Shown one piece after another: positions 1 to 64,000 of a stretch of DNA of 64,000 nt. The stretch lies in NCBI GenBank assembly GCA_903875575.1, contig CAIQWJ010000074.1, forward strand, positions 124,001-188,000, written 5' to 3'. Below the pieces are notes generated by a model, which saw nothing but the letters and a program-made list of their open reading frames with translations, was not told where the DNA came from and ran no database searches. Position 1 is the first letter of the stretch, and every line of letters starts with the position of its first letter. Origin of the DNA: an uncultured Acidobacteriia bacterium (GTDB lineage: Bacteria > Acidobacteriota > Terriglobia > Bryobacterales > Bryobacteraceae). The position numbers and the translations under genes were made by a program.

Positions 1-106
1 CAGCGCCGCCGGAGGGCGCGCTCGCGGGCTTCGTCTGCATCTGGGCCTGCAGGCGCGCGACGACTTCGCGCGTAATTTCCGCTACCATTTCCTGATTCAA
101 CGTCAT
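1..106 (-). CDS. N-terminus of a BMC cargo enzyme, probably CoA-acylating aldehyde dehydrogenase (partial)
   Basis: Only about 35 residues lie inside the window, starting at ATG 106-104. They begin MTLNQEMVAEITREVVARLQ and then turn Ala/Ser/Pro-rich. The first part is an amphipathic helix followed by a flexible linker, the layout of an encapsulation peptide that anchors cargo inside a microcompartment shell. The helix resembles the N-terminus of PduL in the same locus (both contain a REVV-type repeat). It is the last gene of the minus-strand BMC arm. A PduP/EutE-like aldehyde dehydrogenase is the enzyme one expects beside PduL and AckA, but no catalytic part is visible, so the identity is inferred from context. 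Another cargo enzyme such as an aldolase is possible. Confidence 0.45.
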   Translation of the reverse strand, partial: MTLNQEMVAEITREVVARLQAQMQTKPASAPSGGA

Positions 107-133
107 GGCTTGCCTTTTCCCTTACGAATCTTC

Positions 134-430
134 TTACGGCTTGGCTACTGTTGTGCCTTCCACGTCGACCGAGTCCACAATGCCGACGATCACGGCGTCG
201 ACCGGCGCGCCCTTGGTGTTGTGGGTTAAACGCGCGGAACTGCCCTGCGTGAACATGACGCACTCGCCGATGCCCGCACCGACGCTGTCGACGGCCACCA
301 CGGAACTGCCCGAGGCGACCAGCACTTTGTCTTTGTTGATATACGGCTGGATCAGCAGAAGCGTCATCCCGTTGAACTCCGGGCTCTTCTGCGTCGCGAC
401 CACGTTGCCGATGACCTTCGCCAGAAACAT
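134..430 (-). CDS. BMC-P pentameric shell vertex protein (EutN/CcmL family)
   Basis: The 98-residue product has the usual length of EutN/CcmL proteins. It begins MFLAKVIGNVVATQKSPEF, the standard opening of the family, followed by the LLLIQPY strand and a VDSVGAGIGE turn, and ends in a VDAVIVGIVDSV strand. These proteins form pentamers that cap the vertices of the icosahedral shell. It sits between the BMC-H gene and the cargo-enzyme start, so it is part of the minus-strand shell operon. It is the only BMC-P in the window; many loci carry two or three, and others could lie beyond the left edge. Confidence 0.93.
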   Translation of the reverse strand: MFLAKVIGNVVATQKSPEFNGMTLLLIQPYINKDKVLVASGSSVVAVDSVGAGIGECVMFTQGSSARLTHNTKGAPVDAVIVGIVDSVDVEGTTVAKP

Positions 431-505
431 TTTTCCTCTTTGAAAATCCAGGTGGGACGCGGGGCGATTGCGTTGCCCGCCGCCGCGTCCCTCAAGGACG
501 ATTAC

Positions 506-778
506 TTACTTGGGGAGGACAGAGCCGAGATCGTCATGCGGACGCGGAATCACGTGCACACTGACGAGTTCGCCCACCGGGCGGGCAGCCGCGGCACCGG
601 CGTCAACCGCCGCTTTCACGCTGGACACATCGCCGGCGACAAATGCCGTGCAGAGACCGCTGCCGACTTTTCTCCAACCCTTGTACTGAACCTTAGCCGC
701 TTTGAGCATCGCGTCCGTCGCGATCACGAGCGCCACAAGGCCCTTTGTTTCGATCATTCCGATTGCCTGATTTTCCAT
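506..778 (-). CDS. BMC-H hexameric shell protein
   Basis: A single BMC domain of 90 residues. It shows the family opening ([20 protein letters not shown]), the AAKV helix end, the GSG pore loop near residues 39-41 and the C-terminal [12 protein letters not shown]. Such proteins form hexamers that tile the facets of the shell and let small metabolites pass through the central pore. It follows the tandem-BMC gene by 24 nt in the same operon. Its sequence is closest to the first domain of that neighbour (both carry GW-x-KVGSGL), which suggests they came from one ancestral gene. Confidence 0.95.
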
Positions 779-802
779 TGTTTAATCTCCTTGTGGGTGC
801 TG

Positions 803-1375
803 TTAGCGCAACAAACCGTCGTTCAAGCCGTCGCCGGGGCGCGGGATCACGTGCGAAGAAACGAGTTCGCCGACACGCTTGGCCGCAGCCGCACCGGCGT
901 CCACCGCGGAGCGGACACTGCCGACGTCGCCACGAACGATGGCGGTGACGAAACCGCCGCCGATTTCGACCTGCTTGACGAGACGGACATTGGCCGCCTT
1001 GCACATGGCATCGCTGGCTTCAATGAGACCGACGAGGCCGCGGGTTTCGACGAAGCCGACTGCGCCGAGCTTGTCGTTTTCACCGGCGGGGCTGGGGTCT
1101 TTCTTGAGCGCGGGGGCGAAGGCGCCAAGCTCATCGTGTGGCCGGGGAATGACCTGTACGACGGATACTTCGCCAATGCGCTTGGCAGCGGCGGCACCGG
1201 CGTCGATAGCCGCCCGCACTGCCGCAACGTCGCCTTCAATGAACGCCGTGACCAGGCCGCTACCGACCTTTTCCCAGCCCGTGAGTGTGACGTTGGCCGC
1301 TTTCAACATGGCATCGGTCGCTTCCGACAACGCGACGAAGCCCTTGGTTTCGATCATTCCTAACGCTTGCTTCAT
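803..1375 (-). CDS. Tandem-domain BMC shell protein (two BMC-H-like domains)
   Basis: The 190-residue protein has two complete, non-permuted BMC domains. The first runs about residues 1-85 ([19 protein letters not shown], ending [10 protein letters not shown]). The second runs about 103-190 ([19 protein letters not shown], ending [11 protein letters not shown]). A charged Pro/Lys linker joins them. The pore loop is GSG in domain 1 and GGG in domain 2. Tandem BMC proteins assemble as trimers that look like hexamers (BMC-T). Both halves stay very close to the separate BMC-H next door, so this looks like a fairly recent fusion of duplicated BMC-H genes and not a EutL- or CsoS1D-type permuted protein. 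It lies between pduL and BMC-H. Confidence 0.92.
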
Positions 1376-1396
1376 ATGTTTGGGTTCTCTCTCCTG

Positions 1397-1482
1397 CTAC
1401 CTGAACAACTTGATCTCTTGGTTCGCCCTACTTGAACAGCTGTATCTCTTTCGCTCTATTTGAAAAGCTCAATTTCTTTCGC
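1397..1482 (-). repeat. Three tandem copies (28-nt period) of the pduL 3' end including the stop codon
   Basis: Read on the minus strand, 1482-1456 is the real 3' end of pduL and encodes AKEIELFK-stop. Directly downstream, 1454-1428 reads AKEIQLFK-stop and 1426-1397 reads ANQEIKLFR-stop. The copies are 28 nt apart, so each lies in a different frame. Four of the five differences between copies 1 and 2 are synonymous third-position changes. The copies fill most of the gap between pduL and the tandem-BMC gene. Confidence 0.75.
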
Positions 1483-2127
1483 CATGTGCAAACCGCAGGC
1501 GTTTGCCTCGTCTGTATCCATGTGGACGTTCAGCAGTACCGTCTTGTCGATACGCACATGGACCTTTTCAAAAGTCACCGAAGCGGGGCCGCCCACACGC
1601 AACTTCATGAGGTCGCCCTGCTTTACACCGTAAAATTCCGCGTCTTCCGGGTTCATGTGAACATGAATGGCCGCCCGAATGATTCCCTGCTTCAGCTGGA
1701 CCATGCCTTTTGGGCCCATGAGCCACGCACCCGGCGTATCTTTGACATTGCCCGATAGCCGCACGGGAACGTCTTCCAGACCGAGGCTGATGACGTCTGT
1801 ATAGGCGAGTTCGATCTGCGATTCCGGACGCAGGGGGCCCAGTATGCGCAGGTTCGAGATCACGCGACTGCGGGGGCCGATCAGCGTGACCATTTCCTTT
1901 GCCGCGAAATTGCCGGGCTGATAGAGCGGCCGGTATTCCGTCAGTTCGTAGCCAGGGCCGAAGAGAGCGTCGATATCTGCGCGGCAGAGGTGCATGTGGC
2001 GCGCGGATGAATCGACCCGCAGCGGCGGACCGGAGCGACGCTTGCCGCCGACACCCGTCATGCGTTTGGAAACCACGTCGCGCACTACGTCGCGAACGAC
2101 ACCCTCAACGACTTCACGTGAAATCAT
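1456..2127 (-). CDS. pduL: PduL-type phosphotransacylase
   Basis: PduL converts acyl-CoA and phosphate to acyl-phosphate and free CoA inside microcompartments, which recycles CoA and feeds an acyl kinase. The 223-residue product has an N-terminal amphipathic helix (MISREVVEGVVRDVVRDVV) that fits an encapsulation peptide. Two PduL domains follow, with the metal-binding His motifs SARHMHL near residue 42, IHVHMNPED near 155 and LNVHMDTDEANA near 200. It starts inside the last codons of ackA (ATGA overlap), so the two are translationally coupled and provide consecutive steps. The 3' end is followed by degenerate copies of itself. Confidence 0.95.
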   Translation of the reverse strand: MISREVVEGVVRDVVRDVVSKRMTGVGGKRRSGPPLRVDSSARHMHLCRADIDALFGPGYELTEYRPLYQPGNFAAKEMVTLIGPRSRVISNLRILGPLRPESQIELAYTDVISLGLEDVPVRLSGNVKDTPGAWLMGPKGMVQLKQGIIRAAIHVHMNPEDAEFYGVKQGDLMKLRVGGPASVTFEKVHVRIDKTVLLNVHMDTDEANACGLHMAKEIELFK

Positions 2128-3257
2128 GCCGACACCACCTGTGCCGCGGCGCGGGCGACGATGCGCTCTTCATCCGCAGGCACGATATAGATTTTGACTT
2201 TCGAGGAAGCGGTGGAAAGTTCCGCTTCGTTGCGGGCCGCCGCGTTCTTCGCGGGGTCGAGTTCGATACCGAAGGCTTCCAGACCCTTGCAGACAGCCGC
2301 GCGCGTGGAGGCACCGTTTTCGCCAATGCCGCCAGAGAAGGTCAGAATGTCCAGTCCGCCGAGTTGGACGAGAAAGGCACCGACATAGTCGCGAATGGCG
2401 CGGACGAAGACATCCATGGCCAGTTGGCAACGGTGATCGCCCGCTGCGATGCCTGCTTCGATGTCGCGCATGTCGCCGGAGGTGCCGCTCAGGCCGGCGA
2501 GGCCGGATTTCGAGGAAAGGATGCTCGCCATTTCGTCCACGCCGAGATTGAGTCGCTTCATGGCGTAGAGAGCGGCAAAGGCGTCGACATCGCCGGCGCG
2601 GTTGTTGTGGGGAATGCCCGATTGGGCTGAGATCCCGAAGCTGGTGCCCGCGGCGACGCCGTTGCGAATGGCCGCGATGCTGGAACTGCCGCCGAGATGG
2701 CACGAGATGTGGCGAATGTCTTTGCGACCGAGGAGTTCCTGCGCGCGCTCACTGGCGGCGCGATGGCTGGCTCCATGAAAACCGTAGCGGCGAACGCCCA
2801 GTTGCTGCTTCCATTCGTAAGGGACCGAATAAGTGATGGCGCTTTCCGGGAGTTCACCGTAGAAAGCGGTTTCGAAGAGAGCAACGAGGGGGATGGAGGG
2901 AACCTGATGCTGAAATGCCCGCATGGCCGCCATATAAGGAGGATTGTGGGCGGGCGCGAGGAAGGTGAATTCTTCCATGGCGTTGAGGACGACATCGTCC
3001 ACACGGACGGCACCGGTGACGGGTCCGGCATGGACAGCTTTGAAGCCGATGGCGTTGAGTTCGGTGAGAGTCGCGAGCGGTTTGCCGGGGCCGAGGATAT
3101 CGGCCATGCACTGGGCGATGGCGGCTTCATAGTTCGGGCAGGGGCCTGCCTGGCCGATTCTTTCGATCAGACCCTTGGCCATAACAGCGCCCGATTCCAT
3201 GTTGTAGAGCCGATACTTCAGCGAGGTGCTGCCGATGTTGACGACCAGAATCTTCAT
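2124..3257 (-). CDS. ackA: Acetate/propionate kinase of the BMC locus
   Basis: This kinase would turn the acyl-phosphate made by PduL into carboxylate and ATP. The 377-residue product has the ASKHA-fold kinase signatures: NIGSTSLKYRLYN at the N-terminus, KAVHAGPVTGA, YGFHGASHRAAS, CHLGGSSSIAAIRNG and FSGGIGENGASTR. It is slightly shorter than typical AckA proteins (about 400), and the usual N-x-GSSS-x-K motif reads NIGSTSLK, so it belongs to a divergent BMC-linked branch. It is the first gene of the minus-strand arm, starting 10 nt inside the divergent promoter region, and overlaps pduL by 4 nt. Substrate length (acetyl or propionyl) cannot be told from sequence. Confidence 0.93.
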   Translation of the reverse strand: MKILVVNIGSTSLKYRLYNMESGAVMAKGLIERIGQAGPCPNYEAAIAQCMADILGPGKPLATLTELNAIGFKAVHAGPVTGAVRVDDVVLNAMEEFTFLAPAHNPPYMAAMRAFQHQVPSIPLVALFETAFYGELPESAITYSVPYEWKQQLGVRRYGFHGASHRAASERAQELLGRKDIRHISCHLGGSSSIAAIRNGVAAGTSFGISAQSGIPHNNRAGDVDAFAALYAMKRLNLGVDEMASILSSKSGLAGLSGTSGDMRDIEAGIAAGDHRCQLAMDVFVRAIRDYVGAFLVQLGGLDILTFSGGIGENGASTRAAVCKGLEAFGIELDPAKNAAARNEAELSTASSKVKIYIVPADEERIVARAAAQVVSA

Positions 3258-3266
3258 TGAACGTAT

Positions 3267-3296
3267 TTGACTATCCTACGTCATTTTATATATACT
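3267..3296 (+). promoter_or_regulatory. Sigma-70-like promoter for pduS/pduT
   Basis: TTGACT at 3267-3272 and TATACT at 3291-3296 are separated by 18 nt. Each hexamer matches consensus at five of six positions. The predicted transcript start, near 3303, lies about 25 nt before the pduS ATG at 3328, and no clear Shine-Dalgarno sequence precedes that start. Confidence 0.6.
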
Positions 3297-3299
3297 TTC

Positions 3300-3316
3300 A
3301 ATCAGAGTCAATCAGA
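3300..3316. promoter_or_regulatory. Direct repeat AATCAGA x2, possible regulator site in the BMC divergent promoter
   Basis: AATCAGA occurs at 3300-3306 and 3310-3316, exactly 10 bp apart, about one helical turn, on top of the predicted pduS transcription start. A site here could control both BMC arms. No regulator gene is seen nearby. Confidence 0.4.
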
Positions 3317-3327
3317 ATCGTCCAAAA

Positions 3328-4623
3328 ATGACCTTAGACCGAATAGCCGAGCTGGGGATTGTGGGTGCTGGCGGCGCCGGTTTTCCAACATCCGTCAAAC
3401 TAAACACGCAGGTTCCGCAGTTGCTGGTCAACGGCGCAGAGTGTGAGCCGCTCCTCCATAAGGATAAAGAGCTGCTGATGCACCATGCCGACGACATGCT
3501 GCGCGGTATCCGGATTTCGATGAGTCTGGCTGGCTGTAGTGAAGCGGTCATCGGGATCAAGAACAAATATCACGGGGTGATGGACGCGCTTCGGCCCAAG
3601 CTGCCGGCTGATATGCGGATTTTCCCGTTGTCGGATTCGTATCCGGCGGGTGACGAATTCGTGCTCGTCAACGACATTACAAAGAGGGTGATTCCGCCCG
3701 GCGGCCTGCCGAAGGACGTGGGTGCGGTGGTCATGAACGTGGAAACGCTCATGAACATCGGCATGGATAAGCCTGTGACGGAGAAGTACCTGACGATTGC
3801 GGGCGCGGTGGCGGATCCGATTACGCTGGCGATTCCGATCGGCGTGACGATTCGCGAAGTGATTGAAGCGGCGGGCGGTGCGACCGTGCCGGAGTACGGC
3901 GTGCTGCTGGGCGGCGCGATGATGGGCAATATCTGTAACGATCTGGATATGCCGGTCACCAAGACGCTGGGCGGGATTATTGTGCTGCCTGCGGATCATT
4001 CGCTGGTCAAGCGGTACAAGATGCCGTGGGCGGAGATTCATCAGATTGGAAAGTCGGCTTGCGATCAGTGCCGGTTCTGCACGGATTTGTGCCCGCGTTA
4101 TTTGCTGGGCCATCCGATTGAGCCGCACGCCGCGATGCGCGCGCTGATGTTCGGGACTTCGAACGAGCAACTGGTGGCGGCCACGCTTTACTGCTGCGAA
4201 TGCAATTTGTGTTCGCTGTTTAGCTGCCCGGAAGATCTGGATCCGAAGAACGTCTGCGTGCAGGGTAAGCCGGCAGCGCGTGAGTTTGGGTTGAAGTTCA
4301 AGGGCGACCCGAACGAGATTGAGCCGCACCCGATGAAGGATTACCGTCGCGTTTCCACGAAGCGCCTGATCCTGAAGCTGGGGCTGGACAATTTCCGCAA
4401 TGTGGGTCCGCTGACGAAGGTGGAGTTCAAGCCGAAGAAAGTGGTGCTGCCGCTGAAGCAGCACACGGGCGCGCCGGCGATTGCGACGGTGAAGGTGGGA
4501 GACAGGGTGAAGGTGGGCGATCTTATCGGGAAGCCCGCGGAGAAGGCTCTGGGGGCGCGCATTCACGCGAGCATCGACGGCACGGTGTCTCAGGTCAACA
4601 GTTCAGTAACGATCACGGCATAA
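3328..4623 (+). CDS. pduS: PduS-like flavin/iron-sulfur protein (RnfC family)
   Basis: PduS of propanediol microcompartments is a flavin and [4Fe-4S] protein with cobalamin-reductase activity that binds the shell protein PduT. The 431-residue product starts with the RnfC-type glycine-rich nucleotide site (GIVGAGGAGFPTSVKL). It carries two ferredoxin-like clusters: C245-x2-C248-x2-C251-x3-C255-P, and a second set at C289/C290, C292, C295 and C300-P. The C-terminus (about 380-431) has a lipoyl/biotinyl-like beta domain. It heads the plus-strand BMC arm and is followed 9 nt later by pduT, the same pairing as in pdu operons. It may reduce cobalamin or simply pass electrons across the shell; the sequence does not decide. 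Confidence 0.93.
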   Translation: MTLDRIAELGIVGAGGAGFPTSVKLNTQVPQLLVNGAECEPLLHKDKELLMHHADDMLRGIRISMSLAGCSEAVIGIKNKYHGVMDALRPKLPADMRIFPLSDSYPAGDEFVLVNDITKRVIPPGGLPKDVGAVVMNVETLMNIGMDKPVTEKYLTIAGAVADPITLAIPIGVTIREVIEAAGGATVPEYGVLLGGAMMGNICNDLDMPVTKTLGGIIVLPADHSLVKRYKMPWAEIHQIGKSACDQCRFCTDLCPRYLLGHPIEPHAAMRALMFGTSNEQLVAATLYCCECNLCSLFSCPEDLDPKNVCVQGKPAAREFGLKFKGDPNEIEPHPMKDYRRVSTKRLILKLGLDNFRNVGPLTKVEFKPKKVVLPLKQHTGAPAIATVKVGDRVKVGDLIGKPAEKALGARIHASIDGTVSQVNSSVTITA

Positions 4624-4632
4624 GAGAAAAAC

Positions 4633-5193
4633 ATGGAAGATTTCGATTCAATCGGGCTGGTGGAGCTTTCGAGTGTTGCCCGCGGGTACACCGTGGAAGA
4701 CGCGATGATCAAGGCGGCCAACGTGAAGATCATCATGGCGCGCACGATTTGCTCCGGGAAATTTCTGGTGGCGGTGGCGGGCGACTCGGATGCGGTGATG
4801 GCGTCGCTGGACGCGGCTGCTAAGGCCGGACGCGGGGCGATTATCGAGAAGCGGCACATTACGCGGGTGCATCCTTCGATCTTCCCGGCGATTATGGGGA
4901 ATGTTGCGCTCGATCCGGATCAGGCCGACGCGCTGGGGATTATCGAGACGTTTTCGGCTTCGAGCATTATCGACGTGGCGGATGCGGCGGTGAAATCGGC
5001 GAATGTGGTGCTGTTTCGCGTGCATCTGGCGATGGCGCTGGGCGGCAAGGGTTTCGTGCTGATGACCGGCGACGCTTCGAGCGTGGAGACGGCTGTGCAG
5101 GTAGGGTCAGATGTGGCTGGCGAGGATGGGATTCTGGTGGATCGTCAGGTGATTCTGCGACCGGCTAAAGAGTTGTTTAAAGAGTTTATTTAA
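4633..5193 (+). CDS. pduT: PduT-like tandem BMC shell protein with a pore cysteine
   Basis: A 186-residue tandem BMC protein (BMC-T). The first domain holds ARTICSGKFLVAVAGD, matching the PduT pore region in which a single Cys from each subunit of the trimer ligates a [4Fe-4S] cluster; here it is C40. The second domain (about 97-186) has ALGIIETFSASSIIDVADAA and ends VILRPAKELFKEF. In pdu systems PduT binds PduS, and the shell-embedded cluster is thought to carry electrons between lumen and cytosol. It lies 9 nt after pduS. It differs clearly from the other tandem shell protein at 803-1375, which has no Cys in its pore loops. Confidence 0.94.
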   Translation: MEDFDSIGLVELSSVARGYTVEDAMIKAANVKIIMARTICSGKFLVAVAGDSDAVMASLDAAAKAGRGAIIEKRHITRVHPSIFPAIMGNVALDPDQADALGIIETFSASSIIDVADAAVKSANVVLFRVHLAMALGGKGFVLMTGDASSVETAVQVGSDVAGEDGILVDRQVILRPAKELFKEFI

Positions 5194-5214
5194 AATCGTG
5201 TATGATTCGGTTGT

Positions 5215-5718
5215 ATGCTTCCGTGGCTTAACCGAACCGCACTCGTAGTCAGGCCGAAACAACCCTTCTTTGATTGGGAAATGAGTCTTGATCCGGAATT
5301 CTTCGCCGACGAGACTCCGGAAAACTATGGCTCGATTACGTACCTCCTGCCTGAATGCTGTTGTGACGAAGAGGTGGAAGAGTACGTCAGGGAATACTGG
5401 AACCTTATCGTTGAGGCGACGTTGTCGTGTGTCTGGGAAGACCGCGCCGACTGGCCCCAAATGGACTACGAGACTTTTCGCCAGTGGTTTTCCTGCGAGA
5501 GCGATTGGATAGTACTTGATCTGTGCTCCGATCCGCTGGAGTATCAGACCCATGGTGGCATCGACGGGCACGATCCGCAGGTGGCACAATCCAACTGGGA
5601 GAAGGCGCACCCCGGTCGGGTTTCGCACCCACTGCCGGTTCCTTGCCCGTCCGGGCGTCACAAGAGTGGGCGCAAGGGGCCTTGGGTACCGCCATCGGGA
5701 ACGGGATTCGTTATGTAG
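5215..5718 (+). CDS. Uncharacterised small protein with an out-of-family C-terminal extension
   Basis: I cannot name a function. Residues 1-110 look like a widespread family of small acidic proteins (about 110-130 residues): EEVEEYVREYWNLIVEATL, then WEDRADWPQMDYETFRQWF and IVLDLCSDPLE, where such proteins normally end. The remaining 55 or so residues are Pro/Gly/Ser-rich, basic and unlike the rest. They look like non-coding DNA read through after loss of the original stop. The gene follows pduT by 21 nt but shows no link to BMC function. The ATG at 5215 has only a weak upstream ribosome-binding site. Confidence 0.6.
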   Translation: MLPWLNRTALVVRPKQPFFDWEMSLDPEFFADETPENYGSITYLLPECCCDEEVEEYVREYWNLIVEATLSCVWEDRADWPQMDYETFRQWFSCESDWIVLDLCSDPLEYQTHGGIDGHDPQVAQSNWEKAHPGRVSHPLPVPCPSGRHKSGRKGPWVPPSGTGFVM

Positions 5719-5752
5719 GGTTCGGGTCGGTGGGCGGATTCGGGACTGGCTC

Positions 5753-5983
5753 TTATCTGAGCTTCGGCAGGAATAGCTGAAGCAGGAAATCCTGGGCGGC
5801 ATCTGTGGTGCGGATTGAGTGCCAGCTCTTGAAGGCGGCGCTGGCCATGTCGGAGAGGAGAACCCGGAAGAACAGGGCGGGAGTTCCGTCCCAGTCCGGC
5901 TTCACTTCGTAGCGAATGTGACGGACCCATGGCGAGAGTTCCTTCATTGCGTCTGCGACGAGCGGGTCGATCTGCGGCTTCAT
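5753..5983 (-). CDS. Small conserved hypothetical protein
   Basis: A 76-residue product. The segment VRHIRYEVKPDWDGTPALFF-RVLL resembles small proteins often encoded next to HEPN-domain proteins in toxin/nucleotidyltransferase-like pairs, but no HEPN partner is seen here. It starts at ATG 5983 with a poor ribosome-binding site. Its upstream neighbour on the same strand is a MazE-like antitoxin remnant. It may be a leftover of a degraded defence or toxin module. Function unknown. Confidence 0.5.
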   Translation of the reverse strand: MKPQIDPLVADAMKELSPWVRHIRYEVKPDWDGTPALFFRVLLSDMASAAFKSWHSIRTTDAAQDFLLQLFLPKLR

Positions 5984-6067
5984 CTCATATGTTTCGAGGG
6001 AGAACTGGTCAATATTCGGCCTATCACTTCAGGGCGCCGCGGGCCCGGTCCTGCGAATCAGCTGTAT

Positions 6068-6271
6068 TCAGCAGGACTCTTCGCCCTGACGCGCTCCCCA
6101 ATCAGTCTCGCAATGGCAATTCTGAGGCGTGATCTTGGCAGCCATGTCCCTGAGGGTGCACACGCGTCGAGCCTCGTGGACGACGACACAGCTTCCGGCC
6201 TTGGGTTCCACAATCAGGTGCTCGCTCTCGGGAGGGCGAACCTGCACTGCGTCGGATCGCGGCTTGCTCAC
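6068..6271 (-). pseudogene. MazE/AbrB-like antitoxin C-terminal region, probable orphan or remnant
   Basis: The 67-residue frame opens with GTG at 6271, preceded by a purine-rich GAAAGAAGGA. The C-terminal half (TLRDMAAKITPQN, then ETDWGARQGEE) matches the tail of MazE-type antitoxins, usually ITPEN-(x)n-D-(F/W)-G-PPxG-E. The N-terminal AbrB-like DNA-binding part is not recognisable, and no MazF/PemK toxin gene follows. I therefore read it as an orphan or decaying antitoxin; a complete but divergent short antitoxin is also possible. Confidence 0.4.
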
Positions 6272-6296
6272 TTGTGCATATCCTTCTTTCGGCTGG

Positions 6297-6539
6297 TCAC
6301 CTTATTCCGAACAAATCCCCGCACACCAGGAACGCCATCAGTGCGGTGCCGGACGCCAAGACGAGAAACACGAACGTGCCTATGAGCATTCCACGCCAAT
6401 ATTGGATCGGTTCCCGATCCCGGCGGGAGGTACGGCCTTTGACGGTAAGCACACCAGTCCGAAAGGATTCATAGTAGCCAGTTCCAAGGGCGAAGGTAAC
6501 CGCCGCGCAGAGGATAAGGATGAGGATATTGCGCGCCAC
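6297..6539 (-). CDS. Small membrane protein with two transmembrane segments
   Basis: An 80-residue product starting at GTG 6539. Residues 4-22 (NILILILCAAVTFALGTGY) and about 51-73 (LIGTFVFLVLASGTALMAFL) are hydrophobic helices separated by a basic loop (KGRTSRRDREPIQYWR). The positive loop suggests it faces the cytoplasm, with both ends outside. No family or partner can be named. It overlaps no convincing gene on the other strand. Confidence 0.5.
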   Translation of the reverse strand: MARNILILILCAAVTFALGTGYYESFRTGVLTVKGRTSRRDREPIQYWRGMLIGTFVFLVLASGTALMAFLVCGDLFGIR

Positions 6540-6616
6540 TTCGTGCCCAGATTACGATTCTAGCCTTAGTCTGGCGGTGACAGAAGGTTCCGGGTCGGTA
6601 GGCGTAGTATTGAAAT

Positions 6617-6804
6617 ATGGCGGAAGCGAAGAGTAAAACATTGACGAGCGGCTGGATGCGCTGACGATGAATCTTGAACTGATGAGTCACGCAAATGAGG
6701 CGCAGGACCGGCGGATTGAGAAGCTAACAGCTTCTATCGAAAAACTGGTCGAGATACGCAATTGCGCTGCGATTGACATCAGCGCGCTCTCGCGCAGGAA
6801 TTAG
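6617..6804 (+). pseudogene. Frameshifted and truncated small coiled-coil protein gene
   Basis: The reading frame starts MAEAKSKTL at 6617. It must shift by one base near 6641 to continue DERLDALTMNLELMSHANEA, then coiled-coil-like EAQDRRIEKLTASIEKLVEIR, and stops at 6802-6804 in ISALSRRN. The joined product matches a common acidobacterial type of short coiled-coil protein (MAE.K..TLDERLDALTMNLEL...). A one-base deletion in the run TTGAC explains the break, and the usual longer C-terminal helix is missing. Neither half alone is long enough to look functional. Confidence 0.55.
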
Positions 6805-6850
6805 TTTTTTACTATACGGCAGGCGGAAACGCCAGCCCCGCAGACCCAAA

Positions 6851-6892
6851 AAGGGGAGGATTGGCGGTCAAGCCGATCCTCCCCTTCTTTTT
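6851..6892. terminator. Bidirectional rho-independent terminator at the end of nrdJ
   Basis: The arms 6851-6865 and 6872-6886 form a 15-bp stem with one G.T pair around a 6-nt loop. A T-run follows on the plus strand (6888-6892), and an A-run precedes it (6848-6852), giving a T-run on the minus strand as well. It ends nrdJ transcription, 22 nt past its stop. Confidence 0.85.
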
Positions 6893-6913
6893 GTTTGGTG
6901 AACTATTGAGCTA

Positions 6914-9739
6914 TTAGCTGCAGCCGCTGGTGCCGCCGCAGTTTTCGCACTTGTAGCAACTGCCGTTGCGGGTCATCATGCCGCCGCACTCGGCGCACAG
7001 CGGAGCGTCCGAAGTCACCGCGGCCTGGAAGGGCAACGATTCCTGCGCGGTCTCTTCCGTGGGACGCAACGCGGGTGGCGAACCGGCCTCCGTCACCCCG
7101 AACTCCGGTCCAATGAACTTCAGGCCCATCCAGCGGAAGATGTAATCCGGGATCGACTTGGCAAACGGGATCTGGGGATTGCCGGTCCAGCCCATCGGCT
7201 CAAAGCGCACGTGCCCGAACTTTGCGACCAGGAACTTCAGCGGCACCCCATATTGCAGGCAATAGCTGATGGACGTGGCAAAGCTGTCCATAATGCCTGC
7301 GATGGTGGAACCTTCCTTTGCCATGCGGACGAAGAGTTCACCAGGCAGACCGTCTTCGTAGAGACCGACGGTGATGTAGCCTTCGTGGCCGGCGATGGAG
7401 AACTTGTGCGTGATGGAAGTGCGCTCGTCCGGCAACTTGCGGCGAACCGGACGGTAGACGATCTTCTCGACGATGGCAGCGGCTTCCTTGTTGGTGAGCG
7501 TAGAGGCAGAGGACTTCTTCTCGCCCTTGGCGTTGCCGGAACTGAGCGGCTGCACCTTCTTGGAGTTGTCGCGATAGATGGCGACGGCCTTGAGGCCGAG
7601 ACGCCAGCTTTCGATGTAGGCTTCCATGACGTCGTCAACCGTGCACTCTTCGGGCATGTTGATGGTCTTGGAAATGGCGCCTGAGGTGAACGGCTGCACC
7701 GCGCCCATCATCCGGAGGTGGCCGGTGTAGTGAATGGTGCGCACGCCGTTGGCGGGGCGGAAGCTGCAATCGAAAACCGGCAGATGCTCGGGCTTGAGTG
7801 CGGGCGCGCCTTCGATAGTACCGGTTGCGTCGATGTGGCTGACGATGGTCTCCACCTGTTCCGGGGTGTAGCCCAGCTTGATGAGCGAGCTGGGAACGGT
7901 CTGGTTGACGATCTTGATCATGCCGCCGCCGACCAGTTTTTTGTACTTGACGAGGGCGAGGTCGGGCTCGATACCGGTGGTATCGCAATCCATCATGAAA
8001 CCGATGGTGCCGGTGGGGGCGATGACGGTCACCTGACCGTTGCGATAGCCATGCTGCTGGCCGGATTCGAGGGCTTCCTGCCAGACCTGTTTCGAACCCT
8101 GGAACATGTCGGTGGGAATATTGCGACTGTTGATGCCGTTGACGCAATCCCGGTGCATGCGGATCACTTCGAGGAAGGGCTCTTCGTTCTTCGTGTAGCC
8201 GGCGAACGGGCCGGTGGAGGCGGCGATGCGAGAACTGGTCAGATAAGCCTGGCCACTCATGAGGGCGCTGATGGCACCGGCATAGTCCCGGCCGCGATCG
8301 CTGTCATACGGGATGCCGAAGGACATCAGCAGCGCGCCCAGATTGGCGAAGCCGAGACCGAGCGGGCGGTAGTCATGGGAATTCTGCGCGATCTTATCGG
8401 TTGGATACGCAGCGTTGTCGACCAGGATTTCCTGGGCAATGATGAGGGTATCGACGCCGCGACGGAAGGCTTCCACATCGAACTGGCCGTTGACGCCAAC
8501 GAACTTCATCAGATTGAGAGATGACAGGTTGCAGGCGGAATCGTCCAGGAACATGTATTCCGAGCAGGGGTTCGACGCGTTGATGCGCGAGGTGTTCTTG
8601 CAGGGATGCCAGCGATTGATGGTGGTATCGAACTGCATGCCGGGATCGCCGCACTGCCATGTGGCTTCGGCGATGTCGCGCATGAGTTCGCGCGCCATGT
8701 AGCGATCCTTCTTCTCGTTGCTGCCGACGGAACGGGTCCACCATTCCTTGTCTTCGACGACGGCCTGCATGAAGTCGTCCGTAGCGCGAACGGAATTGTT
8801 GGCATTCTGGAAGAAGATGGAACTGTAGGCGTCGCCATCCAGCGAGGAATCGTAACCGGCTTCGATGAGAGTGTGTGCCTTCTTCTCTTCCTTCGCTTTG
8901 CACCAGATGAAGCTGCGAACATCGGGATGTTCGGCGTTGAGGATGACCATCTTGGCGGCGCGACGAGTCTTGCCGCCGGACTTGATGACGCCGGCGAAGG
9001 CGTCAAAGCCCTTCATGAAAGAGAGCGGGCCGCTGGCGCGACCGCCGCTCGAAAGGTGGCCGTTCTCTTCGCGCAGGGCGGAGAGGTTGGTGCCGGTGCC
9101 GGAGCCCCACTTGAAGAGCATGCCTTCGGTCTTGGCGAGATCGAGAATGGCTTCGAGAGAGTCCTTCACCGAGACGATGAAGCAGGCGGAGCACTGGGGG
9201 CGGGCTTCGTTGGTGAGCTTTTTGATGCTGTCCGTGGCCGGATCGTGGAAGTAGCCGTAACCGCGCGATTCCTTCACGCCGACGTTGAACCAGACCGGCG
9301 AATTAAAGGCCGCGTGCTGGTGAAGCATCATGTACGCGAGATCGCTGCGGAAATTCTCGCCAGCCTGTTTGGAGGCGAAGTAGCCGTCGTTCAGGCCCCA
9401 GTCTGCGATGGTGTCGACAACGCGATGCACCAGTTCAGCAACGCTGCGTTCCCGCTCGGGCGAACCCAGTTTGCCGTGGAAGTACTTACTCGCCACGATA
9501 TTGGTGGCGGTTTGCGACCAGTCGGACGGCACTTCAATGTCGCGCTGCTCAAAGAGGATGGCACCCTTATCGTTGCCGATGGTGGCGGTACGGGTTTCCC
9601 ACTGCACCTCATCGTAAGGGGTCTTGCCAGCCTCGAGACGGGCGGTGAAGTAACGTTCGAATTCTATTCCAGCGCGGGTCGGCGCGGGGGTATTAGTAGT
9701 AGCCAATTCTTTTATTTTCGCACTTGCGGTGGTGGCCAT
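6914..9739 (-). CDS. nrdJ: Vitamin B12-dependent (class II) ribonucleotide reductase
   Basis: This enzyme reduces ribonucleotides to deoxyribonucleotides using adenosylcobalamin and works with or without oxygen. The 941-residue product has the reductase core: FNSPVWFNVGV, RPQCSACFI with a redox Cys, WGSGTGTNLS, the active-site loop NPCSEYMFLDDSACNLSSL, and PTGTIGFMMDCDTTGIEPD. The C-terminal tail is Cys-rich (CAECGG, CYKCENCGG), a zinc-ribbon-like end typical of long NrdJ proteins. The chosen ATG at 9739 has AAGGA a good distance upstream. No other reductase is visible in the window. Two NrdR-box-like sites lie 70-116 nt upstream, and a terminator follows. Confidence 0.97.
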   Translation of the reverse strand: MATTASAKIKELATTNTPAPTRAGIEFERYFTARLEAGKTPYDEVQWETRTATIGNDKGAILFEQRDIEVPSDWSQTATNIVASKYFHGKLGSPERERSVAELVHRVVDTIADWGLNDGYFASKQAGENFRSDLAYMMLHQHAAFNSPVWFNVGVKESRGYGYFHDPATDSIKKLTNEARPQCSACFIVSVKDSLEAILDLAKTEGMLFKWGSGTGTNLSALREENGHLSSGGRASGPLSFMKGFDAFAGVIKSGGKTRRAAKMVILNAEHPDVRSFIWCKAKEEKKAHTLIEAGYDSSLDGDAYSSIFFQNANNSVRATDDFMQAVVEDKEWWTRSVGSNEKKDRYMARELMRDIAEATWQCGDPGMQFDTTINRWHPCKNTSRINASNPCSEYMFLDDSACNLSSLNLMKFVGVNGQFDVEAFRRGVDTLIIAQEILVDNAAYPTDKIAQNSHDYRPLGLGFANLGALLMSFGIPYDSDRGRDYAGAISALMSGQAYLTSSRIAASTGPFAGYTKNEEPFLEVIRMHRDCVNGINSRNIPTDMFQGSKQVWQEALESGQQHGYRNGQVTVIAPTGTIGFMMDCDTTGIEPDLALVKYKKLVGGGMIKIVNQTVPSSLIKLGYTPEQVETIVSHIDATGTIEGAPALKPEHLPVFDCSFRPANGVRTIHYTGHLRMMGAVQPFTSGAISKTINMPEECTVDDVMEAYIESWRLGLKAVAIYRDNSKKVQPLSSGNAKGEKKSSASTLTNKEAAAIVEKIVYRPVRRKLPDERTSITHKFSIAGHEGYITVGLYEDGLPGELFVRMAKEGSTIAGIMDSFATSISYCLQYGVPLKFLVAKFGHVRFEPMGWTGNPQIPFAKSIPDYIFRWMGLKFIGPEFGVTEAGSPPALRPTEETAQESLPFQAAVTSDAPLCAECGGMMTRNGSCYKCENCGGTSGCS

Positions 9740-9808
9740 GCTTGTAATCCTTCCAGATCATCGCCCAATGTCAGTTTTTGCTGCGCAATGGGGACAGTAG
9801 CAATGATG

Positions 9809-9855
9809 CCCCAAGATGTTGTGTAGGTCAAGGGTTTTGTAACTATAAATTGTGC
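9809..9855. promoter_or_regulatory. Tandem NrdR boxes upstream of nrdJ
   Basis: Box 1 at 9809-9824 (CCCCAAGATGTTGTGT) and box 2 at 9840-9855 (TAACTATAAATTGTGC) each match 12 of 16 positions of the NrdR consensus acaCwAtATaTwGtgt. Their centres are 31 bp apart, about three helical turns, which is the classic spacing of NrdR pairs. They lie between nrdJ and the divergent small exported-protein gene. Confidence 0.7.
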
Positions 9856-9905
9856 TTTGGTTACGTATTTGCAAACTACAAATGTGTTTGGGGATGATAG
9901 AAGAC

Positions 9906-10172
9906 ATGCTGCAGAAATTCGGTTTGGTTGCTCTCCTGCTAAGTGCAGGTTTTTCGATGAGTTGCGGGACGGCGAGCCGGGGACCGGATGGAAGCCTGCA
10001 CCAGACGCAGACGGGAGTCTCGGAAACGGGTTACCCGGGCGGCAAGCCAACGGATGCGGAATCGCCCGCTATGGGGAGTTCCAGCGAACAGAAATTTTCA
10101 CGGGATGCGTCGGAAGAAGCTAAAGTAGCTTCGAGCGAGACGAAGGCACCCGAAGCAGCTCCCGCAAAATAG
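9906..10172 (+). CDS. Small exported, possibly lipid-anchored protein
   Basis: About 88 residues from ATG 9906 (ATG 9894 is an alternative). The start MLQKFGLVALLLSAGFSMSC is a signal peptide ending in a Cys, a weak lipobox (S-M-S-C). The rest is hydrophilic, rich in Gly, Ser, Glu and Ala, and low in complexity (SSSEQKFSRDASEEAKV), with no domain. It is probably a small cell-envelope protein. It is divergent from nrdJ and shares its upstream region, but nothing suggests a functional link. Confidence 0.5.
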   Translation: MLQKFGLVALLLSAGFSMSCGTASRGPDGSLHQTQTGVSETGYPGGKPTDAESPAMGSSSEQKFSRDASEEAKVASSETKAPEAAPAK

Positions 10173-10189
10173 GAATCTCTTTTTTTTGA

Positions 10190-10289
10190 TAGCAAAGACG
10201 GTGGGAGGGGAACTGACACCAATGCGTACATATGTGCTACATATACATGTACATTGTGTGTGTATTTTTATGTGTACGTGTGGTATGAT
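10190..10289 (+). promoter_or_regulatory. Alternating purine-pyrimidine tract and promoter region of the toxin-antitoxin operon
   Basis: Positions 10226-10280 are unusually AT/GT-rich for this genome, with repeated acata/gtgt steps and the palindrome TACATGTA. A TGGTATGAT extended -10-like element ends at 10289, only 9 nt before the antitoxin ATG. Short palindromes at such a place fit autoregulation by the antitoxin-toxin complex. No other gene is seen in 10173-10297. Confidence 0.4.
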
Positions 10290-10297
10290 GGGGTTGT

Positions 10298-10543
10298 ATG
10301 ACAATCACTCGGTTCAGGCAGGATTTGTTTCAGTTAGCGGATCAGGCGATCCACGGACAGCGGGTGCAGTTTGTCTACAAAGGAGTGGTATTCCAGGTGG
10401 TACCGGAAAGCACAAAATCCAACAAGCTGGATCGGTTGGTTGGCCAGCCGACACTGGCCCCCGACGTAGATCTTCCGCAGGCGGGCAAGGAACTGGCGGC
10501 CGAAATGGAAGCGGCGTGGCAAGCGGACTGGTCTGAGATTTGA
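10298..10543 (+). CDS. Antitoxin of a VapBC-like pair
   Basis: An 81-residue protein with an N-terminal strand-helix segment (MTITRFRQDLFQLADQAIHG) followed by QRVQFVYKGVVFQVVPE, the layout of Phd/YefM-like antitoxins. The acidic, Trp-containing C-terminus (AAEMEAAWQADWSEI) would wrap the toxin. Its stop overlaps the toxin start by 3 nt (TTGA), so the two are translationally coupled. It should neutralise the downstream PIN nuclease and repress the operon. The exact antitoxin family is a judgement from layout. Confidence 0.75.
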   Translation: MTITRFRQDLFQLADQAIHGQRVQFVYKGVVFQVVPESTKSNKLDRLVGQPTLAPDVDLPQAGKELAAEMEAAWQADWSEI

Positions 10544-10920
10544 TTGCGTACCTTGATACGCACGTGGTGATCTGGTTGTGCGAGAACAACCTGAGTAAGA
10601 TCACAGCGCCTGCACTGGACGCGTTGAATCAATACGACCTTGTGATATCTCCGATGGTGACGATTGAACTGGCGTATCTGCGGGAGATCAATCGGATTAC
10701 GCGGATGCCTCAGGATATGCTGCGACAACTGCGCGAGCAGATAGGCATGCGGGTTTGCGACCACTCGTTTGCCGACGTGGCGGATGCAGTGACGTTCGAA
10801 GCCTGGACCCGGGATCCATTCGACAGGATCATCGTGTCGCACGCGAAAGCTAACGGATATGCGCCTCTGATCAGTGGGGATGAGGAGATCCGGAAAAATT
10901 ACCCCAGGACGATTTGGTAG
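10540..10920 (+). CDS. PIN-domain ribonuclease toxin (VapC-like)
   Basis: A 126-residue PIN domain starting at TTG 10540. It keeps the acidic PIN motifs: D6 in AYLDTHVVIWL, E43 in SPMVTIELAYL, and D93 in TRDPFDRIIVSHA, with a later SGDEEI. PIN toxins cleave tRNA or rRNA with Mg2+ when not bound by antitoxin. THVVIWL and DPFDR(I/L)I..A are typical of the VapC subgroup paired with Phd-like antitoxins. It is followed 6 nt later by the convergent end of shc. Confidence 0.88.
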   Translation: MIAYLDTHVVIWLCENNLSKITAPALDALNQYDLVISPMVTIELAYLREINRITRMPQDMLRQLREQIGMRVCDHSFADVADAVTFEAWTRDPFDRIIVSHAKANGYAPLISGDEEIRKNYPRTIW

Positions 10921-10926
10921 CGGCAG

Positions 10927-12885
10927 CTAGCTGTTTTCCGTGACCTTCACAAACGTGGCCAGTGCCATGAGCGGGAAGTACAGGCGGTAGTAATGGTAGT
11001 TGAGGTAGAAGACCTTGGGGAAGCCGGTCCCGGTGGCTAGTTCTTCCAGCCAGCCGCCATCTTCCTGCTGGCTATTCACCAGATACTGAATTCCGTGCTT
11101 CACGCTGGAACTGTAGGTATCGCCGCCCGCCATCAGCCCCATCAGTGCCCACGCCGTTTGGGTGGGTGTGCTGACTGCGGGGACGTACGCGCCTTTGTCG
11201 TAACTGGCGCAGCTTTCGCCCCAGCCGCCATCGGCATTCTGGAGGGCGCGAATCCACTCGTTGGCACGCTGGATGTGCGGCTCGTGGTCGTCCTCTTCCA
11301 TGGCTCGGAGGCCACGGAGCGCGAAGCAGGTTCCGTAGAGATAGGCAACGCCCCAGCGACCGTACCAACTGCCGTCTGCTTCCTGCGTGCCGATCAGATA
11401 ATCGACCGCGCGCCTGCAGGCCGGATGGCTGCGGTCGAAACCGTTGGCAGCCAGAGCTTCCAGTGCCCTGCCGGTGATATCGGCACAGGTAGGGTCGAGC
11501 ATCGCGTTGTGATCCGCGAAGGGCACGTGCTTGAGAATTTCCCAGTTGTTATCGACATCGAAGGCGGCCCAGCCGCCATCTTTCGATTGCATGGCGAACA
11601 GCCAGTCCAGCGCGCGCTGCCGGGTGGCGGCCTGTGCCTTGGCGTCGCTGGCGGGAATATGCTGAAGGGCGAGCAACACCATGGCAGTGTCGTCGATGTC
11701 GGGATACCAGTCGTTTTCGAATTCGAAGGCCCAGCCGGAGGGTTCGACGGAAGGGCGTTTGACGGACCAATCGCCTTTACGTCGGATTTCGCGGGCCTGA
11801 AGCCAGTCGGCGGCGCGGGTCATGGCGGAGCGAGCACCGGTGGCCGGCGTCTGGTGGAGGGCTCCGGCGGCCTCACCGAGGGCGTAGGTGCCTATGGCGG
11901 TGTCCCACACCGGAGAGAAGCAGGGCTGGTAGAAAAGCGTGGTGCCGTCATCCACCATCAGGCGGTCAAACTGGCGAATGGCCTCGACGCGCACGGGGTG
12001 GTCCTTCGCGTAACCGAGGACGTCGAGCGCCATGACGGAATACTGCATGGGCGGGTAGATGGCGCCGAGACCTTCGGAGTGCTTCATGCGCTCGAGCATC
12101 CAATGTTCACACTTGCGAATGGCGTCGCGGCGAATGCGGGCGAAGCCGTAGCGTTCCCAGAGTTTCAGGATGCGGTCGGACTGGATGAAGGTGGTGCGCC
12201 AACTGAGCCAGGGGTCGCTTTTTTCGAAGGTGACGCTCTTACCGGGGATAAAGAGTTCATCCAGCTTGAAACCGGCGGGTACGGGACGCTTGGGATCGTG
12301 AGCGTGGACGATAGCGAGGGAAACGATAATCGCGCGGGTCCACGACGACATCTGGTAGAGGGTCTTGCCGGGCAGCAGCAGGATCTCCGGCGGGATGCTG
12401 GGGGTGCCTTCGCGCGGATAAAGATCGAAGAGGCTAAGATTGACCTTGGTATAGCTGTTTGCGGCCTGAATGCCGCCTAGCGCGATGATGCGTTCCCGAA
12501 GACGGTTGAGCGCCTGCTCGTTCTTTTCGTTAATGAGAGCGGAAAGCTTCAGGGCGAAATATGCCTTGACCGAGGCGCTGATTTCGCTGGGGCCTTTGGC
12601 GTAAATGGCGAAGCCGCCATCCGGGTTCTGCTGAGAGAGGATGCGCTGAGCGGCGCGACCGATCTTGTCGCGGCTGGAAGGATTCCAGACTCCATTAGCA
12701 TCCGGCGGATGGAGCCAGAGCTGGAACAGAATATAGTCCGATTCGAGCGTTGTATCCGCAGTCAGCAGCGCGCACCAGTAACCGTCTTCGTGCTGGAGGG
12801 AAAGAAACTTACCTGCGGCCCTGTCGATGCTGTTACGCGAAGACTTCAGAAGAAGCTCGCTTACCTGATGGCTGAGGGTTGTCAT
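10927..12885 (-). CDS. shc: Squalene-hopene cyclase
   Basis: It cyclises squalene to hopene/hopanol, the precursor of membrane hopanoids. The 652-residue product has the catalytic D-x-D-D motif in YPDIDDTAMV and several QW repeats (SLQHEDGYW, QNPDGGF, QSKDGGW, QEADGSWYGRWG, QNADGGWGE, QQEDGGW). The start at ATG 12885 overlaps the ispH stop by 4 nt (ATGA). An in-frame extension to 13101 exists, but it lies inside ispH and has no cyclase-like sequence. It is a monotopic membrane enzyme. Coupling to ispH puts an isoprenoid precursor step and the terminal cyclisation in one operon. Confidence 0.96.
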   Translation of the reverse strand: MTTLSHQVSELLLKSSRNSIDRAAGKFLSLQHEDGYWCALLTADTTLESDYILFQLWLHPPDANGVWNPSSRDKIGRAAQRILSQQNPDGGFAIYAKGPSEISASVKAYFALKLSALINEKNEQALNRLRERIIALGGIQAANSYTKVNLSLFDLYPREGTPSIPPEILLLPGKTLYQMSSWTRAIIVSLAIVHAHDPKRPVPAGFKLDELFIPGKSVTFEKSDPWLSWRTTFIQSDRILKLWERYGFARIRRDAIRKCEHWMLERMKHSEGLGAIYPPMQYSVMALDVLGYAKDHPVRVEAIRQFDRLMVDDGTTLFYQPCFSPVWDTAIGTYALGEAAGALHQTPATGARSAMTRAADWLQAREIRRKGDWSVKRPSVEPSGWAFEFENDWYPDIDDTAMVLLALQHIPASDAKAQAATRQRALDWLFAMQSKDGGWAAFDVDNNWEILKHVPFADHNAMLDPTCADITGRALEALAANGFDRSHPACRRAVDYLIGTQEADGSWYGRWGVAYLYGTCFALRGLRAMEEDDHEPHIQRANEWIRALQNADGGWGESCASYDKGAYVPAVSTPTQTAWALMGLMAGGDTYSSSVKHGIQYLVNSQQEDGGWLEELATGTGFPKVFYLNYHYYRLYFPLMALATFVKVTENS

Positions 12886-13874
12886 CTGGCGATGCTGTGC
12901 AGTTGCGAGGGGCTGTTCAATTCCGGTGGCAGAGAGAAACGCACATCTTCTTCCACCATCTCCACTTCTTCCATGCTGCCGAAGCCCTGGGACTGGAGCG
13001 CACTCACGATGTTTTCGACGAGGTGTTCCGGAGCTGAGGCACCAGCCGTAACGCCAACGCTGGTAATGCCGTCGAGCCAGGCGGGATTCACTTCCGACCA
13101 ATCGTTCACGAGGAACGAATTCACGGCGTAGTTCTGACCGACTTCCACGAGGCGCTTGGAATTTGAACTATTGGAGGAACCGACCACCAGGAGCAGATCG
13201 CAGAACTGCGCCACGCCCTTGACCGCCATCTGGCGATTCTCGGTGGCGTAGCAAATATCCTGGGATTTCGGACCACGAATCATGGGGAACCTTTGCTGCA
13301 GACGCGCCACAATGTCCGTGGTTTCATCCAGACTCAGGGTGGTTTGAGTCAGGTAGGTCACACGGGTGGGGTCCGGCAGTACAAGGGCGTCCACATCCTC
13401 GACCGATTCCACCAGCACCATTTTCGACGGAGCTTCGCCGAGGGTACCGATGACTTCATCGTGGTTTTTGTGACCAATAAGGACGATGGTATTACCTTCC
13501 TTCGCAAACTTCACCGCTTCCAGGTGCACTTTTGTGACCAGCGGGCAAGTGGCGTCGATGATGGCGAGGTTTCGCTCTTTGGCCTCCTGCCGAACAGCAG
13601 GTGAGACACCGTGGGCACTGAAAATGGCGCGGGCACCGGAGGGAACTTCCGATAACTCCTCCACGAAGATGGCACCCATGTCGCGAAGTTCGTCGACGAC
13701 GTGCTTATTGTGGACGATTTCTTTGCGGACGTAGATGGGGGGCCCGTAGAGGTCCAGGGCGATCTTGACGACGTCGATGGCGCGCACGACGCCGGCACAG
13801 AAACCGCGGGGCTTCAGCAGGTAAATCTTTTTTTCGCCGGTCGTATTGGCGAGGATCGGTTTTAGTGACGGCAT
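12882..13874 (-). CDS. ispH: 4-hydroxy-3-methylbut-2-enyl diphosphate reductase
   Basis: The last enzyme of the MEP isoprenoid pathway; it uses a [4Fe-4S] cluster to make IPP and DMAPP. The 330-residue product keeps the three cluster cysteines, in KPRGFCAGV, IDATCPLVTKVH and DICYATENRQ, and the conserved SNSSNSKRL and TAGASAPE motifs. The start at ATG 13874 fits the usual short N-terminus; the longer open frame to 14054 runs into the divergent gene and looks non-coding. It overlaps shc by 4 nt. A TATACT hexamer on the minus strand at 13902-13897 could be its -10 box. Confidence 0.97.
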   Translation of the reverse strand: MPSLKPILANTTGEKKIYLLKPRGFCAGVVRAIDVVKIALDLYGPPIYVRKEIVHNKHVVDELRDMGAIFVEELSEVPSGARAIFSAHGVSPAVRQEAKERNLAIIDATCPLVTKVHLEAVKFAKEGNTIVLIGHKNHDEVIGTLGEAPSKMVLVESVEDVDALVLPDPTRVTYLTQTTLSLDETTDIVARLQQRFPMIRGPKSQDICYATENRQMAVKGVAQFCDLLLVVGSSNSSNSKRLVEVGQNYAVNSFLVNDWSEVNPAWLDGITSVGVTAGASAPEHLVENIVSALQSQGFGSMEEVEMVEEDVRFSLPPELNSPSQLHSIAR

Positions 13875-13939
13875 GGCTGCTGTGGGGTAAGTATTCAGTA
13901 TATCATCGTGAAGAAACCGAAAAGCGGAGGTTGTCCCAT

Positions 13940-14947
13940 ATGAAGGCGTGGAGATTCGTGCAGGGCTTCGGCCCGGAAAACCTTGAATGCGTTGAACTTC
14001 CGAGTCCGAAACCTGGCCCGGGGCACGCCGTGGTGAGGGTGCGCGCCTGCTCACTCAATTATCGGGACCTGGTGGTTGCGAAAGGGGGTTACGGGCGGGC
14101 GGTGAAGGTACCGCTGACACCGCTTTCCGATGGCGTGGGCGAGGTACTCGCCGTGGGGGCAGGAGTGACACGCGTCCAGGTCGGCGACCGGGTCGCCGCT
14201 ACGTTCATGCAGGGTTGGCTCGAAGGGCCTCCGGACGACGCGAAGGCGGCAACTGCGCTCGGGGGTGCGCTGGATGGGATGCTGGCGGAGGAAGTCCTGC
14301 TGGACGCGGCGGGATTGGTGCGCATTCCGGGCCATCTTAGCTTTGAGGAAGCGTCCACGCTGCCGTGTGCTGCCGTGACGGCGTGGCATTCGCTATTTGA
14401 ATCCGGCGGGCTGAAGCCCGGACAGACCGTGCTGGTGCAGGGTTCGGGCGGGGTTTCGACATTTGCGCTGCAGTTCGCCAAAATGGCTGGTGCGCGGGTG
14501 TTTGCGACGTCAGGCAGCGACGCGAAGCTGGCGAGGCTGCGCTCCATGGGGGCGGATGCGATGGTGAATTACCGGACGAGCCCCGACTGGGACAAGGCTG
14601 CGAGGGATTTCAGCGGCGGGGCGGGCGTGGACCATGTGATCGAGGTGGGCGGGGCGGGGACCCTGCCGACGTCGCTTAAGGCTGTGAAGCGGGGTGGCCA
14701 TATTGCGCTGATCGGAGTTCTGAGCGGTTCCGGGGAATGCGACCCGCGGCTGATTTTCCTGAAGCAGGTCAGAATGCAGGGGATTTATGTGGGCTCCCGA
14801 AGGATGTTTGAGGATATGAACCGGGCTATTGAGGCAGCCGGGATGCGACCGGTGGTGGATCGGGTTTTCGGGTTTGCCGAGGTTCCGGCGGCGTATTCGT
14901 ACCTGGAGAGCGGCGCGCATTTCGGGAAAGTGGTGATTCGGGTCTGA
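13940..14947 (+). CDS. Zinc-less medium-chain dehydrogenase/reductase (quinone oxidoreductase-like)
   Basis: A 335-residue MDR protein. The N-terminal GroES-like part has SLNYRDLVVAKGGYG and PLSDGVGEV, and the Rossmann part has VLVQGSGGVSTFALQFAKMAGA, which fits NADP(H) binding. The structural zinc lobe cysteines and the catalytic zinc ligand Cys are absent, so it is likely to act on quinones or enoyl compounds and not as an alcohol dehydrogenase, although many such proteins are annotated that way. The ATG at 13940 has GGAGG upstream. It is divergent from ispH. Confidence 0.88.
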   Translation: MKAWRFVQGFGPENLECVELPSPKPGPGHAVVRVRACSLNYRDLVVAKGGYGRAVKVPLTPLSDGVGEVLAVGAGVTRVQVGDRVAATFMQGWLEGPPDDAKAATALGGALDGMLAEEVLLDAAGLVRIPGHLSFEEASTLPCAAVTAWHSLFESGGLKPGQTVLVQGSGGVSTFALQFAKMAGARVFATSGSDAKLARLRSMGADAMVNYRTSPDWDKAARDFSGGAGVDHVIEVGGAGTLPTSLKAVKRGGHIALIGVLSGSGECDPRLIFLKQVRMQGIYVGSRRMFEDMNRAIEAAGMRPVVDRVFGFAEVPAAYSYLESGAHFGKVVIRV

Positions 14948-15058
14948 CCCGGTACCCGGTGTGAAACCCAGACCCCACCCGTGACGTATGGTAAACAAGG
15001 GCTGGACTGGTGGTCCCGCCCGCGCGGTATACTCACAACAGCAGGAGAGGGCCAAATT

Positions 15059-16117
15059 ATGCGCTTCTTTATCGGGTCGGATCTGTTCTTTCATTCGGCT
15101 GCGTTCCGGCAACGCACGGCGATGCTGGCGGTCACCGCGCTTCTGCTGCCCTCCTTGTTTGTCTCTCCGTCTTTTGCGGCGGACAAGAAGAAAGACCCCG
15201 ATCAGATTGGCAATCGCGACGTAGGCAAGGGCACGCTCAAGGATCCGAATTTTTATTCCATTGAGCATGAAATTGGCGTGGGCAAGCAGATGGCGCAGGA
15301 AGTGGAGCGTCAGGCCAAGATTGTCGACGACCCGATCATCGCCGAGTACGTGAACCGGGTAGGCCAGAATCTGGTGCGGAATTCCGACGCCAAGGTTCCT
15401 TTCACCATTAAGGTGATCGACGCGGAAGAAATCAACGCCTTCGCATTACCCGGTGGCTTCTTTTTTGTCAATACGGGCGTGATTGCGGCAGCGGACAACG
15501 AGGCTGAACTTTCGGGCGTGATGGCGCATGAGATTGCCCACGTGGCAGCGCGTCATGGGATGAAGCAACAGACGAAGGGCGATCTGGTGAATTATGCGAG
15601 CATCCCGGTCATGATTCTGCTGGGTGGCTGGACAGGCTACGCCATTCGCCAGGGCTCTCAACTGCTGGTCCCGATGGGCTTCCTGAAATTCTCGCGTTCG
15701 GACGAAGCAGAGGCCGACATGCTGGGCCTTCAGTACATGTACAAGACCGGTTACGATCCGAACTCTTTCGTTGATTTCTTCGAGAAGGTGCAGTCGCAGG
15801 AGAAGCGCAAGCCGGGTTCCATGTCCAAGCTGTTTTCGTCGCATCCTCCGACGCAGGACCGCATCAAGTCCGCCCAGAAGAATATTCAGGAACAGTTGAA
15901 GGACCGGCCGGAATACGTGGTGAACACGAGTGAGTTCAACGACGTGAAGGCCCGCATCATGGCGATGCACGGACGGAAGAACGCGACGGGTGACCCGAAG
16001 GACCCGAATAAGCCGACGCTGCGGCGGAATCCGAACGGGACGATTGACGCGAACGGCCAGGAGACGGATCCGAAAGCGGATGCAGACGACCGTCCGACGC
16101 TGAAGCGCCGGGATTAA
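15059..16117 (+). CDS. M48-family periplasmic metalloprotease (BepA/YfgC-like)
   Basis: A 352-residue secreted protease. Residues 1-40 form a signal peptide (LAVTALLLPSLFVSPSFA). The zinc site is HEIAH at 157-161 within SGVMAHEIAHVAARHG, and the third ligand is the Glu in RSDEAEADMLG. Bacterial members such as BepA act on misassembled outer-membrane proteins. The last 70 residues are charged and low in complexity (KDPNKPTLRRNP...). The start at 15059 is preceded by AGGAGAGG. A 15-bp hairpin follows the stop. There is no TPR domain, unlike E. coli BepA. Confidence 0.9.
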   Translation: MRFFIGSDLFFHSAAFRQRTAMLAVTALLLPSLFVSPSFAADKKKDPDQIGNRDVGKGTLKDPNFYSIEHEIGVGKQMAQEVERQAKIVDDPIIAEYVNRVGQNLVRNSDAKVPFTIKVIDAEEINAFALPGGFFFVNTGVIAAADNEAELSGVMAHEIAHVAARHGMKQQTKGDLVNYASIPVMILLGGWTGYAIRQGSQLLVPMGFLKFSRSDEAEADMLGLQYMYKTGYDPNSFVDFFEKVQSQEKRKPGSMSKLFSSHPPTQDRIKSAQKNIQEQLKDRPEYVVNTSEFNDVKARIMAMHGRKNATGDPKDPNKPTLRRNPNGTIDANGQETDPKADADDRPTLKRRD

Positions 16118-16121
16118 GTTC

Positions 16122-16165
16122 CGGATGGCGGCCCGGCAAGGAACTAACTACCGGGCCGCCATCCG
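16122..16165. terminator. Hairpin between convergent genes
   Basis: The arms CGGATGGCGGCCCGG (16122-16136) and CCGGGCCGCCATCCG (16151-16165) form a perfect 15-bp stem with a 14-nt loop between the stops of the M48 gene and the convergent small secreted-protein gene. There is no T-run, so termination efficiency is uncertain. Confidence 0.6.
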
Positions 16166-16177
16166 AAGGAAATCCGC

Positions 16178-16534
16178 CTACTGCACTGCGGGATTGTGCT
16201 TGTCAACGAAGATCTGGCGGCTGACTTTGTTTTGCTGCCGAGCGATCTGCCGCTTTTCCGCCGCTGTCAGAGTACCCCCGTTGGCTGCGCGATCCACTCG
16301 GGTTTCCCGATTCAGCTTTGCTTCTTTTGATTCGAGGCTCGCGGTTTCACCTGCGGTCAACTGACCGGAGCGGACACCCTGCGCGATGCGATCCTGCTGG
16401 TTTTCCTTACGCTGCGCGATTGTGGCCGGCTTGGTAAGCACAACCGGCTTAGCCGGCGCGGCGGACAGAACGGCGGCGAAGATTCCACCGCCCAGAATAC
16501 TCATACGACCGATTCCTGCGATTCGTTTTTTCAT
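16178..16534 (-). CDS. Small secreted helical protein of unknown function
   Basis: A 118-residue product with a signal peptide (MKKRIAGIGRMSILGGGIFA...LSAAPA). The mature part is Gln/Arg/Glu-rich and helical, with an internal repeat: RIAQGVRSGQLTAGETASLESKE resembles RVDRAANGGTLTAAEKRQIARQQ. Proteins of this kind are common in the Acidobacteria, but their role is not known. It is likely to be periplasmic. It is convergent with the M48 gene and separated from it by a hairpin. Confidence 0.75.
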   Translation of the reverse strand: MKKRIAGIGRMSILGGGIFAAVLSAAPAKPVVLTKPATIAQRKENQQDRIAQGVRSGQLTAGETASLESKEAKLNRETRVDRAANGGTLTAAEKRQIARQQNKVSRQIFVDKHNPAVQ

Positions 16535-16653
16535 GGCGTTTGCCCTTTCAGACGGTCAAACAGCACATGGGCAATGGAAGTCGCGGAAGGTGGAGGGCCC
16601 TTCACGTTAACAATTATTCAGGCCGGGGAATCAGGGCCAGGCCGCCTGATTCG

Positions 16654-16854
16654 TTATTTCGACGACTTTTTCGCGGCTTTTTTGGCGGCGGCTTTACGGG
16701 CTTTGCCACTCTTTACGGTTGTCTTGGCGGGTGCCCGTTTTGCGCGTTTTGGAGCGACCTTGTGCTGCACCCTGGCTTTTGAGGTGGGCGCGGCGGCTTG
16801 GGCGAGACCCGTCAGGAACACGGTGAGCACCAGGGAGGCGAAGAGTTTTTTCAT
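16654..16854 (-). CDS. Small secreted Lys/Ala-rich protein
   Basis: A 66-residue product starting at ATG 16854: a signal peptide (MKKLFASLVLTVFLTGLAQA) followed by a very basic tail of Lys, Ala, Arg and Thr (ARKAAAKKAAKKSSK). The tail resembles histone H1-like repeats, but the signal peptide places it in the envelope, where it could bind polyanions. Such tails can also arise by chance in GC-rich DNA; the clean signal peptide and MKK start favour a real gene. Confidence 0.6.
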   Translation of the reverse strand: MKKLFASLVLTVFLTGLAQAAAPTSKARVQHKVAPKRAKRAPAKTTVKSGKARKAAAKKAAKKSSK

Positions 16855-16891
16855 TTTGATCCTGGTAACGATACTACCGCAAACCGCCGGC

Positions 16892-18430
16892 TCAGCGCGT
16901 GGCAAATTCCTGCATGGCGACGAGAATCTCCTTACCAAAAGATTGTGCTTTACGTTCACCGATTCCGGTCACCTCCAACAACTCTTCAAAGGTGGCGGGT
17001 TCGCGTTGGCAAAGGTCGGCCAGGCTGGCGTCGGTGAGGATCATGAAGGCCGGTACGCCACGTTGTTTCGCGAAGGCGCGCCGCCACTCGCGCATGAACT
17101 GCTGCAGGGCGGACTCCGGCACGCTCGAGACGGCGCGACGGGGACGTGATGACGAGTCAGTTTGTGCTGTCTGTGTTTGGGGCCGCGTCGACTGAACATG
17201 CGGCGGAGGTGCCAGCATCCAATCCGGCTGGGCTGCGCAGACGTCACAGGCGTTGCACTTCTCCCACTTCGGCGTCTCGCCAAAATGGACGCAAATCTGG
17301 CGGTGACGGCATTCCCCCGATTCCGCGAAATTCCGAATGGAGTGATAAGACTCCCAGGCCCGCTGGCGTTCCTGTGGATCTGTGATCTTCTGGTTGAAGT
17401 AGGCGAGCAGGCCCGCGTCGCGCGTCTGCCACAGCAACACACAATCCGCCGGGGCTCCATCACGTCCGGCGCGGCCTGCCTCCTGGTAATACTGTTCGAT
17501 CGATTTTGGAAGCGCCAGATGAATTACGGCGCGTACGCCCGGCTTGTTAATGCCCAGTCCAAACGCGATAGTGCCGACGAGGACGCGGACTTCGTCAGAC
17601 ATCCAGCGTTCCTGATTCCGGGCGCGGTCGTCATTCTGCATTTTGCCGTGATAAGGCACGGCGGCCGTGCCGTGCCGCCCGAGAAACTCCACAGTTTCTT
17701 CCACGCGCGCGATGGTGGGGGCGTAGATAATCATGGTTTCGCCGGCGTAAGCCTCGGCGGCTGCGAGAAGAAGATGGTCCTGCATTTTCCCGTCGCAGGC
17801 GCGCACGAGGTAGCTCAGATTGGGCCGGTGGAAGCTGGCGATATATCTGTGGGGACTACGGAGGCTGAGTTGGCGCAGGATGTCATGCCGGACGCGTTGG
17901 GTGGCGCTGGCGGTGAAGGCTGCAATGGGGTGATTCGGGAAGAGTTCGCGAAGACGACGAAGCTGCCTGTACTCGGGGCGGAATTCGTGGCCCCATTCCG
18001 AGATACAGTGCGCTTCGTCAATGGCAAAAAAAGCCAGGGGGACGCGGCTCAGATACGAGACGAATTCTTCTTTCAGTAACCGCTCAGGAGAGACGTACAG
18101 GAGGCGGTATTCGCCCTGGGTGGCACGGCGCATGATGTCTTGCTGTTCCGGCCAGGGGATCTGGCTGTTAAGGGCGGCGGCTGGGATTCCCATCTGTTCC
18201 AACTGGGCGGCCTGATCCTGCATCAGCGCGATGAGAGGCGAGACGACGACTGCCGTCCTGCCGGAGACGACCGCCGGCAACTGGTAGCAAAGCGACTTGC
18301 CGCCACCGGTGGGCATGACCACACAGGTATCGTTACCGCCAATCAGACTTTCGACGATACGGCCCTGCAGTGGCCGGAACTGGTCGTAGCCCCAGTATTT
18401 TCGGAGAACTGCGTGGAGTTCAGGCGTCAC
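16892..18430 (-). CDS. recQ: RecQ-type ATP-dependent DNA helicase without a winged-helix domain
   Basis: A 3'-5' DNA helicase of repair and recombination. The 512-residue product shows motif 0 (WGYDQFRPLQ), Walker A (MPTGGGKSLCYQ), the DEAH box (AIDEAHCISEWGHEFRPEY), TASAT, and motif VI (YYQEAGRAGRDG), then a zinc site (ECRHRQICVHFGE, CNACDVC) and an HRDC domain at the C-terminus (about 430-512). The RQC winged helix normally found between the zinc site and HRDC is missing; a Pro/Thr/Gln linker takes its place. I prefer GTG 18430 as the start; TTG 18457 in the same frame is possible. It overlaps the LysE-type gene slightly. Confidence 0.92.
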   Translation of the reverse strand: MTPELHAVLRKYWGYDQFRPLQGRIVESLIGGNDTCVVMPTGGGKSLCYQLPAVVSGRTAVVVSPLIALMQDQAAQLEQMGIPAAALNSQIPWPEQQDIMRRATQGEYRLLYVSPERLLKEEFVSYLSRVPLAFFAIDEAHCISEWGHEFRPEYRQLRRLRELFPNHPIAAFTASATQRVRHDILRQLSLRSPHRYIASFHRPNLSYLVRACDGKMQDHLLLAAAEAYAGETMIIYAPTIARVEETVEFLGRHGTAAVPYHGKMQNDDRARNQERWMSDEVRVLVGTIAFGLGINKPGVRAVIHLALPKSIEQYYQEAGRAGRDGAPADCVLLWQTRDAGLLAYFNQKITDPQERQRAWESYHSIRNFAESGECRHRQICVHFGETPKWEKCNACDVCAAQPDWMLAPPPHVQSTRPQTQTAQTDSSSRPRRAVSSVPESALQQFMREWRRAFAKQRGVPAFMILTDASLADLCQREPATFEELLEVTGIGERKAQSFGKEILVAMQEFATR

Positions 18431-19037
18431 GATGGGCCAAACGTAGTCCCAGTGCAATGAACACGCCGCCGGTCAGCCAGCGAAAGAATGGCGCGCCGCC
18501 AATCCGGTTGCGCAGCGCAATACCGACAGAACTGGCGGCGAGCGCCACCACGACATTCACCAGGGTTCCGGAACAATCGAAAATGAGACCGAGCCGGACG
18601 GTCTGCCAGAAAGCGCTGGCGCGGCTATCGATGAACTGCGGCAGGAAAGCAAGGAAGAAGAGAGCGACCTTGGGATTGAGCATGTTGGTGAGCATGCCCT
18701 GGAGGAAGATGCGTGTAAGCCCGGCAGGTGCGATGGTCGGGGCCGAGGCCGAGTTGCCGGCCCGCGTCAACAGTGTCCGCATTCCCAGGTAGATCAGATA
18801 CGCCGCCCCGGCATAGCGAACTGCGGCATAGGCGATGGGGACAGTACGCAGTAATTCCGCAAGACCAAAGGCCACGGCGAAGATATGAAAAAAACAGCCT
18901 GCCCCAATACCCAGGGCCGACGCCAGCCCGGCGGCGCGCCCCTGACCGGTGGCACGCGCGAGCACATAGAGCATATCCGGACCCGGTGTGATGTTCAGCA
19001 GGAACATCGCGGTCAGGAAGACAGGTAGCGGAGTCAT
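18420..19037 (-). CDS. LysE/RhtB-family amino-acid exporter
   Basis: A polytopic inner-membrane protein of 205 residues from ATG 19037, which has AGGTG upstream; an in-frame ATG at 19064 would overlap the next gene by 11 nt. Family signatures are present: FLLNITPGPDMLYVLARA, GAAYLIYLGMRTL and GMLTNMLNPKVALFFLAFLPQF. About six membrane helices are predicted. Members export amino acids such as homoserine, threonine or lysine; the substrate here cannot be told. It is in a minus-strand run with the SGNH-like gene upstream and recQ downstream. Confidence 0.93.
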   Translation of the reverse strand: MTPLPVFLTAMFLLNITPGPDMLYVLARATGQGRAAGLASALGIGAGCFFHIFAVAFGLAELLRTVPIAYAAVRYAGAAYLIYLGMRTLLTRAGNSASAPTIAPAGLTRIFLQGMLTNMLNPKVALFFLAFLPQFIDSRASAFWQTVRLGLIFDCSGTLVNVVVALAASSVGIALRNRIGGAPFFRWLTGGVFIALGLRLAHRDA

Positions 19038-19053
19038 TTCGACATCACCTGGA

Positions 19054-20136
19054 TCATCGGGCAAAAAGCAGGGGCATACGCCGCCGGGGCGGCTTCGACG
19101 CGTCCTCCGGAGTAGCCATGAGGATCCGGAGGCGCTCTATGGCGTCGAGTGCAATGGGTGCCATGACACGATAGCCGCGGGAATTCGGATTCACGCCATC
19201 ATCGGTAAACTCCGGCTTCATCATTCCCTTTGCGTCCGCCATCGCGGAGTAGTAATCGATGTAGATGAGGTTCTCGCGAATACAATAGTCGCGAATCCAG
19301 GAATTCACCTTTTGAATGGCCTCCGGGGTTCGGATCTTCGCCGCTTCGCCACTTGCGGGCAAGAGCGATGCGAACATCGGCTGCACGGAGTGGGCTCTTG
19401 CTACGTCACCCATCATCACGAGATTGTCGGCAATTGCGGAGGGCGTCATACCTGCGGCAATATCGGCAGAGCCGGCGAGGACGACGACACCAACCGGGCG
19501 CAGGGCCACGACATCCGCAAGAAAGCGCGCCAGGATTTGGTTGGTGGTCTGGCCCGCGATGCCCCGGTTCACGAAGTCCTGCCCGGCAAAATACTCGTTG
19601 AGGCGCCACAGATCTGTAGCGGAATCGCCCATGAAAACGTAGCGCGGCTGAGACGGAGTAGGTGGCGTGGATTTCGAATTGACGACAGCGTAGCGGTTCA
19701 GATTGTAGGGGTCGGCGTTACCGGCTCGCGCGTCTGCGCGCTCACTGGCCAGCAGCGAATCGAAATGACGACCGAGGCGTTGCAGAGCATCGCGCAGTTC
19801 CAGTAGTTGCTGTGAAGTCGCGGGAGCAAAGTAATCCGTACGCGGCATGGAGTCCGCAACCGCCAGAAAGGCTCCGATCTGGTGGGTAAACTGCAGAGTC
19901 AGATTCGGATCCCTGGGCGCCTTCCCTAAAGCCGCCGCAGTGGCCTGAGTATTCGTTCGAAGCTGATCGCTGGCACGAGCCAGGCCCGGTACGGCGGCGG
20001 ACACAGACTCTATCAACTGCAAAGCACGGGTGGCTAACGTCTGGGTCTCAGCGGGCGTCAGAAGGGTGTTTGACGGCGGCCCCTGCGCGGGCGCCAAATG
20101 GGCAAACAGCAACACAACGAGAAAGGCGCGCCTCAT
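19054..20136 (-). CDS. Secreted SGNH/GDSL-fold protein with degenerate catalytic blocks
   Basis: A 360-residue protein with a signal peptide (MRRAFLVVLLFAHLAPAQ) and a helical N-terminal region, then an SGNH hydrolase fold from about residue 165. Block I is FMGDSATD with the nucleophile S172, and block II has G192 in NRGIAGQTT. Block III, normally GxND, reads GSAD (Asn replaced by A224). Block V, normally DGxHP, reads DGVNP (His replaced by N316). The catalytic His and the oxyanion Asn are therefore both missing, so the protein may be inactive as an esterase or may bind a ligand. It is in a minus-strand run with the DUF3108 gene. Confidence 0.85.
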   Translation of the reverse strand: MRRAFLVVLLFAHLAPAQGPPSNTLLTPAETQTLATRALQLIESVSAAVPGLARASDQLRTNTQATAAALGKAPRDPNLTLQFTHQIGAFLAVADSMPRTDYFAPATSQQLLELRDALQRLGRHFDSLLASERADARAGNADPYNLNRYAVVNSKSTPPTPSQPRYVFMGDSATDLWRLNEYFAGQDFVNRGIAGQTTNQILARFLADVVALRPVGVVVLAGSADIAAGMTPSAIADNLVMMGDVARAHSVQPMFASLLPASGEAAKIRTPEAIQKVNSWIRDYCIRENLIYIDYYSAMADAKGMMKPEFTDDGVNPNSRGYRVMAPIALDAIERLRILMATPEDASKPPRRRMPLLFAR

Positions 20137-20173
20137 ATTTCTATTGTCTTTCTATTGTCCATCGGCGTTTCTT

Positions 20174-21034
20174 CTATTTTCCAACAGATGAATTCTCGCC
20201 CGGCGTGGGCTTCAGCATGCGGAAAGTAATAGTTCCGATCGCAATCTGGAGGCGAACCTGCAACTGAATGGGGATCCGTCGTTCGTCGTCCGTGAACCAG
20301 ATGTGAAGGTGACCGGCGCGGCGGAAGAGCACATTATCAAAGAGGTAGACCTCGTAAAGCACCGTATTGACAAGACCAAATTCGGTTTTGAGCTGTTCAC
20401 GGCGCTGGGATTCCACCTTGGCGACCACATATTTCTTGCCGTCGCTGACGGGAACCATGGCGGTCTTACCGGGATCGAGGCGGAGATACCGGAGCGAGAT
20501 CAGACCGCCAATCAGATCATGCACACAGGGGGACTGGAGTGTCGCGTCCTGGGAGACGGTCGTGTTTTTTGTCAGGTCCTTTTCAACATAGGTGGCCTTG
20601 CGTGCAGCCGTATCAAAATTGACGCGGGTTTCCTTGTGCCTGCCACCTTCCTGCGCCTGAATCAGGTAGTTCTGGGCGCAGAAGCCGGAAGCGAGGTTGG
20701 CGGAGTAATCGTCGTTGACCAGGAAGAGGCGCGAGACCAGACCGGTGGATTCCACATGAAGATGAACGTTTCCCGCCGTAGAACCCGCAGGATCGGCCGC
20801 GGCCGCCGGGTTGGCGTTCCATTCCAGGTGAGCCTTGCCTGCGGTGATCAGCCGCCACTCGATGTTGTAATCAAAGGCCTCGTGGGGCGGCGGAGCCAAC
20901 GCGGGGGCCGGGCCGATTCCCGGTAAAGATGTCGCAGGATTCTGAGCGGCCGAATTCTGCGCTGACAAGCTGAAAGCGAGGGCCAGCAAAGGAACAGCGG
21001 TGCGAAAAAAAACGCTTGAGGGCCGGCGGTGCAT
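20174..21034 (-). CDS. DUF3108-family periplasmic protein
   Basis: A 286-residue exported protein with a signal peptide (VPLLALAFSLSAQNSAAQ). The DUF3108 pattern is clear: EAFDYNIEWRLITAGKAHLEW near the start of the mature domain, then VESTGLVSRLFLVNDDY, CVHDLIGGLISLRYL, and the C-terminal HIWFTDDERRIPIQLQVR. The fold is beta-rich and may bind a lipid or polysaccharide; no activity is known. It follows the frameshifted membrane-protein gene by 15 nt, so the two are probably co-transcribed. Confidence 0.85.
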   Translation of the reverse strand: MHRRPSSVFFRTAVPLLALAFSLSAQNSAAQNPATSLPGIGPAPALAPPPHEAFDYNIEWRLITAGKAHLEWNANPAAAADPAGSTAGNVHLHVESTGLVSRLFLVNDDYSANLASGFCAQNYLIQAQEGGRHKETRVNFDTAARKATYVEKDLTKNTTVSQDATLQSPCVHDLIGGLISLRYLRLDPGKTAMVPVSDGKKYVVAKVESQRREQLKTEFGLVNTVLYEVYLFDNVLFRRAGHLHIWFTDDERRIPIQLQVRLQIAIGTITFRMLKPTPGENSSVGK

Positions 21035-21049
21035 TCAGGTGTCAGTTTC

Positions 21050-23124
21050 TCATATCGAAGGGGCAGGGTCCGTTGGCGCGCCGAGCCGACTTCCGCCGGA
21101 TGACAACTGAGGGACAGCGCTGCGACCGGAAACGGCAAGGGAAATCAGGGCGAACAGGGTCACAAGGGTACTCAGTGCCCGGCAAACCCAGCCTTCAGTG
21201 GTCACGCCGAAAACCAGATCCACCTGACAGGAACCTTCACAGGCCGGTTCGATGGCGATCAGACCGAGCTTATCGCCATGAACGGGAACTTCGCGGCCAT
21301 TGACGCTGCTCGCCATCCCGCCATATAGGTCTCCTGGACGGAAATTACCTGACCGCGGTTCATAGGAGCAGTTTTGATGGAAGCGTGAGAGGGCGAGAGC
21401 CAGGCGAGATCGGCCAGCGGGAAGGACGGATCGTCCAGTGCAGCCACGTATGCCTGGGCAGGTTGGGTATCCAGACCATGAATGGGCTGACGAGTGACAA
21501 GAGCTTCGCGGGGAATGACGTGGGCCATCGATTGAGACCGTTGCGGCACGCGGAAAATGGTGTCGTCTTCGTCATGCCAGAGCACGGGAAGAAGGCCGTC
21601 GAATTTACGCGGATTCAGGATGGCGTGATAGTGTTCGCGGCTGGTGGGGCCGGGAACGTAGATCGCCTGATTGCCGAAGGCCTTGAGCCAGAAGATGGAG
21701 TATTCAGCGTCGCGATCCCCGGCATTCATGCCGGTTTGGATGGCGAAAACGGCAACACGCTGCATCCAGTTTGGAGCAGTGGGTTCGTGGCCGGCGCTGA
21801 ATTGCGGGTTATCGGAATAGATGTTGAAGATGTATTCGGGGTCGCCGGCGATAAGAGTGCGCTGACCGGGGAGGTTGCGATCCAGCCAGGTGGAGACCTT
21901 ATATTCGATGGTCTTCGTGATGTCTATGGGGTGGACGAGAATTGCCGCAGCGTGCCGAAAGTTCCACGCCTGCCGCGCGGAAACCATAGCAAGGATGGTA
22001 ATCAGGGCAATGCGGCCAGTGGATGGGGCCTTCCGCCAGAGAAGGTGGAGGAAGCAGCCCAAAAGCAGGCAGACTGCCATTTCCAGTTCGAGTTGGTAGC
22101 GACTGGATTGCGGCACGATGGTCAGGTGGAGCCAGAAGTAACCGAGGGGGATGGCGCACATCCACAGTCCAAACAGACAGGCGAAACGCTCGAGCGAAGA
22201 TTTCAGACGCCGGGTGAAGAGCCAGATCAACGCGAAGGCAGCAACGGTGACGGGTATGGCCAGGTGAGCACGCGTGTTGTCCTGGAAGAAACCTTCGGCC
22301 GACCAGGCCGTTCGTCGAATCCAGGCAATTAGCGAAGGCGGCAGCCAGGGGGAAATCCAGAGGTAGGAGCAGACACCAACGATTAAGACGGGGCGCACGC
22401 CACGTTCGAGCGCCAGCACCATGGAGATAGCGGCGACTGCGATAACAAATGCGCCGAAAGCGTTCGTCAGCGCGACTACCCCTGCCAGGGCACCCGCCAG
22501 AACCATGTTCCAGGCACCTCCCCGGACGATGGCGCGGCGCCGGAACAGGAGCGCCAGGGGAAGGAAGGCAAGAGCGGCATTGTGGGGCGCTTCGCCGTAC
22601 CAGACCAGATTGTTGAGGCGCAGCGGGCCCCAGTGTCCGTCCCCACCGATGCGCAGTTCACGAATCAGGAGTTCGGCCGGCGAGGTAAGGGAAAAAGCCA
22701 GGGCAGCGGATAGACTCAGGCACACGGATTCCGACCAATCCCAGGCGAACCAGAAAAGCGCTACGGGGCCAAAGCAGTAGGCGAAGGCAAGCACGAAGTG
22801 CAGCGCGCGCGAAGCGGGCCAACCGGTGAGCGCTCCGGTGAGGGCGGCCATGCCCGGGAGGCCCGGCTGATAGGCATACTCGGTGGCCATGCCTTCGTTG
22901 AACCAGGGAAACCAGCGGAGGTCCGTGGGATGTTCACGAAAGAAGCGGCCGAGCGCGGCGAAGATACCTTCATTGGAAAGGAGGTTCTGCACGAAGTCCG
23001 CAGTGAAGAGCTCGCGGCAAATCCAGTAGTTCAGGACGAAGATCAGGCAGGAAAGCGCGACGACCACAGGGACGCGGGATGCCGGCGCGGCGGTGGCGGA
23101 CGAGGGCGACCCGGAGGAAGACAT
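21050..23124 (-). pseudogene. Large polytopic membrane protein (YfhO/PTPS-related type) broken by a frameshift
   Basis: The main frame (ATG 23124 to stop 21259) encodes a protein with about a dozen membrane helices. A loop after the first helix reads PWFNEGMATEYAYQPGLPGM, typical of membrane proteins with PTPS-related or YfhO-like domains that act in polysaccharide or glycolipid assembly. Near 21308 the frame should read GWRASVNGREV but shifts. The correct C-terminus (SVNGREVPVHGDKLGLIAIE, then a last helix ALSTLVTLFALISLAV) is encoded in another frame, ending at 21050. A one-base deletion joins the two into about 690 residues. It could be a sequencing error or a real mutation. Confidence 0.7.
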
Positions 23125-23206
23125 GGAATCCTCATTATCGTCCGGGCTGCTGGATAAGCGGTCCAGCGCGCGGACAGGTGATGGGAATTGATATGATCCG
23201 GTTGTT

Positions 23207-24508
23207 ATGTCAGAACAGGAACCCAAACACCGCCTCGCCACCCTTGCGCTTCACGCCGGACAGGTGCCGGACCCCACAACCAATGCCCGCGCCGTGCCGA
23301 TCTACGCCACGACGAGCTTCGTATTCAACGACTGCGAGCATGCGTCGAACCTTTTTGCGCTGAAGGAATTCGGAAACATCTATTCCCGAATCGGCAACCC
23401 CACCTGCGACGTGCTGGAAAAACGCATGGCGGCGCTGGAAGGCGGTGCGGCTGCGCTCGCTTTCGCCAGCGGTCAGGCAGCCATTACCGCGGCCATTCTG
23501 ACGATTGCCCATGCGGGGCAGAATATTATTTCGGCAACCAGCCTGTATGGCGGCACGTGGACGCTTTTTACACAGACTTTTCAGAAACTGGGCATTGAGG
23601 TTCGGTTTTTCAATCCGGATCACCCGGAAGAGATCGGCAAGCTGGTGGATGAGAATTCCCGGCTGGTCTATCTGGAGTCGATCGGGAACCCGAAGAACGA
23701 CGTCCCGGATTTTCAGGCGATTGCCGACATCGCCCATGCCAATGGCCTGCCGGTGATCATCGATAACACCGTCCTGACGCCGGCGTTGTTCCGCCCGTTT
23801 GAGCATGGAGCGGACATTTCGGTGTATTCGACAACGAAGTTTCTGGGTGGACACGGCGTGCATGTAGGCGGGGTCATTGTGGACAGCGGGCGCTTTCCGT
23901 GGGCCGACAATCCGAAGAAGTGGCCGGAGTTTACCGAACCGGACCCGGCGTATCACGGGGTGGTGTTCACGGAGGCGCTGAAGCCGATCGGGAATATCGC
24001 CTATATCATTCATGTGCGGACGCACTGGCTGCGGGACACGGGCGGCATGATGAGTCCGTTCGCGGCTTTCCTGTTCCTGATGGGGATTGAGACGCTGCAC
24101 CTGCGTATGGAGCGGCACGTGAAGAACGCGGAAGCACTGGCGAACTGGCTCTCGAAGCACCCGGCGGTGGAATGGGTAAATTATCCCGGCCTGCCGGGAC
24201 ATCCTCATGCGGCGAACGCGAAGAAATATATCCCGGGCGGGCCGGGGGCAATTATCGGCTTTGGCGTGAAGGGTGGCCGCGAGGCTGGAATTAAGTTCAT
24301 CAACAGCGTGAAACTGGCGAGCCATCTGGCGAATATCGGCGACGCGAAGACTCTGGTGATCCATCCGGCTTCGACGACGCATTCGCAGTTGACGGAAGAA
24401 GAACAGGCGGCGGCAGGAGTTCGGCCGGAGTATGTCAGGGTGTCGGTGGGGATCGAAGATATTGCGGATATTGAGCAGGATTTCGATCAGGCACTTTCGA
24501 AGACGTAA
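23207..24508 (+). CDS. metY: O-acetylhomoserine sulfhydrylase
   Basis: A PLP enzyme of the Cys/Met metabolism family that makes homocysteine from O-acetylhomoserine and sulfide. The 433-residue length is that of MetY and longer than MetB or MetC. Motifs: [22 protein letters not shown], the PLP lysine K211 in [13 protein letters not shown], the cofactor Asp D186 in VIIDNT, and the C-terminal [20 protein letters not shown]. The start at ATG 23207 lies close behind a TATGAT hexamer (23192-23197) and has no clear ribosome-binding site. No SAM riboswitch fits in the 82-nt upstream gap. It is divergent from the membrane-protein gene. Confidence 0.95.
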
Positions 24509-24636
24509 GCGAGCCGGCCTTCGACGAACGGAGTGCCGGAATAGATATAAAGGAATCCGCGGCTGGTGCCGATGGTAGTTCGAGGACTAACCAATGGCTC
24601 GTCGCGGATTTTTTGCGTCTCATATTTACTGGCTAC
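24487..24636 (-). pseudogene. Possible C-terminal remnant of a minus-strand gene
   Basis: A 50-codon open stretch without a start codon reads KYETQKIRDEPLVSPRTTIG, then [20 protein letters not shown], and ends YVFESA-stop. The composition and strand-like pattern look protein-like, and it overlaps the last 22 nt of metY and the first 43 nt of the propeller gene. It may be what is left of a gene removed when the propeller gene came in. Chance is a real alternative. Confidence 0.25.
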
Positions 24637-27431
24637 TCACCGCTGGGTGTGCGCTTAGTGCGGGTGGGGGGATGTCCCCGAGTTCGCCGCAGATGCCACT
24701 CACGTTCGTGGAGAATCGTGGCCAGACGGATCCCAGAGTGAGGGCTATTGGCTCGGGCCCGAAATTTAAGGCCTGGTTTGAAGGCGAGGGAGTTGTGCTG
24801 CAACAAGGCTCCGCCTCCATGTACGTAGGCTTTGAAGGAGCCGGACCGCACGCAGAAGTTCGGTTGACGGATCCTATTGGGGCGACGGCAAACTACTTCC
24901 ACGGAAATGAACCGGGGCATGCGCAGACCAATATACCGCTGTTCGGCGCGGTGCATTACGACGGTGTCTGGCCGGGAGTGGATGTCATGTTTCATCAGGC
25001 GTTGTCTCAAATGGAGGTGGAATATACTCTCGCGCCGGGAGCTGAAATCGGAAAGATCAGATTGCGATATTCCGGCGCGGTCAGCATCCAGACAGACGGC
25101 AGCCTGCTGGTACGCGGCGAAAGCGGTGAATTCCGGGAGAAGAAACCTTACCTCTACCAGGAAACGACCACGGGGCGGGTTACCGTTCCGGGCAAGTACG
25201 TGGTTACTTCTGATGGTTCTGTAAGTTTTTCAGCCCGCTACGATCGTACGCTGCCGCTGGTTATCGATCCCACGATTCTCTTCGGTGGGTATTTCGGAGG
25301 AACGGCACAGGACACTATTACGGCGGTAACAGTGACCTCCAGCTTCAACATCGTCGTAGCGGGGTGGGGCAATTCGATCGATCTTCCGACGTCAAGTGCC
25401 GTCAGGGCGGCCAACGGAGGAGGGCGGCCGCACGATGATGAAGCTGATGTTCACTTGCCGGCGACAATTGGCGCCGCAGTGACCAGCGGGGGAGGCGTCG
25501 ACGCATTTGTCGCGAATTTCAGCCCTGTCGGTGGCAGGCTGGTGAGTTGTAGTTATCTCGGCGGAACCGGAGATGACCGCGCGTTTGGCGTTGCGGCAGA
25601 TTCTTCAGGCAATATCTACGTGACGGGATGGACGTCTTCCGCAAATTTTCCGGTCACGGGTGCCGTGCAGGGTAGCCTGCGCGGTGCCCGTGACGCATTC
25701 GTAGCCAAACTGGATTCGACCGGCAGCACACTGATTTACAGTACTTACCTGGGGGGCAGCGGAGTGGATACCGGCAACGCAATCGCGGTGGATTCTCTCG
25801 GTCAGGCCGTCATTGTGGGCGATACGACATCACTGAATCTGCCCACTACCACAGGCGCGCTCCAGGGAGTATCCGGGGGTGGCCAGGATGTGTTTGTAGC
25901 CCGATTGACGGCAAGCGGCGGAGCCCTTTCGTTCCTGACATATTTCGGCGGAAACGGAACGGACCACGGAACTGCCGTGCAAATCGACCCAACCGGGCCC
26001 ATCGTGATCGGCGGCGGGACTTATTCCACGACTCTTCCAGTTCAACTGGCGGTCCAGTCGCATTCGGGCGGCGGACAGGACGGGTTCGTGGCGAAATTGA
26101 ACGCAACGGCCACCGGGCTGATTTTCAGTACTTACATCGGCGGCACCGGCGGGTCGCCGGGCTTTCCTGAACAGGTCAACGGAATTGTGATCGGCCCCAG
26201 TAAAAACATTGTCGCCGCAGGTATCACGAGTTCTTCGAATTTTCCGATTACAACCACGAGCTTTCAACCTGTTTATGGCGGCGGTCAAACAGATGGATTC
26301 ATCACCAAGCTGAATGGCACGACGGGAGCGCTGATGGCGTCATCGTTCCTGGGCGGTTCACAAAACGACGGAATTAATGCTATCGCGGTGGATCAACTGG
26401 GCAGGATCTACGCGACGGGCTTCACCCTCTCCATCGACTTTCCAGTACTGCGGCCTACCCAGGCGGCGTCAGCAAGCGGCGTCAATGGCAGCATGGACGG
26501 ATTCGTAACCACGATTAACAGTGCCATGAATCAGATGAATTTTGGCACCTATCTGGGGGGCTCAGGAAGCGACTCTGGCAACGCCATCGCGGTGGATTCG
26601 ATGGCCTCGATCATCGTCGCAGGTCAGACCAGTTCGAATGACTTCCCCGCGGCTCGCAATTTCGGTAGATCCCCGACCCAGATGCTCTCTTCGTTTGTCA
26701 CGAAGTTTACGGCCGACTGGAAACTGTCCGTATCGTCAGCTTCGGCAGGGACCATCGACTTATGGCATATTGCCGGATACTACGGTTCAGTCCCGGCCTC
26801 CGTGGCCTTCACTTACGGGCAGGTTGGGGATATTCCGATAGTCGGTGATTGGACCGGCACGGGCACGAAGCACCTGGGCGTATTCCGGAATGGTTTATGG
26901 GTTCTGGATACAAACGGAGATAACATCCTTAACGCCGGCGATAAGACCGTTATTTTCGGGCAGGCTGGCGATATTCCTGTAGTGGGTGACTGGGATGGAA
27001 CCGGCAAGATCAAGCTGGGGTTGTTTCGGAGTGGAGTTTTCATTTTGGATTTGAGCGGCCATCTCTCGGGTATTGCAACAGGCGTTGCCGACGCAACGTT
27101 TCTGTTTGGGCAGGCCGGTGACATCCCGGTTGTCGGAGACTGGAACAATACGGGGACCAGCAAGGTGGGAATCTTTCGCAACGGAAGCTGGTTGGTGGAT
27201 TTTAATGGCGACCGGGTATTCAACAGTCTGGATAAGACCTATAGCTACGGCCAGGCTGGCGATATCCCGATAACCGGTTTTTGGGATTCTGTCGGCCTGA
27301 CGCGGATTGGCGTATTCAGGGCGGGCACATTCATTCTGAATTACAGCGGCACCAACGCGATGGGGCTGGTAGGACAGACGGAGTTATCCTTCACATTCGG
27401 GACGGCAGGATCAACGCCCCTTTCCTGGTAG
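24594..27431 (+). CDS. Large secreted SBBP-repeat beta-propeller protein
   Basis: A 945-residue exported protein. A signal peptide (about 1-25) is followed by a DUF7948-like domain (about 35-230) that opens FVENRGQTDPRVRAIGSGPK. A beta-propeller region of SBBP repeats (about 230-690) carries repeated units such as DAFVAKLDSTGSTLIYSTYLGGSG..D.GNAIAVD. The C-terminal part (about 720-945) holds four or five copies of an FG-GAP-like unit (GQAGDIPVVGDWDGTG....LGLFR.G....D). It is probably an outer-surface or secreted protein with binding functions. Such genes are frequent in Acidobacteria and Planctomycetes. No sorting signal is visible. Confidence 0.9.
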   Translation: MARRGFFASHIYWLLTAGCALSAGGGMSPSSPQMPLTFVENRGQTDPRVRAIGSGPKFKAWFEGEGVVLQQGSASMYVGFEGAGPHAEVRLTDPIGATANYFHGNEPGHAQTNIPLFGAVHYDGVWPGVDVMFHQALSQMEVEYTLAPGAEIGKIRLRYSGAVSIQTDGSLLVRGESGEFREKKPYLYQETTTGRVTVPGKYVVTSDGSVSFSARYDRTLPLVIDPTILFGGYFGGTAQDTITAVTVTSSFNIVVAGWGNSIDLPTSSAVRAANGGGRPHDDEADVHLPATIGAAVTSGGGVDAFVANFSPVGGRLVSCSYLGGTGDDRAFGVAADSSGNIYVTGWTSSANFPVTGAVQGSLRGARDAFVAKLDSTGSTLIYSTYLGGSGVDTGNAIAVDSLGQAVIVGDTTSLNLPTTTGALQGVSGGGQDVFVARLTASGGALSFLTYFGGNGTDHGTAVQIDPTGPIVIGGGTYSTTLPVQLAVQSHSGGGQDGFVAKLNATATGLIFSTYIGGTGGSPGFPEQVNGIVIGPSKNIVAAGITSSSNFPITTTSFQPVYGGGQTDGFITKLNGTTGALMASSFLGGSQNDGINAIAVDQLGRIYATGFTLSIDFPVLRPTQAASASGVNGSMDGFVTTINSAMNQMNFGTYLGGSGSDSGNAIAVDSMASIIVAGQTSSNDFPAARNFGRSPTQMLSSFVTKFTADWKLSVSSASAGTIDLWHIAGYYGSVPASVAFTYGQVGDIPIVGDWTGTGTKHLGVFRNGLWVLDTNGDNILNAGDKTVIFGQAGDIPVVGDWDGTGKIKLGLFRSGVFILDLSGHLSGIATGVADATFLFGQAGDIPVVGDWNNTGTSKVGIFRNGSWLVDFNGDRVFNSLDKTYSYGQAGDIPITGFWDSVGLTRIGVFRAGTFILNYSGTNAMGLVGQTELSFTFGTAGSTPLSW
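26800..27420 (+). repeat. Intragenic tandem repeats (FG-GAP-like units)
   Basis: A unit of roughly 130-150 nt recurs four times and a fifth time in part. It begins with a version of GGGCAGGCTGGCGATATTCC and encodes GQ(A/V)GDIP(V/I)VGDW. The starts lie near 26817, 26958, 27108 and 27250, and a last degenerate one near 27400. Confidence 0.7.
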
Positions 27432-27436
27432 AACCG

Positions 27437-28309
27437 TCACGCGGCTTCGGTTACCGTAACATTGACATCGAGTCCCAGGCATGCGCCAGGCGGGCCGTCG
27501 TACGTACCCCACAACGGAAGGACCTGTTCCGGGGACCAGGCCACTGCCACGCGTATGAGATTCCGGTTGCCGATGATGCTGTTGGTCGGATCGAAGTCAA
27601 TCCAGCCGGCACCCGGCAGATAGGCCTGCATCCAGGCATGGGTTGCCCCACCGCCGACCACGACTGAGTTCGAGACTGTGGTCGGCGAGAACACGTAGCC
27701 ACTGACAAAACGCGCGGCTATGCCCAGAGATCGCGCAGCTTCCATCATGAGAACGGCGAAGTCCCGGCAGCTGCCTTTTCGGGAGAGTAGGGTCTCGGCG
27801 GGAGTCTGGACGCCTTTTTCCACCCGCCGCCCGTATTCAAAGGTCTCGCGAATCCCGTGCGTCATGGCGCGAAGAATCTTCATCGTATCGGTCGTAGCTG
27901 CCGGATCGAGGAACTGGAGCGCCCACTCGGCTACATCCTCCGCGTGATAGTGATGACTCAGCGCCCGCTCAAGATTAGGGAAATCCTCGTCGGAATAGCG
28001 AAAGGGATAGGTCCTGGCGTAGTCCTCCAGCGGATACTCGGGCGGTGAATACTCAAAGTGCTCGATGGTTACGGCACTCTCGAAGCGCAGCTCGGAAGTG
28101 GTGCCTTCGAAGGTGGCGACGGCGACGGAATTATCGAAGGGATCATGGAGCCAGCGCAGTTGCGACGGTTCCGGGAAGATCGCGAGATGAGTGCGAATCA
28201 GCCGCAGGTCGTGACTTTCGCGCGGGCGGAACATCATGCGATGTTCGCCGAGGCCGACGGGCTGTTTGTACCTGTAGATGGTGGTATGGCGGACGGTAAG
28301 AATCGACAT
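27437..28309 (-). CDS. Transglutaminase-like cysteine protease, cluster member Tgl-1
   Basis: A 290-residue cytoplasmic protein with no signal peptide. It has the bacterial transglutaminase N-terminal beta domain (about 1-85) and a transglutaminase core (about 150-260). The catalytic triad is intact: C181 in RKGSCRDFAVLM, H224 in ATHAWMQAYLPG and D240 in GWIDFDPTN. Such proteins are usually peptidases or amidases, not cross-linkers. Its start overlaps the stop of the upstream transglutaminase gene by 1 nt (TAATG). It is the terminal gene of the minus-strand part of the ATP-grasp/alpha-E/transglutaminase cluster. Confidence 0.92.
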   Translation of the reverse strand: MSILTVRHTTIYRYKQPVGLGEHRMMFRPRESHDLRLIRTHLAIFPEPSQLRWLHDPFDNSVAVATFEGTTSELRFESAVTIEHFEYSPPEYPLEDYARTYPFRYSDEDFPNLERALSHHYHAEDVAEWALQFLDPAATTDTMKILRAMTHGIRETFEYGRRVEKGVQTPAETLLSRKGSCRDFAVLMMEAARSLGIAARFVSGYVFSPTTVSNSVVVGGGATHAWMQAYLPGAGWIDFDPTNSIIGNRNLIRVAVAWSPEQVLPLWGTYDGPPGACLGLDVNVTVTEAA

Positions 28310-29160
28310 TAGCCCTGAGCACCGGGCGCGGAACCCAGAACGGGCACTTCGCCATCGGGCAACTCATCGGTCCAGACTCTGAAGTTTTCCAGCGTGTTGG
28401 GGCCGAACGTCGTGGCGATCGCTACGTCACAGGCATCGCGACCTCTGGCCATCAGGACGCGACCGAGGCGCGGGACATTGTTACGCGGATCGAAAGTATG
28501 CCAGCGCCCGCCGATCCAGGCCTCGAACCAGGCGGCGAAATCGCCCACACCGTAGGGTGGCGCGGTTCCAAGGTCGCTGAGATAGCCGGTGCAGTATCGG
28601 GCCGGAATATTCATACACCGGCAGAAGGTGACAGCCAGATGGGCGAAGTCGCGGCAGACGCCGGTTCGTTCGTTGAAGGCACCGGCGGCGCTGCGATTGG
28701 CGCGGGCATTCTGGTAGTCGAAGGCGATGTGGCGATGAACATAATCGCAGATCGCCTGAACGCGGGGGTAGCCCGGGGTCACGTGGTGGAAAAGCTGCCA
28801 GGCCGTTTCAGACAGGAAATCGGTCTCGCAATACCGACTGCCCAGAAGAAACACGAGGACGTCTTCGGGAAGGTCCTGGACGGAATCCTGACGGGCGCCA
28901 AAGATCATTTCGTCGGGCTGTCCGCTATCCCGGACAACGCAATCGGTGGTCAGGCGCAGGCGTCCCGCGGGAGCCAATACGCGATTACACCGGTTTCCGA
29001 AGGCGTCGCGGTAGGCGCTGACGGGAAGGGCGGGCTCAGTAATCAGATGGTCCGGAATCACGATATCCCGCGACCGGGAATCGTGAATATTGACGAGGAG
29101 GATGATGGGTGTGGGCTGCGGGAACTGATACACGAGCTCAAAGCCAGCGCGTAGCTGCAT
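28309..29160 (-). CDS. Transglutaminase-like protein lacking the usual His, cluster member Tgl-2
   Basis: About 283 residues from ATG 29160 (ATG 29187 is possible). The core has the catalytic Cys, C169 in RTGVCRDFAHLA, and D224 in WHTFDPRN. The HAW motif reads DFAAWFEAW, so the usual His is Ala at 210. From memory, related proteins in other bacteria have Ser or Ala here, so this marks a subfamily and not a local mutation; a different His, such as H221, might serve. The C-terminal IATTFGPNTLENFRVWTDE is typical of this subfamily. It is co-transcribed with Tgl-1. Confidence 0.88.
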   Translation of the reverse strand: MQLRAGFELVYQFPQPTPIILLVNIHDSRSRDIVIPDHLITEPALPVSAYRDAFGNRCNRVLAPAGRLRLTTDCVVRDSGQPDEMIFGARQDSVQDLPEDVLVFLLGSRYCETDFLSETAWQLFHHVTPGYPRVQAICDYVHRHIAFDYQNARANRSAAGAFNERTGVCRDFAHLAVTFCRCMNIPARYCTGYLSDLGTAPPYGVGDFAAWFEAWIGGRWHTFDPRNNVPRLGRVLMARGRDACDVAIATTFGPNTLENFRVWTDELPDGEVPVLGSAPGAQG

Positions 29161-29567
29161 GGGATACCTAAGTTTCTGCGGTGCCAAATGCCGCGGTTGG
29201 GCTCGGACTGATGACGGGACTCACACGGCCTGTGCTGTGCGGAAAAGCGAGAGAAATGGAGGGAAGCGGCCCCGGGAAGATAAGCGGACCCGGCTCGTGA
29301 CGACACCTAACAATAGCAGGTGAGGCTCCCCGCCCAGATCTTCCATAGCATGTTCGTGGCCAAAAGCGGTGGAAGGGCCGGGAATTTCAGGATGATTGAC
29401 GGCATCGGGCTGGCATGACCGCTCAACCGCGGCCAGGAACCGGCTCTCTTCGGGCATGGCTAACCAACGCCGATACGGCCAATAATATCTTTGAATGCCG
29501 CAACATACCTGTCCTGAGAGAAAATAGAAGTTTATACTTTTCTTCATCGCAAACGGAGTGGCCAACG
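29161..29567. other. Divergent intergenic region of the ATP-grasp/transglutaminase cluster
   Basis: These 407 nt separate the minus-strand transglutaminase pair from the plus-strand ATP-grasp operon. I see no convincing gene. A TTTATACTT element (29531-29539), about 30 nt before the ATP-grasp start, could be a -10 box, but it lacks a matching -35. GGAG precedes the ATG at 29568. The region probably contains promoters for both directions. Confidence 0.5.
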
Positions 29568-31013
29568 ATGCAGTTCGCCAATTACAAAACAGACGGCTTT
29601 TATGACGAGATGTTTGACGCTGCCGGCGTGCCCCGCCCGGAGGCCAAACTTCTGGTGGACACCATTGAGTCACTTGACGACGGCCAGTTTCTGCGCTGCC
29701 AGCGGTCCGCCGAACGCATCCTGCTACAACTGGGTATTACGTTCAATGTTTACGGCGATAATGCGGGTACCGAACGGATCTTTCCTTTCGACCTGATTCC
29801 GCGCATTGTCACGGCGAAGGAATGGGCATGGGTGGAGCGTGGGCTCAAGCAGCGCATTCGCGTCCTGAACACGTTCATTGACGACATCTATCACGATCAG
29901 AAGATCCTGAAAGATAAGATCATCCCGGAAGAGGTCATCAAGTCGGCGATCTTCTACAGGCCGCAGTGCATCGGGATCAACCCCCCGCGCGGCGTTTGGT
30001 GTCACATTACGGGTACCGATCTGGTGCGGCATGGAGATGGCCAGATCTACGTGCTTGAAGACAATCTGAGGGTGCCTTCCGGCGTTTCGTACGTCCTTGA
30101 GAACCGCGACTTGATGAAGCGCACGTTTCCGCAGGTGTTCGAGGGACTGAATGTTCGCCCGGTGGACGATTATCCGAGCCGGCTGCTCGAAATGCTGCAG
30201 ACGATCGGACCGCACGGGGACACAGAGAACCCGACGGTGGTGCTGCTGACGCCCGGCATCTACAATTCGGCGTATTTTGAACACAGCTTTCTGGCACAGA
30301 AGATGGGCGTGCAACTCGTAGAAGGCAGCGACCTGATCGTGCAGGACCGGAAGGTCTGGATGCGCACGACGAAGGGGCTGCGCAAAGTGGACGTGATCTA
30401 CCGGCGTATTGACGACGATTTCCTGGATCCCCTGGCGTTTCGGCCCGACTCACTGCTGGGAGTGCCCGGAATCATGGATGCCTGGCGGGCAGGGAATGTC
30501 GCACTGGCGAACGCACCCGGAAATGGCGTGGCCGACGATAAGGTCGTCTACGCCTATGTACCGGACATGATCCGTTATTACGAGGGTGAAGATCCGATTC
30601 TTCCGAATGTGCCAACCTACCTGTGCTGGAGGGATACGGACCGGCAGCATGTACTTGGAAACCTGGACAAACTGGTGGTCAAGGCGGCGAATGAAGCCGG
30701 CGGTTACGGAATGCTGGTCGGACCGCATTCCACAGCCGAACAGCGTGAAGAGTTCGCGAAGCGTATTACCGCACACCCGCGCGATTACATCGCCCAGCCG
30801 ACGCTGGCGCTTTCGAGAGTGCCAACCCTTGTGGAAGATCACTTCGAAGGTCGGCACGTAGATTTGCGGCCTTATATTCTCTATGGCAACGAAATTGAAG
30901 TACTCCCTGGCGGATTGACCCGGGTGGCGTTGCGAAAGGGATCCCTGGTTGTAAATTCATCGCAGGGCGGCGGCAGCAAAGATACCTGGGTGCTGGCGGG
31001 GGAGGCTGAGTAG
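29568..31013 (+). CDS. Circularly permuted ATP-grasp ligase (DUF404/DUF407 type), stand-alone
   Basis: A 481-residue predicted carboxylate-amine ligase. The family signature is [20 protein letters not shown] near the N-terminus, then [59 protein letters not shown], the [20 protein letters not shown] block, [14 protein letters not shown] and the C-terminal [16 protein letters not shown]-grasp enzymes join a carboxylate to an amine through an acyl-phosphate. Here the substrate is unknown. The start at 29568 follows GGAG; the frame extends upstream to 29415 without family similarity. The alpha-E gene follows 2 nt later. Confidence 0.94.
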
Positions 31014-31015
31014 TC

Positions 31016-32026
31016 ATGAACGAGACCAGACCCTTATTGAGCCGCGTGGCGGATGCTGTTTACTGGATGGCTCGCTACATTGAGCGAGCGGAGAACGTGG
31101 CGCGCTATATTGGCGTGAATCTGAATCTGCAGCTGGATCTGCCGGGGGATCCGTCGCAGCACTGGCAGTCGCTGATCGATACGAGCGGCGACAGCGCGGA
31201 GTTTGTCAAGCGATACGGCGAGGCGACGCAACACACGGTTGTGGAGTTCCTGGCATTCAACGCTGAGAACCCTAACTCGATATTCTCCTGTCTGCGTTCG
31301 GCCCGCGAGAACGCACGCAGTGTAAGGGAAACGATTTCGTCGGAAATGTGGGAGCAGGTCAACGAGATGTACCTGCACATGGCAGCGCAGCAATTGGCGC
31401 CCGGGGCGGAGTGGCTGCCGGAATTCTTCCGTCAGCTGCGCCTGAGTTCCCACCTGTTCCAGGGGATCACGGACGCCACGATGACCCACAATGAGGCGTG
31501 GCATTTTGCGAGGCTGGGGCGCAAGCTGGAGCGTGCGGACAAGACCTCCCGGATTCTGGACGTGAAGTATTTCATGCTGCTGCCGTCGCTGAGCGACGTG
31601 GGGACGCCATATGACGATATTCACTGGTCAGCCGTGCTGAAGTCGGTCAGCGGCCTCGAAATGTACCGCAAGAAGTTCGGCAAGCTGGAACCGCACGATA
31701 TCGTGGATTTCCTGGTAATGGACCGCGACTTTCCGCGCGCAATTCACTACTGCATTACGCGCGCGGACGCATCACTGCGCGCCATCACAGGCACTGAGCC
31801 GGGCACATTTCATTACCGGTCGGAGCGGCTGATGGGACTGCTTCGATCCGAACTGGATTTTACGCCGGTAGACCAGATTCTCTCGAACGGCCTGCATGGC
31901 TACCTGGACGCATTGCAGCAGAAGGTCAACGACATCGACGACGCGTTACTGACCGATTTTGTGAACTGGCGACCGCCGGTGCAGACTCAGTCGCAGACCA
32001 GTACTGTCACGCGCGGTAGCCGCTAA
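31016..32026 (+). CDS. Alpha-E (DUF403) protein
   Basis: A 336-residue all-helical protein of the alpha-E family. The signatures are LLSRVADAVYWMARYIERAENVAR at the start, FNAENPNSIFSCLRSARENARSVRETIS, and HFARLGRKLERADKTSRILD in the middle. Conserved Arg, Glu and Asp residues on the helices hint at a binding or catalytic pocket. The family is always found with circularly permuted ATP-grasp proteins and is thought to partner them; its biochemical role is not established. It follows the ATP-grasp gene by 2 nt, and its stop overlaps the next start (TAATG). Confidence 0.93.
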   Translation: MNETRPLLSRVADAVYWMARYIERAENVARYIGVNLNLQLDLPGDPSQHWQSLIDTSGDSAEFVKRYGEATQHTVVEFLAFNAENPNSIFSCLRSARENARSVRETISSEMWEQVNEMYLHMAAQQLAPGAEWLPEFFRQLRLSSHLFQGITDATMTHNEAWHFARLGRKLERADKTSRILDVKYFMLLPSLSDVGTPYDDIHWSAVLKSVSGLEMYRKKFGKLEPHDIVDFLVMDRDFPRAIHYCITRADASLRAITGTEPGTFHYRSERLMGLLRSELDFTPVDQILSNGLHGYLDALQQKVNDIDDALLTDFVNWRPPVQTQSQTSTVTRGSR

Positions 32027-35000
32027 TGGGAATCAAAGTCGCGCTTCATCATAAGACGGTCTACAAGTATGACCGTCTGGTTACACTCGGGCCGCAGGTT
32101 GTGCGATTGCGTCCGGCTCCGCACAGCCGCACGCCGGTGACAAGCTACTCGTTGCGGGTGGAGCCGAAGGCTCATTTTATTAACTGGCAGCAGGATCCGC
32201 AGAGCAACTACATTGCGAGGATTGTAATACCGGACCCGACGCGCGTGTTTTCGCTCGAAGTGGATCTGGTGGCCGAGATGACGGTCCTCAACCCGTTCGA
32301 CTTCTTTCTGGAGCCGTACGCCGACCGTTTCCCGTTTACGTACGAGAAGTCACTCGCCAGAGAACTGCTGCCATTTCTGGAATTGCTGCCATGCGGTGCG
32401 GCATTCGAAAGATTCATGGACTCTCTTGATCGATCCGAGAAGCAGACGATCGACTATCTGGTGACTCTGAATCAAACGGTGCAGCACGCGGTTGGGTACC
32501 TCATCCGAATGGAGCCCGGGGTACAAACACCGGAGGAAACGCTCACCCTGAAGACGGGGTCGTGCCGCGATTCGAGCTGGCTGCTGGTGCAGGTACTGCG
32601 GCATCTCGGTCTGGCAGCGCGTTTCGTATCCGGATACCTGATTCAGCTGAAGCCGGACGTAAAGGCACTGGACGGGCCCTCCGGCACGGAGTACGATTTT
32701 ACCGATCTGCATGCATGGGCAGAAGTCTATCTGCCAGGTGCCGGCTGGGTAGGGCTGGATCCAACGTCGGGACTATTCGCCGGCGAGGGACATATTCCGG
32801 TGGCCGCGACGCCTGATCCGCAGTCCGCCGCACCGGTTTCCGGCGGTGTGACGCCAAGTGAAGTGGAATTTGACCACCAAATGACGGTGACGCGAATTCA
32901 CGAAGACCCGCGCGTCACAAAGCCGTATTCCGACGAGGAATGGGATCAGATTCTCGCGCTCGGCGACCGGATCGACGCCGAACTGGATGCCTGCGACGTT
33001 CGTCTCACGATGGGCGGGGAACCCACGTTTGTTTCGATTGACGACGTAGACGGCGATGAGTGGAATACGGCGGCGGTGGGCCCGAACAAGCGGAGACTGG
33101 CGGGGGAATTATTGTGCCGCCTTCGCGACAAGTTCGCACCGGGTGGTTTGCTGCACTTCGGACAGGGGAAATGGTACCCGGGAGAGTCGCTGCCTCGCTG
33201 GGCTTATACCTGCTTCTGGCGTACGGACGGATATCCTCTCTGGCAGGATCCGCAATGGGTAGGCGAGCCGGATAAGGACTATGGATTCGGGCTGGCGCAT
33301 GCCGAGGATTTCGCAATTGAGCTTGCGAAACGGCTCAGGATCGATGAAGAGTTCCTGATTACGGCATACGAAGATCCGCTCGAGTATCTTCATGCGGAAC
33401 GCAAGCTGCCGGTTAATGTGGACCCGATCGACAACAACCTGGACGATGCGGAGGAGCGGGAGCGTCTGCGCCGCACGTATGAACGCGGGCTAAACGTGGC
33501 AACGGGCTATGTGCTGCCATTGCAGTGCATGCGCGGGAAGAATGGGGTGGAGTGGCAATCCGGGCTTTGGATGCTCCGTGCCCAGCATCTTTACCTTGTG
33601 CCAGGCGATTCTCCGATCGGATTCCGGCTGCCGGTAGCGGCGCTGCCCTGGGAGCCAGTTGCGAAGCGGCGGCAGGTTTTCGTAGTGGACCCCATGGCTC
33701 CGCTGGGGCCGCTGCCGACACCGCAGGAGGCGGATGTCACAGGCCAGAAAAAACAGGTAGCGCGGCGGGCACCGGCCCGGGCGAAGGCTTCGCAGCCACG
33801 AGGGCCGGTCGTCAGAACGGCGCTGGCGGTGGAGGCCAGGGAAGGGCGAATCTATGTTTTCCTGCCACCCGTGGACACCACCGAAGCCTATGTGGAATTG
33901 GTGGCCGCCATTGAAGACACGGCAGCCCGTCTGGAAATGCCGGTGCTGATGGAGGGCTACACGCCACCGTCGGATCCGCGACTGCGGCGTCTGGGCGTCA
34001 CGCCGGATCCGGGCGTGATCGAAGTCAACACGCAACCCGCCGCAAGCTGGACCGAACTGGTGGCAAACACGGTGGAACTCTACGAACAGGCGCGACTGAC
34101 GCGGCTGGGAACGGAAAAGTTCATGCTGGACGGCCGGCATACGGGAACAGGCGGCGGCAATCATCTGGTGCTCGGCGGCCACACTCCTGGTGACAGTCCT
34201 TTCCTGCGACGACCGGATCTTTTGCGGAGTCTGCTCGGATACTGGGTGAATCATCCGTCGCTCTCGTACTTGTTTTCGGGCGTGTTTATCGGGCCGACGA
34301 GTCAAGCCCCGCGGCTGGACGAGACGCGTCCGGATGCGGTTTATGAGTTGGAAATCGCCTTCAGCCTGCTGGATGAGAATCTGAAGCCGGAAAACCTGCC
34401 GGCCGAAAGGGCATCGGACTACGCACCGTGGCTGGTGGACCGGTTGTTCCGCGACCTGCTGGCGGATGGAACCGGCAACACGCATCGGGCTGAGTTCTGC
34501 ATCGACAAACTGTTTTCGCCGGATTCCTCCAGCGGGCGACTGGGGTTGCTGGAACTGCGGGCGTTTGAAATGCCGCCGCACGCGCGGATGAGTCTGGCGC
34601 AGCAGTTGCTGGTGCGGGCGCTGGTGGCCCGATTCTGGAAGGCAACGTACACGGATCCGCCGATCCGCTGGGGGACCCGTCTGCATGATCGGTACCTGCT
34701 GCCCTATTACGTGGAAAAGGACTTTGGTCTGGTGGTGCAGGAGTTGCGCGCCGCCGGATATGACATGAAGACTGAATGGTTCGGCCCGCATGTCGAATTC
34801 CGGTTCCCTGTCTATGGCCGCGTGAACTACGACGGCATCGAAATTGAACTTCGTCAGGCGATTGAACCCTGGTACGTTCTGGGTGAGGAACCGGGCGGCG
34901 GGGGGGCGGCCCGCTACGTGGATTCATCGGTGGAGCGGATGCAGGTGCGGGTCACCGGGCTGATCAGCGAGCGGTATTGTGTCACGTGCAACGGGCGTCG

Positions 35001-35415
35001 ACTTCCGCTGGAATCCACGGGCACGCATGGAGACTATGTGTGCGGCGTCCGTTACAGAGCCTGGCAACCGCCGCGCTGTCTGCACCCGACGATTCCGGTG
35101 CATACGCCGCTCGTGTTCGATCTGGTGGATTTGGCGGCGGGCCGTTCGATTGGCGGCTGCACTTATCACGTGGGACATCCCGGCGGGCGGAACTACGATA
35201 CCTTCGCGGTAAACTCAAACGAGGCGGAGGCCCGACGAAGGGCGCGCTTTCTGGCATTTGGTCACACGCCGGGGCCGATGGCGGAGCCGCCCGTGGAAGA
35301 AAACCCGGAATTTCCGGCAACGCTGGATTTGCGAAGGAAGAACCCGCGGGGAACCGCTATGTACGGTGTCGGCCCGGCGGGGCCAGGCGCTCGCGGAAAG
35401 AAGACCCGAAAGTAG
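32026..35415 (+). CDS. Transglutaminase-DUF2126 fusion, cluster member Tgl-3
   Basis: An 1129-residue protein. Residues 1-85 are the transglutaminase N-terminal domain and about 150-260 the core, with the full triad C180 (TGSCRDSS), H229 (DLHAWAEVYLPG) and D245 (VGLDPTSG). From about 290 it continues as DUF2126, with LTMGGEPTFVSIDD, YPGESLPRWAY, IEVNTQPAASWTELV, LDGRHTGTGGGNHLVLGG and a long C-terminal region. The DUF2126 motifs ending in a GTGGGNH loop and conserved Asp/Glu/Asn residues suggest an enzymatic, possibly ligase-like fold. A Lys/Pro/Ala linker near 570-600 splits it. It completes the first ATP-grasp/alpha-E set. Confidence 0.94.
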   Translation: MGIKVALHHKTVYKYDRLVTLGPQVVRLRPAPHSRTPVTSYSLRVEPKAHFINWQQDPQSNYIARIVIPDPTRVFSLEVDLVAEMTVLNPFDFFLEPYADRFPFTYEKSLARELLPFLELLPCGAAFERFMDSLDRSEKQTIDYLVTLNQTVQHAVGYLIRMEPGVQTPEETLTLKTGSCRDSSWLLVQVLRHLGLAARFVSGYLIQLKPDVKALDGPSGTEYDFTDLHAWAEVYLPGAGWVGLDPTSGLFAGEGHIPVAATPDPQSAAPVSGGVTPSEVEFDHQMTVTRIHEDPRVTKPYSDEEWDQILALGDRIDAELDACDVRLTMGGEPTFVSIDDVDGDEWNTAAVGPNKRRLAGELLCRLRDKFAPGGLLHFGQGKWYPGESLPRWAYTCFWRTDGYPLWQDPQWVGEPDKDYGFGLAHAEDFAIELAKRLRIDEEFLITAYEDPLEYLHAERKLPVNVDPIDNNLDDAEERERLRRTYERGLNVATGYVLPLQCMRGKNGVEWQSGLWMLRAQHLYLVPGDSPIGFRLPVAALPWEPVAKRRQVFVVDPMAPLGPLPTPQEADVTGQKKQVARRAPARAKASQPRGPVVRTALAVEAREGRIYVFLPPVDTTEAYVELVAAIEDTAARLEMPVLMEGYTPPSDPRLRRLGVTPDPGVIEVNTQPAASWTELVANTVELYEQARLTRLGTEKFMLDGRHTGTGGGNHLVLGGHTPGDSPFLRRPDLLRSLLGYWVNHPSLSYLFSGVFIGPTSQAPRLDETRPDAVYELEIAFSLLDENLKPENLPAERASDYAPWLVDRLFRDLLADGTGNTHRAEFCIDKLFSPDSSSGRLGLLELRAFEMPPHARMSLAQQLLVRALVARFWKATYTDPPIRWGTRLHDRYLLPYYVEKDFGLVVQELRAAGYDMKTEWFGPHVEFRFPVYGRVNYDGIEIELRQAIEPWYVLGEEPGGGGAARYVDSSVERMQVRVTGLISERYCVTCNGRRLPLESTGTHGDYVCGVRYRAWQPPRCLHPTIPVHTPLVFDLVDLAAGRSIGGCTYHVGHPGGRNYDTFAVNSNEAEARRRARFLAFGHTPGPMAEPPVEENPEFPATLDLRRKNPRGTAMYGVGPAGPGARGKKTRK

Positions 35416-35609
35416 GAAGCTGGCTGGAATGAGGCTATGCGAAACAAAATGACAAATGTTCACGGCCCCTGTCCGGCACGGGAACACTCTGCGGCCGGAC
35501 GCGCGGAGGTCGTGCGTGCGGCAGTGCGCGGGCGGAATGGACGAACAGCCGAATTCCAGCGAAGTGACTCCGTGACGCAGGGGCTGGCTTGCTGAAAAGT
35601 GCGGATTCA

Positions 35610-38171
35610 ATGAGGCAGGATTCCGCGCCATCGGGTGTTCACGGAATGGTCCGACAATATGTGCCTCACGAGGGTCATTGGGACGAGGCCCTGCTGGAGT
35701 CGGGCTATCCCCGGCGGCACTGGCGGCAGCTTTCCGTAGCGTTGGGGCGGATGGGCTTCCGCCAACTCAGCAATCGCTGGCGGACGGGCCAGCAGATCAT
35801 TCAGGCCAACGGCGTTACTTACAACGTCTACGGAGACCCCCAGGGTAAAGAACGTCCCTGGTTGATGGACCCTATCCCACTGCTGATCGACGAGGGCGAA
35901 TGGGCGCACATCGAGAAGTCGATCATTCAGCGGGCCACACTTCTGAATCAAATGACGGCCGACCTTTATGGGGAACAGAAGCTCCTCCACAGTGGCAGGA
36001 TTCCGGCGGCGATTCTGTTCGGCAATCCCCATTTCCTGCGGCCTTGTTTTGGCATCAAGCCACCCGGCGGAGTTCACATCCACAGTTACGCGGCGGATAT
36101 GGCCCGGGCTCCGGATGGTACCTGGTGGGTACTCTCTGATCGCACGCAGGCACCTTCAGGCGTGGGCTATGCGCTGGAGAATCGGCTGGTCAGCGCCCGG
36201 ACGCTGCCTTCGGTCTTTAATCTGTGCCAGGTACGACAGCTGAATCGTTTTTTCGAAGTGCAGCGCGAGGGTTTACTGGGACTGGCACCACGCTCAACGG
36301 TGAATCCACGGCGGAGTCCGCGCGTGGTGTTGCTGACGCCGGGGCCGCACAACGAGACCTATTTCGAGCATTCGTTTCTGGCACGCCACTGGGGCTTTCC
36401 TCTGGTGGAAGGCGCGGATCTGATCGCTCGCGACGACCAGGTGTTTCTGAAAACGCTGGCAGGGCTGGAACCCGTGGACCTGATCCTGCGGCGTGTGGAC
36501 GATGGATTCTGCGACCCGCTGGAACTGCGCAGCGAATCCCTGCTCGGCGTACCGGGCCTGCTGCAGGCAGTGCGCGCAGGCAACGTGGTGGTGGCTAACG
36601 CGCTGGGCAGCGGCCTGCTGGAGACACCGGCACACATGGCTTTCCTGCCCGGTCTTTGCCGCGATCTGCTGGGTGAGAAACTGCTGATGCCCTCGGTGGC
36701 CACGTGGTGGTGTGGCCAGGAAGGACCGCGAAAGTACGTACTCGATCATCTGGAAGAAGTGGTGATCAAGCCGGCTTTCCCGCGTTTCGGCCAGAAAGTG
36801 GAATTTCCGGCCATGCTGAAGCGGGCGGAGCGAGCGGATCTGGCTCGACGCATCGAAGCGCATCCGGAGCAGTTCGTGGCGCAGGAACAGGTGGCGCTTT
36901 CCACGGCGCCAGTGCGGACAGAATACGGCATCGCGCCCCGCCATGTGGTGGTTCGCGTCTTCGCCGCCTGGGATGGCGAGGGCTATACAGTACTGCCCGG
37001 CGGGTTGACACGCGTCTCGACGGCGGATAAATCGCTGGTCGTTTCCATGCAATTGGGTGGAGGCAGCAAAGACACCTGGGTTCTCGGCAAGGACAAGGAT
37101 GAGGAAGCACCGCGCCCACCTGCGACGGAGTCTGTGATTGCCCCACGGGGTACCGGGGAACTTCCCAGCCGCGCGGCGGACAATTTGTTTTGGCTGGGCC
37201 GCTATGCGGAGCGGGTGGAAGGAAGTGTACGGCTGGTTCGGACGCTGTTACCCGGGCTGTCCGGAGAAGCGGATTTCGGGCGCTCGGCATCTCTTGAAAC
37301 CGTCACGGAACTGCTGGCAAATCTCCGCTACCTGCCGGAGAGCCACGTCACGAGTTCGCTGGCGCAGCAGCGCTGGCAATTGCAGCGCCTGCTCACCGGA
37401 ATGGTTTACGATCCCTCGCGAACGACCGGCATCGGGTGGAATCTCAAGCAGATTCGCCGGGTTGCCTGGCCGCTGAAGGAACGTCTTTCGCAGGACACGT
37501 GGCGAGTTCTGCAACAGCTGGACCTTGAGTTCTCCAACGCGGCACCAGGAAATGCGGACCAGACTTTCGTCGCTGAAATGAATCTGCTGGACCGCGCGAT
37601 CCTGACGCTGTCCGCCTTTGCCGGATTGCTGATGGAGAACACGACGCGGGGTTACGGCTGGCGTTTTCTGGAGATCGGTCGCCGACTGGAGAGAGCGCTG
37701 CAGACCGCCAACCTGCTCGATGCCGCGCTGGGGCGCGCCGATATGAGCGACGAGGGCGAATTGGAGCCTTGTCTCGAGGTCCTGCTGCAGGTTGCGGATA
37801 GCTCCATCACTTACCGGACACGGCATCTGACCGTCATGCGAACTGATTATGTCCTCGAGTTGCTGCTGGCGGATGAGGCGAATCCGAGATCTGTAGCGTT
37901 CCAGCTCGTGGCGCTGCTCGAGCAGATCCATCATCTGCCCGGACGTGAGACGGACGACAGCGCGTCACCGGAAGAGAAACTGCTATCGAAAGCTTTGGGT
38001 GCCATCAGGCAGGCGTGGATGGAAGATTTAGGGAAGATGGACACCGAGGGACATTTGAGCGCGCTGGGCGAACTCACGCAGCAGGTCCGTGGCACGCTCT
38101 ACGATTTTTCCGATGCTCTGACGGCGCGGTATCTCAGTCATCTGATGCAGTCCCGGCTTCATTCCGCTTAG
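35610..38171 (+). CDS. Circularly permuted ATP-grasp fused to alpha-E domain
   Basis: An 853-residue protein from ATG 35610; TTG 35589 in the same frame is possible. Residues about 20-510 are a circularly permuted ATP-grasp ligase ([92 protein letters not shown]). Residues about 535-853 are an alpha-E domain (SRAADNLFWLGRYAERVEGSV, RGYGWRFLEIGRRLERALQT). In the first set of this cluster the same two parts are separate genes, so the fusion shows they act as one complex. It lies 173 nt behind the DUF2126 gene and 12 nt before Tgl-4. Confidence 0.94.
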   Translation: MRQDSAPSGVHGMVRQYVPHEGHWDEALLESGYPRRHWRQLSVALGRMGFRQLSNRWRTGQQIIQANGVTYNVYGDPQGKERPWLMDPIPLLIDEGEWAHIEKSIIQRATLLNQMTADLYGEQKLLHSGRIPAAILFGNPHFLRPCFGIKPPGGVHIHSYAADMARAPDGTWWVLSDRTQAPSGVGYALENRLVSARTLPSVFNLCQVRQLNRFFEVQREGLLGLAPRSTVNPRRSPRVVLLTPGPHNETYFEHSFLARHWGFPLVEGADLIARDDQVFLKTLAGLEPVDLILRRVDDGFCDPLELRSESLLGVPGLLQAVRAGNVVVANALGSGLLETPAHMAFLPGLCRDLLGEKLLMPSVATWWCGQEGPRKYVLDHLEEVVIKPAFPRFGQKVEFPAMLKRAERADLARRIEAHPEQFVAQEQVALSTAPVRTEYGIAPRHVVVRVFAAWDGEGYTVLPGGLTRVSTADKSLVVSMQLGGGSKDTWVLGKDKDEEAPRPPATESVIAPRGTGELPSRAADNLFWLGRYAERVEGSVRLVRTLLPGLSGEADFGRSASLETVTELLANLRYLPESHVTSSLAQQRWQLQRLLTGMVYDPSRTTGIGWNLKQIRRVAWPLKERLSQDTWRVLQQLDLEFSNAAPGNADQTFVAEMNLLDRAILTLSAFAGLLMENTTRGYGWRFLEIGRRLERALQTANLLDAALGRADMSDEGELEPCLEVLLQVADSSITYRTRHLTVMRTDYVLELLLADEANPRSVAFQLVALLEQIHHLPGRETDDSASPEEKLLSKALGAIRQAWMEDLGKMDTEGHLSALGELTQQVRGTLYDFSDALTARYLSHLMQSRLHSA

Positions 38172-38183
38172 AGAACCGCACCC

Positions 38184-39056
38184 ATGGCAACGACGTATCG
38201 CACCATCCACACGACGACGTATCGCTACGAAGGCCAGGTCTCCCAGAGCATCAGCGAGGCCCGGCTGAAGCCAAGGAATTTTGCGCGCCAGCGGGTTCTG
38301 GAGACTTCTGTGACCGTGCAGCCTGGTTTCGCGACACAGGAATCGCGCACGGACTACTTCGGGAATCATGTCACAACGATCGCAGTCTTTGGAACGCACG
38401 AACGGTTTGTGGTGACATCATCCAGCGTTGTGGAGGTTGGACTGGTGCCGACGGGAGAGTTTCCCTTGATCCCGTGGGATGCGGTGCGCGAACAACTGGC
38501 GGTGCCCGTGGATGAGGAGAGTCTGGCGGCTTCGGAGTTTGTTTTCGACTCGCCGTACGTCCCCTCTATCAAGGCAGTGGAAGACTACGCCCGCCAGACT
38601 TTCCGGCCCGGCAGGCCGATTGTGGAAAGCATGAGGGAACTGAAACATCGCGTTCACGACGAGTTTGTTTATAAACCGGAATCCACATCGATTGAGATCC
38701 CGCTTCAGGAAGTAATGGACAAACGGCACGGCGTTTGCCAGGATTTCGCGCACGTCATGATTGGTGCGCTCCGCAGCGTGGGACTGGCGGCACGTTACGT
38801 GAGTGGGTACCTGCGAAGCGGCGTGGACGTTCAGGGTGCGGAGGCTTCGCATGCCTGGGTTTCGGCATGGGTGCCGGGGGCAGGGTGGCTGGATTTCGAT
38901 CCGACCAACGACGTGATGCCGGCGGAAGGGCACGTGACGGTGGGCTGGGGCCGCGACTTCGGCGACGTCACCCCGCTGAAGGGCGTGGCGCTCGGCGGCG
39001 GCGGGCAGAAGGTAGATGTAGAAGTTCGTGTGACGCCGATTTCCGCAGCGGCTTAA
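38184..39056 (+). CDS. Transglutaminase-like cysteine protease, cluster member Tgl-4
   Basis: A 290-residue protein with a transglutaminase N-terminal domain (YRTIHTTTYRYEGQVSQSIS) and core. The triad is complete: C185 in RHGVCQDFAHVM, H223 in ASHAWVSAWVPG and D239 in WLDFDPTND. It follows the ATP-grasp/alpha-E fusion gene by 12 nt and closes the second set. The C-terminus (GVALGGGGQKVDVEVRVTPI) matches the usual end of cluster-linked transglutaminases. It has no signal peptide, so it should act in the cytoplasm with the ligases. Confidence 0.93.
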   Translation: MATTYRTIHTTTYRYEGQVSQSISEARLKPRNFARQRVLETSVTVQPGFATQESRTDYFGNHVTTIAVFGTHERFVVTSSSVVEVGLVPTGEFPLIPWDAVREQLAVPVDEESLAASEFVFDSPYVPSIKAVEDYARQTFRPGRPIVESMRELKHRVHDEFVYKPESTSIEIPLQEVMDKRHGVCQDFAHVMIGALRSVGLAARYVSGYLRSGVDVQGAEASHAWVSAWVPGAGWLDFDPTNDVMPAEGHVTVGWGRDFGDVTPLKGVALGGGGQKVDVEVRVTPISAAA

Positions 39057-39167
39057 GGGTCCGGCCGGGGTCCGTTCACGCAGCCATATTTGCGCCGGAC
39101 CTTCTCCCTGATCCGGAACCGTTCAAGGCCGTGCGTGAGATAATAGGGTAGTTTCCGAACGACATCA

Positions 39168-40067
39168 ATGTGGCCTCTCGAAAAGGTGTGGGAAGAACAC
39201 AACCGCACCTCCGTCCTAATTGCGAGCACGACCATCATTGTCCTGATCGCGATCGCTGACTGGTGGACCAAACCCTTCGTCGCATTCGGTGTTCTGTACC
39301 TTTTTCCGATTATGCTGGCGGCGCGATTCCTGCCCCGTTGGGTGGTCGCCCTGCTCGGAGTGGGTTGTGCAGTCCTGAGCGAACAATTCAGTTCGCTCGA
39401 CCGGTCCACAGTCAGGCTGGCATTTGAGACCCTGGCACTTGCCGGATGTGGACTATTTGTCTCGGAGCTTCTTCGGAACCGCAGACTGACCTTTCAGAGC
39501 CAGGAGAGGCTCAAGGCCCTGGTGGAGACAAGTCCAGCGGCAATCGTAACTGTGGATGAGCGGGGGTTCATCGAATTGGCGAACCAGGCAGCAGTTGATT
39601 TGATGGCTCCGCGCAACGGCGTGCTTGTGGGCGACCCGATTTCGGCGTTTCTTCCCGAACTCCATCACGCGCTGCGTTGGGAAGAGGCACCTCAGTTTCG
39701 GGCCACCATGCAGTGCCGCGGCCATCGGGCGAATGGCGAGACCTTTACCGCCGACGTCTGGTTCTCTACGTATAAAGAAGGCATTAAGCCAAAGCTCGCT
39801 GCCATCATTGCGGATGTGAGTGAGGAGAATGGCGTTTCGGAGACCCCAGCCACTGAGCATCTGGAGCGAGTCCCGCTGACGGACCGCGAGTTGAGCGTGT
39901 TGCGGCTAGTCGTTCAGGGTCTGGCGAATAAGGAGATTGCCGGCAGTCTCAGTATTTCTGAGAGCACCGTCAAGAATACGCTCCAGCAACTATTCGCGAA
40001 ATCCAATGTACGAACCCGGTCGCGCCTGGTTCGGGAGGCTCTGGAACAGTACCGGGATCTACTCTAA
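39168..40067 (+). CDS. Membrane-anchored PAS-LuxR transcription regulator
   Basis: A 299-residue one-component regulator. Residues 14-102 contain about four membrane helices (LIASTTIIVLIAIADWW, AFGVLYLFPIMLAARFL, VVALLGVGCAVL, TLALAGCGLFVSELL). About 110-215 is a PAS domain (LVETSPAAIVTVDERGFIEL). About 230-295 is a LuxR-type helix-turn-helix (LTDRELSVLRLVVQGLANKE, then STVKNTLQQLFAKSNVRTR). There is no kinase or receiver domain, so sensing and DNA binding must be linked directly at the membrane. It lies between the transglutaminase cluster and the efflux operon and may control either. Confidence 0.88.
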   Translation: MWPLEKVWEEHNRTSVLIASTTIIVLIAIADWWTKPFVAFGVLYLFPIMLAARFLPRWVVALLGVGCAVLSEQFSSLDRSTVRLAFETLALAGCGLFVSELLRNRRLTFQSQERLKALVETSPAAIVTVDERGFIELANQAAVDLMAPRNGVLVGDPISAFLPELHHALRWEEAPQFRATMQCRGHRANGETFTADVWFSTYKEGIKPKLAAIIADVSEENGVSETPATEHLERVPLTDRELSVLRLVVQGLANKEIAGSLSISESTVKNTLQQLFAKSNVRTRSRLVREALEQYRDLL

Positions 40068-40221
40068 ACACCGATGGAATCCTTACATTTCCACGCGGTA
40101 CTATATTAATTAAGTCACTTATTATCTTATAGTTAAATGTATCCAAAAGATAATCGAACGGTCAGGCCATTAAACGTAAGATCAGTAGCGACAGCATTGC
40201 ATGACGGGGTAAATTGAGATG

Positions 40222-40245
40222 GGTTGCACACCTTTGTGAGCAACC
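40222..40245. promoter_or_regulatory. Strong inverted repeat just upstream of the efflux operon
   Basis: GGTTGC-A-CAC-CTTT-GTG-A-GCAACC is a 24-nt dyad with nine base pairs, one A-A mismatch and a 4-nt loop. It lies 21 nt before the first efflux gene. It could be an operator for a metal-responsive regulator or a 5' UTR hairpin. The rest of 40068-40221 is AT-rich and probably holds the promoter; no gene is seen in it. Confidence 0.5.
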
Positions 40246-40266
40246 GTCCATTTCCGCCCTTCATCA

Positions 40267-41559
40267 ATGACCGGCTCTCCTACACTTGTATTTCGATTCC
40301 TGGGTGTGACCGCTCTTGCCATCGGCATAGCGTCCCCAGCCTCTGCACAAAGCGGAGCAAACCAGAATGCGTCGGCCCGGGGCATGACCTGGCAGCAGGT
40401 TCGTGCCCAGTTTGAAGCCGACAACCCGGCTTTGCGCGCGGCGGATCTGGGCATCGACGAATCGCGGGCGCAGGAGATCACCGCCTTCCTGCGCCCGAAT
40501 CCGACTGCCACCGCCACGCTCGACCAGTTCAATCCGATCTGGCCAAACCCCTACCGGCCCCTGGGCTCGCTCTTTCCGCTGGTCTCCACCAGCTACCTCC
40601 ACGAACGAGAAGATAAGCGCGAGTTACGCCTGGAGAGTGCCAAAAAGGGAACAGCGATAACCGCTTCCCAAAGAGCGGACCTGGAGCGGACCCTGCTGTT
40701 CAATCTCCGGGGTGCTTTTGTTCAGGCGCTACAGGCCAGGGCCGTCCTCGAAGTGGCCCGGGAGAACCTGGCCTACTATGACAAATTGCTCACTGTCAGT
40801 CAGGATCGGCTCAAAGCGGGCGACATCTCGCAGGTCGATATGCAGCGCCTGGATCTGCAACGCGTGCAGTATGAATCCGATGTGCAGACTGCCGAAGTGA
40901 ACGCCCGCACCGCAAAAATTCAGCTCCTGCAGTTCCTGAACTCCCGCACCCCGGTGGACCAATTCGAGGTCACGGGAAGCTTTGAATACACGGAAACAGT
41001 GCTCCAGCAGGACGAACTCCGGCGCATCGCACTGGTTGGCAGGCCGGATCTGATCGCCGCCGCACAGTCGGTGGATAAAGCCGAGACGGATCATCGACTT
41101 GCGGTTTCCAACGGGTCCTCCGATCCGACGTTTTCCTTAGATGCCGGACGCAACCCGCCGATCCCTGTCTATATCGGCGGCAGCGTGTCCATCCCCATTC
41201 GCATTTTCGATCGCAATCAGGGCGAGAAGGCGCGAACCGAGATTGACATTCAAAAGACGAAGCGATTGCAGGAAACGGCGACGGCGCAGGTCTATGCGGA
41301 TGTGGATTCGGCACTGGCAACGCTGAATGGCAGCGTGAATCTGTTGCGCCCTTACAAGACTAAGTATCTGGACGAGGCGGCGAAGGTACGCGACACGATT
41401 TCGTTCGCTTACCAGAACGGCGGCGCGTCGCTTCTCGATTTCTTAAATGCCCAGAACGATTACCGGAGTATCCGCATGAGCTACCTCAATCTGGTGGGCT
41501 CCTGGTTTGCCGCCGCCAACCAGGTCAATCTGGCGGTAGGACGGGAAGTGATTCCATGA
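40267..41559 (+). CDS. TolC-family outer-membrane channel of an HME-RND efflux system (CzcC-like)
   Basis: A 430-residue protein with a signal peptide (VFRFLGVTALAIGIASPASAQ) and the two long coiled-coil repeats of outer-membrane efflux proteins (RADLERTLLFNLRGAFVQAL with ARENLAYYDKLLTVSQDRLKAGDI, and later QVYADVDSALATLNGSVNLL with SFAYQNGGASLLDFLNAQNDYR). Members form the trimeric exit duct. The QDRLKAGDIS and NGGASLLDFL patterns are typical of CzcC-type proteins of metal pumps. It is the first gene of the operon, overlapping the adaptor gene by 4 nt (ATGA). Confidence 0.92.
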   Translation: MTGSPTLVFRFLGVTALAIGIASPASAQSGANQNASARGMTWQQVRAQFEADNPALRAADLGIDESRAQEITAFLRPNPTATATLDQFNPIWPNPYRPLGSLFPLVSTSYLHEREDKRELRLESAKKGTAITASQRADLERTLLFNLRGAFVQALQARAVLEVARENLAYYDKLLTVSQDRLKAGDISQVDMQRLDLQRVQYESDVQTAEVNARTAKIQLLQFLNSRTPVDQFEVTGSFEYTETVLQQDELRRIALVGRPDLIAAAQSVDKAETDHRLAVSNGSSDPTFSLDAGRNPPIPVYIGGSVSIPIRIFDRNQGEKARTEIDIQKTKRLQETATAQVYADVDSALATLNGSVNLLRPYKTKYLDEAAKVRDTISFAYQNGGASLLDFLNAQNDYRSIRMSYLNLVGSWFAAANQVNLAVGREVIP

Positions 41560-42746
41560 CGCGAAGAGTTTTGAGTTTTGAGCCGCTACGGGCGGCAAGG
41601 CTGGCGTTCCCTGCAGCGCTGGTGGCGGCGAGTCTGTTGACGGGTTGCGGCGAGAAGCCGAAGTCCGACCCCGCAGCCGAAGTGCCACCAGCTACGACCG
41701 TTGTGAACACGGGCGATGCCGGCAATATGAAGGTGGATCATCCCGAGCAGTTTCCATTAGTGGCAGCAGTGAAATACTCCGACGCCGGAACCCTGAGCGT
41801 AACGGGTACCGTGACGCCCGACGTATCGAGAAACATTCCTGTCGTTTCGCTTGCCTCCGGACGGGTTATCGAAATCAACGCGAAGCTTGGCGACACCGTA
41901 CAGAAGGGCCAGGTACTGCTCAAAGTCCAAAGCGCCGATGTCTCCGGGGCATTTGCCGGTTATCGCAGTGCCGTGGCGGATGCCAAACTGGCGGCGACCC
42001 AACTGGACAGGGCGAAGGTGTTATTCGACAAAGGCGCGCTGGCGCAGAAGGATCTGGAAGTCGCCGAAGACGCGGACGCCAAGGCGAAGATCACAGTGGA
42101 GAATGCATTGGAGCAGATTCGGGTGCTCGGTGCAGACGTCAATCATCCTTCGTCGACGGTGGAAATTGTGGCTCCCGCATCCGGGGTGATTACGGAGCAG
42201 AATGTCGCGGCGGCCGGCGGCGTGAAAACGCTGGACAACTCCCCCAACCTGTTTACGATTTCGGATCTTTCCACCGTCTGGATTCTTTGCGATGTCTATG
42301 AGAATGACCTTGGCGGAATTCATGCCGGACAGGCGGTGGATCTGCGTCTCAATGCGTATCCGGACAAGGTTTTCGCCGGCAAGGTGGGCTCCATCGGACC
42401 GATTCTGGATCCGGCCACGCGTACAGCAAAGGTGCGCGTGGAATTGCAGAACCCCGGACTCATGCGCGTTGGCATGTTTGTAGCCGCCACCTTCCACCTG
42501 GCGGGGGGTGCGCAAGGCCGGGCTTCCGTAACGGTGCCGGCAACAGCTGTACTGCATCTGCATGACCGCGACTGGGTCTATCAATCCGCTGGCAATAATA
42601 CGTTCCATCGTGTAGAAGTCAGCGGTGGCGCAATACTGGAGTCGCCTGGATCGTCAACGAAGCTGCAGGTGATCACATCCGGCCTGGCACCGGGGGACAA
42701 GGTCGTCAGCAACGCTCTCGAAATGCAGAACACTTTGGAGCAGTAA
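41556..42746 (+). CDS. RND periplasmic adaptor lipoprotein (CzcB-like)
   Basis: A 396-residue membrane-fusion protein. The signal ends in a lipobox, LLTGC with C31, so it is lipid-anchored. The barrel-sandwich/lipoyl halves (VASGRVIEINAKLGDTVQKGQVLLKV and VEIVAPASGVITEQNVAAAGGV) flank a helical hairpin (DAKLAATQLDRAKVLFDKGALAQKDLE), followed by a beta-barrel (SDLSTVWILCDVYENDLGGI) and the membrane-proximal domain. It links the inner-membrane pump to the TolC-like channel. The start overlaps the upstream stop, and the pump gene follows after 7 nt. Confidence 0.94.
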   Translation: MTRRVLSFEPLRAARLAFPAALVAASLLTGCGEKPKSDPAAEVPPATTVVNTGDAGNMKVDHPEQFPLVAAVKYSDAGTLSVTGTVTPDVSRNIPVVSLASGRVIEINAKLGDTVQKGQVLLKVQSADVSGAFAGYRSAVADAKLAATQLDRAKVLFDKGALAQKDLEVAEDADAKAKITVENALEQIRVLGADVNHPSSTVEIVAPASGVITEQNVAAAGGVKTLDNSPNLFTISDLSTVWILCDVYENDLGGIHAGQAVDLRLNAYPDKVFAGKVGSIGPILDPATRTAKVRVELQNPGLMRVGMFVAATFHLAGGAQGRASVTVPATAVLHLHDRDWVYQSAGNNTFHRVEVSGGAILESPGSSTKLQVITSGLAPGDKVVSNALEMQNTLEQ

Positions 42747-42753
42747 GTCACCC

Positions 42754-45700
42754 ATGATCAATCTGCTCGTCAATTTTGCGCTCAACAATCGTTTTCTGAT
42801 TCTGCTGGTCACGCTGCTGCTGCTGGTCTGGGGTGCCATCTCATTCCATAATCTGCCGGTGGAAGCTTACCCGGACGTGGCCAACAACTACGTACAGGTG
42901 ATTACACAATGGCCAGGACGCGCCGCCGAAGAAGTGGAACAGCAGGTGACGATTCCGCTCGAGATCTCCATGAACGGCATTCCGCATCTGGATCACCTGC
43001 GGTCTACGTCACTGTTCGGGCTGTCGAGCCTGATGCTGGTGTTCGACGACGACTCCACGAATGACTGGAATCGCCAGAAGGTACTGGAACGTCTTTCGCA
43101 GGTCAATCTGCCGACGGGGTTGCAGCCGCAGATTGGGTCCGACTACAGCCCGGTGGGGCAGATCTATTTCTACACGCTGACCAGCACGAATCCGCAATAC
43201 GATTTGATGGCGCTGAAATCGATTGAAGACTGGACGCTGGAGAAGCAGTTCAAGTCTGTTCCGAACGTGGTGGATGTCAGCAGTTTTGGCGGCACGGTTC
43301 GTGAGTATCAGGTGCGTGTGGACCCGGATAAGCTGGTCGCCTACGGTCTGAGCATCTCTCAGGTGGAACAGCAACTGGCGGCCAATAACGTGAACGCGGG
43401 CGGCAGCTTTATCGAAACCGGAATGCAGCAGATCAACGTCCGCGCCATTGGCCTCGCCTCGAGCGTTCGCGATATCGCGGACACGGTGATCAAGGCGCAA
43501 AACGGTACGCCGCTCCGCATCAGGGACATTGCCACCGTGAGCCAGGGCGAAAGAATACGCCTGGGTCAGATGGGCAAGGCGTTTCTCCGGACCGATGGGA
43601 AGATCAACGATAACAGCGATGTTGTTGCGGGTATCGTATTGCTCCGCAAAGGTGCGGACTCCGATTCGACGCTCGAAGCGATTCACGACAAGGTGAAAGA
43701 GCTGAATGAGAAGATCCTTCCGCCCGGCGTCAAGGTAGTTTCGCATCTGGACCGCAGCAATCTGCTTCACTACACGACCCACACCGTTCTGCACAACCTG
43801 ACCGAGGGAATCATCCTGGTCGCGGTGATCCTGTTTATCTTCCTGGGCAATTTCCGGGGAGCGTTTATCGTGGCACTGACGATTCCGTTCTCGCTGTTAT
43901 TCGCTTCGATCTGTCTGGACCTGAATAAGATTCCGGCCAATCTGCTTTCGCTGGGTGCGCTGGATTTCGGGATGGTAGTGGAAGGCGCGGTCGTCATGGT
44001 GGAGAACATCATCCGCTACATGGCGCACCATAAGAAGGAAGATGGTTCGTCAATCGTCCCGATCCGGAATGCGGCGCACGAAGTGCAGCGGCCGGTGTTT
44101 TACTCGATTGGCATCATCATCACCGCGTACATTCCCATCTTCACGCTGCAGCGCGTCGAAGGCAGACTCTTCAAACCGATGGCGTGGACGGTGTCATTCG
44201 CACTGCTGGGCGCGCTGATCTTCGCCATGCTGGTGGCACCGGTACTCTCCAGTTTCCTTTTCCGGGGGGCGGTTACGGAGTGGCGCAATCCACTGATGAC
44301 TGGCATGACGAACGGTTATCGCTGGCTGGTGGAGCGGGCGATCCGGTTTCGATGGATCACAGTAGCGATTGCCCTCTGTGCATTCGGCACATCGGTGTGG
44401 CTGATGGGGAGCGGTGCCATTGGCTCAGAATTCCTGCCACATCTCGACGAAGGTGCCATCTGGGCACGCGCCACCCTGGCACCCAGTGCCGGACCGACGG
44501 AAGGTACCGCGGTAATGAATCGTGCCAGGGTAATGATTGCATCATTCCCGGAAGTGGTGCAGGTGGTTTCGCAGGTGGGTCGTCCGGACGATGGCACCGA
44601 TACGACCGGTTTCTTCAATACCGAGTATTTTATAGACCTGAAGCCCAAAGAAGAGTGGCGGCCCGTTTTTCATCAGGATAAAGAAGAGTTGATCCAGGCG
44701 ATGGACCGCGAACTCAGCAAGATACCCGGGGCTCTGTGGAACTATTCACAGCCGATCGCGGACAACATGGAAGAAGCGGTCAGCGGCGTGAAGGGCCAGC
44801 TTGCCATCAAGATTTACGGCGAGGACCTGAGGAAGCTGGAGGCCACGGGCGAAAAGATTCTGGAAGTCATGCACACGGTGCCCGGCGTTTCGGATCTCGG
44901 CCTGTTCCGTGTCATAGGACAACCCAACCTGGAATTCACCGTTGACCGGACCAGGGCAGCCCGCTTCGGCATCAATGTGGCGGACGTGCAGGATGCGATT
45001 GAAACCGCTGTGGGCGGCAAGGCCGTCAGCCAGGTCCTGGAAGGTGAGCAGCGCTATGACCTGACAGTTCGTTACGAGCCGCGCTATCGGGGCACGAAAC
45101 AGGCCATCGAGAGTATTCGCTTGCTTGCGCCTTCAGGTGAACGGGTGTCTCTGGCCCAGCTCTGCAATGTGCATGTACTGGACGGGGCATCGGAAATTTA
45201 CCGCGAAGGTAACTCCCGTTACGTTGCGCTCAAGTACAGCGTAGTGGGTCGGGATCTCGGCAGCACGGTGGAAGAAGCGATCACCAAAGTGAATAAGCAG
45301 GTTAAACTTCCCGTGGGCTATACGATTAACTGGGCCGGCGAATATGAGAGCGCCAAGCGTTCTCAGCGTCGCCTGATGATCGTGGTCCCTATCACCCTGC
45401 TGGTGATCTGCATGATCCTCTACACGATGTTCGCCTCATTGAAATGGGTGGCACTGATTCTGGCGAATGTCGCTATGGCGCCGATCGGCGGATTGCTGGC
45501 GCTGTTATTTACAGGTACTCACTTCAGTGTTTCATCGGGTGTGGGTTTCCTCGCGCTGTTCGGCGTTTCGGTGCAAACCGGCGTAATCATGCTCGAATAC
45601 ATCAATCAGTTGCGCGCTCGCGGACAAACAATACTGGACGCCGCGGTGGAAGGCTCCGTCCGCAGACTGCGGCCCATCATGATGACGATGCTGGTGGCGA

Positions 45701-45903
45701 GTTTCGGCTTGCTGCCCGCGGCACTTTCGCGTGGCATCGGCTCAGATTCGCAGCGCCCTTTTGCCATTGTGATTGTTGGCGGGCTCGTCGCCGCGCTCTT
45801 GCTGGGAATCTTCCTTTTGCCTACCCTCTACGTCTGGTGCGCGAGCGAAAAAGACACCTTACCCGCGCCGGAGGCGGAGGGCGCGGAGCCCCACGGAGCG
45901 TAG
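42754..45903 (+). CDS. Heavy-metal-type RND efflux pump (CzcA/CusA family)
   Basis: A 1049-residue inner-membrane proton antiporter with twelve membrane helices and two large periplasmic loops. It has the HME-RND hallmarks: VEAYPDVANNYVQVITQWPGR near the start, the helix-4 charge motif ALDFGMVVEGAVVMVENI, and GVGFLALFGVSVQTGVIMLEY near the C-terminus. In CzcA the proton-relay residues are D402, D408 and E415; the matching residues here are D404, E410 and E417, so the second Asp is Glu. The metal cannot be told from sequence. It completes the CBA operon. Confidence 0.95.
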   Translation: MINLLVNFALNNRFLILLVTLLLLVWGAISFHNLPVEAYPDVANNYVQVITQWPGRAAEEVEQQVTIPLEISMNGIPHLDHLRSTSLFGLSSLMLVFDDDSTNDWNRQKVLERLSQVNLPTGLQPQIGSDYSPVGQIYFYTLTSTNPQYDLMALKSIEDWTLEKQFKSVPNVVDVSSFGGTVREYQVRVDPDKLVAYGLSISQVEQQLAANNVNAGGSFIETGMQQINVRAIGLASSVRDIADTVIKAQNGTPLRIRDIATVSQGERIRLGQMGKAFLRTDGKINDNSDVVAGIVLLRKGADSDSTLEAIHDKVKELNEKILPPGVKVVSHLDRSNLLHYTTHTVLHNLTEGIILVAVILFIFLGNFRGAFIVALTIPFSLLFASICLDLNKIPANLLSLGALDFGMVVEGAVVMVENIIRYMAHHKKEDGSSIVPIRNAAHEVQRPVFYSIGIIITAYIPIFTLQRVEGRLFKPMAWTVSFALLGALIFAMLVAPVLSSFLFRGAVTEWRNPLMTGMTNGYRWLVERAIRFRWITVAIALCAFGTSVWLMGSGAIGSEFLPHLDEGAIWARATLAPSAGPTEGTAVMNRARVMIASFPEVVQVVSQVGRPDDGTDTTGFFNTEYFIDLKPKEEWRPVFHQDKEELIQAMDRELSKIPGALWNYSQPIADNMEEAVSGVKGQLAIKIYGEDLRKLEATGEKILEVMHTVPGVSDLGLFRVIGQPNLEFTVDRTRAARFGINVADVQDAIETAVGGKAVSQVLEGEQRYDLTVRYEPRYRGTKQAIESIRLLAPSGERVSLAQLCNVHVLDGASEIYREGNSRYVALKYSVVGRDLGSTVEEAITKVNKQVKLPVGYTINWAGEYESAKRSQRRLMIVVPITLLVICMILYTMFASLKWVALILANVAMAPIGGLLALLFTGTHFSVSSGVGFLALFGVSVQTGVIMLEYINQLRARGQTILDAAVEGSVRRLRPIMMTMLVASFGLLPAALSRGIGSDSQRPFAIVIVGGLVAALLLGIFLLPTLYVWCASEKDTLPAPEAEGAEPHGA

Positions 45904-45949
45904 TTGTTCAGCGCACCAGCGATGTGATGGTCGAGATGTATTGAAAGAA

Positions 45950-46213
45950 ATGGAACCGCGACTCACAGATACGAGGTCCCGGCATCGCCGCAGCGGGAAG
46001 CTCACGGAAGGGCAGGTGCCACCGAAGTCCATGCCCTTCCCGACGTGGATTACGGTCTCCTTTGTTCTGATTATTGGCCTGATCCTCTGGATTGGCGTCC
46101 TCTCGGATGCGTCGGGCCATTTCACGATGCCGGGCAGCGGTTCGCTTCTGTACGTTGGCGGCGTGATTTGCGTAACCGTCATATTGGTTTGGCTGGATCG
46201 AAGGCAAAAGTAA
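45950..46213 (+). CDS. Small membrane protein downstream of the efflux pump
   Basis: An 87-residue product from ATG 45950; ATG 46031 gives a shorter one. A basic N-terminus is followed by two membrane helices (TWITVSFVLIIGLILWIGVL and SLLYVGGVICVTVILVWLD) and a terminal RRQK. It may be part of the efflux operon, starting 46 nt behind the pump. The longer ORF reaching back into the pump gene is out of frame with it and not real. No family can be named. Confidence 0.5.
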   Translation: MEPRLTDTRSRHRRSGKLTEGQVPPKSMPFPTWITVSFVLIIGLILWIGVLSDASGHFTMPGSGSLLYVGGVICVTVILVWLDRRQK

Positions 46214-46217
46214 GCTT

Positions 46218-46873
46218 ATTAGAAGAATTTCTATTCTGGCGTTCGGAATCGTATGCCTGCTGCTGGCGGACGATCAGATACCGCAAAAACTTCAGGTTTC
46301 GAACACTCAGAAGGCAGACTTTCCGGAAAGCGGAACACTGCACCTGAAGAATTCCACCGGGGAAGTCAGGATTGAAGGGTGGGATCAGCCCAGGGTGGAG
46401 ATCACGACCACAACCACATGGAAGTCGGCATTCACTACGAAGACATCTTCCGCCGTGCGCGATCGGGCGTCGGCGCAGTTGGCCGCAGTGAAGGTGACTA
46501 CATCGGTGCAGGGCGGCGAAGTGGTCGTGGCCACAGAGTTCCCGAGAGAGCGACGGTACCTGCCGCGTCCTTCAGTGGGAGCCAGAGACTTCGACCTCGA
46601 ATATCGCATAATGGTGCCGCGCAATGCGAAAATTCTGGTAGATCACGACGCTGGCGAGCCATCATCGTGTTGCGCGTTCCGCAGACCGCGCAGTATTCAA
46701 TCGACGCGAAGAGCCGGATCGGGGACGTAACGTCTGACCTGCCGGGTAGCGAGTCGCGTAAACACTTCGGCCATGTGTTTGTCCGGAACGCAACGGAACC
46801 GCACGCGCTGTACCTGAGAACCGGTTTTGGCGACATCATGATCCTGCGGATTCACAGGCCGGCTGGTTTGTAG
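46218..46873 (+). pseudogene. Exported beta-rich protein gene without start codon and with a frameshift
   Basis: The first part, in the frame of 46218, reads RRISILAFGIVCLLLADDQ (signal-like), then SGTLHLKNSTGEVRIEGWDQ, VEITTTTTWKSAF and DLEYRIMVPRNAKILVDHDA. This resembles adhesin-like beta-solenoid proteins such as DUF4097. The frame has no ATG, GTG or TTG at its beginning (ATT at 46218 is the only candidate). Near 46660 it shifts to a second frame that continues IIVLRVPQTAQYSIDAKSRI, then GDVTSDLPGSES, and ends GFGDIMILRIHRPAGL. Two defects in one gene argue for a pseudogene. It follows the small membrane protein by 4 nt. Confidence 0.6.
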
Positions 46874-46905
46874 GCGGACACGGTTCAATATCTCCGGAAA
46901 CGTAG

Positions 46906-46935
46906 AAAGGGCGACGCTTCGGCGTCGCCCTTTTT
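46906..46935. terminator. UUCG-loop terminator
   Basis: AAAGGGCGACGC at 46906-46917, the loop TTCG, and GCGTCGCCCTTT followed by Ts to 46935 form a near-perfect 12-bp stem. It has a T-run on the plus strand and a weaker one on the minus strand, so it can end both the convergent plus-strand genes and the bamA-ompH operon. Confidence 0.85.
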
Positions 46936-46958
46936 ACTTGCCGGTTGTTGATCGAATT

Positions 46959-47627
46959 TTATTTTGGGGCCGCTGTGGTTCCGGCGGGTCTGGCCGGAGT
47001 AGTGGCGGGGCCTGCGGCTCTCGGCACCGTTGCTGCCGGTGGCCGTGGTGCAGCGACATTCGCCGCGGGCTTCGCGGCCGGAGCCGCAGCGGCTCCACCA
47101 GCCGGATTCGCCTTGTCGTACGCAGCGATCACAGCCTGCGTGACATCCAGCGCCGTGCCGCAGCAAATCAGATTGTTGGGCTCGCTGCTGACATCGAACA
47201 CGAGCATGATCTGGTTATCCTGCGCGTACTTCGTTACCACCTGGACTATTTTGCCGCCGACATCCTGCAGCATCGTCTGCTCATCCTGCTGGCTGTCCGT
47301 CGTCGCATCGTCCGTATCGCGCTGCAGGGCGGTTTTCAGGCGGGTGATCTCGGCTTCCAGCGTGGCTTTGGCTTCATCGCTGATGGTGTTCTGCTTCTTC
47401 TTGAGATCGTCCTGCTTCTGAGTAATGTCCGCAGCACGCTTCTGAAATTCAGCCTGCATCGGGACGTACTTCTTTTCGAGCTCCGCGATTTTCGCTTTGC
47501 CTTCGACAGTGTTGGCGATGGCCTGCTGCATGTTGATCAGCGCGACTTTGGTTGCCTGGGCATATAAGCCCGCGCTTGAGATCAGCGCCAGAGCCGGGGC
47601 CAGCAAAAACTTCATTTTCATATTCAT
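46959..47627 (-). CDS. OmpH/Skp-family periplasmic chaperone, copy 2
   Basis: A 222-residue exported protein with a signal peptide (FLLAPALALISSAGLYAQ). The OmpH core (about 25-165) opens KVALINMQQAIANTVEGKAK and then forms a long coiled-coil hairpin (ELEKKYVPMQAEFQKRAADI...TDSQQDEQTMLQDVGGKI). The last 55 residues are an Ala/Pro-rich tail (AAPAAKPAANVAAPRPPAAT) not found in E. coli Skp. Skp holds unfolded outer-membrane proteins for BamA. It is the last gene of the bamA operon, 26 nt behind its paralogue. Confidence 0.9.
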   Translation of the reverse strand: MNMKMKFLLAPALALISSAGLYAQATKVALINMQQAIANTVEGKAKIAELEKKYVPMQAEFQKRAADITQKQDDLKKKQNTISDEAKATLEAEITRLKTALQRDTDDATTDSQQDEQTMLQDVGGKIVQVVTKYAQDNQIMLVFDVSSEPNNLICCGTALDVTQAVIAAYDKANPAGGAAAAPAAKPAANVAAPRPPAATVPRAAGPATTPARPAGTTAAPK

Positions 47628-47653
47628 CTCGATTCCTCTATTCTATTTCAGGG

Positions 47654-48346
47654 CTATTTTGCGGACGTTCCGGTCTTCGGGGCCGTGGTGCCAGATGTCT
47701 TTGGTGTAGTCGCTGCAGCAGGAGCCTTTGGTGTCATTGCCGCAGCCGGTTTTGGGGCCGCGGCCGGAGTCGCCGAAGCCGAGGCTTTTTCATAGGCCTG
47801 CACGACCGGCGAAATGATATTCAACGAACCGTCCCCATAAATCATGTTGTTCGGGTTGGCGCTCGAATCCAGAACGAAATTGATCTGGTTTGCCGTCGCG
47901 TATTCGTTGATCACCTGCTGGAGTTTCGGCATGATGGCACCCAGAAGTTTCTGCTCTTCGTCCTGAAGATCCTGCTGCGCGTCTTCCTGTTTCCGCTTGA
48001 GCGTTGTCGTGAGCGCTTCAATCTCAGCCTGCGCGGAAGCAAGAGCCGCCTGGCTCATGGTGCCCCGCCCTTTTGTGAATGCATCCTGTTTCTGCTGGAT
48101 CTGTGCCTGGAGTTTATCCAGCTCTTCTTTTACAGGAGAGAACTTCGTATCGATCGCGGTAGCCGCTTTCTTGCCATCGGAAGTGGCAAGAACGGCCTTC
48201 TGCATGTCAATGATGGCGAACTTCTGCGCGTGCGCGGTTCCGGCGCCGAGCGCCAGGGCCAGAGCGCAGAAGCCCGTCAGTTGACGGCATGTGGCCTTCA
48301 GGTTTCGTCCCGGCGTTGCTAAGTACTGCATAGTTTTGTTGAACAT
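47654..48346 (-). CDS. OmpH/Skp-family periplasmic chaperone, copy 1
   Basis: About 230 residues from ATG 48346 (ATG 48331 is an alternative). A signal peptide (LTGFCALALALGAGTAHA) leads into the OmpH core (QKFAIIDMQKAVLATSDGKK) with a coiled-coil hairpin (EELDKLQAQIQQKQDAFTKG and EIEALTTTLKRKQEDAQQDL) and an Ala/Pro/Thr-rich tail. It resembles the downstream copy along its whole length, including the tail, so the pair came from a tandem duplication, now well diverged. It lies 75 nt downstream of bamA and probably shares its transcript. Confidence 0.9.
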   Translation of the reverse strand: MFNKTMQYLATPGRNLKATCRQLTGFCALALALGAGTAHAQKFAIIDMQKAVLATSDGKKAATAIDTKFSPVKEELDKLQAQIQQKQDAFTKGRGTMSQAALASAQAEIEALTTTLKRKQEDAQQDLQDEEQKLLGAIMPKLQQVINEYATANQINFVLDSSANPNNMIYGDGSLNIISPVVQAYEKASASATPAAAPKPAAAMTPKAPAAATTPKTSGTTAPKTGTSAK

Positions 48347-48421
48347 TCTCAATCTCGGCTTCTCAATCTCGACAGGCCTGAATTTCGGCCAGCCCGCAAA
48401 AGGGATCACTACATCTTACCG

Positions 48422-51397
48422 CTAGAACGTGCGACCGATGGTAAACCGGAAACCATTCTTCTTTTCCAGATCCGGGTATGACGGCGTAACGGTATTGATC
48501 GCGTTGGCTACCGTGGCACCGTTCGGCATCGTGGAAGGATCAAAGACCAGTGGCGAACGGAGGGTCTGCTGCACTGTGGTCGGGTTGTAATAGTAATAGA
48601 TACGGAAAGGAGCCTGCACGATCGGCAGGATCACGGAGACTTCCAGACCAACGGAAGACCGGATCGCCTGCGTACCCGGAGCTATCAGAACCTTGTCCGT
48701 AAAGCCAGCCGACGGGAACTGGTAGTTGAGGCTGTTAATCTGACCCGGATTCACTTTCAGCTGATTGGTAAATACCACCTTGTTCATACCGATGTCCGCG
48801 AAGGGCGAAAGCGTGACGGGGCCAAAGATCGGAATTCGGTATTCAGCATTGATAACGGCCTGGGTATCGCCACCCGGCGTGATGATCTGGTAATAGGGGA
48901 AGGGCAGTGAGATCGTCGTGGACGTGAGCGTGCCGTTGATCAGGTTCTTTTGGGCTCGCTGTGAACCATCCGGATTGAGCACATTCACGCTGGTACTGTT
49001 CGGCAGATAGGCCACCGGGGTGATCTGGAAGAACTGAAAACCACGGACGTCGTTTTCGCCCCCGATAAATGTGCGCGCGAAAGGCGGAACCACCTTGCCC
49101 CCGTAACCGAATTCAGTGGATCCGAGGACGTGCAGAGCGATGGTGTTGTTATGCCAGCGCGGACTCCGGTGAAAGTACTGCATGTCAAACGTCGGCTTGA
49201 TCATATTGACGTTGGCACCAAGCACGCTGCCGGTGAGTTCGATGGAGGCAAAGATGCTCTTGCCCGCGGTCGGGTTCTGGTAGTTGTTGCGGGAGTTGTA
49301 ATTGTAAGACGGGATGATTTTCGCCGTCTTGATTCCACTCAATGAGTTGGGACCGGATACACCCTGGAAATTCAGATAGGTGAAGTAGTTAAGTGCGCCC
49401 GTAGACTGCGTCCGAATACTGGAATCGTCATAACCAATGGATAGACCAAGGCGGGCAAAGCTGCGCTTCAGCGGGTAACTAAGAGAGAAGGCGATGCCCT
49501 TGGAATTCTGGACATAGTTCAGGACATTGGCGCTGCCGAGCGCATCATAAAATGCCGTCACATTCTGTCCGGAAAGAAGGGATTCCTGACGGCCCTGATT
49601 GTAGGAGTAGCGGCGCAGATAAACCTGAATACCCACCTGCAGCGGACGGTCAAAAAGATAGGGTTCGGTAAAGCCCGCGGAGACATTAGTCGTCAGCGTG
49701 CCGACCTGGCCGCCAAGGCTCAGCGTCTCACCCATGCCGAGGAAGTTATTTGTCGAGTAGTTCAGCCCGACGAATGAGCCGGAGATTCCGGAGACGCCGC
49801 CGTTGAGGCTGATGGAATTCTTACCGCGCTCTTTAACCTTCAGGGTGATGTCGACCGTGTTGCCGGAGTTGCGCTTCAAATCGTAAGACTCGTTCTCTTT
49901 CAGGGTTTCGAAATAGCCGAGCTGGTTGAGCCGCAGAATACTCTGATCCCACAGATATGAGTTGTAAACGTCCCCTTCGTCCAGCAGGATCTGGCGGCGA
50001 ATCACTTTGTCGCGGGTAGTCGTGTTACCGGTGAAGTCGATGCGGCGGACGAAAAACTGCTTGCCTTCATCCACATTCATCGTGATGTTGATCTTGTCGG
50101 TATTCGGAACCACGTCGATCTGCGGCTCGCCAACATAGTCGATGTAGCCGTACTGGCTGTAGAGCTTGGTCAGATTCTTGATGCCGTCGCGGAGTTTCTC
50201 GGTTGAGAATGTAGAACCCTGCCGCATGTTGAACGTGTACGTGAGGAAGTCGGTGGAGTGGAAAAGCTTCACGCCGGTGAAATCGATCTTGCTGAGAAAG
50301 AACTTGCGACCCTCTTCAATCGGGATCGTGATGTCTTCGGCGCTGCCCAGATGGTTTTCTTTCAGCAGCGGAATGTGGATCTGGCCGTGCGGACCACCCG
50401 TGGGACGGAGCTTAGTCACCTGATCCAGAACTTTGGCCTCAAAATAGCCTGCTTTCTGGTAAGCGTCACGAATACGTTCCTTATCCTCTTCCAGCTTGGC
50501 TGCATCGTACGTCTTCGGGAATAATTCCTCCAGAAAGATGGAGTGCGGAATGCCGATCGGCTTCAGATTCTTCATCGCGTTAATGATCTCGCGGCGCGTG
50601 AAAGCCTTGTTGCCGATCAAGTTAATCTGGCCAACGTCAACCTTGGGACCCTCTTCCACCACGAACGCAACTTCCATTGAGGACGGTGGGATCTGGTGCA
50701 GTTCCGGGGTGACGGTGGCAAACTGGTGTCCGCGCTCGCCAAGCAGTTCCTTAATAACAATGGCGGCGTGGTTGATGATGTTGGGATCGTACATCGATTC
50801 CTGCACCATGCCGACCTTGCGTTCCTTCAGCCTGTCCAGCACATCGGAAATGGAGGCGGACTTCAGGCCAGGATACGTAATGTTGCGGACCATCCGGCGT
50901 TCGGTGAGTACGAAGCGCAGAATCAGGCCTCCAAGATCGCCCTTTTCGGTTTCCGCGCGAATGTCGTCAAAACGGTTCGTGTTGTAAAGCGCCATGTAAT
51001 CCCGGCGCATGGTCTCTTCGTTATAGACGTCACCCTTACGAGTGAAGATCAGAGCCCTGAGGGTATCCTGGGGAACGCGGCGTGCCCCACGGAACTCGAT
51101 GGCCTCAATGACGTCCGGGGCCAGCGTTTCTCCGGCCGGCGTGGCGGGTGTTGCCGTCGCGGGATTGGGATTCTCAAACTGCGGGGTTTGAACGGGAGCA
51201 GCAGGCGCGCCACCAGGCAGCGCTACGGGCGGCGCGGAGGCGGGAGCCGATTGCGGTATATTTTCGAACGGATTATTCGTCTGCGGGCTGGTCCGCGGAG
51301 GAGTGCTTTGCTGAGCGAGCAGGGTCGACCCGACGGCCAACAGGCCGCTCAGACAAACCATCACTCGGATCAGGCTCACAGGCCTGAGTGAAGTCAT
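48422..51397 (-). CDS. bamA: Outer-membrane protein assembly factor BamA
   Basis: A 991-residue protein from ATG 51397, longer than E. coli BamA (810). After the signal peptide (LIRVMVCLSGLLAVGSTLLAQ) comes a Pro/Ala-rich linker of about 60 residues. POTRA domains follow (for example IEFRGARRVPQDTLRALIFTRKGDVYN, VGQINLIGNKAFTRREIINAM and RIDFTGNTTTRDKVIRRQIL), then a beta-barrel from about 560, with the lid-lock type motif VRGFQF (G-E-N-D-V-R-G-F). It ends in Phe (IGRTF), the usual outer-membrane signal. It inserts beta-barrel proteins and is followed by two Skp-like chaperones. Confidence 0.96.
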   Translation of the reverse strand: MTSLRPVSLIRVMVCLSGLLAVGSTLLAQQSTPPRTSPQTNNPFENIPQSAPASAPPVALPGGAPAAPVQTPQFENPNPATATPATPAGETLAPDVIEAIEFRGARRVPQDTLRALIFTRKGDVYNEETMRRDYMALYNTNRFDDIRAETEKGDLGGLILRFVLTERRMVRNITYPGLKSASISDVLDRLKERKVGMVQESMYDPNIINHAAIVIKELLGERGHQFATVTPELHQIPPSSMEVAFVVEEGPKVDVGQINLIGNKAFTRREIINAMKNLKPIGIPHSIFLEELFPKTYDAAKLEEDKERIRDAYQKAGYFEAKVLDQVTKLRPTGGPHGQIHIPLLKENHLGSAEDITIPIEEGRKFFLSKIDFTGVKLFHSTDFLTYTFNMRQGSTFSTEKLRDGIKNLTKLYSQYGYIDYVGEPQIDVVPNTDKINITMNVDEGKQFFVRRIDFTGNTTTRDKVIRRQILLDEGDVYNSYLWDQSILRLNQLGYFETLKENESYDLKRNSGNTVDITLKVKERGKNSISLNGGVSGISGSFVGLNYSTNNFLGMGETLSLGGQVGTLTTNVSAGFTEPYLFDRPLQVGIQVYLRRYSYNQGRQESLLSGQNVTAFYDALGSANVLNYVQNSKGIAFSLSYPLKRSFARLGLSIGYDDSSIRTQSTGALNYFTYLNFQGVSGPNSLSGIKTAKIIPSYNYNSRNNYQNPTAGKSIFASIELTGSVLGANVNMIKPTFDMQYFHRSPRWHNNTIALHVLGSTEFGYGGKVVPPFARTFIGGENDVRGFQFFQITPVAYLPNSTSVNVLNPDGSQRAQKNLINGTLTSTTISLPFPYYQIITPGGDTQAVINAEYRIPIFGPVTLSPFADIGMNKVVFTNQLKVNPGQINSLNYQFPSAGFTDKVLIAPGTQAIRSSVGLEVSVILPIVQAPFRIYYYYNPTTVQQTLRSPLVFDPSTMPNGATVANAINTVTPSYPDLEKKNGFRFTIGRTF

Positions 51398-51727
51398 GTA
51401 AACCGGGTTCCTTCCCATTTGGTGCAAAATTCAGGGACGCGCCGTAATCGCGTCACGTTCCGCATATGCACGTGAGTGCGCTTTCTGGCGAATACTATAT
51501 TCTAGCGGACTTCCTTCGCTGGCTCAATGTGACTCTGCCGCACAGGTGCCGTTCATCCGGCACTGAAGAACAGTGCGTAGCCGGAACATTCGCCAGATGT
51601 TCGCCCTACTGGTCTACGGCGGACCCGCCAAGTCTGGCCTTGGTCGCGTCGGTTCGTAGAGACATGCTTCGAAGTACCCTGAAGGGCGGGCATTCCAGCC
51701 ACCAGCGGTAATGAGACAATCAATAAT
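51398..51727. other. Divergent intergenic region between bamA and the DUF4149 gene
   Basis: About 330 nt with no convincing gene. On the minus strand, TATAGT (51499-51494) is a possible -10 box for bamA. A small dyad, GTGCCGTTCATCCGGCAC, lies near 51547. The only longer ORF (51466-51711) has no family features and is probably chance. Confidence 0.5.
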
Positions 51728-52381
51728 GTGTTCCGGAACAGAAGGTTTGCGTGTCTTTTTCTGGGAATGTGGCTCGGCGCGGCGCTGGCCGTGGATTTTG
51801 TCGCCACGGAAGCATTTCCCGCCGTCGAGCACTACCTCGCAGATCGAGCAAACCTTGCCGCACGCTACCCGATAAAGGAAGAAGTGCCGCAGGCGCTGCG
51901 GGCGGTGATGCGCCGCAATGCCATGGAAGAGAAGGTTGTTGTGTTCGAGACCTGGGAATGGCTGCAGATTGGCGTGGCAGCCTGTTTCTTTTTTATCGTG
52001 CTCATGGGAGACCGGCCACCCAGGTCCGTTTTGATTGCTGTTCCGGTGATGCTGGTCGTCGTTCTGCTGCAGCGTCTGGTCCTGACGCCGAATTTGACGG
52101 GCGCGGGGAGGGATTTGGCGGATGTTCCGGCGGCGGCGTTGGCTTCGAGTCCGGTTTCGACCCGATTCTGGGCGTTTCATGGCCTCTATTACGGTGCCGA
52201 AGTGTTCAAGCTGCTGCTCGGGGCGGGTGTTGGCGCGAGATTGATGATGCGCACATCTCGCTGGCAACGGAAAGAGGACGAGTCCGCGAAGGAGGGATCG
52301 ACAGGAACCGATCCCTCCGCCGAGCCAGCGGAACCTCCCAAGCCCGGACAGCGCATCCGAAAGCGCCGAAGAGTCGTCTAA
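51728..52381 (+). CDS. DUF4149-type membrane protein
   Basis: A 217-residue inner-membrane protein from GTG 51728. Four membrane helices are seen: FACLFLGMWLGAALAVDFVA, WLQIGVAACFFFIVLMG, LIAVPVMLVVVLLQRLVL and YYGAEVFKLLLGAGVGARL. The N-terminal helix and the RFWAFHGLYYGAEVFKLL segment fit DUF4149. The C-terminal 40 residues are charged and cytoplasmic (KEGSTGTDPSAEPAEPPKP...RIRKRRRVV). Its function is unknown. It is followed 8 nt later by the rhomboid gene, so the two are likely one unit. Confidence 0.7.
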   Translation: MFRNRRFACLFLGMWLGAALAVDFVATEAFPAVEHYLADRANLAARYPIKEEVPQALRAVMRRNAMEEKVVVFETWEWLQIGVAACFFFIVLMGDRPPRSVLIAVPVMLVVVLLQRLVLTPNLTGAGRDLADVPAAALASSPVSTRFWAFHGLYYGAEVFKLLLGAGVGARLMMRTSRWQRKEDESAKEGSTGTDPSAEPAEPPKPGQRIRKRRRVV

Positions 52382-52389
52382 CCAACTAA

Positions 52390-53208
52390 ATGGATAACCG
52401 CCGCATGTGCCCGAATTGCCGGGCCTTCATCACAAACAGTGACCGTACGTGTCCGTACTGCGGCAACCCGGTAGGAGCGCGCGCCATCGATTTGCGGGCA
52501 CCCGGCGACATTCTGGGCGGCCTGATTCCGGCCGAGAAGTTCACCACCGTCATCATTCTGCTGATCAATCTCGCGTTTTTCGTTGCCACCACGTGGTTTG
52601 GACGTTCGGTAGGAGACGGCCCGTCTTTGTGGGCTTTCGGGGCCAAGTTCGGCCCCAGCATCTGGACAAATCACCAGTATTGGCGGCTGGTCACGGCCGG
52701 CTTTCTGCATGCCAACATGATGCACATTGCCTTCAACAGCTGGGCGCTGTGGGTGCTATGTGCGCAGGTGGAGGAGATATTCGCAACGCCGCGATTCCTC
52801 GTGATTTACTTTGCCAGCACTGTTGGGGGCTTTTATCTGAGTGCGCGGCTGAATCCGTCTCTCTCGATTGGCGCGTCGGCCGGAATCATGGGCCTCATCG
52901 GTGCCATGGTGGCTTTTGGTGCAGCGAATCGCTCGTCGTTAGGTCGCCAGATTCGGAATCACTACCTGGGCTGGCTCGGCTTTAATCTGGTTTGGGGTTT
53001 CCTACCCGGCTCACAGGTGGATAACTGGGCCCACATCGGCGGCTTTGCGGGCGGCTTTGCGATTGCGTACATCGCGGGCACGCCCATCCGGTCTACCCGA
53101 GCCAGAGAAGCCCTGTGGCGCGTCATTGCCGCGCTCTGCGTTCTAATCACCGTCTATTGTTTCTGGCTGATGTACCACAACTTTCCGACTGCGGACCAGT
53201 TACAGTAA
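52390..53208 (+). CDS. Rhomboid intramembrane serine protease with N-terminal zinc ribbon
   Basis: A 272-residue protein. Residues 7-24 form a zinc ribbon (C7-x2-C10 ... C21-x2-C24). The rhomboid core follows with six or more helices: HANMMHIAFNSWALWVLC, the catalytic S163 in SIGASAGIMGLIG and H215 in DNWAHIGGFAGG. Rhomboids cleave membrane proteins within the bilayer. The zinc ribbon may recognise substrates or partners on the cytoplasmic side. It lies downstream of the DUF4149 gene and is convergent with the next gene. Confidence 0.94.
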   Translation: MDNRRMCPNCRAFITNSDRTCPYCGNPVGARAIDLRAPGDILGGLIPAEKFTTVIILLINLAFFVATTWFGRSVGDGPSLWAFGAKFGPSIWTNHQYWRLVTAGFLHANMMHIAFNSWALWVLCAQVEEIFATPRFLVIYFASTVGGFYLSARLNPSLSIGASAGIMGLIGAMVAFGAANRSSLGRQIRNHYLGWLGFNLVWGFLPGSQVDNWAHIGGFAGGFAIAYIAGTPIRSTRAREALWRVIAALCVLITVYCFWLMYHNFPTADQLQ

Positions 53209-53214
53209 ACCGTC

Positions 53215-54318
53215 TCAGCCCAGCATCTGAATCAACGCCTGAATGTAGCCGAACGCGAAAGCAAACGCCTGCGCGCCACCTGTATCGCCGGGGATCGTGG
53301 GGACGTGGTCCGGCATCAACATGTACGGATACCCCACTTCCTGATACGTTTTTATGGCCTCAATCATGTTGACGCTGCCGGCATCCGGGAAGGTCTCCTG
53401 GAAGTCGCCAAAACCACCCTTGATGTTGCGGAAGTGGACATTGAAGATCTTCTTCCGGGTGCCGAAATAACGAATCAGATCGTGAATCTCGCGGTTTGGG
53501 TCGCGCAGCATCTCCGATATCGTGCCCTGGCAGAAATTCAGCCCGTGATACGGACTTTCGTGCATCGCGACGAACTTCTTCAGGCCGTCAGGCGACCCCA
53601 GCACCGTATGAACACCGCGAAAGCCTTCCGGCTCCGGCATGCCTGGATCGTGCGGATGACACGCCATTCGCACTTTCTCTTCGGTAGCTACCGGAATCAC
53701 GCGCTCCAGAAAGTAGTCGATGCGCTCCCAGTAGGCGTCGGCACTCACAGGGCCAGCTTCCGTCAGCCGGTCTTTGTCTGTCAGCTGCGCCACGGCTTTC
53801 TGATAGTTCCACGTGCTGTACTGGCTCTCGCCGCGCCCCTTTGTGCGACCAATCCGCACCACGCCAAGGATGCTCATGTTGTATTTGATGGCGGGAATCC
53901 CCGCCTTCGCGCAGTTCCGGATCATCTGCTGGATCTGTTCAAGCTGCCGGTCGCGCAGCGGACTCTGCCCCAGCATGATGGCGCCCATCTGGGCGGCCGA
54001 GATGTAGGCCGAAGGCAGCGGAATCGGCACCATGTCCAGCGTGATACCGTGCTTCGCCACGCGGTCCTTCAGGCGCGATAGCCCGTCCACCGACCACTTC
54101 TCGTCCAGTTGCGGCGAGATATCGGCGCTGCAGATGTGCTCAATCCCGAAGGACGACATCACACTGAGCACCTCGTCTTTGTCCGAATGCTGCGTGCCGA
54201 TGTACATCGTGGCCTTGCGGGGAGCCGCGGACGGCGTAGTCCCGGCAGTCTGTGCGAGTGCGGCCGGAGCCAGCGCGAGGGCTCCTCCGGCGGTTTGGAA
54301 GAATTTTCGTCGATCCAT
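53215..54318 (-). CDS. Tat-exported mannonate dehydratase-like TIM-barrel protein
   Basis: A 367-residue protein. It starts with a twin-arginine signal, MDRRKFFQTAGGALALAPAAL-AQ, so it is exported folded. The TIM barrel resembles mannonate dehydratase (UxuA): IKYNMSILGVVRIGRTKGRG, the metal-site motifs ACHPHDPG, LNFCQGT and NVHFRNIK, and MPDHVPTIPGDTGG at the end. UxuA is normally cytoplasmic and removes water from D-mannonate. The exported relatives seen in Acidobacteria and Planctomycetes may act on other sugar acids. The start at ATG 54318 fits the signal; the open frame to 54636 lacks it. Confidence 0.85.
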   Translation of the reverse strand: MDRRKFFQTAGGALALAPAALAQTAGTTPSAAPRKATMYIGTQHSDKDEVLSVMSSFGIEHICSADISPQLDEKWSVDGLSRLKDRVAKHGITLDMVPIPLPSAYISAAQMGAIMLGQSPLRDRQLEQIQQMIRNCAKAGIPAIKYNMSILGVVRIGRTKGRGESQYSTWNYQKAVAQLTDKDRLTEAGPVSADAYWERIDYFLERVIPVATEEKVRMACHPHDPGMPEPEGFRGVHTVLGSPDGLKKFVAMHESPYHGLNFCQGTISEMLRDPNREIHDLIRYFGTRKKIFNVHFRNIKGGFGDFQETFPDAGSVNMIEAIKTYQEVGYPYMLMPDHVPTIPGDTGGAQAFAFAFGYIQALIQMLG

Positions 54319-54532
54319 AGTTAAAAGACAGCTTATCTCTTGCCTCTTGGCCGCGTGGTGCGTCATATTTAGATCAGGCCCCGAAGTACGCCCCAAACGG
54401 CTAAAAAGAAGCAATGTAGAGCGCAGCCATTTTCCGGTTTTCGCTTTCCCCCGCCAGCCACCCTGTGTGGTGCGTGTGGGGAGCTGTCTGGGCGTCTTTT
54501 CAGGCTCATCGCGACGCAGCGGGCAGACGATC

Positions 54533-55780
54533 ATGACGGCGGAATCCAACGAAATCCTGTTCTTTACCGAGCTCGCCGGCCTTCCTGTCTTCGATCTGAA
54601 ACATCGCAGAATCGGCCGCGTTCGCGACGCCGCCATTGTGCCGCTGATCCACCCTTCGCGGGTTGACCGCTTTCTGGTGGGTGCCGGGGCCTCCTGGCTC
54701 TCCGTCCGTTACGATCAGATCGCCAGCATTTCACTTGCGGGGATCCACCTTTCGAACGAAAGACTGTATCCGTACCACTCGGACGAATACATGCTCCGCA
54801 TCCAGCGCGATCTGCTGGATCAGCAGATCATCGACGTGAACGGACGCAAAGTGGTCCGCGTCAACGACGTGACTTTTGAAGTGCGGCGCGACGAACGCGA
54901 ATCGCTTTCCGTGCTCGAAGTCGACGTTGGGGTTCGCAGTATCTTCCGCCGTTTGATGCAGGGCGTCCTGCCGTCCCGCGCGGTCCGCCGCCTGCAACGC
55001 TCTATCCCGCCGAATTCGATCCGTTGGGATTTCTGCAACATTGTAGAGGCCGACCCGCAGCGGCGGCTGCGCCTGAATATTTCGCACGACAAGCTGGAGA
55101 CCATGCATCCGGCCGATCTGGCGGACATCGTGGAAGAGCTATCGCCGGCCGACCGCGAGGCAATCATCGGCACCATCGATAGCGAGGTGGCGGCGGAAGC
55201 GCTTTCCGAAATCGACCCGAAGATGCAGGCCAGTATTCTGGAAGCGCTGGAGCCAGAAGTGGCTGCGGACATCGTCGACGAAATGGCCCCGGATCAGGCA
55301 GCAGACGCGCTTGGTGAACTGGAAGACGAGACCTCGGCCGAGATCCTGGAAGAAATGGAGACCGAGCCGGTTTCCGATGTGAAGGAACTGCTGGAATACG
55401 ACGAAGATACGGCGGGCGGCATGATGAACACTGAAGCCATCGTTCTTCCTGAGCACACCACGCTGTCCGCGGCCATGGTACAACTTCGGGAGCACGAGGA
55501 TCTGCTCGAAAATACCCACGTACTCTTCCTTTCCGATGGCGCTGGACGCATTACCGCCACCGTTCAGTTGGCTCGCCTGTTCCTGGCCGACGGTGAGACG
55601 CGCATGAAAGACCTGGCGATGGGCCGCCTGATTTCAACCCGGCCCGATGAGAAACAGAAGCGGGTCACCGAGCTTTTCGACAAATACAATCTGCTGGCCC
55701 TGCCGGTGCTGGAAGACGATGGCTCGCTTGCCGGCGTCATCACGGCAGACGACGTGATTTCCGTCCTGAGGAAGAAGTAA
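54533..55780 (+). CDS. Soluble MgtE-like regulatory protein (PRC-barrel, MgtE N-domain, CBS pair)
   Basis: A 415-residue cytoplasmic protein from ATG 54533. Two PRC-barrel-like beta domains lie at about 10-150 (LAGLPVFDLKHRRIGRVRDA and QIIDVNGRKVVRVNDV). An MgtE N-terminal superhelix covers about 185-290 (MHPADLADIVEELSPADREA, SEIDPKMQASILEALEPEVA), and a CBS pair about 290-410 (YDEDTAGGMMNTEAIVLPEH ... LAGVITADDVISVLRKK). In MgtE these parts sense Mg2+ and gate the channel, but the MgtE membrane domain is missing. It ends 1 nt before the start of an Nramp-like transporter, so the two probably work together. Confidence 0.92.
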   Translation: MTAESNEILFFTELAGLPVFDLKHRRIGRVRDAAIVPLIHPSRVDRFLVGAGASWLSVRYDQIASISLAGIHLSNERLYPYHSDEYMLRIQRDLLDQQIIDVNGRKVVRVNDVTFEVRRDERESLSVLEVDVGVRSIFRRLMQGVLPSRAVRRLQRSIPPNSIRWDFCNIVEADPQRRLRLNISHDKLETMHPADLADIVEELSPADREAIIGTIDSEVAAEALSEIDPKMQASILEALEPEVAADIVDEMAPDQAADALGELEDETSAEILEEMETEPVSDVKELLEYDEDTAGGMMNTEAIVLPEHTTLSAAMVQLREHEDLLENTHVLFLSDGAGRITATVQLARLFLADGETRMKDLAMGRLISTRPDEKQKRVTELFDKYNLLALPVLEDDGSLAGVITADDVISVLRKK

Positions 55781-55781
55781 G

Positions 55782-57026
55782 ATGCAGGGTCTGGTGAGCC
55801 GCTGGAAGCGGCATCTCCTGGTCTTTCTCGCCGTGCTGGGCCCCGGCTTCATCACCGCCATGGTGGACAACGATTCCGGCGGCATTCTGACTTATTCGTC
55901 GGCCGGTGCCCGCTGGGGCTATCTGCCGCTCTGGACGTTGGCACCCATTACCCTGGCACTGATCGTCTCGCAGGAAATGTGTTCCCGCATGGGGGCCGTT
56001 ACGGGCAAAGGCCTTTCGGATCTGATCCGCGAAGAGTTCGGCCTGCGGATCACGTTCGGCATCATGACATTGCTGGTCATCGCGAATCTGACCAACGTCA
56101 TGGCGGAATTCGCGGGCGTAGCCATCTCGCTCGATCTGTTCGGCATCAGCAAATTCATTTCGGTGCCGATTGTGGCCGCGTTCGTCTGGTTCCTGGCCGT
56201 CAAGGGGAATTACGACAAAGTGGAGAAGATCTTCCTTTTCTCGTGCTCTATCTTCGTGGTCTACATCATCGCGGGCATTCTGATTAAGCCCGACTGGAAA
56301 CAGGCGATGATCTACAGCGTCAAGCCGAAATTGATTCTGGACAAGGACTACATCAAGATGCTGATCGCCATGGTGGGGACCACCATCGCGCCGTGGATGC
56401 AGTTCTACCAGCAATCTGCGGTGGTGGAGAAAGGCATCAGCACAAAGGACTACCGCGAGTCCCGGGTGGAAGTGATCGTTGGCTGTATTCTCACGTCAGT
56501 GATTGCGTTCTTCATCATCGTGGCCTGTGCCGGTGCATATCGCGATCATCCGACTGACATCGATTCCGCAGCCCAGGCGGCACTGGCGCTCAAGCCGTTC
56601 GGGGTTTACACGTATCTGCTGTTTAGCGCGGGCCTGTTGAATGCCTCGGTCTTCGCTGCCTGCATCCTGCCGCTCTCCACTGCGTATTCGGTGTGCGAAG
56701 GTCTGGGCTTTGAATCGGGCGTGAATAAGACGTGGAAAGAGGCGCCTGCTTTCTACTGGTTGTATACGCTCCTGATCGTCGGCAGCGCCCTGATCGTACT
56801 GATGCCGAAATTCGACATGGTGAAGAACATCCTGTATTCGCAGGTTCTGAATGGCATGCTGTTGCCGTTCATTCTGATCTTCATGATCCTGCTGATTAAC
56901 AGATATGCGCTGATGAAGGAGTGGGTGAATCCGCGTGCGTACAACATCGTGGCGTGGGCTACCGTAATCATCGTGATCGGCATGACCGTGGCGCTGACCG
57001 GCATTACCATTCGGGACGGAAGATAA
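55782..57026 (+). CDS. Nramp-family divalent metal transporter with Mg-type substitutions
   Basis: A 414-residue membrane protein with about eleven helices. In helix 1 the family DPGN motif reads DSGG (D31-S-G-G34) after GPGFITAMV. In helix 6 the Met of the V-M-P-H metal site is Ala: GTTIAPWMQFYQQ, with A203-P-W. Canonical Nramps use this Met to favour Mn and Fe over Mg and Ca. Its loss, as in Nramp-related Mg transporters, suggests Mg2+ or a mixed specificity. The upstream MgtE-like regulatory protein supports that. cyaY follows 3 nt later. Confidence 0.9.
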   Translation: MQGLVSRWKRHLLVFLAVLGPGFITAMVDNDSGGILTYSSAGARWGYLPLWTLAPITLALIVSQEMCSRMGAVTGKGLSDLIREEFGLRITFGIMTLLVIANLTNVMAEFAGVAISLDLFGISKFISVPIVAAFVWFLAVKGNYDKVEKIFLFSCSIFVVYIIAGILIKPDWKQAMIYSVKPKLILDKDYIKMLIAMVGTTIAPWMQFYQQSAVVEKGISTKDYRESRVEVIVGCILTSVIAFFIIVACAGAYRDHPTDIDSAAQAALALKPFGVYTYLLFSAGLLNASVFAACILPLSTAYSVCEGLGFESGVNKTWKEAPAFYWLYTLLIVGSALIVLMPKFDMVKNILYSQVLNGMLLPFILIFMILLINRYALMKEWVNPRAYNIVAWATVIIVIGMTVALTGITIRDGR

Positions 57027-57029
57027 ACA

Positions 57030-57359
57030 ATGATCGACGAACAAAGTTTTCGTAAGCTGTCGGAAGATGCGATTGAACAATTGCAACGGGCGCTGCTGAA
57101 GGCGGCTGACACGTACGATTTTGAGGTGGACAACAACCAGGGCGCATTGACCGTAGAGTTCGAAGATCCGCCAGCGCGGTTTGTGGTGAGCCCGAATGCG
57201 CCAGTGCGGCAAATCTGGGTTTCCGCGCGGGTAAAAAGTTTCAAGCTCGACTGGGACGAGGCGCGCTCGGCGTTCGTGCTGGCGGCGGATCAGCGGGATT
57301 TGAAGCAGTTGATGGCGGGCGTCATCGGCGAGCAACTGGGCGAAGAGATCACGCTGTAG
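57030..57359 (+). CDS. cyaY: Frataxin-like protein CyaY
   Basis: A 109-residue protein with the frataxin fold. An acidic N-terminal helix (SFRKLSEDAIEQLQRALLKA) is followed by strands (FEVDNNQGALTVEFEDPPAR), the conserved central turn NAPVRQIWVSARV, and SFKLDWDEARSAF. Frataxins bind iron and tune Fe-S cluster assembly through the cysteine desulfurase. It is the last gene of the run with the MgtE-like regulator and the Nramp-like transporter, 3 nt behind the latter, which links it to metal homeostasis. Confidence 0.93.
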   Translation: MIDEQSFRKLSEDAIEQLQRALLKAADTYDFEVDNNQGALTVEFEDPPARFVVSPNAPVRQIWVSARVKSFKLDWDEARSAFVLAADQRDLKQLMAGVIGEQLGEEITL

Positions 57360-57451
57360 CCCAGCATTTCGCAGCCCTTCTCCCTCGCAGGTTTTCTGTT
57401 TCGCAGCCCCGCGCGCAGCGCAGCTAATACCTCCTCCGAAAATCGGAGATA

Positions 57452-57480
57452 TTTACAACATTGAGCAAACCAGTTACGAT
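57452..57480 (+). promoter_or_regulatory. Sigma-70-like promoter of the small transcription unit
   Basis: TTTACA at 57452-57457 and TACGAT at 57475-57480 with a 17-nt spacer. The -35 matches five of six positions and the -10 four of six. The predicted start near 57487 would give a leader of about 118 nt before the small ORF. Confidence 0.5.
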
Positions 57481-57486
57481 ACCTCT

Positions 57487-57725
57487 TCTACTTCGGAAGG
57501 TGCAGAGTCGCCGTTTTGCAGGAGTATCCGGGCTCCAAAATGCAAAAACCCCGCCGTTAGAGGGCAGGGTCTGCAAGTTTACGGAGTAGAAAGGAGGTGG
57601 TTGTATGCGCCTTCTGTTGCTGTTAGTTTGTCTGATCCGATTCAGGAAACACGGTATTACGCTAAAGTTTGAAATCAAACTTTAGCTAAAACCGAGGGGG
57701 CCAGCAGTGCGACCTGCTGGCCTCC
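57487..57725 (+). ncRNA. Candidate structured RNA / leader with closing hairpins
   Basis: Four hairpins can be drawn. P1: TTTTGCA 57514-57520 with TGCAAAA 57541-57547, plus inner GGAG/CTCC. P2: 57548-57570, a 7-bp stem with one C.A mismatch. P3: GCTAAAGTTTG/CAAACTTTAGC, 57661-57686, a perfect 11-bp stem with a 4-nt loop. P4: 57696-57725, a 12-bp stem with one G.T pair. P3 covers the stop codon of the small ORF. The closing hairpins lack a T-run. The unit could be a leader, a small RNA or a type I toxin mRNA. Confidence 0.4.
57605..57685 (+). CDS. Small ORF of 26 residues with a 13-nt anti-SD match
   Basis: ATG 57605 to TAG 57683-57685 encodes a short hydrophobic-then-basic peptide starting MRLLLLLVCLIRFRKHG and ending EIKL. 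It is preceded by TAGAAAGGAGGTG at 57587-57599, which is fully complementary to the usual 3' end of 16S rRNA, with a 5-nt gap to the ATG. This is the strongest ribosome-binding site I noticed in the window. A Leu-rich N-terminus of this size is seen in type I toxins and leader peptides. No plus-strand gene follows, so it does not lead into an operon. Confidence 0.45.
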   Translation: MRLLLLLVCLIRFRKHGITLKFEIKL

Positions 57726-57758
57726 ACAGCAACAATCTTACCATGATCCAGGTCCACT

Positions 57759-58919
57759 CTACCAACTGATCTCCTCGCCCCCCTCCAGCGTCAGGGAGAG
57801 AATCTGATCTCCAGCATGATCCCATTCCACGGGGTAAAGCTTGCCATCGTGCAGCTTCTGCACCTTCAGTCCCGTGAGGACGGTACTTGGGTCTATGGCC
57901 GCTTTCGATAGGCGTATCGCCTGCTGCACCGAATTACCAGGTGGCAGGTCAAGCAGCGTACCGTTCACCCTTACTCGCATGTACGCGTTAATGCCGGTCC
58001 CGTGCGGCAGAACGCTATAAGTCGCGGGATCGGCGGTTTTCAGGAACCCCGCGGCGTCGCGCTGAAAGTCTGCGTCGCGTCTCCGCAACTCCTCCGGCGT
58101 GGGCGCTGAAAACACCACAAAATCGAAATCGTTGGTCGAAACTTTGGTCATCATGAAGAGTTCATACCAGCGCGCGTCCGGCCCAAAGGCGAACCGGCTG
58201 ACGGTTGGAACCGCTGGGTGCTCAACGGTCGCGCCAACATGCGTTTCGGCACTCCGGGGCACAATTCGGAAGCCCGGCCCGGCATCCCGCGGCACCAGGT
58301 CATACCAATCGACCTCATAACCAATCACCGCAGGATTTGATTTCACCTCCACATCGATACTGCCTGGAGCCTTCCCTTCAGATGTAGAAATAACGTCGGC
58401 CAAGGCACCTGTCGGAGCACCGGGTTTCATGACGGGGGCCACCACGTTCAGCGATTGCACGGAACGCAGGTCCGTTCGACCCTGAAGTAACTGCCGCCGC
58501 CGCGCGAGCTCAAGCGGCAACGCGTCGACGATATTCTCCGCCAAATGGAAAGCTTCGTTGGCCGCGATGCAGCCCTGCTTCTCCAGTTCCACGGTCCATT
58601 CGAACAGTTCCGCGCCAGTCGTGGCCGCTATAGCGTCGCGGGTGACCGTCACACGGACTGCGGAGCGGAGGCGTTGGACCGTGAGGCCATGGGGAGAGGC
58701 GGCGCAGGCGCCCTTTCCTGCCGGTGCCGAGACGCGCAGGACGGCGCGGTCGGCAGCTTTTTCCAGAATTCCGGGCGGCGCGAGCACTGGTGCCGCCGGG
58801 GTGGCCGAAAGCCGGAAGACCGTGGACGGATGCCCGCAGGCCATCTGGAATGCAGCCGCCAGAATCGCGATTGCCGGCACACGGCGACGGACCGCAAAAG
58901 ATTTCGCTTGCAAAACCAT
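57759..58919 (-). CDS. Lipoprotein of unknown function
   Basis: A 386-residue exported protein from ATG 58919. The signal (RRRVPAIAILAAAFQMACGH) ends in a lipobox-like MAC. The mature part has Fn3-like or immunoglobulin-like strands (VQSLNVVAPVMKPGAPTGAL, and SIDVEVKSNPAVIGYEVDWY). It then changes to a segment with RVNGTLLDLPPGNSVQQAIR, followed by WDHAGDQILSLTLEGGEEI. I do not recognise a named family. It is divergent from blaI with only 24 nt between the two starts, so it is probably controlled by the same BlaI-type operator. Confidence 0.65.
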   Translation of the reverse strand: MVLQAKSFAVRRRVPAIAILAAAFQMACGHPSTVFRLSATPAAPVLAPPGILEKAADRAVLRVSAPAGKGACAASPHGLTVQRLRSAVRVTVTRDAIAATTGAELFEWTVELEKQGCIAANEAFHLAENIVDALPLELARRRQLLQGRTDLRSVQSLNVVAPVMKPGAPTGALADVISTSEGKAPGSIDVEVKSNPAVIGYEVDWYDLVPRDAGPGFRIVPRSAETHVGATVEHPAVPTVSRFAFGPDARWYELFMMTKVSTNDFDFVVFSAPTPEELRRRDADFQRDAAGFLKTADPATYSVLPHGTGINAYMRVRVNGTLLDLPPGNSVQQAIRLSKAAIDPSTVLTGLKVQKLHDGKLYPVEWDHAGDQILSLTLEGGEEISW

Positions 58920-58928
58920 GCCACATAG

Positions 58929-58944
58929 TACTAAATAGTTAGTA
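58929..58944. promoter_or_regulatory. BlaI/MecI-type operator
   Basis: TACTA-N6-TAGTA is a perfect 5-bp inverted repeat overlapping the A of the blaI start codon, within a TA-rich stretch (TAGTACTAAATAGTTAGTA). BlaI/MecI repressors bind TACA/TGTA- or TACTA-type dyads. Its place lets BlaI shut off both its own operon and the divergent lipoprotein gene. Confidence 0.6.
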
Positions 58945-59318
58945 TGCGTAGCAAGAGCACCGTTCTCACCCAGCAGGAACTCGAAATCATGAAGGTCGTC
59001 TGGGAGCATGACACCGTCACGGTCCGCGAAGTTTACGAAACGCTGCTGAAGAAGCGTAAGGTCGCGTACACCACTGTCATGACCATGATGAAAATTCTGG
59101 AGCAGAAGAAATATCTGAAGAAGGACCAGACAGACCGCGCGCATGTTTACCGCCCCGCGCAACCGCGCCGCAAAGTCGTCGGCGATATGGTGCGCGATTT
59201 TGTGAATCGCGTCTTCAACGGGTCGGCCGAACCTCTCCTGGTGCATCTTGTGGAAGAACACGATCTCTCCCGCGAAGACCTGGCCGAGATTGCACGTATG
59301 CGGAAGGAAAAGCCATGA
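58944..59318 (+). CDS. BlaI/MecI/CopY-family transcriptional repressor
   Basis: A 124-residue winged-helix repressor. Residues 5-75 are the DNA-binding domain (LTQQELEIMKVVWEHDTVTV, YTTVMTMMKILEQKKYLKKD), and the C-terminal half is the dimerisation domain. The protease-cleavage and dimer region matches BlaI (FVNRVFNGSAEPLLVHLVEE). In the classical system BlaR1 senses beta-lactam and its protease relieves BlaI repression. Here no beta-lactamase gene is seen; the next genes are two BlaR1-like proteins. The start at ATG 58944 has no Shine-Dalgarno and overlaps its own operator, so translation may be leaderless. Confidence 0.93.
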   Translation: MRSKSTVLTQQELEIMKVVWEHDTVTVREVYETLLKKRKVAYTTVMTMMKILEQKKYLKKDQTDRAHVYRPAQPRRKVVGDMVRDFVNRVFNGSAEPLLVHLVEEHDLSREDLAEIARMRKEKP

Positions 59319-61198
59319 GCGCACCGCAAATAGTCGCCAATATCGCGGCGTTTGCACTCCAGATCGCCCTGGTGACGGGCGTGGGTGCGCTGTTCGCTCT
59401 GCTTCTGCGAAGACACGAGCCTCGCCTGCGTTTGGTCTTCTGGCAAGTACTGCTGGTCGCGTGCCTGGCCCTGCCGTGGATTCGCGGCTGGCGACAGGAG
59501 GTTGTTACAGCCACGGCACGCGTGGAAACGGAAGCCGTCGCGCCCATGGCGACCTTACCGATCGCACCTGCCCGCCGCCCGCTGCCGAGTACGGAAATCG
59601 CACTGAGCGTGTTGGCCGCCGGTGCGGCGCTGCGGCTGGGATGGCTGCTCCTCGGACTGTTCCGTCTGTCCGGATACCGCAGGCGGGGCCGTGCCACGCA
59701 ATTCATTCCCGGCGTTTCGGGCGTGGATGTGCTCCTTTCAGATGACGTCGCCGGACCGGTCACGTTTGGCTGGCGCAACCCGGTCGTACTGTTGCCGGAA
59801 AGCTTCCCCGCCATGCCCGCCGAGATGCGAGATGCCATCCTCTGCCACGAACTCACCCACGTGGAGCGCAAGGACTGGACGTTCGCCATGGCGGAGGAAC
59901 TCGTGCGTTCCGTGCTCTGGTTTCACCCCTGCATCTGGTGGCTGATCGCTGAAATCCAGTTGTCGCGCGAGCAAACGGTGGACCAGATGGTGATCGAAAT
60001 CACCCGGGCGCGTGGCCCTTACATCGACGCGCTTCTCATGATGGCGGGAGCCGCAGATTCGGGAACGCCGCGGCTCGATCTCGCCCCCGCACCCATGTTC
60101 CTGCGTCGGAGGCATCTCAAACGAAGGCTGCTGGAAGTGGCCGGGGAGTCCAATATGAAAAACCTTTCAAAGATTCGCCTGGCGTGTGCCGGCTGCGCAG
60201 CGGCGGTCATGCTGGCAGGTGTTTGCTGGCTCGCGACCGGTGCCTTTCCGCTGACAGCAGCACCACAGACCGTGAGCGACGCGGTGGGTGTCGCCGTGAA
60301 CGCCAGCGGGTTACCGCTGCTGCACAGGCCGTCGATGGCTTATCCGGCTGAGGCTTTGGCGAAAGGTATCCAGGGAACGGTCGTCGCGGAGTTGAAGCTC
60401 GACGCCCGGGGAGAAGTGAGCGATGCCTTGATTCTCAGCGGGCCGGAGGCCCTGCGCAGGAACGTGCTGCAGTCTGTCCTGACATGGCATTTCGATTCGT
60501 CTGTTGCCTCGACAGCGCGCACCGTAAGCATTGACTTTGCGAAGCCGGCCAATGCGGCGGATCCGGCGGTTCATCCGGCCCCGACCGCCGCCTTTGCCCC
60601 CGCAAACGGCCCGGCGTCCCGGCCGGCAACGCCCCGTCTGGTTCGCATTCTGGTCAGCGGTCTCTCGCAACAGGCGCAGGCAGCTCTTCTTGCCCGACTG
60701 CCGGTTCACGAGAGATCGGCCTGGTACCCGGGACTGCTCGCCTCGGTGGAAAAAGCCGCCAAAGACTTCGATTCCCATCTGAAAACGACCGTCTTCCTCA
60801 ACCGAGGTAACCAGCAGGAGGTCGCCCTGCTGATCGGCCCGGAAGCCGAGGGAGTTCCTCCACAACCAGCGCAGGCCCTGAACACTCCTGCTTCACCTCT
60901 GCCCGCGGGCGTTTACAGCGTGGGCAATGGCGTCCTGCAGCCGATGTTGATCAGCAAAGTGGATCCCCAGTATTCGGAAGAAGCCCGCAAGGCGACATTC
61001 AACGGCACCATGACGCTTTCGGTTGTGGTTGACACCGACGGGAAGGCGGAAAACGTTCAGGTTGTGCGCAGCCTCGGCATGGGCCTGGACGAAAAGGCGA
61101 TTGAGGCGGTTCGGCAGTGGGTGTTCAGACCGGGCACCTATCAGGGAGCACCCGTGCCCGTGCGGGCGATGCTCGAAGTGAATTTCCGCCTGTTGTAA
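59315..61198 (+). CDS. BlaR1/M56-family sensor protease with POTRA-like and TonB C-terminal domains, copy 1
   Basis: A 627-residue membrane protein overlapping blaI by 4 nt (ATGA). Residues 1-290 are the M56 part: membrane helices, and the zinc motif HELTH at 178-182 in CHELTHVERKDW, with the downstream SREQTVDQMVIE segment. After a further helix, a TonB-like domain lies at about 330-400 (LLHRPSMAYPAEALAKGIQG). A POTRA-like segment follows at about 440-500 (VRILVSGLSQQAQAALLARL) and a second TonB domain at about 540-627 (ISKVDPQYSEEARKATFNGT). The beta-lactam sensor domain of BlaR1 is absent, so the signal must differ. Confidence 0.9.
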   Translation: MSAPQIVANIAAFALQIALVTGVGALFALLLRRHEPRLRLVFWQVLLVACLALPWIRGWRQEVVTATARVETEAVAPMATLPIAPARRPLPSTEIALSVLAAGAALRLGWLLLGLFRLSGYRRRGRATQFIPGVSGVDVLLSDDVAGPVTFGWRNPVVLLPESFPAMPAEMRDAILCHELTHVERKDWTFAMAEELVRSVLWFHPCIWWLIAEIQLSREQTVDQMVIEITRARGPYIDALLMMAGAADSGTPRLDLAPAPMFLRRRHLKRRLLEVAGESNMKNLSKIRLACAGCAAAVMLAGVCWLATGAFPLTAAPQTVSDAVGVAVNASGLPLLHRPSMAYPAEALAKGIQGTVVAELKLDARGEVSDALILSGPEALRRNVLQSVLTWHFDSSVASTARTVSIDFAKPANAADPAVHPAPTAAFAPANGPASRPATPRLVRILVSGLSQQAQAALLARLPVHERSAWYPGLLASVEKAAKDFDSHLKTTVFLNRGNQQEVALLIGPEAEGVPPQPAQALNTPASPLPAGVYSVGNGVLQPMLISKVDPQYSEEARKATFNGTMTLSVVVDTDGKAENVQVVRSLGMGLDEKAIEAVRQWVFRPGTYQGAPVPVRAMLEVNFRLL

Positions 61199-61220
61199 CG
61201 CACTCTCCGGGAGAAACACT

Positions 61221-63614
61221 ATGGACACCGCACAAATCTGGAACAACGTCCTCGTCTATGGGGTACAGATCGGGCTGCTGGTCGGGATCGGCGCGGGGCT
61301 GCCTGCGCTGTTGCGACTCCGGGTTGCGCACGCGCGCCTGTTGTATTGGCAGTTCTTGCTGGTGGCGTGCCTCGCCTTGCCGTGGTTCCGGCCATGGCAG
61401 AGCGAAGTTGTGGCGGTCAACCCCGCAGCGGTTACATGGCTGCACCCCGCGAACGTGCAGATTGCTCCGCCGGTCGCGTCTTTCGTCATGCCGTCATTCC
61501 CCACCATCGCATTATGGCTGCTCGCGGCCGGCATGGCGGCACGCCTGGCCTCGCTCGCGCTCGGCTTGCTGAAACTATCCCGCTATCGCCGCCGCGGACA
61601 CGCGATTCCGTTGCCCGCGGAGTGGAGATCTACCGCCAGGCCCGCCCGGATTCTCGTTTCGGAAGAAGCTGCGGGACCCGTGACTTTCGGTTTCTTCCGC
61701 CCCGTGGTCTTGTTGCCATCGAGTTTCCCGGCTATGCCTGAGAGCATGCGCAACGCGATCCTGTTCCACGAACTGCTGCATGTGGAACGGCACGACTGGC
61801 TGTTCACGCTCGGCGAGGAAATCCTCCGTGCCGCGTTCTGGTTCCATCCCGCCGTCTGGTGGGTGTTGGGAGAAATTCAGTTGTCGCGCGAACAGACTGT
61901 GGACCAGGCAGTGATTGAAATGACGCAATCGCGCGACCCCTATGTGGACGCCCTGCTCGCCATGGCCGGTGTTCACCAGCCACTGGAGCTATCGCCCGCG
62001 CCGCTGTTCCTGCGCCGACGGCATTTGAGACAGAGAGTATTTGGAATTGTTCAGGAGGCGAGGACGAAGATGTCGAACACGAGAGTGAGACTGGCCCAGG
62101 TGGCGGCGGTCATGACGATTGCGCTGGCGGGCTGGTTCGTGACGGGTGCCATTCCCCTGCATGCGCAGCCGCAGGTGGTGACCGATGGACCAGGCGTTTC
62201 GGTGAATCTGAATGGTTCGCAATTGCTGCATCGCCCCGCAGTGATGTATCCAGCGGATGCGCTCTCGAAGGGAGTGGAAGGGACTATCGTGGCGCAGGTA
62301 CGGCTCGATTCGTCAGGCGAAGTGATTGACGCGGCGATTCTCAGCGGACCGGATGAATTACGCAGGAGCGTGCAGCAATGTGTATTGACGTGGCATTTTG
62401 ATCGGAGCGCGGGTTCGGCGGTGCGCGTGGTCAATATCGACTTCGTGAAGCCGTTCGCTGCGCCGTCTGCTGGTGACAACCTGAACAGCGCAAAGGCCGA
62501 GTTGCAGTCCGCGAATGACAGTTTGACAGCGGCACGACAGGTGCAAGCCCCGGCGACGCAACTTGAACAATTGAGTTCCCGTCAGGCAGCAGCAGATCAG
62601 ACCTACCAGAATCTATTGCGGCAGGCGCAAACGGCGCAGGCAGGCCAAGCGTTACTCCAGCGACCAGCCGCAGCGCCAAACGACCAGGCACTGGAACAGC
62701 AGTATGAGTTCCTGCGAAGCGCCGTGACGCAAGCACAGGAGCAGTTGGCAACAGCCCGGCAACAGCAGGCATCTCCGTTGCAGATTCAGAGTCGACAGTC
62801 CACGGTCGATGACGTGTATCGGAGATTAGTTGCCTTCAAGGAGGCAAACGCGGGCACACTGCCGGAATCCAGGATTGCCATCCAGCAGCAGGCGGTTGTG
62901 GGTTTCGTTCAGGACTTACTCGACAAAGCGCGGTATGACCTCGCACAGTCGCAGCAGCAACACGCAACACCGGAGCAGCTACGCCAGAACCAGAGCGTTG
63001 TTGATGACATCACCAGGAAACTGCAACTTGCTCAGGCCAACAGCGCCCAGATCCAGCGCTTCGCCGAATCCGGCATCATCGAACGGATCGAAGTCACGGG
63101 CCTGTCCGACTCCGCTAAAGCCGAACTTCTCGAACAACTGCCGGCCCATGTGGGCGACCCGTACTCGTTCGAGAAATTGCAACCCATTCAGGCAGCAGTC
63201 ACGCGATTCGACTCCCATCTGATCGTGGCCGTCAGCGGCAGACCAGGTGCCTACACGCTCAACATCCGCACGCAACAGCCGTCTGCCTTCACAACACCCG
63301 CAACTCCAGGCACTTTGCCGGCAGGCGCGGTCAGAGTAGGTGCTAATGTCCAGGCAGCGAACCTGATCAGTTCCCCCGCCCCCACCTATCCACCACTCGC
63401 GAAGATGGCGCGCCAGCAAGGCACCGTGACGCTGGAGGCGACCATCGGAAAAGACGGCACCATCCAGGACCTGAAAGTGATCTCCGGACCACCGCTGCTG
63501 ATCCCGGCTGCCATGGACGCCGTCAAGAAATGGGTTTACAAGCCGTGGCTGTTGAACGGCACACCAGTGGATGTCCTGACCACGATCGACATTCACTTCA
63601 CCCTCGCGCCATAG
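61221..63614 (+). CDS. BlaR1/M56-family sensor protease with coiled-coil, POTRA-like and TonB domains, copy 2
   Basis: A 797-residue paralogue of the preceding protein, 22 nt downstream. The M56 part has HELLH at 183-187 (FHELLHVERHDW). A TonB-like domain lies at about 334-400 (LLHRPAVMYPADALSKGVEG). Copy 2 has an inserted Gln/Ala-rich coiled coil at about 425-615 (QLEQLSSRQAAADQTYQNLL). Then come a POTRA-like domain at about 617-690 (IERIEVTGLSDSAKAELLEQ) and a TonB domain at about 713-797 (PAPTYPPLAKMARQQGTVTL). No penicillin-binding sensor domain is present. It probably senses an envelope signal and relays it to BlaI. Confidence 0.9.
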   Translation: MDTAQIWNNVLVYGVQIGLLVGIGAGLPALLRLRVAHARLLYWQFLLVACLALPWFRPWQSEVVAVNPAAVTWLHPANVQIAPPVASFVMPSFPTIALWLLAAGMAARLASLALGLLKLSRYRRRGHAIPLPAEWRSTARPARILVSEEAAGPVTFGFFRPVVLLPSSFPAMPESMRNAILFHELLHVERHDWLFTLGEEILRAAFWFHPAVWWVLGEIQLSREQTVDQAVIEMTQSRDPYVDALLAMAGVHQPLELSPAPLFLRRRHLRQRVFGIVQEARTKMSNTRVRLAQVAAVMTIALAGWFVTGAIPLHAQPQVVTDGPGVSVNLNGSQLLHRPAVMYPADALSKGVEGTIVAQVRLDSSGEVIDAAILSGPDELRRSVQQCVLTWHFDRSAGSAVRVVNIDFVKPFAAPSAGDNLNSAKAELQSANDSLTAARQVQAPATQLEQLSSRQAAADQTYQNLLRQAQTAQAGQALLQRPAAAPNDQALEQQYEFLRSAVTQAQEQLATARQQQASPLQIQSRQSTVDDVYRRLVAFKEANAGTLPESRIAIQQQAVVGFVQDLLDKARYDLAQSQQQHATPEQLRQNQSVVDDITRKLQLAQANSAQIQRFAESGIIERIEVTGLSDSAKAELLEQLPAHVGDPYSFEKLQPIQAAVTRFDSHLIVAVSGRPGAYTLNIRTQQPSAFTTPATPGTLPAGAVRVGANVQAANLISSPAPTYPPLAKMARQQGTVTLEATIGKDGTIQDLKVISGPPLLIPAAMDAVKKWVYKPWLLNGTPVDVLTTIDIHFTLAP

Positions 63615-63628
63615 CGATAATATTCGCA

Positions 63629-64000
63629 GTGCCGACATTCCGCTCCTTCGATCCGAATAACCCGGACGACGCGACTGCTTTTCGCGAACTCAACGAAGCC
63701 TGGATCATGCAATACTTCGCCCTCGAAGCGAAAGACCTGGAAGTCCTGGGCGACCCTGTGAAGTACATTCTCCGCCCCGGCGGGGAGATCGTCATGGCGA
63801 TGCTCGACAACCGCGCCGTCGGCTGCTGCGCTCTGCTGCCGATGTCCGATGGCGGCTTCGAGATCGGCAAAATGGCGGTGTCGGAAGGGTGCCGCGGCCA
63901 GGGGATCGGCAAGAAGCTGCTGGCATACGTCATAGAACGCGCCTGGCAACTCGGCGCAAAACGGCTCTATCTTGAAACCAACGCGAAGCTCCCCAACGCC
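63629..64000 (+). CDS. GNAT-family N-acetyltransferase (partial)
   Basis: The first 124 residues are inside the window, from GTG 63629. The GNAT acetyl-CoA site is clear: FEIGKMAVSEGCRGQGIGKK, followed by LLAYVIERAWQLGAKRLYLE. GNAT enzymes acetylate amines; the substrate is unknown. The start is 14 nt behind the second BlaR1-like gene, so it may be co-transcribed with it, though its job looks unrelated. The C-terminus is beyond the window. Confidence 0.92.
   Translation, partial: MPTFRSFDPNNPDDATAFRELNEAWIMQYFALEAKDLEVLGDPVKYILRPGGEIVMAMLDNRAVGCCALLPMSDGGFEIGKMAVSEGCRGQGIGKKLLAYVIERAWQLGAKRLYLETNAKLPNA

Follow-up and report, generated by a model that had tools for sequence, protein, structure and literature searches.

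Does a locus with two ATP-grasp proteins and two alpha-E units perform two ligations, or does it combine one working ligase with a partner that only resembles it? This question is raised by a cluster of ATP-grasp, alpha-E and transglutaminase-like (Tgl) genes in a stretch of 64,000 nucleotides (the window) from an uncultured Acidobacteriia bacterium. Judged by its residues, the cluster appears to encode one seemingly working ligase and one conserved counterpart that lacks the catalytic residues.

Gene content of the cluster and its published relatives

ORF and Pfam analyses of positions 27437-39056 confirmed the gene listing of a previous, sequence-only reading: seven genes encoding four Tgl domains, two ATP-grasp domains, two alpha-E domains and one DUF2126 (Table 1). 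The CP_ATPgrasp_2 bit scores were 574 for A and 502 for B (cut-off 32), and DUF2126 (PF09899) was matched in Tgl-DUF2126 with 1294 bits. The 5.98 Mb genome contains no CP_ATPgrasp_2 match above the cut-off other than these two (on contig C5 a third match falls below it), and no alpha-E or Bact_transglu_N match besides the two and three of the cluster, which indicates that their clustering is not due to chance. None of the seven proteins was matched by PADLOC at E 0.1, and a defence system was rejected on this basis; a search of the cluster proteins against NCBIfam gave no matches.

Table 1. Features of the cluster, in positions of the window.
Feature	Position	Strand	Domains and remarks
Tgl1	27437..28309	minus	Bact_transglu_N + Transglut_core (Pfam); C-H-D triad intact; neighbour outside the conserved cassette
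Tgl2	28309..29187	minus	Transglut_core (Pfam); triad C-A-D, His replaced; one-base overlap with Tgl1; neighbour
ATP-grasp A	29415..31013	plus	Circularly permuted type 2, CP_ATPgrasp_2 E 2e-172; tested catalytic residues all present
Alpha-E A	31016..32026	plus	Alpha-E E 7e-101 (Pfam); conserved E-R motifs; starts 2 bases past ATP-grasp A
Tgl-DUF2126	32026..35415	plus	Bact_transglu_N + Transglut_core + DUF2126, E 0; intact C-H-D Tgl domain fused to putative amidoligase
Fusion B	35589..38171	plus	CP_ATPgrasp_2 1e-150 + Alpha-E 1e-64; predicted pseudo-ATP-grasp residues ~1-500, alpha-E B ~525-849
Tgl4	38184..39056	plus	Bact_transglu_N + Transglut_core (Pfam); C-H-D triad intact; final cassette gene

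The divergent Tgl pair (27437-29187), which had been counted as part of the cluster, is real but is a neighbour of the cassette, since it is absent from the flanks of the four closest double-set loci (L011-L014; the upstream flank of L013 comprises only 2.7 kb). Tgl4 occupies the same position in these four loci. The conserved core consists of five genes: ATP-grasp A, alpha-E A, Tgl-DUF2126, the ATP-grasp-alpha-E fusion B and Tgl4. Along this plus-strand cassette the intergenic spacings are 2 bases, an overlap, 173 and 12 bases and, as had been noted earlier, no clear precursor gene is evident inside. The 173-base gap upstream of fusion B holds mechanically called ORFs of 52 and 39 amino acids; because the equivalent gap in L011-L014 is reduced to at most 14 bases or to an overlap (counted from the first start codon of B's frame), it does not contain a conserved gene.

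The sequence-only reading had also presented the cluster as a candidate undescribed system, which proved untenable, as the operon type has been published. The cluster is the version of the ATP-grasp / alpha-E / transglutaminase operon in which DUF2126 is present; the more familiar version carries the proteasome-like protein Anbu. The Anbu type is in print in two structure papers, with one ATP-grasp assay, and both credit the module type to the 2009 prediction by Iyer (PMC5666114, PMC6376114); assignment to this amide- or peptide-ligation type, whose product is unproven, stood. In that assay phosphate was released from ATP by the ATP-grasp protein of the Yersinia bercovieri Anbu operon, the sequence of which was not compared with A (PMC6376114). 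Pull-downs reported with the Yersinia proteins gave no specific interactions, and the operon is described there without B (PMC6376114). Adjacent ATP-grasp A, alpha-E and Tgl genes are common to the Anbu operon and the cluster, whereas the latter is without Anbu and possesses Tgl-DUF2126 and fusion B. Genes of the DUF2126 version, I35_5080-83 of Burkholderia cenocepacia, encode ATP-grasp, alpha-E, Tgl and large Tgl proteins and have been placed in the NtrC regulon (PMC5491218), where four genes are named. The B. cenocepacia locus L093 shows the order A, alpha-E, Tgl-like, Tgl-DUF2126, fusion B, Tgl; nitrogen control of this kind was not seen in the window by the promoter scan described below.

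Catalytic residues of ATP-grasp A and fusion B

The predicted fold of fusion B matched 3n6x (TMt 0.87), eukaryotic glutathione synthetases (about 0.54-0.68) and Cp1B (9cjn, 0.59). By sequence, ATP-grasp A matched 3n6x in the PDB, a profile of A against PDB chains yielded nothing else useful, and the alpha-E sequence gave chance matches only. The fold and, in ATP-grasp A, the E-x-N motif are shared with glutathione-synthetase-like ligases (homoglutathione synthetase, GspS and Cp1B, and by citation YgiC/YjfC), from which the pair differs in that 3n6x is the only useful PDB sequence match and in that fusion B is without E-x-N. We take the Glu, Asn and Glu residues of ATP-grasp A to be equivalent to the metal ligands of glutathione synthetase.

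Homologous rows were sorted into A and B according to which of the two window proteins gave the better phmmer match; for the residue counts L107-L117 were left out, as they come from the same genomes as other loci, and the rows of L101 were kept. E215, N217, K423, G430 and G432 were kept in 101/101 readable A rows, and E427 in 92/101. In readable rows of fusion B, E215 was found in 1/40 and N217 in 0/40, E-x-N being intact in none of the 40; G430 was found in 14 and G432 in 7 of 41 B rows. All three of E215, N217 and E427 were kept in 91/100 A and 0/39 B rows, and 38 of the 39 B rows had none of them. A separate alignment, from which identical rows (one of them B) had been dropped and in which the L101 rows were kept, showed D483 in no readable B row and a glycine loop largely lost or variable in B.

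The fusion is not simply decaying, since the motifs of its alpha-E are conserved (E23 in 35/38, R24 in 38/38, E172 in 37/38 and R173 in 37/38 rows) and it has invariants of its own, W374 and G376 (39/39 each). On these sequence grounds, and from its branch in the tree described below, we regard fusion B as an old, conserved pseudo-ligase. No report of its residue loss was found in the literature searched, which did not cover the 2009 prediction paper, and we are unsure whether the inactive state of fusion B is novel. Judged in the same way, the ATP-grasp part of fusion B and Tgl2 are the two places in the cluster where catalytic residues have been lost; homologues of Tgl2 carry H, C or S at its triad His position.

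Tgl-DUF2126 carries invariant residues. The DUF2126 model (mean pLDDT 67.9) gave a weak match to glutamine synthetase 8fbp (prob 0.97, E 0.04, TMt 0.31); matches to diphtheria toxin in the same fold search were discarded, their probability being about 0.1 or less. This weakness of the fold match counts against the explanation favoured below, in which DUF2126 would probably be a further amidoligase resembling glutamine synthetase.

The explanation that we favour, and consider rather probable, is a DUF2126-form amide-ligation system with A and alpha-E A as the sole competent ATP-grasp unit. ATP-grasp A, together with alpha-E A, would convert a carboxylate into an acyl phosphate that is then joined to an amine; DUF2126, the probable second amidoligase, would act on the same product line; and the Tgl domains, as cysteine amidases, would cut or transfer the amide formed. 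Fusion B would serve the A pair as a non-catalytic partner (scaffold, binder of substrate or product, or regulator) and not as a second ligase. This explanation is based on the domains, the loss and conservation of residues and the co-occurrence of genes analysed here, and on published ATP use by one Anbu-operon ATP-grasp and the nitrogen response of some proteobacterial relatives; from these we infer the partner role of B, the order of steps and the class of substrate.

Distribution and phylogeny of A, B, DUF2126 and Anbu

Genes of the cluster occur in many phyla. The locus sample comprises the best 80 of 559 loci by likeness to A, and by this selection every locus in it contains A. The association of B with A is therefore based on whole genomes and separate replicon records. 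DUF2126 was present in 11/396 Acidobacteriota genomes, of which 11/11 had A and 10/11 had B. All 10 whole genomes with B, which were reached via DUF2126, also carry A; seven belong to one genus, and in these same seven A lies on another contig (5) or more than 2.5 Mb away (2). Records of Azospirillum, Shinella and B. cenocepacia contain both A and B, and B is the sole PF14403 match in 3/6 replicons, a count that covers those replicons and not whole strains. B and DUF2126 are not inseparable, because DUF2126 loci without B exist (5/25 in the sample of the best 80 of 559, some close to a contig end; in genome G349 B is absent from the whole genome), as do loci with B and Tgl and no DUF2126 alongside (Sinorhizobium meliloti L106, Sphingomonas L103).

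In a tree built without L100 and L101 (in both of which an A or B frame is broken), B formed one side of a branch with SH-aLRT 100 (40 B versus 99 A rows) and was found across several phyla. Whether taken from Anbu or from DUF2126 loci, A proteins lay together on the other side of this branch. The A tree requires at least 8 partner changes, counted with L094 and unlabelled rows excluded and with the labels of L124, L128 and L133 set by hand from whole-genome results.

Anbu was present in 25/81 loci and in 0/23 B loci of the same sample (the best 80 of 559). Strict exclusivity of Anbu and DUF2126 was rejected, since DUF2126 is accompanied in Acidithiobacillus caldus L094 by two genes resembling Anbu (60 and 87 bits); exclusivity holds by locus and is not extended to genomes (Fisher p = 2e-6, a value that ignores kinship). 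A PF00227 search says little on Anbu, because this profile misses the clear Anbu of L016.

A bolder form of the favoured explanation, which we put forward tentatively, is an obligate live-plus-dead ligase pair. A and alpha-E A would be mirrored by an inactive fusion B in an asymmetric synthase, with the alpha-E of B holding the growing amide between A, DUF2126 and Tgl, and A/alpha-E would be a shared engine whose output can be exchanged, being either Anbu, for breakdown, or the set of DUF2126, B and Tgl, for further ligation. It had been suggested that co-evolution of the two sets be checked, and A and B distances were indeed correlated, but only weakly (rho 0.33, Mantel p 0.003, n = 35); the B-DUF2126 correlation was insignificant (rho 0.12, p 0.135, n = 32; L100 and L101 omitted from both). 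These values count against a tight co-evolving complex.

Other possible roles for fusion B and for the cluster

Fusion B might have been repurposed, binding a nucleotide or an activated intermediate and performing a changed reaction at a new site, with Arg/Gln replacing Asn/Arg and with its B-specific W-W-C-G motif. The N217 position is Arg in 37/40 rows, Ser225 is replaced by Gly in 40/40, and C375, between the invariant W374 and G376, is itself an invariant position across 37 fusions; nucleotide binding or altered chemistry is possible because B retains K423 (30/40) and D202 (36/41). Nevertheless, the almost complete loss of the residues equated with metal ligands and the variable glycine loop speak against this role, which we consider unlikely.

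Less likely still is a mainly degradative function in nitrogen scavenging, in which the ligases would tag proteins or peptides for degradation by Anbu, or here by Tgl. Nitrogen response or NtrC control has been reported for some proteobacterial relatives (PMC5491218, PMC8050072, PMC3325844), ntrC, glnL and an amidase gene lie close to the Acidithiobacillus set, and Anbu accompanies the loci counted above. However, the reported assays detected no peptidase activity of Anbu with the substrates tried (PMC6376114), the PP_2685 (Anbu) promoter showed no nitrogen response in a reporter test (PMC8050072), no Anbu-like ORF of at least 120 amino acids was found at positions 20001-48000 of the window, and one Anbu query, run without a positive control, found no match in the genome. 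A simple consensus scan, done without a shuffled control, gave no sigma-54-like site in the window, and sigma-54 control of the cluster was rejected. The same scan found none in L011-L014, L053, L068, L094, L104 and four Anbu-type loci; three loci, L099, L092 and L031, were preceded by plus-strand sites, and L093 had a weak one on the minus strand.

That the two sets make two related ligations, as the sequence-only reading proposed, is very improbable: B retains the overall fold and is spread over several phyla, but its E-x-N motif is intact in no readable relative, and in the fold relative Cp1B an Ala change of R139, D141, E163 or N165, places matched to A by motif without a residue-level structural alignment, abolishes or significantly lowers activity (PMC12568646). 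Were two ligations made, the second enzyme would more likely be DUF2126 than fusion B.

With ligase residues in only one of the two ATP-grasp proteins, it becomes clear which of them to choose for biochemical assays and which to employ as bait. As Anbu and the module of DUF2126 and B alternate beside the same A/alpha-E core, the common reaction can be separated from the two outputs, and a widespread and little understood peptide-ligation system becomes more testable.

Gene content, layout and relatives of the cluster

The gene content proposed in the sequence-only reading, seven genes between positions 27437 and 39056, agreed in its domains with the ORFs and Pfam matches obtained here. On the plus strand of the window, part of a 5.98 Mb genome, ATP-grasp A is followed after a two-base gap by alpha-E A, which overlaps the gene for the transglutaminase-like (Tgl) DUF2126 protein by one base; fusion B, an ATP-grasp joined to an alpha-E part, starts 173 bases later and Tgl4 12 bases after it, with Tgl1 and Tgl2 divergent from these genes. 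A 290-aa proteasome-family protein was weakly matched (29 bits) on the cluster's own contig, about 147 kb away.

Positions of the features described (window coordinates unless a locus or contig is named)
Feature	Position	Strand	Remark
BMC shell protein	803-1375	minus	microcompartment-type genes, 803-5193
Phosphate propanoyltransferase, acetate kinase, RnfC/Complex1_51K protein	within 803-5193		microcompartment-type genes
BMC shell protein	4633-5193	plus	microcompartment-type genes
Tgl1	27437-28309	minus	
Tgl2	28309-29187	minus	
ATP-grasp A	29415-31013	plus	
alpha-E A	31016-32026	plus	
Tgl-DUF2126	32026-35415	plus	
Fusion B	35589-38171	plus	
Tgl4	38184-39056	plus	
Two neighbouring proteins	59315-63614		each with BlaR1-type M56 peptidase and TonB C-terminal domains
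Proteasome-family protein	L005:1165-2037 (G000 contig C74:4385-4912)		
ORF in Methylomonas	L088:12603-16115		1171 aa, no Pfam match; after ATP-grasp A and alpha-E

Using the window proteins as queries, we compared 80 loci on named genome contigs (the best 80 of 559 by likeness to A), where the closest relatives of A were Acidobacteriota MAGs, Bryobacteraceae included. Among these 80 plus the window, B was present in 23 loci, DUF2126 in 25 and both in 20; the proteasome-like protein Anbu occurred in 25 of the 81 and in none of the 28 carrying B or DUF2126, and a further 28, some of them short contigs, carried none of the three. The four closest double-set loci of the best 80 (L011-L014) keep the window order A, alpha-E A, Tgl-DUF2126, fusion B and Tgl, and the Tgl1/Tgl2 pair was not found in their available flanks. 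The system, earlier put forward as a candidate undescribed one, belongs to a known kind.

Sixteen further regions came from plasmid or chromid records (L091-L106). The same five genes in the same order were found in Enterobacter (L092) and, with wider spacing or one more Tgl-like ORF, in Burkholderia (L093) and Caballeronia (L099), while frames were broken in L100 and L101. DUF2126, B and Tgl occurred with no adjacent A in Granulicella (L091), Azospirillum (L098), Shinella (L102) and Caballeronia (L105); B and Tgl in Sphingomonas (L103) and Sinorhizobium (L106); and A, alpha-E and Tgl with no B in L095, L096, L097 and L104. On an Acidithiobacillus caldus plasmid (L094), two Anbu-like genes accompanied DUF2126, A and alpha-E, and no B was present at the locus. 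The Enterobacter set lies on the 90.7 kb IncFII plasmid p1_120063 of E. roggenkampii, flanked on both sides by IS6-family/IS26 transposase genes.

Residue loss in the ATP-grasp part of fusion B

Aligned with A, fusion B has S-D-R in place of E-D-N and lacks the G-G-Y-G loop and the Asp of D-L-R. With repeat loci excluded, E215 and N217 (A numbering) were present in all 101 readable A rows, whereas B rows had Glu at 215 in 1 of 40, Asn at 217 in none of 40 and Arg there in 37 of 40. E427, equated here with the last of the three metal ligands in glutathione synthetase, was kept in 92 of 101 A rows, the other nine having Gly (6), Ala (2) or Leu (1), and was absent from every B row; all three residues were missing in 38 of 39 B rows. 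Rows were assigned to A or B by the better match to either window protein, independently of the catalytic residues, and in a quick-method tree with some long B branches 40 B rows fell on one side of a branch (SH-aLRT 100).

The model of fusion B (pLDDT 79.5, pTM 0.59) matched the folds of 3n6x, eukaryotic glutathione synthetases and the fungal E-64 ligase Cp1B, and reached a TMt of 0.41 with E. coli glutathionylspermidine synthetase. In Cp1B, replacing R139, D141, E163 or N165 by Ala is reported to abolish or significantly lower activity (PMC12568646). Equating its E163-x-N165 by motif with E215-x-N217 of A, B has lost the Glu and the Asn but retains the Asp D202, equated with D141, in 36 of 41 rows. 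B is not merely decaying, since both E-R motifs are kept in its alpha-E part and invariant positions particular to B occur in the ATP-grasp part. The new element is that one half of the double set is, as judged from its residues, a conserved pseudo-ligase, which speaks against the earlier proposal that the two sets make two ligations.

Occurrence of fusion B with ATP-grasp A

In the whole genomes checked, the conserved pseudo-ligase B was found solely alongside live A. DUF2126 was present in 11 of 396 Acidobacteriota genomes, all 11 with A and 10 with the long fused B (G349 being without it). In seven of these ten (G112, G147, G202, G249, G352, G359 and G370) A lies apart from B, on a different contig in five and more than 2.5 Mb distant in two, so that A has been retained there though not adjacent to B; the seven belong to a single genus and count as one lineage. 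Of 119 genomes surveyed, 17 showed a strong CP ATP-grasp match; the long fused form occurred in two, G112 and the genome of the window, and none had the fused form without an unfused CP ATP-grasp.

Among six named replicons, A and B occurred together in those of Azospirillum, Shinella and B. cenocepacia, the last with three A and one B. A replicon-level search returned B without A in Sphingomonas, Caballeronia sp. SBC2 and S. meliloti Ak57. Further tblastn ATP-grasp matches, of either A or B type, were obtained on another record of Caballeronia sp. SBC2 and on S. meliloti record CP090105.1.

Predicted roles, nitrogen response of relatives and partner exchange

Carboxylate activation would be expected of A alone among the ATP-grasp proteins; phosphate release from ATP has been reported for the Anbu-operon ATP-grasp of Yersinia bercovieri (PMC6376114). 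Fusion B is best read, from its residues, as a non-catalytic partner. DUF2126 is likely a second ligase, as suggested by its Pfam label (PF09899, putative amidoligase), many invariant charged residues across 38 rows and weak matches of a low-confidence model to glutamine synthetases. The C-H-D triad is intact in three Tgl domains, which could transfer or cleave amides, and Tgl2 reads C-A-D. Homologues of Tgl2, which is without the catalytic His, show H, C or S at that position, and some also adjoin such clusters on the opposite strand (L096, L105).

A check for co-evolution of sets A and B, raised in the earlier reading, gave a weak distance correlation between A and B (rho 0.33, p 0.003, n = 35), which counts against a tight A-B complex; the value for A with alpha-E A was 0.87, and for B with DUF2126 rho was 0.12 (p 0.135, n = 32).

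Published work bears on nitrogen regulation of related genes. In B. cenocepacia H111, I35_5080-83 (ATP-grasp, alpha-E, Tgl and large Tgl genes) had ntrC mutant values of -8.2, -9.4, -9.4 and -6.0 (PMC5491218). The Anbu gene PP_2685 and the ATP-grasp gene PP_2688 of P. putida rose by 4.4 and 4.0 log2 units on nitrate versus ammonium, and at nitrogen depletion a PP_2688 promoter reporter rose 3.7-fold but the PP_2685 promoter was unresponsive (PMC8050072); PP2685-PP2687 values were raised under nutrient limitation (PMC3325844). Against such a response, a further paper cites work with expression unchanged under various conditions (PMC5666114). The Acidithiobacillus cluster has ntrC and glnL some kilobases away and an aliphatic amidase gene nearby. 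In a simple scan, sigma-54-like sites turned up ahead of L099, L092 and L031; the window and the other Acidobacteriota loci scanned had none.

A tree of A only, with 59 labelled rows (34 DUF2126/B, 25 Anbu), needs at least 8 partner changes. The window A falls in a six-row group whose members accompany DUF2126 and B (including G289, labelled from the whole-genome survey), next to a group of nine Acidobacteriota rows; eight of these have Anbu, and the ninth, L025 from a short contig, shows neither partner. These repeated changes suggest that the A/alpha-E pair is a shared core with exchangeable partners.
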